Positions 1-64,000 of a DNA stretch of 64,000 nt are shown piece by piece. The notes under the pieces are model-generated. The model was not told where the DNA came from. It searched no databases and saw nothing but the letters and a program-made list of their open reading frames with translations. The stretch is from the NCBI GenBank assembly GCA_943735955.1, contig OX030965.1, positions 6,760,003-6,824,002 on the forward strand, written 5' to 3'. The stretch comes from Piscicola geometra (lineage: Eukaryota; Annelida; Clitellata; Hirudinida; Piscicolidae). The translations under genes were made by a program, and so were the position numbers. Within the stretch, counting starts at the first letter, position 1. Every line of letters starts with the position of its first letter.

Positions 1-3000
1 CTTTGAGCTTAGCGTGCACGCCTCTTCCAAAAATTCATCGCCAACCTTTGGGGTAGTGTGATCGTGAATGGGCTGATGAGAGCAAATAGATTTTTTTTTA
101 AAGAATTTGTTGAGTAAAAAAATTGATTTAATTTAATTTCATACAATTTTTTCGTAGAAAAAATACCTTTCTTGCTTTTCCAGCCTTATCAATACAGCCG
201 CACTCAGAAATATCGACACATTTTCCTTTTTGTAAGACCTATTGAAAATAGAAAGTCAATAATATAATATTTTAATAAAAATATTCAAAAATCCTAAGAA
301 ATCAAAAAAATCCAAATAATGTTTTTCTAAACTTTCAACCACCTTGGCGGGGTCCTTGCAAACGCAGACGTCTTGAATGCTGGCTTCCTTGCAGGTGTCG
401 GCGGCGTTTGGATTGGCGCATGTGTTGAGGCATGGAGGTCCGAAGGGGCGACAGTGCATGTCCGCATCTTGGCATGCACAAGCTGTATCGAGAGGTGGTG
501 TTTGGAGATTTTATGAGATTTTTTTGCGGTTTTTTATGTTGAGAACGTTGTTGCTATTTGGTGCTTTTAAAAAAGTAGGAAGGCTTTGGAGTATTTACTT
601 TTGACTGATGTTTAGAGCTTAAAAGATTGTTTTTAATTATTTTTAAATGTAAAAGTGCAAAAACGTTTTAGTTCACTCACAGCATTTCACGTCGGTTCTC
701 CACTTGGAAACCACCTCTTCCTTCCAGCCCATGCTCCTGCACTTCCTGGCAAACGCCTCAAGACTCCTGCACGTGCTCTCTCGCAAGCAAGTTCGTTTGT
801 AGTCGTTGAGGCACTGCTGAAAAAAGTTTCCCACTTCAGTTTCTTCGAGCATGAAGATGCATGAGCCGAAGGGACCTGTCTTGCTGAGGATGTGCGTGCA
901 CATCGATTGTAGGTTTGACGGACAGTCCAGGATTGGTGGAATCGTCGCTTTGCAGGACCTGTGACGTGTTTTTTAAATGTTTAAAAGTTCGGATTTTAAT
1001 GATTTTTCAATAAAGTTTATCAGTTCTTATTTTTAGTTATATCTCGGTCAAATTTATAAATTTTTATACAAATTTTCTTTAACATTTTCAGTTTGTACAA
1101 ACAAGACAAACGACTAACGGTTTAAGCGACTCATCATACGCCAAAAAGCTGTTTCCGACTTCAATTCCAGGGTTCTCAGTGTCAGATGGAACTTTATTAT
1201 TCGACGTCAGGATGTCATTGGTGGCATCATCGTCGAAGTTTCCGCACAGGCCTTTGACGCTGTAACTGAGCGTTTTGGGCAGTTTCATGTAGAAGTTCGA
1301 TCGGTCACTGAAGCCCAAAACCAAGCCGTATGGCGTTTTGAATTCGAGGTATTCGCCGTAGTAAGTGAGCGAGAAAACTTTGTTCGAGTAGGGCACTTCG
1401 ATGATGTCGCCGTTGTGCTGTTGGAAGCGGAAAAATCGACAAGAATAAGCCTTGAAATGCTTTACATCGAAGACAAGTGATTTAATTAATTAGAATTATT
1501 TAATGATAATTATAATTAAAATAATTATCATTATAATTATAAACACCATGATTACAATTAGCCTCATCAGCGACACACAACCACAGCCAGCACCAACCGT
1601 CACGATGAGTGGTCCGAGCCATTGACTGTCCACCTTCAGCATCTTTATGACGTCTTCTCCCAACAGCAGCTCCACGTAGTTGACGTAGGGTAACTCGCTC
1701 GTGGTGTTAGGCCTTGCATAAATAAAGAAAAAGTAGTTTATTTTAAATAAATGCTTGTATTTTTGGAAGACGACAGAATTTAACGTTTCAACAAATTAGG
1801 CTAGAGATTAGATTAGGTTAAATTTTTGAGACTATTAAACTATCTTTTTGAAGCATCAAAACTATCGAAATTTTGCAAAATAAAAATCGGGTAAAAAACA
1901 AATAACCGGTGCACATTGAAGAAGACGTTGAAGGGATAGTTGAGAGAACTTGATAGAGACATGGAGGTTTTGCAAATGGCGTTGTATTCCAGAACTTTTC
2001 CGTCAAACGTCTTGCAGTACACGTCTCCCCAACACTCACACACGTAGTTGTTTTTGTCAGCTAAAGTTTTGGAAAGTTTTTTATGCTATTTAGTTATTTT
2101 TAAAAATAATAATTTTCATTTTATTATTCTTTTAGTATATTTTATCAGTTTTTTTCATCGATTCAATTATTAAAAATGTGTATCATTGCTGATTTATTTG
2201 GGCTCGTACGGCATATTCCGATGTTTTCTTGCAGTTTCTTTCTCAGAAATTCAACCTCGTCGAATCCCGTAGCCACAAAGTAGTTCGAGTTGAGCTAAAA
2301 ATGGGTTCATTAAAAAATATAATATTTTATTTATTTATTTAATTAATATTTTCAAAAAAAACAATAGTAGATTTTTCTTTCATACCCACACTCTCACAGA
2401 CCAACCTTGCACACAAATTCAAACATTCAACGAGCCCTACCTCATGCGGTGGGTCACTGAGGGTCATGAGACTGAGTTTGTCGATGGAATCGGTGATTCC
2501 GATTGCGACATTCTTAATGTCCATCATCTGCATCTTGAAGGCTTCAACCGGCAGCTCAGAGATTTCTATGGTGGCTTTACCGTCGGTGATGAAAATCATT
2601 AGATTCTCGGCGTAAGGTCGGTCAGCAGGGCTGTTGAAGACCTCCGTTCGAGCGATCCTCAAGGCTGCTGCCATGTTTGTGAGGCCTCCGCCGTAGCTCA
2701 GCTGTTCGAGGGCCGTCAGCAGTGACGGCTTGGTCTTGTATCTGGAAAGAGGGAGAGATTGCCAGGGGGTGTGATCGTTTCAGATGAATTATAAAGTAGA
2801 ATTTGGTTACTTTTGATGTTTGATAAAAATAAGTGATTTTATTTTATTAAATTAATTTTAAATGCTGAAACTAACACGTCCAAGTTCCAGACCAGCTCGG
2901 CTCTAGTTGCGAATTTTATCAGTCCAACCTTGAAGTATCATTTATGTCAATTTTTGAATTCATTAAAAAATTTTAATTAAAAAAATTTTAATTAAAATTT

Positions 3001-3330
3001 TTACAAATTGCCTTTGAACATTAAATTAAAACCTGCGTCATTTCGGGCCCAATTTCCAGATCTTTCAGGATGTTTGCCATCGCTTGCAACACATAAGTCC
3101 AACTATCACATCCTGAGATTTAATTTTAAACAATAACCTCAACGGCAATATAACACAAAATAAATTTATAAATGTATAACTATTTTATTAAATTCTCATT
3201 AAAAGAATTAAAATATGATTTCTTGAACCTATGATGAATCCATTTTGGTCGTGTTTTGGCTTCTTGTCGCCAGAGCAAACACTTCCCGACTCGTCCACCA
3301 AAAACAAAATGTCCATTGGACGCTTGCATC
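1..3330 (-). other. Module 4 of the VWD protein: VWA2 with intact MIDAS, VWD4-C8-TIL, start of E (cut by window edge)
   Basis: VWA2 covers exons 3229-3330 (FLVDESGS), 3033-3112, 2876-2928, 2441-2741 ([11 protein letters not shown] and IFITDGK) and 2210-2294, so all three MIDAS loops are present. VWD4 is 1907-2060 ([12 protein letters not shown]), 1598-1712 and 1119-1417 (GLCGNFDDD). C8 is 681-958, TIL is 344-482 plus 167-238, and the E segment starts in 1-45. No EGF precedes this VWA, unlike module 3. Confidence 0.75.
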
Positions 3331-6300
3331 CTTCGAGTTTGGATTTTGAGAAATTAGTTCATTTTTGGAATAACAATTATCAATTTTATTTTTAATTCAT
3401 TCAAATGGAAAAACAAAATAAATGTTTCTCACTTTCTGATCAACTCACCGACACATTTTTCTTTCTCACAGTTGGAGCCAATCTTGCAGCCATAGGGACT
3501 CACACTGATGGATTTAGGGCCGTCACATGTGTGTTTCTTGGTGCAGTTCTCTGTCGTCCATGATTCGCCTATCTGTTGTTTCACGTCAAAGTAACAGTAA
3601 AAATAAAAAATAAAACATTTGATTAGTCTTTTTTTCAAACACTCACTACCAAAAATATTTTTAAATGTTTTTTTAACATTAAGAAAAAAACAATGAGCTA
3701 CAAAAGCTTAAAATGATCGACTCACAGCTCTGTCTTTCCCGTAGTGGTCAGTGCATCCGCAGAGACTGGGGCTGATGCAGCGTTGGTTGAAGAGCACTTT
3801 ACCTTCGGGACATGTGCAAGTGTCGGCGGCATCAGGTAGAAGACAGGTGGTGATGGCGTTGGGATTGGAGCAGGTGGGCAGACAGGCAGATGCCTTGACT
3901 GCACACTGCATCTCAGGCGGACATAAACAAGCTGAAGGATTGATGGGGGGATGGGGTAAGATGGGATGGGTGGGTGGAATGATGGGGTTTTAGTTAGGGT
4001 GAAACTTTCAATATTAAATAAATTGAAAAAAGTCAGTGGGTTAGTGAAACTCACGGCATTGAGTGGCAGTCCTCCAGTCGATGACGATGCCCTTAGACTG
4101 GCAAAAGCGATCAAACTCAGCAAAAACTTGGCATTCGGCCTTGTAAGGACTCACGCAAAGGTCCAGAAGGTCTTCCTCACACCTCGCCTGGTACGCCTTA
4201 GCCTCCTTGGGGTACTTGAGGGCGCATGGGGCAAATACTTTGTTGGTGGCGGTGAGCAGCTTGCAGATTAGAGGGTACAGTCGGCAGACAGGCTTTAAAC
4301 TCGAGTCTGAGCACTTTCTGATTTTTTGTATTTTAAATAGATTTCAGTAATCTATTAATATTTAAAAATGATTTATTATTAATACATCTAATTATTTTGT
4401 TGATAAATCTTTAATCACCCATCAATGGCAGTAGCATTGTCAGCCCAGCTGTCTCCGATCATAGTTGCAGCAGTGACGGTCGTGAGTTCGCTGCTGACGC
4501 TCAGTTGCGTTCCCCCCTTCAGAGCCAAATCATTTTTCGTGTTTCCATCGTAGTTTCCACAGAATCCTTGCACTTCGTTCTTGAAGGTCGGATTGACGAT
4601 CACCTTGGCGTAGTAGAGTTTCGAGAGGGACACTGAAATGTCCAGAGACGTGCTCACTTCAACGGCGTCTCCGTTGTAAAAGGCGTAAAAGTCGTCTTCG
4701 GCGTAAGGAATGCTTTTCTCAACGCCGTCCACCTAGAGAATTGATCGTTTTTTGAATTAATTAATTGAAAAGTTTTGCGATAAAAATGGGTGAATGTTTT
4801 AAATCTCACAAATAAATTGACGAGACTGCCGATTGATTTGATGAGTCTTTCCAGCACGATCGTCCTTCCATTGAAGATAATCTCTACTCGGTCGGCGAAG
4901 GCGTTGTATCCGGTGGGGAAGGGGTTTGTGTTCTTCAGCCAGACTTCAATTTCCCCGAAGCTCGACTTGTGCTGCATCATGAGGAACCTGCAAAAGCCCT
5001 TGTACTCCAGGTCAAGGTTGTCGAACGTGTTGCAACGTCCGTCCCCCACGCATGAGCACGTCACCAGCGCTTCGGCAGCTGGTGGTTTTTAAGATGCAGT
5101 TTTAAATTTTTTTGTATGTTATAATATAAAATAATACGTAGTTGTAAAGAACTTTAGAAAAAAGGAGATTCCAAATTTGATTGATGTGTCAACCAACCGC
5201 AAAGATTGAAGGACTTTTGCACGTGTTTCTTGGTCATCTCGATGGCGTTGACGCTCGGCACGATGAAGTACTTCCTTTCTGCCGCCTTCGTGGGAAAGAA
5301 TTCATAAGTTCAACATGTCAGTTTAAAAATTGTTTTTATATTGAAAAATCTAAAAGAAAAAATATAAGTTTTTTAATCACTTCACAAACCGATTCTGACT
5401 GCACGAGGTTTTTGATGTTTTTCTCGTTGACTTTTTCGCTCGTAACCACAGCAGTGAACCTTGCCCCTAACTCCTTCAGGGCTTCCAGCTCTTCAGAAAC
5501 CTAGAAATGCAGTTCAAAAAGCGAATAAAACTATTCGCCTAAAAATGAAAACAGATTTCGTCAAATAAACTCAACACATCTCAACAAAACAAAACACATT
5601 AACAAATCGCCCTCAAACTTGTCAATAAAAATCCACCCACCTCGCTGTTGAGGGACTTCCATGAGTTGAGGATGAAGAGGACGTGGTTGGAGGCGCTTGG
5701 ACGGTCGAAGGACGTCGTGAAGACACTTTTCTTGAAGATTTTCAAGGCGGCAGCGACGTTTGCTTCCTCGAAGTCGAAACTGATCGAAGTTTCTTTCAGC
5801 AGTTTGAGCAGTCCAAGAGAGTTTCTAAATGGTTAGTTCGAAAAATAATATTATTAAAATAAATTTATTGATCTAGTTAATTATTTTAGTTGTTAATAAT
5901 ACTACATATTACTTTATTTTACTAATTTCATTGTTAATAATAAGACATATTACTTTATTTAACCAATTCAATTGTTAATAATAATAATAATAGTCCACAA
6001 AACTACAAAAAGCACTAACACGAATCCACGACCGATGAGGGCAGGAGTGGCAGACAGTTTCACAATCGCGATATTGTTATCTGGAGATCCAATCTGCAGA
6101 TACGTGATGATCTTGGCGACATAATCGAGCACTTTTTTCCAGCGATCACAAGTGTCCCCATCGAATGTTGGGTCTCCCGTGCACTGCGACTGCGTGTTGT
6201 CGATCACTATCACAGTGTCCATCTTGTCGTTGCAAGCTGAAACATGAAAGGGGTTGGATGGTTAATGGTTATTTATACAAAAATGACTACTAAATTTAAA

Positions 6301-9300
6301 AAGTTTTTTTCTTTTCAAATTTATAATGATGGTTGAAATTATTAACAAAATCATAAACAGTGGCTTATATAAACCCTTGGGTTAATTACAAACACTCAAT
6401 GTTTTCGGGCACCACTCACCGACGGAGCAGTCTGCGCCAGAGAAACCGTACGAGCACTTGCACAACTTGCCACCGTCGACGTTCAAGTCGTGGCAGGTGC
6501 CTCCGTTCTTGCAGATGTTCTTCGAGCATGCTGTCGTTGAATGGGAATGACGTAGTTAACCACTTTATGCGTAATTATTTTTATATTTATTCTTATTATT
6601 TGATACATTTATTCTTTTTATATATATATTATTTGATATTTTATATATTTTGTTCTTTTATATATTTATTTTTCTCTCAAAATAACACTAATAATCTATT
6701 AGTAACAAAGTGCTCACAAGAGCATGTTTCTCCGTTGCAGGTGGTGCCAATGGGACATCTGAAGATCTGCTGCTGGACCACTCCGTTCGCACCACAAGAC
6801 TTCTTCACGTGGCAACCGTTGGTCAACCACGTAGCTTCCAGCTGGTGGAGGAATAATAATGAAAAAATATAAATTCAATATTCACTCATTTCTCCAATTA
6901 AACTAGGGAAATGATGACTAGGAAATTATTTTTCACAGATTACACCATTTTTAAAAATTCTAATAAATGCTCAAAAATATTTTTTTTAATTATAAGAAAA
7001 TAAATACTCCTATACAATCCAGAACAAAGCCAACACTCGCCTGTCTAGCAGAGCCATTCTCATCGACGCAGCCGCAGTCCTTGGGCAGAACGCAAGAGCC
7101 GTCAAAGAGGGTTTTTCCAGCGGGGCAGATGCAGATATCGGTGGCGACGTTCGGTACTACCTTGCAAGGAAGGTTGGCGCAAGTGCTGCGACAGGCGGTC
7201 GTCTTCACCGCTCTGCTCATGCTCGGGTCCGAACAGCCCATCGCTGTGTTTGTAAATGAAAATGCGTGTTTTTTAGATTCCATTTATTTGAATAGAATAT
7301 TCCTCAATGAAACCCAATCTTTCTCCAGTGAATTTGGAGCTTTATTTAAACTCACGGCAAGTGACGGCTTCCCTCCAGTTTCCCTCGGCAGTCGACCCAG
7401 CCTCTTGGCAGATCTTCGCAAAATTCTCCAACGACTCGCAAGCAAACAAGTCATTGCAAGACCTTCTCACGTCTTTCACACAATCGAGTGCAAAATGTCC
7501 AGCTTTCTGTTTGCCCATCTTGGTCAAACAGTTTCTAAAGGGACCTTGTTCTTCCAGGATGATCATGCACTTGTGGGTAGGTGTGTCAGTGCATTCTTCT
7601 TGGGGTGCTTGGATCTCTTTTTTCTCAGGGCAGCTGGAGAGGGGTGATTGAAACTTATTTGAAAATTAAAACTTTTTTTTTCATTATTCAAACTCAATAT
7701 ATATTCAAACAGTTCTAATGACCCGATTAGGTGTTAAACAAATATTTCCAATTACAAATATATGAGTTATTCTTGATTATCTTTGTAATAACGCAATACT
7801 TGTTGCCTTGGTGTAGAAAGATTGATTGGATGTTATTCTATAGGTAACACAGATGTGTTTATAGTCACTAGAGATTGATTTATCTTCTTGGAGTCTTATA
7901 TAATGTCTAACTCATATTTAAAAATGAGAACAACCTAAAAATTATTTTCTATATCAATAAAGTACGTTAACAAAATTTCATTGTAGTTTTTTATATTTTT
8001 TAAAACCAATAAAAAATATTTGTTCATAATAACATAAATCTATCTATAAATCTCCGAATCAATCCACCATTCCATTGACCCACAAATTCACCAGTCGTTA
8101 ACTAATCTACCAACCACCTACGCAACCACCTACACATCCCTCTACACACATCCTTACGCAACCCCCTGCACACCCACTTACACACCCACTTACAAACCTC
8201 CCTTTCCACCCACCCTACCACCAACTTGAGAACGAAGCTTTCAATGACTCTGACTCCAGGGTCGTGCAGTTCCATGACGTTCTCGCCAGTGGCTGTGGTG
8301 TAATCGTTGACCGGATCACCGTCGAAGTTTCCGCAAACTCCTCCTCTCAACTTGTCGGACATTCTGTTTGAAATTTATAGAATCAAATGTTGACAAAGGG
8401 GTAGAGTTTTTGATGGGAATTAACAACGTTTTATGAAACCCTGATATCAATTAAATCACTCATAATTTGATTCATTTAATTAATTGAAAAAGTTAATATG
8501 AAATTATTATATAATTTAATTTAATTATTTTAAAATTTAATTCAATTATTTTAAAATTTAATTTAATTATTTTAAAATTTAAGTTAATTATTTTAAAATT
8601 TAATTTAATTATTTTAAAATTTAATTTAATTATTTAAAAATTTAATTTAATTATTTTAAAATTTAATTTAATTATTTTAACATTTAATTTAATTATTTTA
8701 ACATTTAATTTAATTATTTTAACATTTAATTTAATTATTTTAACATTTAATTTAATTATTTTAACATTTAATTTAATTATTTTAACATTTAATTTAATTA
8801 TTTTAACATTTAATTTAATTATTTTAACATTTAATTTAATTATTTTAAAATTTAATTTAATTATTTTAAAATTTAATTTAATTATTTTAAAATTTAATTT
8901 AATTATTTTAAAATTTAATTTAATTATTTTATAATTTAATTAAAATTAAATCAATCTATTCGACTGACATTTTTGGCACAGTCGCCTTAACCCTCCACTT
9001 GTGGGTGTAACTGATGCTCACGCCATTTGCATCCCTCATCTCAACAGCGTCTCCGTTGTGCAGAATGGAAAAACCTTCGGTCGATTCAAATGGGACTTCC
9101 ACAGGAATGTCGTTAACCTTTGGCATTCATGGAATTTTTGCGGGATTTTAAATGTGGTTTTATGTGATTTTTATGTGAATTAATGTGATTTGTTTGAGAT
9201 TTAATGTGATTTGTTTGAGATTTAATGTGATTTGTTTGAGATTTAATGTGATTTGTTTGAGATTTAATGTGATTTGTTTGAGATTTATTGTGATTTGTTT

Positions 9301-10800
9301 GAAATTTAACGTGATTTGTTTGAGATTTAATGTGATTTGTTTGAGATTTAATGTGGTTTTTAAAGGATTTTTAGTGGTTTTTATTATTTATATATTAATC
9401 AATTGCTCTCATTTCATTGAGTTCTATTGCAGTTTTCATGAAATAATCACTAATCAATTAGCAAAATGTGTTACATATCTTGGAGTCATGAACTAGCCCT
9501 GGGTATACATTACTATGCAAGTTTTCAACACTTTTAGTTTTATGCTTATTGCAATACATCTATAGTAATAACCTATTATTATTTCATTTGTATATTCTTT
9601 TATTATTTGTTTGTGAATTATAACTTTATTTTTCATACTTTATCTTTTTTATTTCGTAACACATTTCTTCACGCATCAATCCACTAAACCACCACAACGC
9701 ACCAAAGTTTGAACGACGGCAGATCCAGAAAATCCTTTCTTCTGCAAAACCACCACATTCCTTCCTGACCGGATCTCGACCGATTGCGGGTAGGAAAGGT
9801 TGAGAGTGTTGCTTCGAAAAATTGACGATACATGGACGGTGATGGACGGGTGAGAGATGAGAATGTATTTGCAATCTCCTTGGTAGTCGAGTTGTACGCC
9901 GTCAAAGGTGGTGCACTGTTGGCCTGCTGTGCAGACACAAGAGGCCGATTCTCGGGTGTCTACTGGTAGCTTTTTGAGTTCTGTGCGGAAGTGGTGGGTA
10001 TTTTGAGAATATTTCATTGGTGGGTGTGTGGTTAGTTAAATAATTCATTCTAAAAATGCAGCCCATACATTTTTTTGTCTAATTAAATGATGAAGACATA
10101 ATTTAATTAGACAAAATTACGGACTATTAAGAGATTTTTCTAGCTTAAAAATCATTTGTTAGTGTGAATGCAGAAGATGATGAAGATGGAAAATCGATTG
10201 GACTGAGAGATCAATCTAAAGACTCCATAATATATGACTCCAAAACCTTGATATTCCAATATAATTCCTATGACATATAATCATCATAACATTCTGCAAT
10301 GCACTCATCACCACACCACTACTCTATCCCTACTTCTTGCCAGTAACTTTTCTTGAGTGCATCACCATCAACATAAGTTCAATTTTTTGCTATCATCAAG
10401 ACCCAACACCATTATCATTATCATCAGCACCATCATCATCAACACCACCACCATCATCGTCATCATCATCATCAACGCCACCACCACCATTATCAACATC
10501 ACCACCATCCTCATCATCACCACCACCATCCTCATCATCACCACCACCATCATCATCGTCATCATCATCATCAACACCACTACCACCATTCTCATGATCA
10601 CCACCACCATCATCATACCACCACCATCATCATCATAATCCCCGTCTCATCGTCATCATCATCGTACCATACCATTTTCGCAAGCTTCCCCATCGAATCC
10701 AGCGTGACAGAGGCAGAAGGAGCCACTGTTGAGTTCGATGCATTCTCCGTGCTTGCACTTGCTTGGAGTGCAGCCTGCGTTGGTGATGATGATGATGTTG

Positions 10801-10831
<31 letters not shown>

Positions 10832-13800
10832 TGATGATGATGGTGATGATGATGATGGTGGTGATGAGGATGATGATGATGGTGATGAGGATGATGATGA
10901 TGGTGATGATGGTGATGATGATGATGATGAGGATGATGGTGATGATGATGATGGTGGTAGTGATGATGGTGGTGGTGGTGGTAGTGATGATGGTGATGAT
11001 GATGATGGTGGTAGTGATGATGGTGGTGGTGGTGGTAGTGATGATGGTGATGCTTGTTATTGCGATGAAAATTTTTTTCGAAAAAATTATATTTGATGAT
11101 AATTTTTATTTATTAACCCGAAATGCAAACTAATGAGACCTATGATGAAGGCACCTATGTTAAACTCAAACGAATCTATCCTAATAAATCACCTCTCCTA
11201 AGAAAATTTCAACATTTGAATTTTAAAATTTAAAATCATTAAATTCATCAAATAGCCGTTCGAATAGCAATAAATCTTTCTTTCTTCTGCATCTCAATCG
11301 ATGAAATGCATAAATAACAAACTGATGAGACGTCAAATGCCTACTTTTGCATGTTCCCGCCACGCAGAATTTATCGTTTGCGCACGCGAAATCTTGCGTT
11401 TCGTATCGACCATTGCTGACGCACGTATGCAGCAGAGAGCAGTCGCCGTTCAGCCAAGTGGCTTTGAGCTGTCGAGGTGGTTGTGGGTAGTTGGAAGTGG
11501 TTGATGGTGGTTGTGGCTGTGGTAGATGTTGAGGTGAGTTGTGAGCTGTTGTAGGTGGTTGTGGGTTGTTGGAAGTGGTTGGAAGTGGTTGATGGTGGTT
11601 ATGGTAGGTGTTGTGGTGGGTTGTGAGCTGGTTGGTTGTGGTTGTTGTAGTTTTGGTGGTTACCGGTGATTGATTGTGGTTTTAGTGAAATAGTAGTTAT
11701 GAAATTAGTTCATCATAGAATTCAACTCTTACATAATATAATCTTCAAGTTTGTCAAAATAAATGTTCACAAAACTTTTCAAAATCGCAATAGAAAAAGC
11801 CTCAGACACAAAAATCGCACCGGATAGACAACGCCAGTGACACCATCGATGCAGCCACAAGCGGATGCTGGGATGCAAGAGCCGTTGTGGTAGACAGTTT
11901 CATCGGGGCAGACGCAAACGCTGTTGTAGCTCTCGAGGATGCAGCGACCGTAGGGCTTGTAGAGCGACTGGGGAGCGAGCAATGACTGGCAAGTCTCGAT
12001 GCAGCCAGAAGACCAGCGTGAACAAGTCTGTTTGAGGCCCGGACACTTGCACGCTGGTGGAGTGTGTTGTGTTGTTTTTGTCGTTGAGGTGTTGTGTTGT
12101 TTTTGTCGTTGAGGTGTTGTGTTGTGTTTTGTGTTGTTGTTTTTGTTGTTGTTGTTGTTGGATGTGATGTGCTGTTTTTGAATTATGTTGCTGTGGGAAA
12201 AGAGTTTTTTGGTGAGATTATTTTGAAGAAAAGTTTGTTGAGGCTTATGAAAAAACATGGTGAGTTATTTGTGGAGTGCCATAATAATTTTCCAAACGCT
12301 AATGTAAAACTAACGACAATGCGTTAGTCAGTCAGAATAACTTTTCTCAAATAAAATTCCAATAAAATAAAAAAAACTCACGTTCTTCTAGCTTTTCAGT
12401 CCACTCGGGCAGTTCCAGACCGTTACTGTTACAAGCGGTCGCAAAGACTCTGACAACATCCTTGGCAGCCTGTACATCACAAGTCATCGACAAATCTTCG
12501 ATGCAGATGTCGTGGAATTTCTTCAAGATGGCCGCATCGAACACGTTGAGGCAATTCTTGAAGAGGTAGGAGAAAGAGGAGATCGGGACGAGGTAGGCGC
12601 AGGCTATATTCCCGCCAAAGAGGGTGTCAAGCGAGCAGGGAGGTGGCAGTGGAGCTTCGTGCAGTTGACACTGTTCGAATCTGTCGGTGATGAAAGAGGA
12701 GGTGTGGTTTGATTGTTGGAGGAAGTTTTTGTTTGGATGATATTCAGGTAAGTTTATAGCTTGGTTTCAGTAATGAGTTCCAAAATTTCAAATGTCTTCG
12801 AAGTGTTCAAACATGTTTCTTCCTCTCCACCCTCCCTCCTCCTTTCCTCACGTTTTGTGCAGGTCTTCCACGTAGCTGTTTCCAACGAGAATCGCAGGAA
12901 TTTCCATGTCCTTGACGATTGTGCCATCCTTCAGAGACCAGTCGTTCAGGTCCAGTCCATCCATGTTCCCACACAACCCAGTCATTTGCTTGCCGAATGA
13001 TGTGGGCACTACCACTTTGACGTACCTGAGGAGTAGGTGTTTGTGTGTGTGTCTGTATGTTTGTTTTTGTGTGTGTGTGTCTGTGTGTGTGTTTTTGTGT
13101 GTATATGTGTGTGGTTTATTCTCGTGACATAAACGATTCAAAGTTTCAAACCAAATATTTTGTTCAAATAAATTATTTCCTATTTGCCTATCAAGCTTCA
13201 CCAAATAAACGGCTAATCGTTTTCTTTGAAAATATTCCCTAGTCACACGTTTGAAAAACATCCTCAATCTCGACTCACCAAGCCCTGTGGAAGTCCACCC
13301 TGAAGCCATTGTCGGCGACGAATCGGACGGAGTGGGTGGTGACGGGAAAGATGTCAAAGTTTGAGTTGCCTCCCCTCACGCTGTAGGGCAGCTCCACGTT
13401 GATGCTGTTCACCTGTGACGGGAGAGGTTGTTGTGGTTGTTGGGGTGTTGGAGTTAATATGTTCTTGTAAGGTAGCTGCTTCACATTTCGTTCTGAAGTT
13501 ACTTTCCAGTTATGTTTATATTAATTATATTTTTTTAACGCGAGTATTTTAGTAGCTTTGTTTCCGCATCAGGTAGACTCGTATCAATACAAACATCCAT
13601 TCCCCTTATTCCTCTTCAACTCCTCCCCCCCCCCCCACTTTCTAACCTTGACCTTCATGACCAGCTCTTCAATGGTGAAGGTCAAATTATATAGGTCGAA
13701 CTGCAGATCCAGCCCTCCAATGTACACCACGTCTGGATTGTAGGAGTGGGGCCTCCGGTGGGCATAAACACTGATCGTCTTTGGTCCGTTGTATCGACTG

Positions 13801-14492
13801 AGCAGGAAACGACACTTTCCTGGTGAAGGGGAGGGAGCGATTGTATTGTTGCTTGATTTTTGTTGCGTTTAATTTAATTTAATTTGGTTTTTAACTTATT
13901 TAATCATTCTTTAATCCATCCGTGCATTCATTTATCCACCCATCTATCCACCCATTCACCCATCCATCTATCCATCCATCATCCACCCACCCATCCATCA
14001 TCCACCCACCCATCCATCATCCACCCACCCATCCATCCATCATCCACCCACCAGGGTAGTTGAGGTTGGCGGCATCGAAGGTTCGACAATGAGTGGCGCC
14101 TTTGCATGTGCACGTGGTCAGAGCTGCGAGGATCATTATCATCATCATTTTTCATCATCATCATCGTCGTCGTCATCGTCATTATCATTATCATCCCCTC
14201 CATCCGACCATCATTACCATAACATCATCTGCCTAATGATTATCATCCCCTCCCCATCACAATCCCATCCCCTCCCCATCACAATCCCATCCCCATCTTA
14301 TCACTATCCCATCCCCACCCCATCACCACCAGGATCATCACAATCATCACAATCATCATCATCAGGATCATCAGGATCGTCGTTTGATGGCGTTACTTAG
14401 TAAAGAAGGCAAACACAAAGCGAAAGAACATAAGAGGGTTGATGTTGCCGAATCAATAAGTCATAAGCGATCATCATAACGACTACGTGGTG

Positions 14493-14554
<62 letters not shown>

Positions 14555-16461
14555 AATGATGATGATGATAATGATGATGGTGGTGGTGATGGTGGTGGTG
14601 GTGGTGATATTAGCGATGATGGTGGTGGTGGCGGTGGTAATGATGGTGGTAGTGGTGGTGGTGATGCTGGTGGGAAAGGTGGGGGTGGTGAAGATGGTAG
14701 TGATGATGTTGATGGTGATGCTAGTATTAATAGGGTGGAGTCAGTAACTGAGGGGTGATGTAAAGAATTCCTCTTCCCACCTCCCATTCCTCATCCCCTC
14801 ACAAACTCCTCCCCCACCCCCTCCCCTCTTCCTCCATTCACGAACCTATCTCGCAGTTCTTGCCGCCGTACAGGCTTGGACACTTGCACGTGTACTCTCC
14901 CTTCTCCAGTTGTATGCACGTGCCTCCGTTGTCGCACGGAAAGTATTCACAGCCTGTGTGGTGGTGGTGGTGGTAGTAGTGGTAGTGATGAAGTACAATT
15001 AAGTAGTACAATGATGAAGTATTATTACGTATGGTGAAGTACATTACAATGTAGTACAATGATGAAGTATTATTAAGTATGGTGAAGTACAGTACAATGT
15101 AGTACAATGATGAGGTACAGTACAATGTAGTACAATGATGAGGTACAGTACAATGTAGTACAATGATGAGGTACAGTACAATGTAGTACAATGATGAGGT
15201 ACAGTACAATGTAGTACAATGATGAGGTACAGTACAATGTAGTACAATGATGAGGTACAGTACAATGTAGTACAATGATGAGGTACAGTACAATGTAGTA
15301 CAATGATGAGGTACAGTACAATGTAGTACAATGATGAGGTACAGTACAATGTAGTACAATGATGAAGTACAGTACAATGTAGTACAATGATGAGGTACAG
15401 TACAATGTAGTACAATGATGAGGTACAGTACAATGTAGTACAATGATGAGGTACAGTACAATGTAGTACAATGATGAGGTACAGTACAATGTAGTACAAT
15501 GATGAGGTACAGTACAATGTAGTACAATGATGAAGTACAGTACAATGTAGTACAATGATGAGGTACAGTACAATGTAGTACAATGATGAGGTACAGTATA
15601 GTTTAGTATGATGATGAAGTATGATGAAGTACACTACATGGAAATTGAGAGAATATGATTAAGAGTAATTTTGTAATTGCGTATATCAGAACAGGTTTCA
15701 GACTTATAATTTTGACAAATAAATAATAAATAAATAAAATGGTAACTAATTAATTTCTTTATTAGGAATTATTCGGTTTAAGAAATGAAATGAAAGGAGA
15801 GGACGTTTAAATTGTTGGATCTGTCGGTGAGAATTATTTGAAAAGGCCTTTTAACTTCAATGCAAATATTGAATATTGAATCTTGAAGAGGAGTTTAGAT
15901 GCACAGTGCAGGCTTTGTGAAGGAGTGGCATTGGAGGATTTAGAAAAAGATTGATTAAATATCTTTTCGATGCGAAAGAATTAAAAAAAAGATGCTTTTT
16001 TGTGTTATAAAGCAACGTAATGCCAAAGTAAACTTTGAATTGTAAAAAAATTTACGCGTTTTTAAAATGAACTGACGCCTTTGTGATTATTGAGTAGGAT
16101 AACACGGGAGAATATTAATTGATTGACTGAAAAGTGCAGCAAAAAGGAGTCTTTGAAATATTTAATCCCTCGAAATTTCGGGCTTTAAACTTTAAGAAAA
16201 AGTTTTTATATCGCCATTTTTTTAAATTACAAAGATAACTGAAAACCAACAACGACGCTCAACACCTAGCACCAACCCTTGCCCATCCAACTCACCAACG
16301 GGCGTGTTCGAGAGAAAGTAGCTGACTTTGGTGTCAAAGGCCTTCGACTCTTTCGAGACTGGAGCGGCAATGATCGGCACTTCCCCGATCACATTCGTTT
16401 GTTCAATCGTGTGGATGAGCGACGCCGATTGGATGAGAAGAAATAGCGCCAAACCCAGCAT
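1..16461 (-). CDS. Giant secreted VWD-C8-TIL-E protein with EGF and VWA domains (N-terminal part, runs off left edge)
   Basis: Zonadhesin/FCGBP/mucin-type extracellular glycoprotein; exact orthology not recognised. Exons (minus, high to low): 16296-16461, 14846-14953, 14052-14123, 13647-13819, 13279-13412, 12852-13025, 12382-12680, 11821-12053, 11345-11468, 10673-10774, 9703-9980, 8969-9117, 8226-8363, 7356-7633, 7041-7243, 6718-6841, 6420-6530, 6020-6236, 5641-5824, 5390-5500, 5198-5285, 4810-5078, 4419-4732, 4055-4317, 3726-3931, 3449-3572, 3229-3330, 3033-3112, 2876-2928, 2441-2741, 2210-2294, 1907-2060, 1598-1712, 1119-1417, 681-958, 344-482, 167-238, 1-45. Phase is continuous across all 38 exons, about 2,120 residues. 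It starts [18 protein letters not shown], a signal peptide. Order: EGF-D, EGF-D, EGF-VWA-D, VWA-D, where D is VWD-C8-TIL-E. The VWD domains keep G-x-CGN-x-D motifs ([32 protein letters not shown]) but none shows GDPH, so autocatalytic cleavage is not expected. Likely a matrix or mucus protein. The low-coordinate end is missing. Confidence 0.85.
3449..6236 (-). other. Module 3 of the VWD protein: VWA1 with eroded MIDAS, VWD3-C8-TIL-E
   Basis: VWA1 covers exons 6020-6236, 5641-5824, 5390-5500 and 5198-5285. Its first MIDAS motif reads VIDNTQS (D-x-T-x-S instead of D-x-S-x-S). The later Thr position reads EEANVAAAL and the usual TDG after the fourth strand is replaced by FILNSWKS, so metal binding is probably weakened or lost. 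VWD3 is 4810-5078 plus 4419-4732 (GFCGNYDG), C8 is 4055-4317, TIL 3726-3931 and E (GESWTTENC) 3449-3572. Confidence 0.75.
8510..8940. repeat. AT-rich ~21-bp tandem repeat (intron)
   Basis: About 20 copies of a 21-bp unit of the type acatttaatttaattattt, with an aaaattt variant at both ends and an acattt variant in the middle. It lies in the intron between exons 8226-8363 and 8969-9117 of the VWD protein gene. Confidence 0.9.
9170..9365. repeat. 21-bp tandem repeat (intron)
   Basis: About nine copies of a 21-bp unit, gatttgtttgagatttaatg plus t, in the intron between VWD-protein exons 8969-9117 and 9703-9980. The array yields a spurious repetitive reading frame. Confidence 0.9.
10387..10660. 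repeat. CAT/CAC microsatellite
   Basis: Imperfect trinucleotide tract (catcac)n, immediately downstream (in gene orientation) of the EGF exon 10673-10774, inside an intron. All long frames here are low-complexity. Confidence 0.9.
10780..11055. repeat. GAT/GGT microsatellite
   Basis: Imperfect (gatgat/ggtgat)n tract directly upstream, in gene orientation, of the EGF exon 10673-10774, so this small exon is flanked on both sides by trinucleotide repeats. Confidence 0.9.
14487..14725. repeat. GAT/GGT microsatellite
   Basis: Imperfect (gatgat)n and (ggtggt)n tract in the intron between VWD-protein exons 14052-14123 and 14846-14953. Confidence 0.9.
15000..15620. repeat. 28-bp minisatellite, about 20 copies
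   Basis: Nearly perfect head-to-tail copies of a 28-bp unit built from gtacagtacaatgtagtaca followed by atgatgag. It lies in intron 1 of the VWD protein gene. Every frame on the minus strand stays open through the array, giving long artefactual ORFs. No unique spacers are present. Confidence 0.95.
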
Positions 16462-16484
16462 CTTATGGGATCTTGAATTAGTGG

Positions 16485-16640
16485 AAGGATGATTGGATGG
16501 ATGATTGGATGGATGATTGGATGGATGATTGGATGGATGATTGGATGGATGATTGGATGGATGATTGGATGGATGATTGGATGGATGATTGGATGGATGA
16601 TTGGATGGATGATTGGATGGATGATTGGATGGATGCATTG
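16485..16640. repeat. 12-bp tandem repeat (ggatggatgatt)n
   Basis: About 12 copies of a 12-bp unit immediately upstream of the VWD-protein start codon (16461, minus strand), so it falls in the 5' UTR or promoter. It stays open in the CDS frame, but the signal peptide starting at 16461 argues for initiation below the repeat. Confidence 0.9.
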
Positions 16641-18198
16641 ATGAGTATTATTGAGTGAATAGATTATTGGATGAATGAATGGTTTTCAGATTGATTAAAT
16701 TAATTAACGAATAATTGAGTCTTGAAATAAGTTATCTGTAGCGGTAAATTAGCGTTAAAAAATTAGAATTTAACTGTTTAATCATTCACAAATTTATTTT
16801 CATAACCTTTCAGATGTTAAAAATTTATGAAACATATTTAAAATTTCGAGAATGAATCGATCTTCACATAAAAAAATTATTTGAGAAATTGCTTTTACAT
16901 AAAGAGAATAATGAATTAGTCGTTTTAATGATTGGAAATTGAAGTTTAATTTATTATATTTAAACATTTTTTTTAAAATAAGAAAATTTGGAAGTAAAAG
17001 TGTGATTTATTATATATAGACTTTTTGAACAAACAATAAAATAAAATTAGATTTTAATTATTATTCAAATCACTAAAGTATTTTAATGGTTTATTTATTT
17101 ATTCATTAAAATATATACATTTATTTTTTGTTTTTCAAATAAATTTTTTGTATTGGAATATAATATTTTATATATTAATTAATATTTCTATCATATATAG
17201 TCCAGCTTGCCTTGAGTAAGTAGCTTGCTAGTGGTCAACGTTTCTCATTTATTTTGAAATATTAGATTTGAATTGAAACCAGACTTTGAGAGATTTTTTG
17301 AAGTTGCATTTACCGGCAGAAGCGATAAATGTTCGTGGTAATTCACTGATGAGTCTATATATACCCCAGGTAGACCCCGTGTTTTATTTAATTTTTAGAG
17401 ATTTATATAGCAATTATCTATGAGCATATAAGGCATGATATTTTTACTAAAAGTTCTCATCGTTGAAAAGCGTGAAAAAAAATTGACAGAAGAATGAAAA
17501 ATATTTTGAAAGTATTTAGCCATGACTTAGGCCATGGTGATGGATAAATGCATGCCAGCGTAAACCTTCATTCTCTACCTCCCTGACTTCGCCTTCTACG
17601 AACAATGACTCAAAAGTTTCTGGGCGGGGCTTCCCTTGAAGCGTTCCATGTCAAGGGGATTTTTTGGAGAAAAAAAAACTTGCAAAATTGAAAATGGAAA
17701 AATCTACCCAGACTTGAGCAAGGCACTACGATGAATAGTGCAACTAAGTCAGGAGAGATCCAGTCAAAGACGAAGAAGTAATTTTGTGAGGCTGTGCTGA
17801 ATGCTGGGGGTGGTCGTTATGTGTGGTAAATGATGGTGAAGGGGTGATGATAGTGGTTCTAGTTTATTTATTCTTATTATTTATTGATTTAATTTTAGAT
17901 TTCCTTTTTGAAAGAATTTTATTGGTAATTATAAATAGTTTTAGTGGTATCATCATTACTAACCCACTGGTCTTGAAACTCGTTTTGGTTTAGGCCACGT
18001 TAATAATACTCGACGCTGTATTTTACTGTATTGTAAGATGGTGTTCATAATGATAAATTAATTTTGATTAAGCTTTCAAATAACAAAACTTTAAACAAAA
18101 GTTTTAAAATTTTACGTTTTTTAAATTGTCTTTCAAAAATTAGACGCTTCAATAACAATCCCATCTAAAAGTTGATTCAGCCTTCAAATAGAAATGCA
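16641..18198. other. Intergenic spacer, AT-rich
   Basis: Lies between the divergent VWD-protein and RD3 genes. I see no coding exon. It contains one copy of a dispersed repeat (17967-18042), annotated separately. Confidence 0.6.
17967..18042. repeat. Dispersed repeat, copy 1
   Basis: The segment from ggtcttgaaactcg to the tgtattgtaag tail matches 22918-22994 over its full length (shared ccacgt, aataatactcg and tgtatt blocks) and more weakly 31147-31225. Family not recognised; it may be the tail of a short interspersed element. Confidence 0.6.
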
Positions 18199-18206
18199 TA
18201 TAAATA
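18199..18206 (+). promoter_or_regulatory. TATA box of the RD3 gene
   Basis: Perfect TATAAATA, 46 bp before the ATG at 18252. It would place the transcription start near 18230 and give a 5' UTR of about 20 nt. Confidence 0.5.
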
Positions 18207-18251
18207 CAAGTGCTAAAGTTGTTTGACTGAAGTAAGATCTCTTACTCTAAA

Positions 18252-19027
18252 ATGAACAACAACGATAACACATTGTTGCAAAGTTTTCAATCAAACTGTT
18301 CATTGAATGAATCAAGCAAGCAAAATACCTGGTGGAACCTTGTGTCCATCCTCAAAAGTTGGCTTCCTGAAAAGAATGTTACACTTTCTGAGGTGAACCA
18401 GAAGCAAAAGACGTCAGAGTTGATCATGGGTGAGTTGAGTTGGCAGATGAAAATGGCGGACCAACGGAGGATCGAGAAAGAAAGAGAAGAAAAAATGGAA
18501 AAGACTGGTGTTGACTACTCATGGCTGGTCAGCTACAAGCAAAAGCCGACATGCATATCGGAGTTCAAACGCTATGAACTTGAAGAATTATGCTACCAGA
18601 TCGAGCCTGACGAGTGCACAGAAGTGAGTCGAAACGGGTATTATTTTTTGCTTTGTAAAATATCTTGTAACCATAATAATCTTTAATTTAATTTAATTCA
18701 TTTCAACTGAATTAAACATATTCTTGCATGTTTTGGCAGGTGATTCGTTCCTTTTGGATGCAGACTGATTCAAGGAAGTGGCAAGCAGACGAGTATCCAG
18801 ACATTCTACGCTCAATCCTTCTCAGCAACATCCACAACAGAAGCCTCATCAACAGCCATCACATGCACAACAACAACACATTTTTAAATCTTCAAAAGTG
18901 GACAGCCATTAGTTTCACTAACATGTTTTGGGGGTCTGAAGATGGGAACACCACAAGTTCTCAGGAACTTTCAAGCTCATATTCCCTAGAGATGGTTGAA
19001 ATGGGAGTGGATGCTCGTGCTATTTAA
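18252..19027 (+). CDS. RD3: RD3-domain protein (retinal degeneration 3 homologue)
   Basis: Two exons, 18252-18623 and 18740-19027 (donor GTGAGT, acceptor TTGGCAG, phase 0), coding for 219 residues; human RD3 has 195. The diagnostic block lies at about residues 55-95: a TSELIMGELSWQM segment, a charged helix, then KTGVDYSWL, which is the family signature. It is followed by the YELEELCYQIEP segment and a shorter match around VIRSFW. In vertebrates RD3 binds and inhibits retinal membrane guanylate cyclase and helps its export from the ER; the same role here is inference. The C-terminal third is unconserved and rich in N and S. A TATA box precedes it and a poly(A) signal lies at 19477. RD3 and RD3L cannot be separated by eye. 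Confidence 0.8.
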
Positions 19028-19476
19028 TGCTGACTGCCAAAGAGTTTTATATAGATAATTAAATTGGGAAAACATTAATTGAATCAAACATTTAACAAAT
19101 TTTTAATTAAATGTAATTTAAATTAATTTCGTTCCCATATTTTACTTTTCAAACCTGCATTCATAATACTTGCCATCAATGACACTTTCAATGAGACTCT
19201 TGCAAATGATACTACTACCAAGAGAAGACATTTCAACTGCAGGACAGAGGCAGAGGAAGTGTGGTGTATTTAGAAGTTTGTAAATGGTGAATGATTAATG
19301 AAAATGAAACTGCATAATTATTTTTTCAAATATTGAAATTGTCATAAATAATTATTTTTAAAATTATAATAGTAATTTTTTGAAAGAAGATAATAATGTA
19401 ATAATAATAATGTCTAATTATAATAAGTATGACCATGCGATGGCCTGTTATACAAATCTGTTGTAAATATTTACGC

Positions 19477-19482
19477 AATAAA
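19477..19482 (+). terminator. Poly(A) signal of the RD3 gene
   Basis: AATAAA about 450 bp after the stop codon at 19027, the first canonical hexamer on the plus strand followed by a T/G-rich stretch. Confidence 0.4.
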
Positions 19483-19995
19483 ATGCCTTTGTTTAACAAA
19501 AATGGTGGTATTATTACATTTTTATCTATATTTATTTTATAAAATAAATTGGAAGCTTGTTTGACAGAATAAGGCGAAAATACTTTAAAAAACTTTTATT
19601 CTCAGGAAGCGTAATTGAGCTAAACTAAATCTGACAACAAATCAAAAATGAATTATACTCCGTACATAAAAATTAAAATTTACAAAGAAATACTACAATG
19701 CATTTAAGATTCGATATTTTGCGCTAGAAAAATAAAGGTAAGCCGATTACAGTAGCCTGTAACCATGGGGACTCATTACTGTAATACAAAATGGCTCATT
19801 TTCAAAGAATTGCGAATATTCCCTTGACTATTTTTCCAATTGTATAATTAAATAATTTTTAGTAGTTACAATGTTTAAAATATAAATAAATGAAGTAATG
19901 TTAGCTTTAAAAAATGGTGGTGTGCATAACTGTGTCACATAATACCTTGTGAAGCGTCTCTAAAGCAGGAGTAAACTGAAGGCTTCAATACCCGT

Positions 19996-20108
<113 letters not shown>

Positions 20109-21137
20109 GGGGAGATGGTGTGTATGTGTGTTGATTTTGAAAAAATAAAAAGATGATGAAGAAACATTTATAGGAGTGTGTGTAGCAAGAAATAGTTCGG
20201 ACAGTTAGAGACTGATTGAAAGGTCAATGAACTTAATAATAAAAACTTGCAAACGATTGTATATGAAGCTTCATAATAATTGGTTTAATGGTAATTTAAT
20301 TGAATTGCAATGAAACGATGCGCCCGTGATGGAATAGAAGCTTTAATTGTTCCAAGCACACGTACACAGAAATATTTACACGTACATTTAACAAGATGCA
20401 CAATAGCTTCTAAAGAAAGCAAAATAGGTAAAGATGACGAAAAATTATTTTTTAAAAAATCCTTTTTAATGTACTAATTTAGATGACTTAATATATACCT
20501 GGAATGCTATATTAATACACAACAAAACTTATAAAACTTGAAATGCTAAGAAATTATTCAGTAGAAAAAAACAAAATTCAACATTGAATAAAAATTAAAG
20601 AAAAATGTTCATCAATACATACAATTTAAAAATTAATGGGGAAAAAAATTATGACAGAAAAAATGAAAGTTGCCTGAAGAATCTTTCATCAACTCAAAAA
20701 AGCGTTTTGTTCATAGAAGTCGACGTAACTCGAAAAAAAGAGATTCAAAATAGAAAAAATAAAAAACGCAAAAAAATAATAACCTTAAAAAACAAATATA
20801 AAATAATAAAAATAATATATAATAAAATGTATTCACAAATCATAATTATTGTGTATTGGAGACTAGAGGAACACAAACAATAAGATAAATATTAATTATA
20901 TTATTTATATTAGCCTAAAATTATTATTTTTATATTTGTCGGTTTTAAATAATATTTTTAACATTATTATTATTATTGTTTTTTTAATTCTTATTATTGA
21001 ATATCTAGGATGAACACAACGCGTGAGAATTAGGTACAAAATATAATTAATATTCTTATTTATTAATGAATAGTTTGAGATATATTTCAATAAATATATA
21101 CATTTGTGCTTAAATGTTTACATGTCCGTGTATTTGT

Positions 21138-21140
<3 letters not shown>

Positions 21141-21180
<40 letters not shown>

Positions 21181-21205
21181 CGTGTGTGTGTGTGTGTGTG
21201 TGTAT
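21141..21205. repeat. (TG)n microsatellite, interrupted
   Basis: TG tract with two CG interruptions near 21177-21182, ending in a TATG variant. Confidence 0.95.
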
Positions 21206-22459
21206 GTATGTGTATATGTATGAGCTGTCATGAGGGTTGCCTGATGGTGGAGACTTGATTGGCGGGAGACAAACATAGACAGAGTATTCACGAAATCACA
21301 TCGATACATCGCCTATAAAACGTTTTGCAACACATCAAAAATAATATTTATACAATACAAAAACAATAATAATAATACAAATTACTAATAAAAATCATAA
21401 TAATAACGATTATTATTATTATCATGTTGAAACAAGAGCAGTATCGATTGGTAGGCAGACGTATTTGAGGATGCAACGTCTTCCCATGCACACTTGCCAC
21501 ATCTCAGACGATACATTTAATAACATTTAATCATTTAAAAGAAATTTAATTATTTATAAATATAAATAATTAATTACACATTTAATTATTAAAGTTTATT
21601 TTAAAATTCCGCCGTGATTAAAACAATTATTTAAAAATGAAACATGAAAAAAATAAATAAAAAACAAACAAAAAACTATTTTCCTATGGTGATAATAGGC
21701 AAAAGAAAGAATAGTTTTTTGTGCTTAAATGCCGGAAGAACTTGTGTGTGTATGTGTTAAGAAAAGAACGTGAAGACGGCTGACTAGAGCGCCGATGACT
21801 GTCGTTTGTGTGAAGAGGTTTGTGAGGACAAATCATGAAAATAGCAATTGTGAGATGATGATAATGATAGTGGTGATGGTGATGATAATGATAGTGGTGA
21901 TTGTGATTATAATGATAGTGGTGATAGTGATGATAAAGATGTTTATGTTAAGATGTAACAACAATGATGATACATTTTTGGCGAAAGCAATGAGATTTAT
22001 TTATTGTTCCTTATTACTTTTTTTATTTTTCTTATTATTATGATTTTTATATTGATCATAAAAAACTGAGAAAGTGATAGTAGTTATTGAAGCGGATAAG
22101 AATAGAGCACAACAACAACAGCGATATAGCACCTGTGCACCCACATAATCGACATAACGACATCAGCCTCTGAAGTGAGCCGAACTCCCCCTGCAATAAC
22201 GACACAACACGCTGGAGTCACCACCACCATCACTACTGTAACTACTACTAATAATAGTACCATCTATCACACCATCACCATCACTACTGTAACTACTACT
22301 AATAATAGTACCATCTATCACACCATCACCATCACCACCCTCAACCTTCACCGCAACCATAAACAATTTGCTATCCCCCCACACCCTATTCCCTACCTCA
22401 TCCGCCCCTCACACTCCTCCCACCCTAACCCAATCCCCTCAACAACCCCCATCTTCCCC

Positions 22460-25400
22460 CTATCGTTTACTACCACCACCAACAGCAGCACCCCCTCCAT
22501 TATTGTTGTAGGGGGTGACGGTGGCGGTGGGTGGGGTGGCCTTCTTGACCCACATGGTGGCAGGGATGGTCACCCCGTCGATGGTGGACGATAGGTGCTT
22601 GGTGGAGGTCACTTCGCTGAAGTTCTTGCAGCCTGAGTTGTATCTGTTCGGTGATGGGTGCGAGGAAGGGTGAGCGGAGAGTAATAGGGATGGGATGAAG
22701 GTGGTGGGTGGGTTAAAAGTTGGTTGAGGGTGGATTGTATCTATTGAAAGTGTGTGTATATATATGGATATATGTGTTTACATATATGGATATATGTGTT
22801 TATATGTATGTGTGTATATATAAATGATTTTACTGTTAAATTTCAATACCTTACTTCTCCTATACTTCCCATTTATTCATCTATCATTAATATTATTATC
22901 AAATTTTCCATAACCAAGTGGTCTTGAAGCCCGTCCGGGTTTACGCCACGTCAATAATACTCGTCGTTGTATTGTATTGTATTATTGTATTGCAAAGTCG
23001 AAGGGGGAGGGTAGGAATGATGGTGGGATGAGGGTGGTAGTGGGATAGGCGATGGGAGAAAGTTGATGGAGGGTTAATATCTTCAAAAACCCCCCCCACA
23101 AACTTGTAGAACTTCTCCATGGTGGTGTCGAGCAACTGCCTGGGACCCACGCCGTATATCTTGATCACCTCGTTGCGCTCAGGACTGTACGAGTAGACGC
23201 CCCTGAATTGTAGACCAGCGTCCCTGAACAACACTACGAAGTGGTTCGAGTCGCTTTTCGTGATTTCCTGAGGGGGTGGGGGCAGTAGTGTGGGGGTGGG
23301 GGCAGTGTGGGGTGGGGGCAGTGTGGGGGTGGGGTAGTGTGGGGGTGGGGGCAGTGTGAGGGGTGGGGGCAGTGTGTGGGTGGGTTAAGGTTCATTACTC
23401 CACCATCACTCCTTCCCTCTCCTACAACTAAAAGCCATCTTACCCCCTCCTAACCCCTCACTATTCACCTTCTCTTCACCCACTCCCCCCTCCCAAGCAC
23501 AACTCCTCTCCCCTCCCCCTAATCACACCCACCCTTCCCCAAGCAAACCCTCCCGACCCCCCAACCCTCCCAACCCCACCCACATCGAGCACCCTGGCCA
23601 TCAACTCCTTGTTGACGGAGCCAGCCAGGCAGCAGTCCTTGACGGCGTTTATGACGATGCTCCTGTTCGACTTCTGATTCGGCTTCACGAACAACTTGGG
23701 TCCTTGTGGGTGGGTGGGTGGATGGGTGCGTGAGTGAGTGGGTGCGTGAGTGAGTGGGTTGGTGGGTGAGTGGGTGGGTTGGTTGGTGGGTGAGTGGGTG
23801 GTGGGTGGGTGGGTTGGTGGGTGGGTTGGTGGGTGGGTGAGTTGGTGGGTGAGTTGGTGGGTGGGTGAGTTGGTGGGTGGGTGAGTTGGTGGGTGGGTGG
23901 GTGGTTGGGTTGGCATTAGAGGGTGGATGGGTGAGTTGGTGGGTTGGTGGGTTGGCATTAGAGGGTTGAGTCTTAAGTGGGTGGGTGTGGAGAAGGAAAA
24001 AATGGAATGGTTGGGGTGGAGATGGTTGAGGTGCCACAACATCTAAAACAACAACTACAATAACAACAACAACAATAGAACCTAGATACTGATCATCACT
24101 GCCAGCTTCACTACCACCACAACTCAGAAACCTTGAAAGACGCTCTCCTGCTGTTTCAAGATCATTATCAATATCGCCAACAACATCATCATCTTCATCA
24201 TCACCATCATCACCATCATCATCATCATTCTCATCGTCATTGTCATCACCATCACCATCATCATCATCATACCAACCCTTCTTGTCATAGGAGTCTAGCG
24301 CGGTAGCGATGTCAGCTGTGAGTGGCTTACCCACATCTGCTGTTAAAGAGTTACTCATTTGTAAAGACATCATCACTACCATCACTAACCTCATCATAAC
24401 TATAATCATCATCAATATTACTCCACCCTCACTACCATCACCATCACCACCACAACCTCCTTCCCATCATCATCATAACCCCTCTCCCAACAACCTTCCC
24501 CAAAACAATCACCCCCCACCCTTGCACCCAAAACAATCATCATAACCATCATCACCCCTCCCACCTCAACCCCCCCCCCCCCCCTAATAACCTCCACCAG
24601 CACCATTGGCAGTAGTGCTGGGTAGGATGAGTTGACTGCGCGGTCGGATGCTTGACTGCTTGTTTGGACCCTTCGTCCTGCCGTTGGCCACCGCTGACCG
24701 CACTGTCGCCTGTGGCTGGTGGGTGGGATGGTTGGTGGGTGGGATGGTTGGTGGGTGGGATGGTTGGGGGGTGGGATGGTTGGTGGTTGGGATGGTTGGT
24801 GGTTGGGATGGTTGGTGGGTGGGATGGTGGTTGAGATGGCTGGTGGTTGGGATGGTTGGTGGGTGGGATGGCTGGTGGAGTGGTTAGGATGTATGGAGTG
24901 GGTAGATGGGATAGATTTGGGATGGAGCAAAGTGATTGAGATGGGCAGAAATGTCTTGGATTAGTCAAATAACACTATAAAGTACGCAAAATAGAAGTAT
25001 GCCATCACAAAAGTATTCACAATACACCAAACCCCCTCCCCATCCACCAATCACATTCTTCCCCTCCGCCACGAAGCCACCTTATTGGTCGACTTGAGGG
25101 CCTTGGTGGGCGTGGCTTGGACGGCGTCTTCCGGCAGAGAAGCATCACTTTGTTCTGCCGCCTTCCTCTGCAGGTACTGCTTGAAGATCGCCTGCCTGCG
25201 CTGCTTTTCCTCTTCCTTCTTTTGCTTCATTTCCTCTTCTTTTACGCTGGTTTGGTGGGGTTTTGTGGGTGTGTTTTTAGTGTACTTTTTAAGGGTTTAG
25301 TGTGGTTTTATCGTCGTTGAATGAGCGATCTAATGACCATGGAACGGACATAACCAATAACCAACTCCATCCTCTTCCTAAAGAACCCCCCTTCTTCGCC

Positions 25401-28400
25401 ACAAAACTTCCACCACCTTCTCCCCAAGCACACCCAAGCCGCAGCAACCCCCTCCCACACACAGCATCTCCTGCATACGCTCCTCTTGCTGATCTGTCCT
25501 CACCTTCTTCTTGCTCTCAACCTGTGTACCAGTGGTCAAGTGGTTAAGCACTCTGCCCTTAACCCGGAAGGTTGTAGATTCGAATCCTACGAATCCCTCA
25601 TAGTACATACAGATTTGTGCAAGGAATAACTTTCAGTATTGTAAATAATGGCCTAGAAGCACATTCTGTATCAGATAATAAATTATTATTATTAATATTA
25701 TTATTATTATTATTATTGTTATTGTTGTTGTTGTTGTTATTACCTGTTTCTTCCTCTTTTCATGCAACTCCTGTAACTTTAGGCGCTTCTTTTCCACCTC
25801 TGCTTGTAGTATCTTGTAGTGACGATGACGATGATGACGATGATGATGATGATGATGATGATAATGATGATTTGTTGCTTATGTTAAGGAGTTGGATGAT
25901 TGAAAGCTTATTATAGCTTAGTGAGGTTTCCAGTCAATACAAAATCGTGGGAGAATTTTCATCAATTCAAAAGATGAAAAGTGTATTATGCTCCTAAATA
26001 ATATTAAAAAATAAATGCAAAGTTGAGCGCCACAGAATGTCCAAACATACAGGGTCATTGGTGGTTGCGTCATCAATGATGAAACCCACTGATCCAGTCT
26101 CCGAAGCATCCTCATCCGTCTTAAGGAAAGAGGGCGATGATGAGGCGTTGGATTTAAGTTCACTTTTAAGCGTTTTATCTTCGCTTTTTTTAGTTTTTTG
26201 GTTATTGTTGTTGTTGTCGTTGATGTTTTCGTTGTTGTTGTTGTTGTTGTTGAGAGATTTGTTTTCAGATCTACCATCGCTTGACTGACTGTTGGACATT
26301 CTAGAGCTCCTGGTAGTAGTAGTAGTGGCAGCGGCGTTTTTGCGGTAGCTTCCAATTTGCGGCTTGGGCCTCTTAGGTCCGTCTAGGTCGATTGTGAAAG
26401 ACTCAGGTTGGGGTCGGGGTTGTTTGGCGGCATGTTGTTGTTGTTGTTGTTGTAGTTGTAGTTGTTGTGGAGAGTTGCTGGTGCTGTTGTATTCGGTTTC
26501 GTAGAATGACGAAGCCAAGTTGTTGGTGGCTTCGAGGTTGTGGTAGATTTGTTGTTGTTGTTGTGGCGAGAGGTAGCCAGGGGAGGAGAATGAGTGGCGG
26601 GAGTGGGACAAGAGCGAAGGACGTCGATGGTGCTGATGATGATGCAGGGGGGAGTTGAACTCACTGGAGAAGCTGAGAGGAGGGTACGAACTGGAGGTCT
26701 GGTGTTGTCTGAATGCGTGCGTGAAGTCAGCTTCAGTGGAGTGGAAGTAGTCGGAGATGACGGAAGAAGGTCGCTGAAAGCTTTTACGCGCTGGAATATG
26801 ACTGGCTGTGGTGGTGGTACGATGGGCGGAGCTTGACTCCCTACGCGACCTCGAACCGTCTGGGAGGTACTGAGGTTGCCGAGTGGGTGACCTTGGGAAG
26901 CCGCCAAGACTGGTGTCTCGCTTGATTTTGTGACCTTCCCTCCTCCTGTCTAGACTTCTGAATTGAGAGTGGTAGGCCGACTGTACAGACGGTTGTTGTG
27001 GCTGCTGCTGCTGATGATGATGCAGTGGTGGTGGTGGTGGTGGTGGTGGCTGAGAAGGGTGGCTGTAGAGGTGGTTGTAGGGTGGAAATGGATAGTGCGG
27101 GTAGTAGCCAGGGGGTGTGTAGAGGGGGTAGTAGGGGTAGGGATGGTGGGGAGGGGCCATGGAGGGAGGGGGGTAGTGTGGAATGTCATTGCGGGGGAGA
27201 GTGTGGTACGCCATGGGATCTGCGTACAGGGGGACTTGTGGCGGCGTCATGTACCTGTCGTTGAAGACTGAGTCGTTGGTGAATGACCTGGTCGGGTAGG
27301 TGTCGTTGTTGTAGTGCTGGTTGCTGCCACTCCGATGTGACGGCAGCTGCTTCTGCTGCTGGATCCTCTGAGCCCTGCCCTGGCTGCTGTAGCGCTGGAA
27401 AGCTGAGCCTTCATCCTCACCATCAACACAATGGTTTCCTTGCTTGTTGTTGCTTGCAGCGTGGGATGCTGAAGAGAGGTAACCATCGGAAGAGTGTACT
27501 TCAGCTCTCTCCTGCAACACTTCTTCATCGTTGTTGTCATCGTCACCATCATCACCTTGAACCCCATCATCATCAGCACCATTATCATTATCACCCCCAA
27601 CATTATCATCATCAGCACCATCATTGTACCCTATTTGATCTTCGAAGACACCCTCATTGGCCACTCCATCTCCATCACCATCCACTCCACCATCCTCCAC
27701 TCCCTCAAAAGCACCATTATCATCTTGCACATCCTCCTCCTCCTCACCCTCCTCTTCCTCCTCATCGCCTTGACAACCAGCCTGGTTGCTAGGCAGATTG
27801 GCACGGACCTCTCTAGGAGCATTAGAGGAAGTGGGAGATTGCTCCAAGGCGTGCTGCAACGAAAGCTGCATTATCTCGCTCTGCAACTCGGTCAGGCTTG
27901 AGTTCAGTCTTTCCAGGGATGTGCCGTACGTGTTTTTATCGGATGATTTGGCGTTTGGTTTGGAAGGTCTGGCTGATTTCGAAATTTTGATTGTCGTTGG
28001 CTTGATCCACTTTCGTCTCTCGCCTGTGGAATGTTGTTGGTGATGTTGTGGCTGTTGTTGTAGTAGCTGTTGTTGTTGTTGTTGTTGAGGATATTGTTGT
28101 TGTCTTGAATGAAGCTGTTGTTTTAATGTTGCTGCAGGCTTGTTTCTACTGGACAGTTTAGAACCTGGAGGAGGTTGTTGTTGTTGTGGTTGTTGTGGTT
28201 GTTGTTGATGTTGTTGTTGTCTGGGTACAACTTGTTTGGTGGGAGAGGTCTTGGTGGTGAGTGGTGCTTTGAAGGGGAAGGGTTTGGGCGGGAATGGTTT
28301 TGTAGGTGAAGGCTTTTGTCGCAGGAGAGATTGTTGTTTGGTTGGTGATTGCAGCTTCGAAGTTGTTTTTGTTGGTGAGTGTTGTGGCAAGGTTCTGTGG

Positions 28401-29578
28401 CTGGGGCTGTAGTTGTGGTTGTTGGGCTGAGCAAGTCTTAGAGATGGTCTGACGAGTTGTTGCTTGTGTTGTTGCTGTTGTTGTTGCTGTTGTCTGGGAG
28501 TTTCAAATTGTTGCTGTTGATGTTGTCTGGGTGTTTCAAATTGTTGATGTTCATGTTGTCTGGGTGTTTCAAAATGTTGTTGTTGATGTAATTGTTGTTT
28601 CACAGGGCTTTTTGCATAGTTTCTGTTGCTTGCTTCATTATAAACATGGTTGTCTTCGTTATTGGTATCATAATTTGAATGATTTCTAGTACTTATAATA
28701 TTATCACTATCATTTCTATGGTTTCTGTCTTCCCTAAAGTTCCTATTATCACTCGCAAAAAGTTTTCCAAGGACATCACTGGACTCCTGGCCATAGTAAC
28801 TCTTGCTCATTTTTGCAACATCTCGACTTGTCTGCAACGACCGTGTGTTGTTGCTTTTTGAAATGGTGTTGAATTGGTTGTTGTTGTAGTTGTTATTCAG
28901 TGGGTTGTTGTTTAAATCAATGATGTTGTTGTTGCTTTCATTTTGTTGTAGTGTTGTGTCGCCATTGTTGTTGCTGTTGTTGTCACTTGATGGAAAGTGA
29001 GGGATGACGGAATTCCTGAAATTTTTGTTGTTTGAATCTTGCTTGGAAGGCCTTAGCAGCGAATGGAAAACCTGTTTGTTGACAGCATTTCTCTGTTGTG
29101 ACGCTTCTTGCTCCTGTCGTTTTTTTTCTGTTTCAATTCGTTTCCTCCGTTCTTCCAAACGCTTCCTGATGCTGACCAAGTCACTGTCACTCACCTGCTC
29201 GTGCGGATTGATGAGATTTCTCGAATCTAATTCAGTTTTGGTCAGCGTGCTAGAAAGAGTGGTTTTTTCTGCTGCTTGTTGTGGGTTTCTGCTTGGGATT
29301 CTGAATGTGCGTCTGGTAGATGAACCCTCAGACTGCTTGGTTAATTTAGTTGAGACGTCTGCATCGCCTTCATTCGTGGTGGTAGTTTCGGCATTCATTT
29401 TTCGAAAGTCGTCTGCTTGAAACCTCGGCTGGGCTGGGATGGCGGTGAAAGGGAAGGCTTCGTGCGGGTCGAGGATGAAGCCCTCTGCTGGTGGAGTGTG
29501 GTACTCTTCGGTCGGTGTGGAAGACTCACTGGTGCTTTTCATGCCCGTCAAATCAAGCGTCGAAGGCTTGCTAGCCAT
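22460..29578 (-). CDS. CAMSAP: CAMSAP/Patronin microtubule minus-end binding protein (no CH domain visible)
   Basis: Exons (minus): 26051-29578, 25744-25812, 25463-25521, 25081-25246, 24592-24709, 24277-24315, 23584-23702, 23104-23267, 22460-22643; phase is continuous, 1,481 residues. The C-terminal CKK domain (about 1326-1470) is clear: PKLFVKPNQKSNRSIV, VLFRDAGLQFRGVYSYSPE, IYGVGPR and the YKYNSG junction. CKK recognises microtubule minus ends. A conserved coiled coil, RKRLEERRKRIETEKK, sits at residues 134-165, and a second charged coiled coil (EKKRLKLQELHEKRKKQ, then QRRQAIFKQYLQRK) precedes the CKK. The 3.5-kb first exon is mostly Q, N, S and P low-complexity sequence with an acidic D/E tract. 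The start ATG at 29578 (CAAAATGGC) has an in-frame TGA just upstream. The family's N-terminal CH domain is absent; exons hidden far upstream are possible. Exon 24277-24315 is the weakest. Confidence 0.85.
22918..22994. repeat. Dispersed repeat, copy 2
   Basis: Matches 17967-18042 in the same orientation (ggtcttgaa, tttacgccacgt, aataatactcg, then tgtattgtattg). It lies in the last intron of the CAMSAP gene. Confidence 0.6.
23700..23945. repeat. G-rich GGGT/GGTT minisatellite
   Basis: Irregular repeats of ggtgggtgggttggtgagt type in the CAMSAP intron directly upstream (in gene orientation) of CKK exon 23584-23702. It reads as proline/threonine-rich frames on the minus strand; these are artefacts. 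Confidence 0.85.
24718..24890. repeat. 16-bp minisatellite (ggatggttggtgggtg)n
   Basis: About ten copies of a 16-bp G/T-rich unit in the CAMSAP intron adjoining exon 24592-24709. Confidence 0.85.
25525..25740 (+). repeat. tRNA-derived SINE in a CAMSAP intron
   Basis: A tRNA-like head (25525-25600) contains an A-box-like TGGTCAAGTGG and a B box AGATTCGAATCC, followed by a unique body and a (TTA)n tail from about 25680. No full cloverleaf is recovered, so it is not called a tRNA. It fills almost the entire 222-bp intron between exons 25744-25812 and 25463-25521. Its head abuts the splice acceptor, so it is in antisense orientation to CAMSAP. Confidence 0.7.
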
Positions 29579-30104
29579 TTTGTGTCAAGGCCTCTTAAAA
29601 CATCCCTGCAGCTCTAAACTGCCGAGGTTTGTGAGCTTTTAAATGTCTATTTAAACAACTTGATTCTGATTAAAATATTATTTGCTTTTGCGAAAATTGA
29701 AAAGTACAAATTTTTGTTGCATACGTTTCTGACCGGGCATCTAATTTTAATAAAAAGTGAAATACTAGATTATGAATCGTCGAAACAAAAAGAAAATGAA
29801 GTCGCAGCCACCTGGTGACAGAAAAATATTAATCTTTTGCAAATTATTCTTATATTTTAAAAGCATTTCTTATTTCTAATTGTTTGAAAAATACATTTTA
29901 TAATAATAATAATAAAGTAAACACACATGTGTGTACACAGTAATATCACGAGTGTTAGTAGTTATCACGTGTTTACAAATACACACAAATCCTACACTTC
30001 CATTCTGCATTGCCTAAATTGAATTTGAACCAGACAACTGATGAACACAAAAATAAATTATTAATTAAAGCTATTTATTTAAATTTATAAAGAATTATTC
30101 ATTG
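29579..30104. promoter_or_regulatory. Shared head-to-head region of CAMSAP and RRAGC
   Basis: 526 bp separate the two divergent start codons. The sequence is AT-rich and shows no clear TATA box for either gene. It must hold both 5' UTRs and probably a bidirectional promoter, unless CAMSAP has exons further upstream. Confidence 0.45.
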
Positions 30105-31392
30105 ATGGCTGAAGGAGGTACGATAGATGAGATTGAGCCACAGCCCAGGATCCTCCTACTGGGACTCAGGAAGAGTGGCAAGTCGTCCATCCACAAAGTC
30201 GTCTTTCACAAAATGTCGCCTGGAGACACGCTTTTTCTGGAGAGCACAACGCAACTAGTTAAAGAAGGTGCATGCTTGTATTACATTGAAATGATAACAC
30301 TAACGGTTAGTGACTAACCTATTTAATATTCTTTTTACTAAATCAAATATTTCATGAATACTTGCATCTCACGCCAGACTTTTCGAGTGGCTCGTTCATC
30401 CAGTTCCAGATCTGGGACTGCCCGGGCCAGCAGGACTACTCCGACCCTAGCAAAGTGGACAGGGAGTACATGTTTGGAAAGAAGGGAGCTCTCATCTTCG
30501 TGATCGATGCGCAGGTTGTTGCCAAAGTCATTTATTTTTATTTTTATTTTTTCTTTTTTTTTAAATAATATACTTAAAATAAATTTTTTTCCTAAACATA
30601 TTTATCTTTTTTTATACGTATATTTTAATGCAATTTTGGCAACGCAGGATGACTACAACGATGCCTTGGACATGTTGAGCAGGGTGTTCAAGACAGCTTA
30701 TCAAACGAATCCATCCCTCAAGTTTGAAGTCTTCATCCATAAAATAGGTGTTGCATGGAGAAAGAGTTGATTTTAGCTATTAAAATTATTTATTAATAAT
30801 TACTTTTCTTATAGTAATGAATATTCAAGAATATAAATTTTTGTATTAATTAATATTCAAGATTTATTAGAATATAATTTTTTAAATTAAATATTTAAGA
30901 TTTAGAATATAAATATTACTTATTTATGTAAATCTCCCCAGATGGAGTGAATGATGATCAGAAATTTGAAACTCACCGCTACATAAATGATCGAGCCACT
31001 GAGGACCTCAAGTCAGAAGATGTAAACGACCTTCACTTGAGGTTTTGTCACTCCCAACTTTTAACTTTTTCATGGCATTCACGAACATTTATATATTAAA
31101 CTTTTATTCTTATTAATCTTAATATTATTTATTATTCATTATGATTAGTTGGTCTTAAAGCTTGTATCTGTTAACGTCATGTTATACAAATTTGTCACTG
31201 TATTGTTTTGTATTTAATTGTATCTCTTTTTAAAATGCCTATATCGTTTTCAATGCGAATGCTACTTTCCCGCCTTGCAGCATCCACCTGACGAGCATTT
31301 ACGACCACTCGATCTACGAGGCGTTCAGTAAAGTCGTTCAGAAACTGATCGGACCACTGCACCTCCTCGAAACCATGCTCACCCTCTTTTCA

Positions 31393-31490
<98 letters not shown>

Positions 31491-32496
31491 AGTGGGTTTT
31501 TTTGGTTTTATTGCCATTTAAAAAATATATTATGAAATAAACTAAAATCCATCTTTCACATATTTAATTACCTTTAATTGCTATTAATAGATCATCATCA
31601 TCAAGTAACAAACACGCGCACACAGAACTCAGGCATAGACAAAGTGTACCTCTTTGACATCGTCACGAAGATCCACGTGGCGGCTGACATCCACCCGATC
31701 GAGAACGAGATGTATGAGTTGTGTTGTGACATGATCGACGTCGCCCTGGACATCACCAGCCTTTATGGGTGCGTGCGTGCGTGCATTTGTGAGGGGGCTG
31801 GGAGGAGTGGGGAGAGGTGGGGTGGTGAATATTTTTTGTGTGCATTGGTGGATAAGGGAGCATGTTGGGTATGTATTTAGTGGGGGCGTTGGTGCATAAG
31901 GGGGTGGGGGTGAGGGTATTGAGGATGAAGGTAGTGGATTGTAAATGAAGTTTCTTTCTATTTAATTTTCCTCCTTGTCCAAAACGTACTTAATAGACCT
32001 GAGTCTTTAGCTCATCACCTACGAACAGAGAGAACGACGACGACACGGAGTACAGCGGCTTCGACGACGAATCCAGCTCCATCATCAAACTCAACACACA
32101 ATACGTCCTCTACCTCATCCAGGTTCTTGTTGTTCTCGTCAAGGCAATCAATGGCCGCCAGTTTTGTTTAGTAAACTAATTGTTCGTCTGTTTTTTGAAG
32201 ATTTTTTTACGAAATTTTTTTTATGATTAAATGTTCGGTTATTCAGGTGAACAAGCATTTGGCAGTTGTTTGCATAATACAGGAGAAGAACTTCCAAAAG
32301 AGAGGTTGTATTTATAGAAAATGTTACCCATAAAGCCCATCAAAACCACCATCATTCAACTACAACCATAGGCACCATCGACTACAACTTCGAACTCTTG
32401 AAGAAGAAAATCAACCAGACTCTGGAGCAATACAACCCGCTCAAGAACCGAAAATCCCTCACTTCTTCCCTACAGCACCTTGCACAACCCGACTGA
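30105..32496 (+). CDS. RRAGC: Ras-related GTP-binding protein C/D (Rag GTPase)
   Basis: Exons 30105-30267, 30378-30514, 30648-30747, 30942-31041, 31281-31395, 31626-31768, 32011-32122, 32247-32304, 32372-32496; phase is continuous, 350 residues. RagC/D pairs with RagA/B on the lysosome and recruits mTORC1 in response to amino acids. Visible motifs are the P-loop GLRKSGKSS, the RagC-type [17 protein letters not shown], the G3 block [13 protein letters not shown], and VFIHKIDGVNDD, followed by the roadblock-type C-terminal half with the ELCCDMIDV and [11 protein letters not shown] blocks. The short N-terminus lacks the approximately 50-residue extension of human RagC. The ATG at 30105 is chosen over the upstream in-frame TTG. 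The donor of exon 5 lies inside a GT microsatellite. Vertebrate RagC and RagD arose from one ancestor, so C versus D is not meaningful here. Confidence 0.92.
31147..31225. repeat. Dispersed repeat, copy 3 (diverged)
   Basis: Starts ttggtcttaaagc and ends tgtattgttttgtatttaa, resembling 17967-18042 and 22918-22994. It lies in an RRAGC intron. Confidence 0.4.
31395..31487. repeat. (GT)n microsatellite at an RRAGC splice donor
   Basis: About 46 GT units beginning at the exon boundary. Exon 31281-31395 ends TCT and the intron opens directly with the repeat. Confidence 0.95.
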
Positions 32497-32632
32497 ATTA
32501 CCGTTACAATGTATCGCTTTTCAAAATGTATTTGTATGATAACGTCTTCCCTTTGAATGGTTTCGTTCTTTAAGGATCAACTGACCTTTAATTTAACACC
32601 GTCCTCGATGAATTCTGATTAAATTGCTTCGG

Positions 32633-32638
32633 AATAAA
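32633..32638 (+). terminator. Poly(A) signal of RRAGC
   Basis: AATAAA 137 bp after the stop codon, the first canonical hexamer downstream. The RPL19 signal on the other strand lies only about 90 bp away, so the two genes converge closely. Confidence 0.6.
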
Positions 32639-32720
32639 AGCTTTAAACGTTCAACTATCTACATTGCTGCAAGAACACTTAATTATTATGCGTAATTAGA
32701 AAGATGAATATTTGTGGGTA

Positions 32721-32726
32721 TTTATT
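32721..32726 (-). terminator. Poly(A) signal of RPL19
   Basis: AATAAA on the minus strand (TTTATT on plus), 67 bp after the RPL19 stop codon. Confidence 0.6.
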
Positions 32727-32792
32727 GTAACAGCAACGAATCAAGATGACGAAGACCAATCACGGAAGAGCAGCAGACGAGATGCCGACCAA

Positions 32793-35766
32793 TCAAGCTG
32801 CCGCCTTCTGTTCATCCTCGACGGCATAGGCCTTCATGCGCTCGTCCTTCTTCTGCGCGATCCTGTCGGCCCTCCTCTTGCGAGACTCCTTCACCCTGTT
32901 CCTGCGTGCCTCTGCCTGGTCACTGTGGGGTGAAGAGGGTGATGGAGGTGATTTGGGTGAAGAGTGATGTCCAGTGGTTTGAGGAAATTGGTGCTATGAG
33001 TGTTATAATTAAGAGGATGCAGTTTAAATGTAAGTTGCATGGTTTATCACCCCTCTAATGGCCTTTCAGCTGAGGAATGGCTATGGAATATGCAAAACCT
33101 CATCATGAGATGAGACAATCTATGACATTGTGGTTGGATGACCTCATGTTTCAAGAGAACACATCAGTATCCTTGGCACCACAGTAGAAACCAAAAGATG
33201 CCAAGAGAACTTAGCATCAGTTGGTTTCAATGTCAATAAGTAAAAAATGACAAAAGAATAAGTTAAAAAATATTTGGAAAGGCATCAAAGAAAGAACTAG
33301 AAATGAAAGTGGAATTCTAAATAGTAAAGGCTTAGAACTTGAAACAAGTTTGAAAAATAGATAAAGTTGTAGAGGGTTTGAAAGGAATGTAAGTTGCATG
33401 GTTTATCACCCCTCTAATGGCCTTTCGGCTGTGGAATGGCTATGGAATATGCAACACCTCATCATGAGATGGGACAATCTATGACATTGTGGTTGGATGA
33501 CCTCATGTTTCAAGAGAACACATCAGTATCCTTGGCACCACAGTAGAAACCAAAAGATGCCAAGAGAACTTAGCATCAGTTGGTTTCAATGTCAATAAGT
33601 AAAAAATGACAAAAGAATAAGTTAAAAAATATTTGGAAAGGCATCAAAGAAAGAACTAGAAATTAAAGTGGAATTCTAAATAGTAAAGGCTTAGAACTTG
33701 AAACAAGTTTGAAAAATAGATAAAGTTGTAGAGGGTTTGAAAGGAATATAAGTTGCATGGTTTATCACCCCTCTAATGGCCTTTCGGCTGAGGAATGGCT
33801 ATGGAATATGCAACACCTCATCATGAGATGGGACAATCTATGACATTGTGGTTGGATGACCTCATGTTTCAAGAGAACACATCAGTATCCTTGGCACCAA
33901 GTAGAAACCAAAAGATGCCAAGAAAACTTAGCACCAGTTGGTTTCAATGTCAATAAGTAAAAAATGACAAAAGAATAAGTTAAAAAATATTTGGAAAGGC
34001 ATCAGAGAAAGAACTAGAAATTAAAGTGGAATTCTAAATAGTAAAGGCTTAGAACTTGAAACAAGTTTGAAAAATGGATGAAGTTGTAGAGGGTTTGAAA
34101 GGAATATAAGTTGCATGGTTTATCACCCCTCTAATGGCCTTTCGGCTGAGGAATGGCTATGGAATATGCAACACCTCATCATGAGATGGGACAATCTATG
34201 ACATTGTGGTTGGATGACCTCATGTTTCAAGAGAACACATCAGTATCCTTGGCACCACAGTAGAAACCAAAAGATGCCAAAAGAACTTAGCACCAGTTGG
34301 TTTCAATGTCAAAAAAGCGAAAAAAATCTGAGTTTAAAATGTTTAAAAAGTGAAACATAATAAATTGAATATTTAATAGTGAATGAAAACCAAAACTAAT
34401 TAATTTTATTCAATGAAGGACTTACTTGAGCTGCTTGGTTCTGGCGTTCTCCGCCTTCTTCTTGTGGATGTGCTCCATGAGGATCCTCTTGTTCTTGAAG
34501 ACGTTACCCTTGCATTTCATGTACAAGCTGTGGTACCTGTGGGTGCAAATGTTTGACCAAGATTAGTATATTTTTATTTTCGTTTGAAAGTTTTTGGAAA
34601 AAGATTGAGCTCAAGGTTTGAATGAATGTAAGTTGCATGGTTTATCACCCCTCTAATGGCCTTTCGGCTGTGGAATGGCTATGGAATATGCAACACCTCA
34701 TCATGAGATGGGACAATCTATGACATTGTGGTTGGATGACCTCATGTTTCAAGAGAACACATCAGTATCCTTGGCACCACAGTAGAAACTAAAAGATTCC
34801 AAGAGAACTTAGCATCAGTTGGTTTCAATGTCAGCATATAAAAATAGATTTTATTAATGCAATTTATTGTATTTATGATGTAAGTTGCATGGTTTATCAC
34901 CCCTCTAATTGCCTTTCAGCTAAGGAATGGCTATGGAATATGCAACACTTCATCATGAGATGGGATAATCTATGACATTGTGGTTGGATGACCTCATGTT
35001 TCAAGAGAACACATCAGTATCCTTGGCACCACAGTAGAAACCAAAAGATGCCAAGAGAACTTAGCACCAATTGGTTTCAATGTCAACACACACAATGAAG
35101 AAAAAAATATGAAAATAAGAAGCATGAAAGTGTACTCACAGGTGTTTGTCGATCTTTTTGTCGTCACGGTACCTCTTCAAGAGCCTCCTCAACACCCTCA
35201 TCTTCCTGATCCACACCACCTTCAGGGGCATACGGGCGTTGGCAGTACCCTTCCTCTTTCCAGTGCCGGTGTGCCTTCCCTTCCTCCTGGCGATCAAGTT
35301 CTTTCTCACCCTCGCCCTCGAGTGCACTGCCACCGGCTTCTCGATGATCAGACCATTTTTGATCAGTTTTCTGATGTTTTGTCCTAAGAGAGTGTAATGG
35401 ACGTGTAAAATGAAGCAATAACGAAGCTTGGAATGTCAATGTTTGCAACGTACTTGAGTTAGCATTGGCAATCTCGCTTGTTTCGTTGGGGTCCAACCAA
35501 ACTTTGTTGCGACCGCATTTCAACACCGCCGCCGCCAACCTTTTTTGAGACCTCAGAGTTCTGTTTAATAGTTTCAAAAGATTCTATAAATGCCTTGAAG
35601 AAATATGAGCGATAGAACAAATAACGACAAACGTAGAGTCATCACAGAGCATAACTTTAGGATGAAATATTAAGATAAAATAAAAATATTAGAAAATGAA
35701 AATGAATTTTACAATGAGCATGTTTCGAGATGAAACAATTTGAAGAAATGAAAGAGCTAACCCCAT
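32793..35766 (-). CDS. RPL19: 60S ribosomal protein L19 (eL19), host gene for intronic snoRNAs
   Basis: Exons (minus): 35762-35766, 35454-35560, 35140-35383, 34426-34536, 32793-32922; 198 residues against 196 in human. eL19 is a structural protein of the large subunit. Conserved blocks are [78 protein letters not shown] and the basic C-terminal helix. Exons 2-5 are certain. The tiny first exon (ATG GG) is inferred from phase, the short pyrimidine-rich leader and the usual minimal first exon of this gene. Introns 3 (34537-35139) and 4 (32923-34425) carry two and four copies of a U17-type snoRNA in sense orientation, which would be released from the spliced lariats. Confidence 0.93.
33026..33235 (-). 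ncRNA. SNORA73: U17/snR30 (E1) H/ACA snoRNA, copy 1
   Basis: About 210 nt, RPL19 intron 4, sense strand. U17/snR30 is the H/ACA RNA needed for 18S rRNA processing rather than pseudouridylation; known U17 is about 207 nt. Reading the minus strand: a long 5' hairpin closed by TGACATTG/CAATGTCA with inner stem CTTGGCA/TGCCAAG; a middle hairpin near CATGATGAG; then a 3' hairpin closed by TTGCAT/ATGCAA and ending CTTACATTT, so ACA lies 3 nt from the predicted end. The 3' internal loop has ATATTCCATA (m1-like; reference AUAUUCCUA) on one side and AAACCAT (m2) on the other, the U17 hallmark. The apex is GCT-GAAA-GGC. A clean H box is not seen between the hairpins. Confidence 0.82.
33385..33594 (-). 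ncRNA. SNORA73: U17/snR30 H/ACA snoRNA, copy 2
   Basis: Same structure as the copy at 33026-33235, RPL19 intron 4. The m1-like and m2 elements are intact, the box reads ACA and the apex is GCC-GAAA-GGC. The closing stem of the 3' hairpin extends to GTTGCAT/ATGCAAC. One mismatch lies in the CCAC/GAGG stem. Confidence 0.82.
33744..33952 (-). ncRNA. SNORA73: U17/snR30 H/ACA snoRNA, copy 3
   Basis: RPL19 intron 4. The m1-like and m2 elements are intact and the CCTC/GAGG stem is perfect. The terminal box is ATA instead of ACA, an accepted variant of the ACA box. One base is missing in the loop of the 5' hairpin, making this copy 209 nt. Confidence 0.8.
34102..34311 (-). ncRNA. SNORA73: U17/snR30 H/ACA snoRNA, copy 4
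   Basis: RPL19 intron 4. The m1-like and m2 elements are intact and the terminal box is ATA. In the inner 5' stem the first C is replaced by T on the sense strand (TTTGGCA/TGCCAAG), turning a C-G pair into a U-G wobble. Confidence 0.8.
34624..34833 (-). ncRNA. SNORA73: U17/snR30 H/ACA snoRNA, copy 5
   Basis: RPL19 intron 3, alone without the spacer that accompanies the intron-4 copies. The m1-like and m2 elements and the ACA box are intact. One mismatch lies in the inner 5' stem (CTTGGAA/TGCCAAG) and one in the CCAC/GAGG stem. Confidence 0.8.
34876..35085 (-). ncRNA. SNORA73: U17/snR30 H/ACA snoRNA, copy 6
   Basis: RPL19 intron 3, only about 40 bp from copy 5. The m1-like and m2 elements and the ACA box are intact. 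The apex is GCT-GAAA-GGC and the stem below it is CCTT/GAGG; both substitutions keep pairing as G-U wobbles on the sense strand. It is the most diverged copy. Confidence 0.8.
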
Positions 35767-35800
35767 GCTCAGAGAGTATAAAAAGAAAAGGCTGTGCAAT
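35767..35800 (-). promoter_or_regulatory. RPL19 core promoter with TOP-like tract
   Basis: On the minus strand CCTTTTCTTTTT (35780-35791) lies about 15-25 nt before the ATG. An uninterrupted pyrimidine tract at the cap site (5' TOP) and a very short leader are typical of ribosomal protein genes and give mTOR-dependent translation. The start site is inferred. Confidence 0.45.
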
Positions 35801-37000
35801 CTATTTCCTACATTTTACTGAAAAGCGCATCACAGTTTTGCAAAATTTCAAAAAATATACTTTTTTACTAACTTTTTATTTCATGATAGTACAATTATTA
35901 TTTATATAAATTTTGAAAATTTTTCATTTTGAAAACTTTTTCTTCTATTTTTTAACAATTTAAACAGTCTTTTCAAATCAGCATGTACCCACTCAAAAAC
36001 TTTTTTTAATGTTTAAAAGATCTAGTGACGATGTGACGTCTGCACTACGTTAGAAAATACGTTCATATATCATCGCTGCAACAATCCTGCAAAAATATTT
36101 TTTTATTGTTGGATAGGAAAAATAATTCCAAAACTGGAAAAAAAGTGATTGAGAATGTTAGAATTTTTGGTTGAATTTTTGGTTGAAATAACAATTATTT
36201 CAAGAATCTTATAAGATAAATTGAGAAATCTAGTTCAAAGTTACAGCACCTTAGTAAGGACGGATGTCATAATTGATGAGATGACCGTTTGTATTTAGTA
36301 TATGCACCTAAGTTTATGGGCAAATAACTTCCAATTATGATATTAAGGTAGAAATTATGCCTCTAAACTCCTTTAAATAATTAACGATTTGTCACACCAT
36401 AAAAGTCTTGGTGATTTATGAATATGCCAGGAAATACAACTTTTAAAGATTCTGCAAAATATTTCTAACTTTTTCGTTAAATTCATTTCGAGTTTTTTTG
36501 CTGTATTTGGCATTTGCTACTTTTTTTCTTCTCAGTTTCATAAAATACTCTAAAAAGGAAATTAGCTGAATACGAAAAAATAATTTTTATAAATCACGGA
36601 TCTGAGAAATGTACAATTTATGCTTCAAGATCATATCTATATAGGAGAAGACGAAAAAAGAAAAAAAAAATACTTTTTACGTAAGAGAAACGTTGATTTA
36701 TACTTGGGAAAAACAACAGGTTTTTGAGTTGGTTTTTGCTGACAATATTTTCAGTGATTTCTATTTTAAAGATTTACTGTGAAAAAAGATAATTTAAAGG
36801 TTTACATGTGTATAGTTTGAAGAAGTATGAGTTACTGTCCAAAATATAAAAGTATATATGTTACAGTCAAATCAGAACTTTCAATTAATCAATCAATCCA
36901 ATACATTGCGTAAAGCCTGCAACTCATGCACTTCTCGTAACGACTGATCCCCCTGGTAATTAAGCGTTTTAATAATAATAATAATAATAATAATGCCTAT
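35801..37000. other. Intergenic spacer, AT-rich
   Basis: Between the divergent RPL19 and peptide-precursor genes. It ends in an (AAT)n tract near 36970-36992. No exon or RNA gene seen. Confidence 0.55.
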
Positions 37001-37004
37001 TTAT

Positions 37005-37275
37005 AATGCGCCAAGGCACGCAACTGAGGCGCCACTCACACGACATACGTAGACGTCGGACTTGCAACTTAAAGGTTGCCAGTTCGAATCCTTGGAAGCA
37101 ACCGTGAACTATCATATACCTAGTGTATATGATGCGGTGTTTGCGACGTATGCATTGAGAGATGTGTACGTCGTGTGGAGTAGCGCCTCGGCGCATAAGA
37201 ACCATGGTTCTCAGAACCATTGTAACATGGCATGCGTCTGTCAGGCTGTGAATAATAAAGACCAAAAAAAAAAAA
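37005..37275 (+). repeat. tRNA-derived SINE, left (plus) copy
   Basis: The head contains a B box AGTTCGAATCC near 37080, followed by aaccgtgaactatcatatac, a body ending aataataaagacc and an A-rich tail at about 37262-37275. The A-box region is degraded. Confidence 0.7.
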
Positions 37276-37400
37276 AGAAACACCGCATCATATACACTAG
37301 GTATATGATAGCTCACGGTTGGCTGAACAGGGATTGGAACTGGCGACCTTTAAGTTGCAGGTCCAAGGACTTTACCATCTAAGCCAACCCGCTCGCCAAG
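37276..37400 (-). repeat. tRNA-derived SINE, right (inverted) copy
   Basis: On the minus strand it begins with a tRNA-like head GGCGAGCGGGTTGGCTTAGA, with A box TGGCTTAGATGG and B box AGTTCCAATCCC, then shares the CTATCATATACCTAGTGTAT block with the left copy. It is truncated and abuts the A tail of the left copy, so the pair is tail-to-tail. Confidence 0.7.
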
Positions 37401-37948
37401 TAAACCTTTTGACCAGTAAAGCCAGTCAATTCGTGAAAAGTCAGAAAATTTGATTTACAGTCTTTAGTCATTTATTAGGTAAGCTCTTGTCATTCATAAG
37501 TTCAAGTTTTTTTTAACATTTTATAATGAAAGTTTCAGAATTTATTAAACTAATTATCAATAAGTTTAGAAAATTTTTACAAATTACATTTTAAGCAAGA
37601 AAATATTTCAAATTGGCATGTTTTTTTTCAGGCTTTACGCCTCCTTTCAAGTTTGACTGTCACGTCATAAGAGCTCAACGAATTTGTAGGCTTGAAAACC
37701 TAAGTGAAACAAAAAACTTCAACTGTGTAATTCTCAGTTTTCATAGTAAATAACAATAATTCGAAAAATAAATACACCAGCATTATTTTAATTTATATTT
37801 CCAGTAAAAATATCTTCTAAAAGAAACATATTTATTCATATTTGGATCAATTGTCGCTCTTATCTCCAAGACAATGATTCAAGAAAGCATCAACACGCCG
37901 GAGAATCACCTTGTCTCCGTCAGAGCCTTTTGACATATGCAAATACGT

Positions 37949-38234
<286 letters not shown>

Positions 38235-38589
38235 AGTGAGTGAGTGTGAAAGACCGAGTAAGCGTGTGTGGTTCTTGCGTGACCATATATACACCTATAT
38301 TCCTTGAATTCTGATGAGAAGTTTGCAATTTTCTTAAGTTTTTAAATAGCCAATAAAACTAATCACTTTCATTGATTCAGAGAATCATTCGATTACTTTC
38401 TTAAGTTACAAACGAATTATCAGTAACTATTTGTCACTTTTCGACCTCAACATTACCGTAAACGCTGTTTTCTTTATTTGAATTCTTTAATTAATTACAA
38501 CTGAAAACCTTCAAAACAAGATTATAAAAACTATTCCTCATCCATGATCTAATAGGTTTATTTGCCTAATCAAATAAAATACATACCAC

Positions 38590-40016
38590 ATGACCGTGAC
38601 CTCCATAACCGAGCCTTTCCAGATGCTGCTTGCTTCCAGGCTGGGTGCGGTGCTGTGCCTGCTCTTCTGGCTGGCTGCCACACAGGCTGAATCCTCCGCC
38701 TCAAAGGAAATGCTGAGAGCCTTCTTGAACGAGGACAGAAAGCCTGGTTTGTATAATTTGATTAATTTAAGCAAATATAAATGTTTTTATTTTATTTTAT
38801 CGATACTTCTTTTAATGAGTCTGGTTTATAGAATTTTTGTCGATTTGTAAAACTTTTAAAATTTCGTTCGACAAAGAAAGCGTAGAAATATCAATAAAAT
38901 GGTTTTGAGTTTTATAAAAAAGAATTAATCCACATTCCTTTATCTTAATTTCTTTTTCATCTTGAAATAACTCCCACCCCCTCCCACTCAAGCATTCTCC
39001 CACTCCTTCGGCAAGAGAAGGGCTTACGTGAGAGGCATCAGAAGCGATGAAATCTCCAACGAAGCTGACAGGCCCAACTATCTCTACAGCGACTACAACA
39101 ACAACTACGACAACCTAGGCAGTGAGCGCAAACTACCCATTAACAACTACAACAACTACAACATCCCACACAACTACTACAACGACATAGCTGTCAAGGG
39201 TCTACCTGGACTGCTCAGCAAGCAGATGATTAGAGGTGATTTTGAGAGATTCATAATATTTTTATATTATTTAATTGAATAAAATTTATCTTTTATTAAA
39301 GTGGCACGTTTAGGAATATTTCTTTTTATCTTTTAAATAAGCATATAATTTAGAATGGGTTATTTTTTAAAGATAGGAAATTAAATTGTGATAATAAAAG
39401 GTTTTTTTATTATTTTTCAAATGGAAAAATGGATAAATTATCTCTTTAGCTATCTATCGCACTTGAGTCTAAGCCTCGAAAAATGTTGAAGTATTAGAAC
39501 TGAAGGCTATTTATTATTCCCTTGTAAGTTTGAAGCTTTTAAAAAACTGTAACATCATCAAATGAATTTTAATTTTACTTCAAAAAACTTAAAGCAAAAG
39601 CGAAGGCTTATTAGCCTTAAAAACAATAGTTTATTTAAATGCTTTAAAACTTAAGATAATTTGTTAACTTTTTAAGCAATTATAATATATTTTTTCTTTT
39701 TTTATAAGTCAGAAAATTAAAGTTCCAAATTTTTGCGTCTCAATAGACGCTTTTTTCGTCTTTAAAGTATCAATCTTGGAGATTTAAAAATATAGCTTTT
39801 GAAAGAAGCTAATGAATTGCGTTTTTTTGAATTTTATTTACTAAATAGTTTGAAGAAAAATAATAAATTGTAGCTTAGATAAATTAATTTAAGACATGCT
39901 TAATGTATTTTAGGCGTATTTAAAATAAAATAATTAAAATTTTTAAAGATATAAAAAATTATAAAACATTTGCAGAATTGTCAAAAAACCAAGAAGAAAA
40001 AAAAGCAATGCTGTAG
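38590..40016 (+). CDS. Putative secreted neuropeptide precursor (FSHSF-amide type)
   Basis: Proposed exons 38590-38746, 38993-39235, 39976-40016, phase-consistent, 146 residues. A hydrophobic signal sequence (LGAVLCLLFWLAATQA) would be cleaved before ESSASKE. The first product ends AFSHSFG-KRR, a textbook amidation plus dibasic cleavage site, giving a peptide ending in FSHSF-amide. A second dibasic site (RK) follows LGSE, after an Asn/Tyr-rich spacer (YNNNYDN, NNYNNYNIP). The C-terminal piece, GLPGLLSKQMIREL, is amphipathic. Initiation could instead be at ATG 38623, giving a shorter signal peptide; the CCAG before it could also be a splice acceptor. The third exon is short and rests on phase and acceptor alone. 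I do not recognise the peptide family. Confidence 0.55.
39236..39975. other. AT-rich intron of the putative peptide precursor
   Basis: Nothing beyond A/T-rich sequence is seen. If the third exon is wrong, this is 3' flanking DNA. Confidence 0.4.
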
Positions 40017-40395
40017 ACTGAAAATCACAATATGAAGAAAAAACTTACTGAAATTACAAATTTCAAACCTATTATAATAAATTATCCATTTTAATTAATG
40101 AAAAATACATAAAAACTTGTGTTAGTTTATTATTTAAGTAAATTAGAGTACATTCCTTGACAGGTTGCTAAGATAAAGACTACCTGTGATGTAAACATTG
40201 TAAGTGTAGGTCCTACACTGTAAGAACACAAAAAAAACGTTTTGATAGATTTTCTGTTACATAAACAAAATGAAAGGAATGTTCGACCAATAAATTATGA
40301 AAAATCGTGTTTCTACTTAATGTTTATTACACATTTTTCAAACCGATCGTAGAAGTACTAATCACAACTAAGTCATGGTAGTTTAGTTCTTGAGA

Positions 40396-41883
40396 ATGAA
40401 CAATAACTCCTACAATCACCCTCGAGTAAAAAGCGAAGGATCCAAATATGCTTTGAAAAACAAGTCGACGGGTAACTGGTTCTCGCATTACAAGCCTCAA
40501 GCTGACATCTTTGACTCGGAGCCGAACTTCCAAAATGGCCAAGAAATTCAAGAAAATGAGAGCGAAGACGAAAAATATGTTTATTCGAAAAGGTTTAACT
40601 CCAAAGAAATGAATGAGACAAAGGAGAGAATATACGGCACAAATGGAGAAAGGGATTGGTATAATCATGAGAACAACCGAAACTACAGACCGCCTAAGAA
40701 GGAAAGATTGAGATCCGAAAATGCCGTAGAGTTCAAGAAGAAATTCGAAGAGGAAAGCAAGTACAGTGTACAAAATGGGACAAGTAATAGGTTTTCGCGA
40801 AGTGGTCCGAACACAAAAGATGTGAGCAAAAACAAAGACAAGATACGAGGAAAGCACAACACGCCAGGCTGGTTCAAACACCGGGATGAAGAAAACCCAG
40901 GTAACGATGAAGATGCGGAAGAAGATTTTGAGGAAGAACTTTTGAAGGCTGCCAAGACAAGACTCACGACGGAGGCTGCCATTGGATACAAGGACAGGAA
41001 CGTTGGCGGTTCAATAGGGGAGAGAGGGGTTCAGTCGAGAGAAGAAGTAGACTTGGGAGATGCAGGAATTGGAGGTGATGCATGGAGACCGGAAAGCAGG
41101 GTTGGCTTGCATCCCAGAGCGGAGTCGGAGTGTTGGTTCCACCACAACGACGAGGTCGATGGTCGCACAGAGCACGTTCCACGCAGGTGTCCCTCGCAGG
41201 CTGCCAGGGACACCTACCAGAAGTCACGAGGTCTCACCATGCTGAGTATTTTCCAGCACAAAACTGAAGAGTCTTCTACCACGCAATCCACCGTGAAGCA
41301 GTCTCATGCAACTGCTTCCGACGTAGGAGGCTTACTCGACAGCAAGGGACACTCGTACCACCTGGCAAGACCTTTCCAACAACACTTCCTCAACCAAACT
41401 CACAAAACGAGTGCTGAAGGGACGATGAAGACGGTGATGAACCAACGAGAGAACGTCAACTTCAAAGAGGCCATCAACTACGCCAGGGCAGTCAAGCCAG
41501 AGGCGCAACGGTCGCACGACAAACAACAGGGAGACGTGATGGCCGAGTGCATGACAGGCTACCCAGATCGACCTTACCAAAAACACATCCACAAGTCAGT
41601 GAACATGAAACAAGAGTTTCTCGACAGACAAAGAGGTTCAAAAATAGCCCTCGCCATCGCGGGCAACCTGCCACTCAGCGCCAAGAATGTTCCTCTCAGG
41701 GCGGTCAAGCCAGAAGCAGCTGATAACGCGCAGAGAAGTCGAGGCTCGATCGGCAATGTCTTCCGCCACAGCAGCACTGCAGCCGTCTCAGATGCCAAAC
41801 AACCTCGGCTCAGGTCAGCACAGGCGAGGGAAATCGCCAGAAGATATCACTATGGCAGCGTTAACAATTTGATCTTTCAGTAG
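40396..41883 (+). CDS. Unrecognised basic protein with W-[FY]-x-H repeats
   Basis: Single-exon frame from ATG 40396 to TAG 41881-41883, 495 residues. It is much richer in G/C than its flanks and not low-complexity, so it looks genuinely coding. The N-terminal half holds four short repeats with the core Trp-aromatic-x-His: GNWFSHYK, RDWYNHEN, PGWFKHRD and ECWFHHND. The C-terminal half has two RAVKPEA repeats and ends REIARRYHYGSVNNLIFQ. No signal peptide or membrane segment is visible; the composition is charged, suggesting a soluble or cytoskeletal protein. Convergent with the NWD1-like gene, 176 bp apart. An upstream non-coding exon cannot be excluded. Function unknown. Confidence 0.7.
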   Translation: MNNNSYNHPRVKSEGSKYALKNKSTGNWFSHYKPQADIFDSEPNFQNGQEIQENESEDEKYVYSKRFNSKEMNETKERIYGTNGERDWYNHENNRNYRPPKKERLRSENAVEFKKKFEEESKYSVQNGTSNRFSRSGPNTKDVSKNKDKIRGKHNTPGWFKHRDEENPGNDEDAEEDFEEELLKAAKTRLTTEAAIGYKDRNVGGSIGERGVQSREEVDLGDAGIGGDAWRPESRVGLHPRAESECWFHHNDEVDGRTEHVPRRCPSQAARDTYQKSRGLTMLSIFQHKTEESSTTQSTVKQSHATASDVGGLLDSKGHSYHLARPFQQHFLNQTHKTSAEGTMKTVMNQRENVNFKEAINYARAVKPEAQRSHDKQQGDVMAECMTGYPDRPYQKHIHKSVNMKQEFLDRQRGSKIALAIAGNLPLSAKNVPLRAVKPEAADNAQRSRGSIGNVFRHSSTAAVSDAKQPRLRSAQAREIARRYHYGSVNNLIFQ

Positions 41884-42059
41884 TTGCTTTTCTCTTTTAA
41901 TTACTTTTTTACATTGTTTTCATTTTATAAGATCGATTATGAAAATATTTTTTCCTTGTTTTATGTAAAAAAAAAACTATTAATATCGTTCGTCGAAATA
42001 TACAGAATCTATGCAAAAAACATGTCTTTACAATCATGTAACAAAAAATGTATAAGATC

Positions 42060-45000
42060 CTATTTTTTTGGTTTATCTTTATTACTAAAAAATGCCATGA
42101 ATTTATTTCTTGGCGTCGTGATTTTAACCTTCATGCTGTGACTTCCACCAAAAGCTTTGCCTCTCTTCTTCTTAATTTTCTCCTCATCGCCTGTGATCAA
42201 ACTGTCGAGACTCAGCTTGCTCAGCATTCCATTTATTGCGTTTAAATGGTCTTCGCTTTGACTCTTGTTCTTGTTGTCGAGATAGGAACTTTGGCTAGAG
42301 TGGCTGGATTGCGAGGCCAGACTGGCATTGCTGGAGTTGACGAGTTGGATATCCAGTTTTGAGTTTAGTCGTTTTCTCGGCAAGCTGTTGGCGTTTCGAG
42401 CGAAAGGAGAAATGAAGAATCTATTTTGAGAAGTTGGAGATTTCGGGATGGAATTGAAGTTCTTATCGATGCTTGAAGACGACGCGTTGATGTGGAATCT
42501 TTTGTCTGGACTTTTCAGAAAGGTGAATAACCTAGGCAGTTCTGCGTCTTTGGTGAGTTTGCAGATTATGTCCCGGCAGTCGGTGTTGATCTCGGAGTCT
42601 TGCCAGTGTTGCGAAGGCGTTTGGAACATGCAATCAAACTTCTGCACTTCCGATCGGGGACACGGCTCCAGGTCCAGTAAGTAGTTTCTCCGTTCAATTT
42701 CACTCCTTGGGACGTAGTGGTTTTGTGGTGGGTCGTCTGGTGGGAGGAGCTTCATGATGATGACGTGGCCATCTTTTCTCCCAGCGAACATCACATAGCC
42801 ATAGTCCATGCTTGCCAGCGTGGTCAGTTCTTCATGTACATTTGCCTGAGCTATCACCTCTCCCTGCTTGACACTTCCCACTTTCATCAGACATTCCACT
42901 TCATCAAACCAGAACAGGTACATCCCGTCATACGTCAGACGAGCTAGACTCACTTCAGGCTTGTTGTTGTTGAGGCTTTTAGTCGCACCATCAAGCGCTA
43001 CATCATCATCATTATCATCATCATCTCTGAAAGACGCAACCACATCTCCGGTCTCCAGACTGAAGACCTGCAAAAACCCATCAACGGCGTACAATCCATT
43101 CTTCGAAGCGTCACAAAAGCCGCTTTTTGAAACGCCTGTGATCTGGAGTTTCGACTTGCCAGCGCCGTGGAAGTCCCACAGAAGGACGGAGGAGGTGTTT
43201 TGTTGTGTGCGTGAAGTGACGAGGATGGAGTGGTGTTTGACGGGAATGCACGTGAGAGAGTCACAAGAGGGGAGCGAGTGTCTCTTGCAGGGCGCCATGT
43301 TCTTGAGACTGTACACGATTATGTTTGCGCCCGCATCGATGTACAACAGGAACTGCCCGTCCAGCGTGAAAACTGGACTTTTTGCTTTCTGGAAGCAGAC
43401 GATTTTTGTTTCTTTCCTCACATGCCACAAATTCACTTTATCTTGGTTTTCGTAAAAATCGTCTGAAGCCATCAGATCCCAGTCGGGACTGAATTCAAAA
43501 TGTCGGCACTGCCAGTCGACTTCGAGGTGTGCAGTGAAAACGACCAAGTTCTTGAGAACATTAACCACACTGACGTACCACTGACTGAGCGTGTTGAGCA
43601 GCAGGGCGAGGTATTTGCCGTCGTGAGAGCACTTCATTTCGATGAGTCGTCCGTACTTGCAGAAGGGAATGTAGTTGATGCAGCTGCCCGTCGAAACGTT
43701 CCAGACGTCGATTCCGAACCGGTCGAAGAACTTGTAGCCACTGGAGCTGGAGTTGAGAGCGAAGTAGGACTTGACGTAGACGAGTCTGTTGGAGGGCGAA
43801 CAAGCGATGCAGTCGATCGGGTTCATGTAGACCTTCGGAGACTTCACGTTCACGTTGTCCTTCTTGTCCAAGTCCCAAACCCTCACCGCCGAGTCGATGG
43901 TTGAAGCGGTTGCGATGATGTTTTTAGACTTGGACACACACCATGGAAAAGGGAAGTCAACGGTGGAGTGGATGGTGATTCTGCGCATGAATTCGCCGTC
44001 GGTTGAGTTCCAAATGTTGAGGTAGTTGTTGGAACTGGCGAGAATCAGTTGAGCGTTGTGGTTGAAGGAAGACTTGTTGATGGTAGACGGCAGCGTTCTG
44101 AGATAGGAGTCGTTTGCGTGCTTTTTCGTTTCTTTCATAGCTACGTAAGAAGATGTTTTGACATTTACATTCAAAAGTTGGTTTTTACTAACGTTAACTA
44201 ATATGTTGTTCGGTTCTTTTTGACAAATGTTGATTTCAAATATTTCCGGTAAAAGACTGAATCCTTGGAAAAAAACTGAGCATTTCTTGCTGGAAAACTC
44301 GAACAAGTCGATCTGAAAAACCACCTGACCAAACGCTTCACTTTCCAAATTGATATTCACCACCACCAGCAAGCAAGTGATTTCATAGCCACAAAAAAGG
44401 TGTTGATCGTCAGCGGAGGTTTGAAGGACGCTGATTGTTTTGTCACTCTGCTCGATCGAAGTGATGAGAACTTTTTTGTTCAGTTCAAACATCTTGATGA
44501 AGGAAGATTCCGAAGTGAAAATGAATCTTCCGTTGTGCGTCAGAGCGCATGGCACGTAGCTCTTGCTCTGACAAAAATCATCCACCTCCCTCATCTCTTT
44601 CACCCTTTCAACGTCAATTATACTTTTTTGCCGACAGAATAAATTCCCTGCGATGAAGCCTCGTCTAAAAAATTATTTAAAAAATTATTTTTAAATAAAC
44701 TCATTTTTTGACAATTAAAAAAAAGCAAAACAAAGAATGTGAATTTGGTTAAAAAACAACCTGATTGTGGGCTGTCTCACTCCTAATCGGTGCATGCACA
44801 GGCCAGTCTTTGAGTCGATTATCAGAAGAGGGCTCTCATTGTGATCGGAATCAACCACCAGACACTTCTGGTCGATAGTCTGAAAAAGTCGAGTCATGCG
44901 TCCAGGCTTCACGTAAGAAATATCGATTATTCGATTTCTTTCTCCGTCCACCAAGTCCCAAAAGGCGATGTAGCCATCTCTCGAGACTGAGATGAGTTCG

Positions 45001-48000
45001 TTGTTGCAATCGTTGATTTCCAAGTCACACACTTGCTGGTTGTGGCCTTCGAGGACGAACATGGCGGTGGATCGGGGAGGTTCGAAGCAGGGAATGAGCG
45101 GGAGGAGAGCTGAGTGCTTCAGTGACTCTTGGTCGCATTGTTGAAGAAACATCTTGACGTCGTTCTGGCTTATGGAGGCGTTGGAACCCTCGTTTGGCAG
45201 TTCGTCGTTGTAGTAGTTCAGCAGACGACCTGACAGGTCAAACGCCAAGGATCTCGGGTTGTCGTTGATTCTGCCTCCACTCATTCTCAGCGCATTGTAC
45301 ATCAGAGAGATGTCTTCGTGGTTGTCGTGGGTCTTTATGACGAGGGAGTAGTCGGAGAGCGCCTCGTGAAGCGACATTGCACTCAACTTGGCGTACAACC
45401 ACTCGTAGTTGAACAACACCTTGCGTCTCAGGTCGACGTACATCCTGCTCATCAGCATGTGGAAGGGCAGTTCTGAGAGCTTGCGCAAGTTGAAGTTTTC
45501 TTCGGAACTCTCTTCGTTCATGATTTTCCCAAAGACGAGAGGCTGCGCAGGAACTTTTCGGTCTTCCAAGCCTTCCGCCGCTTCAATTTTTAGGAACTTT
45601 ATTTGTTTTTCCGAATACTTGAAGGGCTTTTGGTTTCCATTTCCCCATGTTCCCATGAAGTAGTGCGCTAGAACATTGTGTACGTAGGTTCGATGTTTCT
45701 CTACCGACAAATACCTTTTCTTGGCGACATTGATGAATTGCGCGTGAAACCACGAGTAGACCATTGTGCCGTTGGACTCTCTCTGGATGATGTAGCTGGA
45801 GAGTTCAAGAAGGAGTCTCGGAACGAGGAGGGGTGGGATTCTACGGAGAGGAGGCAGCCAGTGCTGGAAGACGTCGTTGAGCACTTCGTCGTCCAACGAG
45901 AGAACATCTTCCAACTCTACGTCACTGAGACCTTTCCTCGAAGCCGTCAAGTAGGAGAGCGTGTGTTTGACGAAGAGATGTCCATGCGTTCCTTCAACGC
46001 GGTCGAATAGAGAACAAATGATCGCTTCTATGGTGTCTTGGAGGGTAGTTTGGTCCGGAGTGAAGTAGGACCTCCACTGGCGTATTTCCTCAAAGACCAG
46101 TTTGGTGAAGAGGGGCAGACTGCACTGCGACAGGGCAGCGTTCACGATGCAGAATTGATCAGTCGTCAAGTCGATGTTGCTCGCTCGCAGCCATTCTTTG
46201 ATCAGAGCGATCGAGATGTGCGCGCCTAACGGGTGGATTTCAATGAAGTTCGATTCTTTCACATCGACCATCTGCGTCTGTAGCGTGGTCAGTATGTTGA
46301 GGGTGTGAGGCACTGTGGAGACGACCAGACGCACGTGTTCTGGTAGCTCGTAAGGCAACCAGGCCAAGCCATGAGCCTTGTGTGAGGATCCTAGTTGGTC
46401 CAGGCCATCGAAGATCAGTACTAGAGGCTTGTTTTTTGTCGGAATCTGTTATAAAGATTTAAAATAACCTAGTTAAGCTTGTAAATATTAAAGTCAACAT
46501 TAATTTCTTGATAAATAAAAAACAAATTGTTGTAAAATTATTTTAAAATAATTAAAAACCTTTAAAATTTCTTGAAAGTAGAAAACAAGGCTCGGATAGT
46601 CGAGAGGGATTTGCGCATTTTGAAGTTCGTAAGCCGCTGCGATCTGCCAACAAACACTGCTCAGAACCAACCGGATGCTGCAACTTAGACATGTGGTCCC
46701 TGTTGGTTTATTGTTTTCATTATCTTTAATTGATTTATTTATGTATTATAAAATACATAAAAAATTTTAATTGTTTAGATTTTGTTGATTTTTTGTGTGG
46801 TTGTTTTTATAAAAATAAAATATCAGTTTTTCACCTAAAAATCTGTATACCACGATGGGTTGAATGTGGTTACTCTGCAAAGACCAGCTTTTAGTCTCAA
46901 ATGCAACCTAAAAAAATTAATTAAATTGTTAATTTATGGCAAAACAACTTTACAAACATAAAAAAATAATTCAAACAGAAAGAGAGCATCAAGTATACAT
47001 TTTTAATTTCACTGGTTTATTCATTTTAAACGATTTCATTAACACTAAATAACTTTAAACAGCATGAACTATGATTTATTGAAGATTAGAATGACAGGAT
47101 TAATCTAACTCGCGCGCACACGGAAGTTTTTCCACTGCCGTAATCTCCATACAAGACCAGTGGTTTGTTGATGACCGCTTCGTCTGACGCCTGTGAAGGC
47201 GGTTGGGAACGTGTGGTGAGGTACAACTTGATCTGTGATTGGTTGGTCATTGGAAACTTGAATAATTGAGAAAATTGAATAAAATTATTTCAATAAGATT
47301 ATTATTTAATATATAAAAATTTATTTATGAAAATTAAAATAATCAAGTAATTGTTAACCTTCTTGAGAAGCGCCTCTCTCCCCCTCAAACTCTCACTCCT
47401 GGTTCTTCCCATCTGCAACTGCTGAATTATCTCGACCACCTTGGGCATTGAGTTGATCTTGGAGATCTTTTGAGCACTCTTCCCAATCAACCACTTGATC
47501 TTGTCGCGGAAGGAGACTGCGAATTCGTTCAAGTACTCTTTGTTGTCGGCAGGGTCCTTGTGTTCTGTGTCTTCCCAGTTCACCTAGCGAATTTTTTGTT
47601 TCTTTTGAACTTTAATTCTAAATTTTACATTCTGGTATGCTCTGAGTTTTCGTTAAGATATGTCTGAAAAGAAAAATAATTTTTAATTAATAGTTTTTAT
47701 TTACATCAAAATACTCGTAATTCCTTTCGTCTTTCAGTGAAGATTGAATCTTCTTGTTCTGGAGCTCGTTCAACAGTCCTTGAGCCTCAGAGTCGATTTG
47801 TGGAGAAGAAGAAGATGAGGAGGAGGAGGAAGAGAAAGTTGAGGTGGAGGATGAGGAAGAAGAAGTTGAGGTGGAGGATGAGGAGGAAGGTGGGAGCAGG
47901 TCCAAATATGCCTTGCAACTCGGTTTCGTGTAATTTTCTTGAAGGTTTCGGATTGTTCTGACAAAACAAAGGCATGTTTCTTCTGGATTTTCGACGTTTA

Positions 48001-50193
48001 GTAAGCCCCTTTCTATCTCGTACTCTGTCACTGAAAATTGAGAAAAAAACAATTTAAAAAAAATATGATTTACTAAACATTTTAAAAAGAAATATAAAAT
48101 AAATGTGGGAAAATTTTCCAAATGTGACTTACCAGACACGAAGTACTTTTCTCTGGCTCCTGGTGACAGTTTATTCTTCTTGGAACTCAGGTCGACACCC
48201 TTGCGTAGGACGTGAAGGAGCTTCAGTCGGATGCTGTTCCACAAGGCCTGAGCCTCTTCCTGTCGTTGCATGTCCTCCTGTTGCCAAGTTGAACCATTTT
48301 TAATTAATTTTTAAATAATAAAAAAATTAGTTAGGTTTATAAAAATATAAATTTCAAAAATAATTGAAAAAAATTTTTTTAATTCAGTTTCTCGATTTGA
48401 CCTCATTTGCGATGTCAGGAAGGATGGAGCTAATGGGCTGAAGGACGTACTCGTTGGGGAGGGAGTTCAAGTCCTTGTTGAACCACCTGTCCAGCAGCTC
48501 AACATCCTCCCTTTCGTTCGCTGCATTGATGAATTTTGTGCTTAAAGAAATCATTGAAAAAAATATATAACATTAAAAAAATATTCAGGGAATTATTTGA
48601 TTAATTAGTCATTAATAATGACTTATTCTACTTTTCTCAGCCTCCGCAGCCAGTTCTTCTCTGATGCTTTCGAACTCCCTAGCTTCTATCGTTGGCGGGA
48701 AAGGCCTGAAGCCGTACTTCTGTCCGAGCAGCACCTGTATGGCAAAAGATGGGAGTTTCAAGGGTGCACTTTTAAATGTGGAAACTTGTAACTTGGAGAT
48801 CAAATATGTATTTTTCATAGCTTTATAGTTAAATTCAAAGTTTTATTCACATATTTAAAACTTTTCATTCGCTCTACCCATTCTTCCCACATTCTTATTA
48901 TGATAAGATGGATAGTTATACATCATCATCACCACCCCCTTCATCCTCATCCTCATCACCACCACGCACCACAAAGTTAGGACCAGCGGACACATTCTTA
49001 CAGTTCTCGATCTCTCTGAGGCAGAAGTCGATGATGGTGTGGTTGTCGTGCGCCTCTTCCCTGATGCCCCAGCGTAGGTCCACCATCTTGTGCATTATTA
49101 TCATTTACTCTTTTTTTGTTTTTTTTCTAAGAGTTATTAACTCCTTAAAAAGTAGGTTTGAGGTAAGCGAGTTTATTATTTGCTTTTTCATAATAATAAT
49201 AATATTATTAATGCAAGCACTATAATAATAATATAATAATTATAGTGGCGTATAACCCGAACGAAATTCAAAGCCACCTAAGCAGAGAATTTTCATTTGC
49301 GCCTATAATCAAACAAACTAATCTAGAAAGTTAAAATGCATTGATCAAAGAGTGGAGTGGTGCTTGGGTCTAACCTGGAACTCGAGTCGGTAGGTGCTCT
49401 TGCAGAAGCTCTTCAGGTCTGGATACACCGAGTCCATCAGGAGGTTTCGCTCGTGCACCATGTCTGTGATGGGGGGAGATGGGTGGGTGGTTTGTGGGTG
49501 GTTTGTGGGTGGTTTGTGGGTAGTGTGGGTAGTGGGGATTCTGGGGTTTAGGGGTGGGTAGTTTTGGACGTGGGTAGTGGGAGTGGTTTTGGGTAAAGGA
49601 GATTGTAGGGGGTGGGTAGTTTTGTACGTGGGTATTTTGGGGCGTTGTGTATTTTTGAAAGATAGGTATTTTCGAGTTGGATCTGAATTGGTTTTTGTAG
49701 AGATTATGTTGATGGTGGCTTTTTCTTGTTGTTTTGGATAGTATGTGTGTGTGAATGTGTGTTTGTGTGTGTGAATGTGTGTTTGTGTGTGTGAATGTGT
49801 GTTTGTGTGTATGAATGTGTGTTTGTGTGTGTGAATGTGTGTTTGTGTGTATATGAGCGTTTGTATGTCCATGATAAAATTGATAACGCCTTCATCATCA
49901 TTGAAATAACCTCTCATCCTCAACCACAACACACGCATCACACCATGAAGACCTACAACCAAAGACAACAACAACAAACCTGAGAAAGTCGAGCTGATGA
50001 AAAGCCTGACGATTTTTGAAGACAACTGCGGGGCATCTTTAGTATTTCCGGTTACCAAAGAGTAAATAATGTCATCTATTTCCGCTGAATTTTCGGCCGT
50101 TTTGGTTTGATTGATGGAAGATAAGGAACGAGAAATCTTGCTTTGTTGTTTGGTTGACTCCAAGTAAAGAGACTTCGCCCTTAATGTAGACAT
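42060..50193 (-). CDS. NWD1: NACHT and WD-repeat protein, NWD1-like
   Basis: Exons (minus): 49980-50193, 49375-49463, 48970-49086, 48632-48734, 48402-48520, 48133-48277, 47705-48030, 47359-47583, 47110-47232, 46835-46907, 46560-46699, 44761-46445, 42060-44664; phase is continuous, 1,987 residues (human NWD1 is about 1,560). The N-terminal DUF4062-type domain starts at LFISSTFSDMVHERN and includes VDLRWGIREEAHD and LLGQKYGFRPFP. The NACHT ATPase has Walker A GDYGSGKTS (residues 475-483) and Walker B LIFDGLDQL. From about residue 1050 WD40 repeats follow (VSRDGYIAFWD; TASTIDSAVRVWD). Such STAND ATPases act as oligomerising signalling scaffolds; NWD1 is linked to androgen-receptor and purinosome biology in mammals, not transferable here. 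Exon 7 contains a serine/threonine-rich insert. Donor GTCAAA after exon 5 is weak. NWD2 or a related paralogue is the alternative. Confidence 0.85.
49740..49860. repeat. ~20-bp GT-rich minisatellite
   Basis: Repeats of gtgtgtgaatgtgtgttt in intron 1 of the NWD1-like gene, reading as Thr-His-rich frames on the minus strand. Confidence 0.85.
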
Positions 50194-51427
50194 TGGGCTT
50201 TTCGAACCTATTTTAAGCTTTCAAAATAGTTTTTATTTCATATTTAATAATTTTGCAAAAGAAAAATTTAAAGTAATTTTTAATCGTTGTTGTTGATATA
50301 TTTTCCGAATTTTTAATGCACACAATTTATTAAAATAAACGATTCAAATAGCTTCAACGCGGTTTTTTAGTTTTAAAAAAGTAGCAAGAATTTATTAATG
50401 AACTAACTTGCCATCGTAAGCTTCTTCATATAATGAATGTGGACACAAACCAATTAAAACAACATTTGAAATAGTAGCTATAACAGTAATAATCATAATT
50501 GAATAATAGTAAGTGAACACGATTCATTGCAGACTTTTTATTGACAATAATAGGGATTTCTTGTAGAAAATAACCTTGAAAACTTATTAGTAATAAATAA
50601 TAATAATATTAATTAATGGATAATATGAAGAAAAGATAATTGCCGTGTGTGTAATTATGTACGTCATCACAACCTGTATCTAAACTCTGCAGCTTTTATG
50701 GCAAACTGATGCCAAAAGTAACAATAATCATCATCTCAACCTTTCTAACCATCTCCATCATAATTATAATCATCAGCAAAGTACTGTTTATGGATGAATG
50801 AGGAGAAAATTAAAATTTTGCATTTTTTCACTTTCAACCAACAGTCAAATATACAATCATCATTAACATTTAAGACAAATTGCATCCGTTTTCACGGAAG
50901 TTTTACTAGTCATCCAATTAGTGAGATCTTAATCATTAATTAATCACATTAAAGGTGCATAGGATATATTTAATATATTTAAAAAAATAAATACTAGAGT
51001 AAAAAATATTTTTTTCAGTGAGATTATTTCAATTACTTAAACATTCATGTGATGAAACCTTTGCAAAACTTATTTAAAGTTGAAAAGTTTGGAACAAAAA
51101 GAACAGTTATGAAAACTCCCGCAACAATATTGAAAAATATTAATTTAAAAACATTGTAATAATGAAAAGCATCTTTATTTTGCAACAGTTGTATATATTG
51201 AATTTTTCATGTAAATAGTTATGAGCACCACTATAGCTTTAAACTTGGTTTACTTTTAAATATTTTTTCTACAAACTTTTAAAAACGAATTAGTATAACA
51301 TTTATTTATACTATAAATCAACATTCACTGCTAAATAGTTGAATAAAAAAATTATTTTAAAATCTTTGAAGGGTATTGTAAGGCTATAAATTTTAGTATA
51401 AAAACATTTGGAATTGTATAATACAAG
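50194..51427. other. Divergent intergenic region between NWD1-like and HINFP
   Basis: About 1.2 kb of AT-rich sequence between two genes transcribed outward, holding both promoters. No TATA box, exon or repeat stands out. Confidence 0.5.
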
Positions 51428-54400
51428 ATGAGTAGGAAGAGAAGTGCTACCAAGGATGACTTGCTGCAGCTGACATGCGACTGGCAGGGTTGCATGCTGG
51501 CTTTTGCCTGCATCGAAGATTTTTTACTGCACATCGACAGCCATCTTAAACCGTTTTGCAAAGAATGTAACGATTCCAATGGCAATGCAGGTGAATTGAT
51601 TCGAACAAGAGTTACTAGAAATGTACAAAATATTTAATTCTAGAATTTCAATATAATTAAATAAAAATATTTTTCCAATTTTTATCAATTGAATTTTTTT
51701 AAATTCCGCTACTTCTTTATCTTTCAAATAGATGAGTTAGTTTGTCAATGGAGCGACTGCCAACACGACACGATATTCTGCAGCATGGAGGACCTGACAA
51801 GACATCTCAAGTACCACGCATTCCATCAGAAACTCAAGCGCAATGGCCTTTCCATCATGAGCGCCTGGAAGAATGGGAGAGAGAGAAAGAGGAAAAGAGG
51901 AGCAGGAGGAGGAGGAGGAGGAGGAAAAAATGGAGATAATGAAGAAATAAATGAGGGTGGAAATGCTGATAATGATGATTGTATTGAAGGTGGCTCCGTT
52001 GTTAACAGTTACAACTTCAGTGGTATAAATGACAGTTTTGGTGCTGGTGCAAGTAATTCAAACGACAACAATGGCAACAGTCTTTTTAGTCTTACTCTGA
52101 ACCGCAACAAAAATCTCGATACTCATAATAATAACAACAACAATAATAATAATAATACATGTAATAATAATATTAGTACTACACATCCCAACAACAACAA
52201 AAACCTCTGTAAACTCGACAACAACAACCACAACCTCATACCTGACCTTCCCCACCCTTTCATATGCAATTGGAACAACTGCCAAGTAGCTTATTTTCAT
52301 TTAATTCGAGAAAAAAATTAATTGTTATTAAATTAATATTTTATGATGTGTTAAAACTATATTTCACTTATTGTTAATAGAATAATTATATCCATTTATA
52401 TCATTAAAAGTTCCTATTATAAAATCTTTTTTTCATTTCCTAGATAATAATTGAATAAAATGAATTTAAATTTAAATGAATTTAAAATAAAATAAATACA
52501 ATGAAAAAAAATTCCATAATATTCTGAAACCTTTCATTTCTGCACCAACAGACAGAATTCAACTGTGCAGTCCTCTACTACACACACGTCAGTAACCACG
52601 CCGACAACCTCACTACCTCCAAGACGTATGCGTGCCAGTGGACTGGTGTGTGTGGTGGTGATGATTGTGATGGTGTGGTGATAATGGTGACTCTGGTGAT
52701 GGTATGATAGTGATGATGGTGTGTTGATTATTATTATTATTATTATGATTTGTTGTGTGGTTGTAGTGATGGTTTTAGTGACGGTAAATATATTTTCAAC
52801 TATTTTCTTGTCTTTCCTAGCCCACCTATCATTATCATATTTTTATTTTCTCTTGTTGTACCAACCACCTTTTATTCTTCATCTTTTCATCACCTCCTCT
52901 CCATCTTTTTTAACGCCATCTCTCCATCCTTTTCATCATCTTCCTCTCCATCTTTTTCACCATCCTCTCTCTTTCACAGACTGCAGCAGCAAAGGCATCA
53001 AAACACTGCACAAACTCAAGTGCCATTTGCGAACCCACAGTCAAGAGAAGGTTTGTCCCTCTTTCGATTATTTATTTGAGTTTGATGCATTAATTATCAT
53101 TTCCAAAAAACTGAATACGTTTTTTTGGAGTTAAATAAATAGATTTAATTGAAATATTTAATTCTTCTGAAAAATGCATACATCCTTCTATCCATCCACC
53201 CACCCATCCATCCACCTATCCATCCATCCATCCATCCATCCATCCATCCATCCATCCATCCATCCATCCATCTATCCATCCATCCATCCATCCATGCAGG
53301 TGGTAGCGTGTCCAACGTGTGGGGCTCTGTACGCCAACTCAACCAAGTTCCTCGACCACATCCTTCGACAGGCCGACTTCAACTGTTAGCGATTATTCCG
53401 AAAGCTTGTTAAAGTTTATTTGTGCAAAAATCTGAATATATATATAGTCATGATCATCATCGTCATCATCATCATCACCACCATCATCATCATCAGCACC
53501 ACCACCATCATCATCATCATCACCACCATCATCATCATCATCATCATCATCATGTACACTCAACAGCTCAGAAGTACAGGTGTTCGTACTGCAGGAAACT
53601 CTTCGCCACTGAGAGACTCCTGAGGAACCACATGAGACAGCATGGTGCTCATTCTCTCCTCATTCATCTTTCACCCATCCGTCTTACATAGTCTATCCAT
53701 CTTTTATCCATCCATCTTACTAATCATTCATAATTCATCCACCCAATCCCAACGAACTTCCCACCATCTTATCATTAAATACTCACCGCAACCCACCCGC
53801 CAATCAATTCACCCCAGCAAACAATTCCACCCTACCTACCCACCCTCAACCCACCCAGTGAACCACTACAAGTGCCCCTTCTGCGCCATGACCTGCCCCA
53901 CCCCCTCCTCCCTGCGCACCCACATCCACTACCGCCACTCCGAAGACCGACCTTTCCATTGTGATCTCTGCTCCTTCAAGTTGGTCTATGGCGAATGATT
54001 AAAGGCCATTTGGGTGGTTTACATTGGAATTCCCATGTATAAGGCGCACTACTTTTGGATTATTTGAGGTGTATTTATATTTCAGTGTTTAATGCCAAGT
54101 GGACATTTAAACTGCTATAATCACCTTCTACAATTTGAAAATTATAATTACAAAATCATCTCATTCCACTCCAACACAATCCCACCTACCCCTCAAATAA
54201 CCCAAACCCCTCCCCTCCCTCCAACCAACCAACCAATCAGGGCGAAGGCAGCGGTGGACCTGCGCAAGCACTCGGAGGTACACGAGGAGGGGGCGTGGTT
54301 GGAGTGTGAGGAGAGTGGATGCACCTTCAGGGCTCGCTTCTCGTGTGATCTGGCGCTTCATTTTAAGAATAAACACCAGGTGGGTTGTGGGGGGGGAGAG

Positions 54401-55435
54401 TGTTGTGGGGGCGTTGTGGGGGTGGAGGGCGTTGTGGGGGTGGAGGGCGTTGTGGGGGGAGGGTGTTGTGGGGGTGGATGGTGTTGTGGGGGGGGGAGGT
54501 TGTTGTGGGGGTGGAGGGGTTGTGTTGTGGGGGGGGCGGGGGGGGGGGGGGGCGGACGCTTTCCCAATACCTTTTTTGATAGCTAACATAAAAAAATATT
54601 CTGCGTGTTTTATAATCCATAAATGGTTCTTTAGCTAAATTAATTTTAAATATTTAAATAAGAAATTTGTATATTAAAAAAATACAAATTTTTACTTAAG
54701 TTTACTTTTCCACGCAGGGTCGTCCAGGCAGTCGATACAAGTGCCACATGTGTGGTTCATGTTTTTCGAGGGGGGCCTTTCTGACCAGACACCTCAAGCA
54801 CAAACACCACCTGGTCGAGCCCTCTGGTCACGTGAGACTCAGGTATGGAGGGGTAGGATTGGTTGAATGGGAGGGGGGCAGGGTTTGAGGTGGGTTATTG
54901 GATGGTTGGGTAATCGAATGGATGTTCGATTGAATGTATAGGGTGATACGTAGAAGGATAATAGGGGATATCTTAATGAATAGGTTTAGAAGAAGGGAGG
55001 GAAAGATTGTTGCGAAAGTTTTTTTAAAAATCACAACCATCACCACCAATACTACTACTACCACCACCACCACCACCACCACCACCACGGCATAGGTACA
55101 AACTACACGAAGACGGCTTCTACAGACTGCAGGAATTCAGATACGAGAGCTCCGAATTGAGAGAGCAAGAGGTGCTTGTGGTGGCGGGAAGGGAGGAGGG
55201 GGTGGAGGAGGAGGAGGCAAATGGAGGGGATGAGGAGGAGGGGGCAAATGGAGGGGATGAGGAGGTGGGGGCAAATGGAGGGGATGAGGAGGTGGGGGCA
55301 AATGGAGGGGATGAGGAGGGAGGCGTAGATGACGGGGATCGTGGTGGTTTAGGTGGCGTGAATGCACTCCCAGACGATAATTCAACTGATATGTTACAGG
55401 GAAACACTTTCTTCAGTGTGTCTTTGCTCCAGTAA
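51428..55435 (+). CDS. HINFP: Histone H4 transcription factor (HiNF-P), C2H2 zinc finger protein
   Basis: Exons 51428-51590, 51732-52285, 52552-52645, 52980-53050, 53300-53384, 53567-53644, 53859-53979, 54241-54379, 54718-54842, 55096-55435; phase is continuous, 589 residues (human 517). HINFP binds the H4 promoter and activates H4 transcription at G1/S. The finger array matches the family closely: CDWQGC, CQWSDC, CNWNNC, then [19 protein letters not shown] with [63 protein letters not shown], and [13 protein letters not shown]. The HINFP-specific tail [19 protein letters not shown] is present. Lineage features are a long glycine and asparagine-rich insert in exon 2 between early fingers, and an acidic NGGDEE repeat at the C-terminus. 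Several tiny exons are bordered by microsatellites. Confidence 0.93.
53200..53298. repeat. (CATC)n microsatellite at a HINFP acceptor
   Basis: The tetranucleotide tract runs directly into the acceptor (ccatgcag) of exon 53300-53384 and serves as its pyrimidine-rich tract. Confidence 0.9.
53450..53555. repeat. (CAT)n microsatellite upstream of a HINFP acceptor
   Basis: Trinucleotide tract ending about 12 bp before the acceptor of exon 53567-53644. Confidence 0.9.
54380..54555. repeat. G-rich minisatellite after a HINFP exon
   Basis: Repeats of ttgtggggg and ggtggagggcg begin at the donor of exon 54241-54379 (CAG then GTGGGT). They end in a poly(G) run. The strand asymmetry could favour G-quadruplex structure in the transcript. 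Confidence 0.85.
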
Positions 55436-57234
55436 CATTAATTAATACGTCTATATCTTTTGATGAGATTCTTTGTCAATATGATGTAAATATGGTAGTA
55501 TCGAAAAGGATGTGAACTTCACATGCATCACGCCTGTAAAGATTACCCACCAAATGCTGCAAATCAGTGGTTTATTACGGAGAAAATCGTGCTTTTATAC
55601 TTGTAAATCGTGATTAGAGATTCTGAAAAAGATTCGAAGTTACTCTTTAAAATCTTAATAACAATAATAATAATAATAATATTAATAATCATCACCATCA
55701 TCATCATCTTTTACATCAAACGGGATGAATCAAGGGTTTAAAATGGCCATTTTATAATGTAATATAATCGAACAGTAGGCAGTTTAGAGAGATTCATTGA
55801 ATTGATTATTGAAATCATGCGAAATAATGATTCAGAAAGTGAATCGGAAATAAATTCGATCGAAAATCTTGGATAATTTAAATTCGATATTTTCCACACC
55901 AAAAAATAGAAGTGACTGCATGGTGTAGTATTGAAAATTGATTGGGTGAATGCAAGACTGTTTAAACATACAAATGATGGAGATTAACTTGGGAAGTGAA
56001 TTTTCAAGCCATCTTACCACTACACATGTTCTTGAGTTATAAACTAAAAGCTTATGGTGGGATAAATTAATAATATTAATGGAATGTTGAATCCTTGAAA
56101 ATGTATCTTTGACTTGAAATATCTTAAAATATTCGTGATATAAAGACCATTTTTATAACTCCTCGAAGGTAGTGGTGAGAAAATAGATGAGTGAAATGCT
56201 TCAAAATGAGAAATTTTTGATAATTTAATAAACCTATTTATTATAAATCTTAAATAAATTAGTATTCGAATAAATATTTATAATGTAAAAATATCAACAG
56301 ATAAAAATAATAAATATAAAAAACATAATTTAGAAACAGACTGACTCAAAAATGGGCAAAAACTCAAAAGTTACCGACAATCTATCTTAAGAAAACACCA
56401 ATTCCCAAAACTTGACTAAATTTGAGTATGCAAAGAAAGGTAAAGAAAACATTTAAAACAAATTCCTCTGAATGAACATGAAATATTATGGATCAAAAGT
56501 TTTTGTAGAAAAATATAGGAATTCTGTGAAATTTTTATATAAGACTGGTTACACATTAAACAAATATAACATTAAATTCTAATAAAACAGCTTAACAATT
56601 AAATCCTTTCAATTAATACAAAATAAATCTTATAAATGAAATATTTAATTATTTTTTAAATCTTGAAAACCTTTGCTAAGACTAAAAATCGATCCAGGTT
56701 TTACGGCACCAGAACTTCATTTCGCATGAAAACGTCATGTTATACTGGAATGCACGCTCAAACCTCTTGCCAAAGACTCGAATCTGTTCAACCGGAAAAG
56801 GGGTTTCATAAATTTAATATTAATGGTCTTATAATTTATAATTTATTTATCATTTTATAATTTATAATTTATTTATCATTTTATAATTTATAATTTATTT
56901 ATCATTTTATAATTTATAATTTATTTATCATTTTATAATTTATTTATCATTTTATAATTTATTTATCATTTTATAATTTATTTATCATTTTATAATTTAT
57001 TTATCATTTTATAATTTATTTATCATTTTATAATTTATTTATCATTTTATAATTTATTTATCATTTTATAATTTATTTATCATTTTATGATTAATTTATC
57101 ATTTATAATTAATTTATCATTTCATAATTTATTTGCTTTTTTATATATTATTTACCAATGTTATCATTCTTAAATGCATAAGATAAGTTAAGATGGGAGA
57201 TTCCTTTGATGTATTGGCATGTAGCACTTGTTGC
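55436..57234. other. Convergent spacer between HINFP and CLINT1
   Basis: AT-rich; probably holds the HINFP 3' UTR and the CLINT1 3' UTR. It contains the 19-bp tandem array at 56820-57130. No further exon is supported. Confidence 0.5.
56820..57130. repeat. ~19-bp AT-rich tandem repeat
   Basis: About 17 copies of tttatcattttataattta, some with an internal duplication of ataattta. Confidence 0.9.
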
Positions 57235-57269
57235 TCAAGCTGTGAAGTTCACGCTCTGTGGAAAAGTTG

Positions 57270-57311
<42 letters not shown>

Positions 57312-58438
57312 AACTTGTGTTTGTGTATATGTGTTGAAAGTTTTGAAGGTCTTGAACGAATGTTTGTTGAGGTTGTTGTTGTAGTTGTTGTTGTTGTAGT
57401 TGTTGTGGTTGTTGTTGTAGTTGTTGTTGAGGTTGTTGTTGTGGTTGTTGTTGTAGCTGTTGTGGGAATGGTTGCTGGCTGGCTGCAAACTGATTGGGAA
57501 ATTGTTGAGAATTCAGGTATTGTTGTTGTAAAAGTTGTTGTTGAACCATATATTGTTGTTGTTGCAGTTGTTGTGCAACAACCTGCTCCTGAGGACTCAT
57601 GATGTGTTGTGGGTTGAAGAGTTGTGGTTGGCAGAGTAGTTGGTTGACGGGGGGAGACATGTTTTTGTTGAGGTGGGCTGTCAGACTGAGGTCGTCTAGG
57701 TTGATGTTCACGCCTGGATTCTGCCACGTCTGCGCCACCTTAATGGCGGGAAATAAAGCATGAAAAATGGAAAGGGTTATCATATCCATGTTTTTATTTT
57801 TATTTTTATTTATTATTCTATTTTTTCATTATTCCCGTTTTTATGTTTAATTTTTTTATATATAATTATGTTTTTAAGTATATGTTTATAATATATATTT
57901 TAAATATACATTTCTTGGAACCTTAGTGCTCTTGTAAGAGTTCTTCATCAGGGGAATTGATCCGATGGAGGTCTGATGGTGCTGATGATGATGATGATAA
58001 TAATGATGATGGTGCTGATGATGATGATGATAGTTGTTATGCATCCATCCATTTATTAATTCATAAATCAACAATGCACCAACCAACACTCTCCCATAAA
58101 AGACACATACCCACCTACTCACCCATCAATCACCACCACCCACCTCAAAACTGTTGTGTCCCCCCATATACACCATCGCGTTGTTGCAATGCTGACTCAT
58201 CACTCCAGGCATGAAAAGGGGATTGTTGTTGATGTTGTTGTTGTTGTATGGGAGGTTGTTGATGTTGATGTTGTATGGGAGGTTGTTGATGTTGTTGTTG
58301 TATGGGAGGTTGTATGGGTTGATGTTGTTGTTGTATGGGAGGTTGTATGGGTTGATGTTGTTGTTGTTGATTGATAAGGCCTCCAACAGCTTTAAATTAC
58401 TCTCTTTAGATTCACTGTTGAATGAATATGGTTACCCC

Positions 58439-58482
<44 letters not shown>

Positions 58483-59209
58483 CCATCATCATCCTCACCA
58501 CCATTATCGTTATCTTCATCATCATCATATTCATTATTATACATGTTAAATTCAATGATTACATCACTAACGTGTGGGTTTTTCCCGCTTTCTCTTTCTC
58601 CTCCTCCTCCTCCTCCTCTTCTAGCCTCAACTCACCACCCTTCATACTGTCCGTCTCTGTGTGAATGAGTGAGTGAGTGAATGAGTGAGTGAGTGAATGA
58701 GTAAAAGTTAATTCAAACCTGAGGTTGTTTGAGAAATTTAATATTTAATCACCATCATCGTCATCACCATCACCAACATCATCATCACCTCCGGCATTAT
58801 ACCTTTGTGTTCCGATACTTTTTCGAAGTCTGCAAAGTCTCCATTGGCATTTTTTTTAATGTTGTTGTTAGTTGTTTTATTATTGTTGATGTTGATGTTG
58901 TTGTTGATGAAGTTTTGAGTATTGATATGAAGACTGGCATTGGTGGTGGCGGAGGTTTTGGTGATACCACCAGTACTGTTGTTGTTACTGTTGCTGGCGT
59001 AAGCAGTGGTAGTTGCAGTTGTAGTTGCACTTTTAGTTGTATTGGTAGTGGTGGTAGTGATGTTGTTGTTGTTTTTGTTGTTCGTCTGGTACTCGTCTGC
59101 TATGTTGAAGACTGAAAAGTCAGCGAAGTCTTTGAAGCCATTCTGTAAAAGATGATGATCATCATCATTGCCATCGCCATCGCCATCATCATCATTGCCA
59201 TCATCATCC

Positions 59210-59251
<42 letters not shown>

Positions 59252-61234
59252 ACATCCTCATCGTCATCATAATAATTACCCTCACTTACTTGATTTTTAC
59301 TGCTGACACCGTTTGCATCAGCTTCATCCCTGTTGAAACAATCAACATCATTATCATCATCACAAACCTTCATCAACATCATCATCATGAACACAAACCA
59401 CCTATCAAATAAACTTCTCAACTAACTTTTCATTACTCAAAACATCTTCTGTCTGTTTGCTTTCATCCACTGCCCCATCTCCCCCACCACCACCACCACA
59501 ACCACCACCACCACCACTGCCATCATCACCACCACCATCACCATCTTTCGAAGCCCCCTCATCCCAAGTGTATCCCAAAGAATCGTCATTCTTCTTGTTG
59601 TCTGTGCATGGGATAATGGGATGTTGGGATGATGGGATGATGGGATAATGGGATGTTGGGATAATGGGATGTTGGGATAATGGGATGTTGGGATGATGGG
59701 ATGTTGGGTTGATGGGATGTTGGGTTGATGGGATAATGGGATGTTGGGATAATGGGATGTTGGGATAATGGGATGTTGGGATAATGGGATGTTGGGATAA
59801 TGGGATGTTGGGATGATGGGATGTTGGGATAATGGGATGTTGGGATGATGGGATGTTGGGATAATGGGATGTTGGGATAATGAGATGTTGGGATAAAGGG
59901 ATGTTGGAGTGTGAATGAGGGAAAAACGTTTTAAATAAAAAAAGTTTTTCGATATTTAAATAATAAAAACTATAAAGTAATTCAAAATAATAATTAATTA
60001 ACAATTATTTTATTTGATTTTCAAAGCATCCATCCTCCCTCACCAGACGTAGGCATGGCACTGGCACCTTCGTATCCAACAAACTTATCCTTCGACTTCC
60101 GCGCCTTTCGTCGCTCATCCCGTATCCTCTCCACATTCTGCAGCAAGTCGATGAGCTCCTTAGCTCTGTGGATGACTGTGGATGATTGGGGTGGGCAGAT
60201 GGAGGGAGGGCTGGAAGAAGATGGGATTGCATGGGTTAGAAAAGAGGGATTAATGTTGGGAGGTGTAGAGAGATGATGGATTGGGTGTTTGGGATTAAAT
60301 GGGAAAAAAGAAAAATAGGTGGTTGGATGTTTATGAATATTTAGAGAATGAAGGAATAGAAAGAGATGGAAAAAGAAAAAAAATGCAAATTGGTTAATGG
60401 ATGGATTATAACATCCTCACCATTTATTCCCTGGTTCTTTCCACTCTCATCCATGCATGAGTAGTTGAGCAGTCGTTTGAGGTCAAAGATATGCTCGCGA
60501 GTGGACGAGACCACCCTCTCTGAACCATTACGAACCAAGTAGGAAAGCAGAAGCAGAGACTGGAAAGGTGGAGTGGTTGGAGTTGAGGTGATTTGTAAAA
60601 AGTGGTATATGAATATTGATTTTTTTCTTTTAAAAGTTGTGGAATTGTATTTTATGGAATTAAAACCTTGTAAATTCTTCTCCAGTTTTTTTGGTTTTCT
60701 TGGAACATTCTTTTCCACAACATTCCCATAACCTGTTAGAAGATAATTACTAATTATTAAAAAAATATTTATTATACTATTTAAATATTAAATATACTAT
60801 TAAAATATTTATTAACTATAATTTTTATATTCTAAATTGTTAATTTAAATATATTTTTTTTAAAGTAAACAAATTAAAATCACTGCTTGCCACCTCAGGA
60901 TAGTACTCGTAAGTGTAGGTGTACTGGGCAATTTCGTGCATCAAGGAGCCATGAGGGCCCCAGGCGTCATCACTAGTCGCCTCCCTCACCTTCGCTTCCA
61001 CCTCTGAATAGTTCATCACCACATTTGTTCTAAAAATGGATTTTCAGGAATTAAACAGAATTTATTATTTGAAATTTTATTTGATTAAAATCAATATATT
61101 TCCTTGTCGGAATGTTTAATCGCGGATGTACAAAAATTTATTGCAAGTTCGAGAAACTCAGCTTTTAAAGTTTTAATTAAATAATAAAAAATTATAACTC
61201 ACACTTTGTCGGCCAATTCACGTACTTTCCACAT
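57235..61234 (-). CDS. CLINT1: Clathrin interactor 1 / epsinR (ENTH-domain adaptor)
   Basis: Exons (minus): 61203-61234, 60894-61029, 60667-60732, 60421-60559, 60044-60175, 59427-59601, 59290-59329, 58789-59142, 58144-58389, 57922-57972, 57235-57738; 624 residues, human 625. The ENTH domain (about 1-150) is nearly textbook: MWKVRELADKV, TNVVMNYSEVEAKVREATSD, WGPHGSLM, NWRRIYKSLLLLSYLVRNGS and HIFDLKRL. It binds phosphoinositides and SNAREs at the TGN and endosomes and links to AP-1/GGA and clathrin. Two DFxDF-type adaptor-ear motifs are present (FKDFADF, GDFADFE). The C-terminal TWQNPGVNINLDDL block corresponds to human TWSDPSVNISLDNL. The tail is Q/N-rich. The acceptor of exon 58144-58389 is uncertain (58389 chosen for phase; 58414 with a tiny extra exon is possible). 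Confidence 0.9.
59605..59905. repeat. 16-bp minisatellite (gggataatgggatgtt)n
   Basis: About 18 copies, some with gatg or ttga variants, in the CLINT1 intron bordering exon 59427-59601. The minus strand reads as a long histidine/serine/proline-rich frame fused to that exon, which is an artefact. Confidence 0.92.
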
Positions 61235-61705
61235 AATTTTTTTAGTTGATTGATGAACCGATTGGAAAAGAAATGTCAATATCAACGTGGAAATGTGTGA
61301 TTATTTCAGTTTGAGTTGAATTGAAGGTGGCTAATCAATATAACAAAACTGATGTACTCTTTATAATTCAATCTTTACTGAATTCGAACCAAATTGACTC
61401 ATTAAAAAAATATTCTTCATCAAATAGGCAGATTAAGCCAAAATATTTTACTCCAATTTGTTATAAAGTTACAAGAGTATTAATTAAAATGAAATAAATT
61501 TTAAAAACGTATTTTTAAACCATTTGGCTTTGTATAAACTCTATGCAAAACGATAATAAATCTACTGTCATTCAATGTGAAGCAATAGCTTTTTTGCAAT
61601 ATAAAACAAGAAGTTCAAAAAATTTAATTTTAGTTTACTGAAAGTGTTAAATTAAATATATAGAAAAGAGTTAATATATAAAAATCGTATATTTTTACTT
61701 TTTAA
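61235..61705. promoter_or_regulatory. Shared head-to-head region of CLINT1 and CHCHD4
   Basis: 471 bp between divergent start codons, AT-rich, without an obvious TATA box. Probably a bidirectional promoter. Confidence 0.45.
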
Positions 61706-62423
61706 ATGTCTTACTGCAAAGAAGAAGGTAAATTTCGAAAAATGAAATATTATAAAATAATAAAATAATTTTGAGAGCTAATGTTTTTCAGGCAGGAACA
61801 GGGTGATGTTTCTGAGTGAGGACATTCTTACAGGGCCATCTTCTCTCACACTCACCAGAGCTCCACAAGAACCCAGTAAGGCTTAAGAAATATATTAGAT
61901 ATTGATAATATTCTATTTTTTCATTTTTAATTGTTTTCATATTCATCAATTTATGGGAATTTATTTTTAGGTTCCATTCTCCAGGTCTGATTAAGGAGGA
62001 TGGAGAAATAAACTGGAACTGTCCATGCTTGGGTGGCAAGGCTACAGGTCCTTGTGGTTTTGAGTTCAGAGAAACCTTCTCTTGTGTGCACAAGAGCACT
62101 GCTGAACCAAAAGGATCTGACTGCTTCCCGTTGTTTGCCAAGATGAATGTAAGTGGTTTGGAGTTGGTTGGGGATTACAGATGATTTTTTTTAAATTCTG
62201 GTTTCTTTTTGAATTTTTTATTTATGATATTATTTTTCAGGAATGCATTTTGAAGTTTCCCCAGCTATATAACCTAGGAAACAATGATGATGAGGATGAC
62301 GATGATGAAGACGATAATGATGTTGGAGATGGTGTGGATGGGAATAAGCTGAGCGGACAAGATGTTTTGGTTGACAGTGATGTTGATGTAAAAAGTTCTG
62401 GTGTTGATAGTGTATCAAGCTAA
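61706..62423 (+). CDS. CHCHD4: Mitochondrial intermembrane space import protein CHCHD4/Mia40
   Basis: Exons 61706-61727, 61792-61875, 61985-62148, 62241-62423; phase is continuous, 150 residues (human 142). It is the oxidoreductase that introduces disulfides into small cysteine proteins entering the intermembrane space. It starts MSYCKEEG, as in human. The redox CPC motif is in INWNCPCLGG, and the twin CX9C helices are C-GFEFRETFS-C and C-FPLFAKMNE-C. The C-terminus is acidic (DDEDDDDEDD), as in animals. The acceptor of exon 3 must be the CCAG at 61984, because the upstream TTTTTAG leads to a stop. A poly(A) signal lies at 62451. Confidence 0.93.
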
Positions 62424-62450
62424 TGTGAATATATATAAAAATCTAGATTA

Positions 62451-62456
62451 AATAAA
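62451..62456 (+). terminator. Poly(A) signal of CHCHD4
   Basis: AATAAA 28 bp after the stop codon and about 170 bp before the HINT3 start. Confidence 0.55.
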
Positions 62457-62627
62457 ATTGAACATTTGAACATTAAATTTATCTTAGTTTTTATAAAATA
62501 ATTTATTTTATTTTTAAACTAACTTTCACTTTTAACTGTTTAAAGGTCTTGATTGAATTGCAGTTATAATGTTATTTCGCCTATTTTGAAAAAACTTCAA
62601 ATGATACTTTTATTTGTATAAAAGAAA

Positions 62628-63710
62628 ATGGAAGAAGATAAAAAATGTATTTTTTGCAAAATCACCCGCGGACAAGATGAAAAAACTAGAATTGTTTATC
62701 AAGTAAGTTACTGTAAGACTTATTAGTATTAAGTAGTATTAAAAGTTTTAATAAATCAATTAAATAAATTTTAATAAAATTTCAACATTTTCATTTTACA
62801 TCTACCAAGGATGATGACTACGCTGTTTTCAGTGATCTGTATCCCGCTTCTGACCACCATTACCTTGTCTGCCCAAAGAAACACATTAGAGATGCAAAGA
62901 TACTGAAAAAAGAAGATCTTCCCATGGGTAAGAAACTGTGCTAGAAAGTTTTTCATGTCTTATGAATTTCCAGGTTTTGCATTGTTTATTTGTAAATTAT
63001 TTATTTTTAGTTGAAGAGCTAATCCGAATAGCTAAAAAGGTATTCTTTCATCGTGTATTTCTTAATCTCTTCAATTCATTTATTATACATGAGTAGCATT
63101 GTGGAAGCTCTTGGTGATAGCTATTTTTCATTCACACTATTTTATAATATAATTATTTTACATTAATTTTGTGCACCCCAGGTTTTGAGTGATAATGGAG
63201 CTAATATGGACAACATTAGGTGCCATTGTTTAAATATAATTATACTCTCAAAAAAATTTCACACAAAAAACCATTTTTTAAAATAATTAATTAAGAATAA
63301 AAGATTAAATATTAATAATAAATTATTAATCTTAAATCCCCTTTCCATGCAACAGACTAGGTTTCCACTGGCCACCATTTTGTTCCATCCACCACCTCCA
63401 CCTGCATGCCATCTCTCCCTACTCCCAAACCAGGAAGCTGTTTGGTCTCTTGGGCAAATATACCGACTCACCTTGGTTTGCTTCTGTGAGTGGTTGTTGA
63501 GAGAGAGTTTGGGTGATGTTTGGGGGGGGGGGGGGAAAGAGGTTTTGTTGGTGTTAATGATAGAATGGAGGACTTTGGTTGAATGAAAGGGGTCGAAACA
63601 GAAGATGAAATTATTAAAAAAGTGTATCGAATGCATGAAGATTGGGTGTACTTTCACTGTTAATTTTTTAACAGGTTGACTATGTGATCGAAAGGCTGCA
63701 GAAAATGTGA
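62628..63710 (+). CDS. HINT3: Histidine triad nucleotide-binding protein 3
   Basis: Exons 62628-62702, 62810-62927, 63011-63039, 63182-63219, 63356-63485, 63675-63710; phase is continuous, 141 residues (human 182). HINT3 hydrolyses aminoacyl-adenylate and phosphoramidate substrates. It begins MEEDKKCIFCKI, with the HIT-family CxFC start, then DLYPASDHHYLVCPKKHI. The HINT3-specific LGFHWPPF block precedes the triad H-H-L-H-L-H-A, and SPWFASV-VDYVIERLQ closes the domain. The central histidine is the nucleophile. The protein is shorter than human HINT3 because it lacks an N-terminal extension. It follows CHCHD4 on the same strand with 204 bp between stop and start. Confidence 0.92.
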
Positions 63711-63938
63711 TAATCTCCTTCACTCAGCCATCACCATTAAACATTTCTATGAATTTATTAATAATTCACTACGATATGACTTCAAAATTTAGTTATTTAA
63801 AAATCTAAAATACTTTCTGAATTGTAAATAATTTTTTAATGAAATTATTAGCGTTCATTCTAACACACGCACATTTTTAAATGCTTTATTCTACCAGGCC
63901 AAGCTGTTTGTCCTTGAATTATTTTAAATATTGTTTGC
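63711..63938. other. HINT3 3' flank
   Basis: AT-rich sequence after the HINT3 stop codon. Likely 3' UTR; no canonical AATAAA is evident before the GT tract. Confidence 0.4.
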
Positions 63939-63971
<33 letters not shown>

Positions 63972-64000
63972 TGTGTTTGTGTGTGTGTGTGTGTGTGTGT
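63939..64000. repeat. (TG)n microsatellite running off the right edge
   Basis: TG tract with two TTTG interruptions, continuing past the window end. Confidence 0.95.

Follow-up and report, generated by a model that had tools for sequence, protein, structure and literature searches.

The RPL19 gene of Piscicola geometra, located on the minus strand of the 64,000-nt window that was analysed, carries in two of its introns six copies of an element that are almost certainly genes for the H/ACA box snoRNA U17 (snR30, E1, SNORA73), a conclusion that does not require all six of them to work. U17 is an ancient and well-known small RNA that aids the folding and cutting of ribosomal RNA. The partners of H/ACA snoRNAs are dyskerin/Cbf5, Nop10, Nhp2 and Gar1, and U17 is needed for 18S cleavage. 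The U17 interpretation had been put forward in an initial annotation of this DNA, and it turned out to be largely right, as the model match, the fold, the pocket spacing, the positions of the m1 and m2 motifs and the tails all fit U17.

Host gene and arrangement of the copies

The coding region of the host gene (32793..35766, minus strand) consists of 198 codons and a stop codon in five coding exons (35762-35766, 35454-35560, 35140-35383, 34426-34536 and 32793-32922, all on the minus strand). When the exons were joined and translated, the reading frame was intact and the introns had GT...AG boundaries. The first exon, which has 5 bases (35762-35766), represents a chosen start and is the least certain of the exons. 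We take the gene to be RPL19 on the basis of the known human protein. All six copies are on the minus strand together with RPL19, so the sense orientation claimed for them holds. Intron 3 (34537..35139, minus strand; 603 nt, GTGAGT...CACAG) carries copies c6 and c5, and intron 4 (32923..34425, minus strand; 1503 nt, GTAAGT...CACAG) carries c4, c3, c2 and c1. The range assigned earlier to the array, 33026..35085, starts exactly with c1 but leaves out the last base of the c6 match, which reaches 35086 in the model. The possibility that the array is split by splice sites into one snoRNA per intron was rejected, on the narrow consensus GTRWG only: intron 4 contains no GTRWG beyond its own start, and the two in intron 3 are both inside a GTGTG run.

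Identification by the covariance model

U17 is represented in Rfam by the SNORA73 family RF00045, which has a curated gathering cut-off of 74 bits, and an Rfam search at the gathering cut-off reported no family for the locus. In a search of 4.5 kb of sequence, six of six copies matched RF00045 over the full length of the model (1-219), with scores of 46.7-54.2 bits and E values of 2.3e-9 to 1.8e-11; the whole-genome E values of the six were 2.0e-8 to 1.6e-10. The covariance-model check proposed in the initial annotation gave a highly significant full-length match for every copy, though all six scores are 20-27 bits short of the curated cut-off. On the minus strand of intron 4, c4 (34102..34312), the first copy after exon 4, scored 50.4 bits (E 2.2e-10), c3 (33744..33953) 47.8 bits (E 1.1e-9), c2 (33385..33595) 54.2 bits (E 1.8e-11), and c1 (33026..33236), the last before exon 5, 46.7 bits (E 2.3e-9). 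The corresponding values on the same strand of intron 3 were 51.8 bits (E 8.5e-11) for c6 (34876..35086) and 51.2 bits (E 1.3e-10) for c5 (34624..34834). A second U17 locus was also looked for across the 171-Mb assembly and none was found, the searches giving the six RPL19 copies only, with 29 of 2754 first-look candidates scored in the genome-wide covariance scan.

Predicted fold, boxes and tails

The initial annotation described two main hairpins in each element. The hairpin build was recovered, but the predicted shape goes beyond two hairpins: the 5' domain is branched, a small hairpin lies internally, and the 3' hairpin contains a pocket. Human U17 is described with the same three parts (PMC7601244). 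The folding z was between -3.3 and -4.6 in five copies (c1, -3.8; c2, -3.6 with short flanks and -4.6 without them; c3, -3.7; c4, -3.6; c6, -3.3). The exception was c5, in which two mismatches break pairs and weaken the first hairpin; its z was -0.9 and 17 of 100 shuffles were as good, so that its folding is hardly above that of shuffled sequence. Smaller irregularities were seen in c1, where one pair is broken at the foot of the 3' stem, in c3, whose 5' domain is short of one base because of a deletion, and in c6, whose single-sequence minimum-energy fold pairs the last five bases of the tail.

The terminal box reported earlier was found again 3 bases from the model end, as ACA in c1, c2, c5 and c6 and as ATA (AUA in the RNA) in c3 and c4. 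AUA tails are known among H/ACA RNAs. The distance from the top of the pocket to the ACA is 16 nt in the consensus fold (alignment columns 210-225), and the spacing given in PMC7601244 is 14-16 nt. The H box, which belongs between the 5' domain and the 3' hairpin, agrees fully with the ANANNA consensus in c6 only (AGAUUA), and the last base is off in the other five copies (AGAUUG). No compensatory changes among the copies were detected, either in one alignment test (0 of 65 pairs) or in a second (0 of 63 pairs), for which the shuffle control lends no support.

The m1 and m2 motifs and their predicted pairing with 18S rRNA

The m1 motif AUAUUCCAUA (33441..33450 in c2, minus strand) and the m2 motif AAACCAU (33398..33404 in c2, minus strand) are identical in all six copies, in agreement with the earlier observation that ATATTCCATA and AAACCAT do not vary. 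The pocket of the 3' hairpin has at its base the m1 core AUAUUCC on the 5' side and m2 on the 3' side, both exact in every copy. This invariance by itself does not demonstrate selection: 19 of the 211 body columns are variable, none of them among the 22 columns of the pocket, and since the chance of finding none there is 0.11, selection on m1/m2 judged from the copies alone was not significant.

The m1 motif reads AUAUUCC-AU here, in contrast to AUAUUCC-UA in vertebrate U17. Among the 14 organisms tabulated in PMC7601244 (Table 1), the 9-letter m1 ends in UA in most and in UU or UG in some, and the A at position 8 in the leech copies is unlike all 14. For instance, CeN96 of C. elegans (221 nt), the sole invertebrate animal in that table, is an invertebrate U17 comparable in length to the RNA described here and also contains AAACCAU, whereas its m1, AUAUUCCUU, retains the U at position 8. 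In yeast 18S rRNA, rm1 corresponds to positions 801-806 and rm2 to 836-841 (PMC9176245), and a complete eukaryotic 18S sequence (L069) has AUGGAAUA from position 799 and UUGGUUU from position 835; because the yeast positions match these, rm1 and rm2 can be read as GGAAUA and UGGUUU. These two are perfect complements of UAUUCC in m1 and AAACCA in m2, respectively. Five eukaryotic 18S stretches, selected with a pattern containing AUGGAAUA, allow 8 base pairs with UAUUCCAU, as against 6 with the canonical m1. Judging from these sequences, the AU-for-UA ending would keep the six known rm1 pairs and add two with the usual eukaryotic 18S.

Searches of the assembly with the 5.8S family, an 18S 16-mer and a 260-base 18S stretch gave no rDNA, a weak negative since a eukaryotic positive control was lacking; as all three were empty, the rDNA is probably missing from the assembly. 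Stretches from viral contigs were rejected as 18S sources, because 0 of 55 have AUGGAAUA within ~170 bases upstream and none therefore resembles 18S. Five stretches from bacterial genome contigs all have a eukaryotic SSU match and are evidently contaminants, and they cannot show conservation of the AUGGAAUA site because the selecting pattern contains AUGGAAUA.

Tandem array and divergence of the copies

The bodies of the copies are ~211 nt long and 94-99% identical. The spacer between c2 and c1 (33237..33384, minus strand, 148 nt) belongs to one unit of a 359-bp tandem repeat, of which 33596-33743 and 33954-34101 (minus strand) are further spacers, and the three spacers of intron 4 are identical at 144-147 of 148 positions. 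In intron 4, conservation of the bodies (2-7 mismatches per 211, in addition to the c3 deletion) does not exceed that of the spacers (1-4 per 148). The bodies of c4, c5 and c6 are identical pairwise at 198-204 of 211 positions, in contrast to 20-40% (ungapped) for their 40-base flanks; identity stops at the predicted RNA ends, and outside the 359-bp unit the flanks are unrelated. Unequal crossing-over of the 359-bp unit is the probable cause of the increase in copies in intron 4.

Comparison with known U17 genes

The copies resemble vertebrate U17/E1/SNORA73 in length (207 nt in human, 211 here), in the branched 5' domain and internal hairpin, in a 3' hairpin whose pocket base carries m1 and m2, in the ACA tail and in the full-length model match, and, as described in PMC7601244, vertebrate U17 genes are likewise intronic and on the sense strand of the host. 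They differ from vertebrate U17 in the AU ending of m1, in the off-consensus H box of five copies and in the AUA tail of two. Yeast snR30 has the same m1 core, m2 and 18S target logic (PMC7601244, PMC12095548, PMC9176245), but it is an independent gene of 606 nt, unlike the intronic copies here (PMC7601244). The earlier suggestion that such a host had not been described holds in part. No report of SNORA73 in RPL19 was found in a search of an open-licence library; however, several U17 copies within the introns of a ribosomal-protein gene have already been described in Xenopus laevis, in which all six introns of RPS8 contain U17 (PMC7601244). The two arrays are alike in that U17 is repeated in the introns of one ribosomal-protein gene, and they differ in the host, RPL19 here, and in the distribution of the copies, which are four and two per intron and not spread across all introns. 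What is new is modest: RPL19 as a U17 host, as far as that search goes, an array that packs four copies into a single intron, and a slightly altered m1.

Alternative explanations

The elements could be a pseudouridine-guide or other H/ACA RNA that resembles U17 by chance, as might be thought from their general H/ACA build and from scores under the Rfam cut-off. This is very improbable, given that the RF00045 match extends over the full length, that no other H/ACA family was listed at the locus with E values up to 10 (overlapping same-clan matches being omitted), and that m1 and m2 are both at the pocket base, a place that pseudouridine guides do not use for target pairing (PMC7601244). Even less probable is a repeat family or mobile element sitting in RPL19 by chance: near-identical tandem copies would be in keeping with it, but the searches of 171 Mb gave these six only, all share one orientation and are confined to two introns of a single gene, and the copy boundaries coincide with the model ends.

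A mixture of one or a few working U17 genes with decaying duplicates is a far more serious candidate, which we rate as a substantial though minority possibility and which narrows the U17 explanation and is compatible with it. It would account for the two broken first-hairpin pairs and low z of c5, the AUA tails of c3 and c4, the base pair missing from the 3' stem of c1, the H box that departs from the consensus in five copies, and the intron 4 bodies that are no better conserved than their spacers. Against decay, m1, m2 and the pocket are invariant in all six, though with the chance level given above; the AUA tails also occur in known H/ACA RNAs, and c5 and c6 have remained at least 94% like other copies despite unrelated flanks. 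Furthermore, yeast snR30 can do without its 5' hairpin (PMC7601244). The preferred explanation remains that the six elements are intronic U17 genes, whatever the number at work.

Proposed mechanism and significance

By analogy with the known family, the six U17 copies would be transcribed within the RPL19 pre-mRNA and released as introns 3 and 4 are spliced out; the H/ACA core proteins would bind them, and trimming would yield RNAs of ~210 nt. The m1 and m2 motifs at the pocket base of the 3' hairpin would pair with the rm1 and rm2 sites of expansion segment 6 (ES6) of the pre-18S rRNA, and this pairing may hold the ES6 region apart during small-subunit assembly, with no pseudouridine made. 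Because four and two copies share introns and trimming from the ends would leave the inner copies joined, the spacers probably have to be cut. A more specific version of this scheme is offered tentatively and is rather doubtful as a whole: that in this lineage m1 changed so as to form an 8-pair instead of a 6-pair rm1 helix (UAUUCCAU with AUGGAAUA, 18S positions 799-806), altering both the hold on ES6 and its release, and that the six copies are also made as tandem precursors from two introns that need endonuclease cuts between the units.

The results indicate that Rfam, at its cut-off, overlooks the U17 of Piscicola geometra. The natural m1 variant makes the pairing with 18S rRNA open to direct test, and the four copies within a single intron lend themselves to testing how snoRNAs in inner positions are set free. 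In addition, as far as the literature search goes, RPL19 adds a new host gene to the habit of U17 of residing in the introns of ribosomal-protein genes.

RPL19 host gene and identity of the U17 copies

The initial annotation placed six elements of about 210 nt at 33026-35085 in the introns of RPL19, and the repeat search recovered them as six copies of one element, all on the minus strand (c1-c6, numbered from c1 at 33026). The host gene is a minus-strand join of five exons, the least certain part of the model being the first coding exon of 5 bases, and it encodes a 198-codon protein that we take to be RPL19. Upstream of its start codon lies the pyrimidine run CCTTTTCTTTTT, which may be of the TOP-gene type. 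All four introns start with GT and end with AG. Intron 1 (201 nt) and intron 2 (70 nt), on the minus strand like the others, are without a U17 copy. Intron 3 (603 nt) contains c6 and c5, separated by 41 nt, with 53 nt from the 5' splice site to the start of c6 and 87 nt from the end of c5 to the 3' splice site. Intron 4 (1503 nt) contains c4, c3, c2 and c1 with three gaps of 148 nt; the 5' splice site is 113 nt from the start of c4, and the 3' splice site 103 nt from the end of c1.

No RNA family reached its Rfam gathering score in the entire window. In an E-value-level search of 32000-36500, nine matches were listed, of which c1-c6 alone were significant (E 2.3e-9 to 1.8e-11); the remaining matches had E values of 0.97 to 4.1. 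In the covariance-model check proposed by the initial annotation, all six copies matched the SNORA73 model (RF00045) from first to last position, under its 74-bit cut-off. Such scores are probably what is to be expected for a distant animal, since the model was built mostly on vertebrates. When the same model was compared with the whole 171-Mb assembly, listed to E 10 and with 29 of 2754 first-look candidates scored, the same six copies alone were returned (E 2.0e-8 to 1.6e-10). They were also the copies found at the nucleotide level, whether the query was the whole element or its last 97 bases, so that a second U17 locus, which the initial annotation had regarded as damaging to its reading if these copies were silent, was not returned by these searches. 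The model also gave matches in five of 14 control genomes, none above the cut-off. The six U17 copies are real, correctly identified and well supported as a sequence feature, and their function is inferred.

Predicted fold and pairing with 18S rRNA

The consensus and single-copy folds have a 6-bp basal stem with two hairpins, followed by an H-box linker and a small internal hairpin. The predicted 3' hairpin consists of a 7-bp lower stem, a pocket and an upper stem, and ends in an ACA or AUA tail. The top of the pocket is 16 nt from the ACA (consensus fold columns 210-225), within the 14-16 nt range given in a review (PMC7601244). The m1 motif begins within the top of the lower stem and extends into the pocket on its 5' side; m2 occupies the mirror position on the 3' side. 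This is the snR30/U17 arrangement given by the same source (PMC7601244). The reported invariance of m1 and m2 holds for the whole pocket, whose 22 columns contain 0 of the 19 variable columns, although this is not significant alone (chance 0.11).

Five copies had folding z values of -3.3 to -4.6, with 0 of 100 shuffles equally good. Two mismatches in the first hairpin of c5 account for its value of -0.9, with 17 of 100 shuffles equally good. In c6, the minimum-energy fold deviates around the linker and has the last five bases paired. The copies supply no covariation evidence, since two-sided base-pair changes were found at 0 of 65 pairs of the consensus fold and 0 of 63 in a second test, whose shuffle control gave no support (98.9% paired versus 99.0% in shuffles). 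Support for the predicted fold derives from the Rfam model, not from the copies.

The m1 motif does depart from the known one, as had been remarked: positions 8-9 are A-U in the leech copies, or UA is preceded by an inserted A, two alternatives that are indistinguishable, whereas all 14 organisms listed have U at position 8, with A, U or G at position 9 (PMC7601244 Table 1). Searches for the leech's own 18S and 5.8S, run without a eukaryotic positive control, gave no matches in the 171-Mb assembly, from which rDNA seems to be absent. The m1 pairing was judged on five 18S stretches of other organisms, picked by a pattern containing AUGGAAUA. In yeast 18S, the partner sites of m1 and m2 are 801-806 (rm1) and 836-841 (rm2) (PMC9176245), and the solved snR30 particle has a helix, 806-836, between them (PMC12095548). 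In the complete eukaryotic 18S (model 1-1831) of the contaminant contig L069, AUGGAAUA begins at position 799 and UUGGUUU at 835, which together with the yeast coordinates gives GGAAUA as rm1 and UGGUUU as rm2. The known pairing of m1 is therefore UAUUCC/GGAAUA, six pairs, with positions 8-9 outside it. With A-U at these positions, the pairing with other organisms' 18S would lengthen to eight, UAUUCCAU with AUGGAAUA, at a predicted duplex energy of -8.2 rather than -6.4 kcal/mol. The known rm1 contact would thus not be weakened by the m1 difference, which, judged on these 18S sequences, may strengthen it.

Eukaryotic 18S rRNA genes were present in five bacterial GTDB genome records (L065-L069), evidently as contamination. 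L069, a Planomonospora parontospora record, holds the complete 18S, 5.8S and part of 28S, with a 5S match on the opposite strand.

Other features of the window and the assembly

A single NACHT/WD-repeat gene close to RPL19 is suggested by two long open frames (870 and 577 codons) at 42060-46448 on the minus strand; WD40-type matches occur in both, and the 577-codon frame also has an NWD1-type winged helix. A 1196-codon open frame at 25994-29584 on the minus strand, with a CAMSAP CC1 domain match and many Q and N runs, is probably a gene for a microtubule minus-end protein, and the minus-strand VWA (2339-2779) and VWD (4654-5088) matches at 2339-5088 probably mark exons that encode a large extracellular protein.

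The mitochondrial contig of the assembly has 15,135 bases and 21.8% GC. Its COX1 contains 12 internal TGA codons in the standard reading. Tables 5, 9 and 13 leave it open over 522 codons, table 14 places it inside a longer frame, and under table 2 it is not open; from conserved COX1 residues, we take the code to be table 5 (invertebrate). The recognised protein genes, all on one strand, are cox3, nad6, cob, atp6, nad5, nad4L, nad4, nad1, nad3, nad2, cox1 and cox2, presumably the usual annelid order. Ten calls were checked with Pfam (nad6 under the curated cut-off, nad2 as a general antiporter-like domain only), cox1 was identified separately and nad1 was read by eye.

History of the copies and release from the introns

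Compared in pairs, the 148-nt spacers c4-c3, c3-c2 and c2-c1 show 1 to 4 differences, and the intron 4 copies therefore form a 359-bp tandem array, made most simply by unequal crossing-over. What c5 and c6 have in common with this array is the element alone: in the nine pairs involving c5 or c6, bodies are identical at 198-208 of 211 positions, and the 40-base flanks are 12-40% identical ungapped, except for a few similar bases that directly follow c5. The limits of identity coincide with the predicted RNA ends, a sign of selection on the RNA, of sequence exchange confined to the element, or of both. Exchange among copies is suggested by c2, whose body is nearest to that of c5 in intron 3 (3 differences in 211) but whose flanks match those of c3, and by alignment columns 40/189, where all four combinations occur (c1 A/T, c2 A/C, c3 G/C, c6 G/T), although repeated mutation could also have produced the latter. 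As to selection, bodies in intron 4 are no better conserved than spacers, which argues against every copy having been under strong recent selection.

Tandem snoRNAs also share an intron in other invertebrates and in plants. A ribosomal-protein host is likewise found in Xenopus laevis, in which all six RPS8 introns carry U17 (PMC7601244). A limited literature search found nothing on RPL19 together with SNORA73 and, as far as it shows, the new features are RPL19 as a U17 host, the crowding of the copies into groups of four and two per intron, and the way m1 ends. The excised intron is described as being processed exonucleolytically at both ends, the 5' end being made, according to the same review, by an unknown endonuclease (PMC7601244). 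The crowding of the copies poses the question of how the inner U17 units are released; these would not be freed by trimming from the intron ends, and internal cuts between copies therefore seem to be needed.
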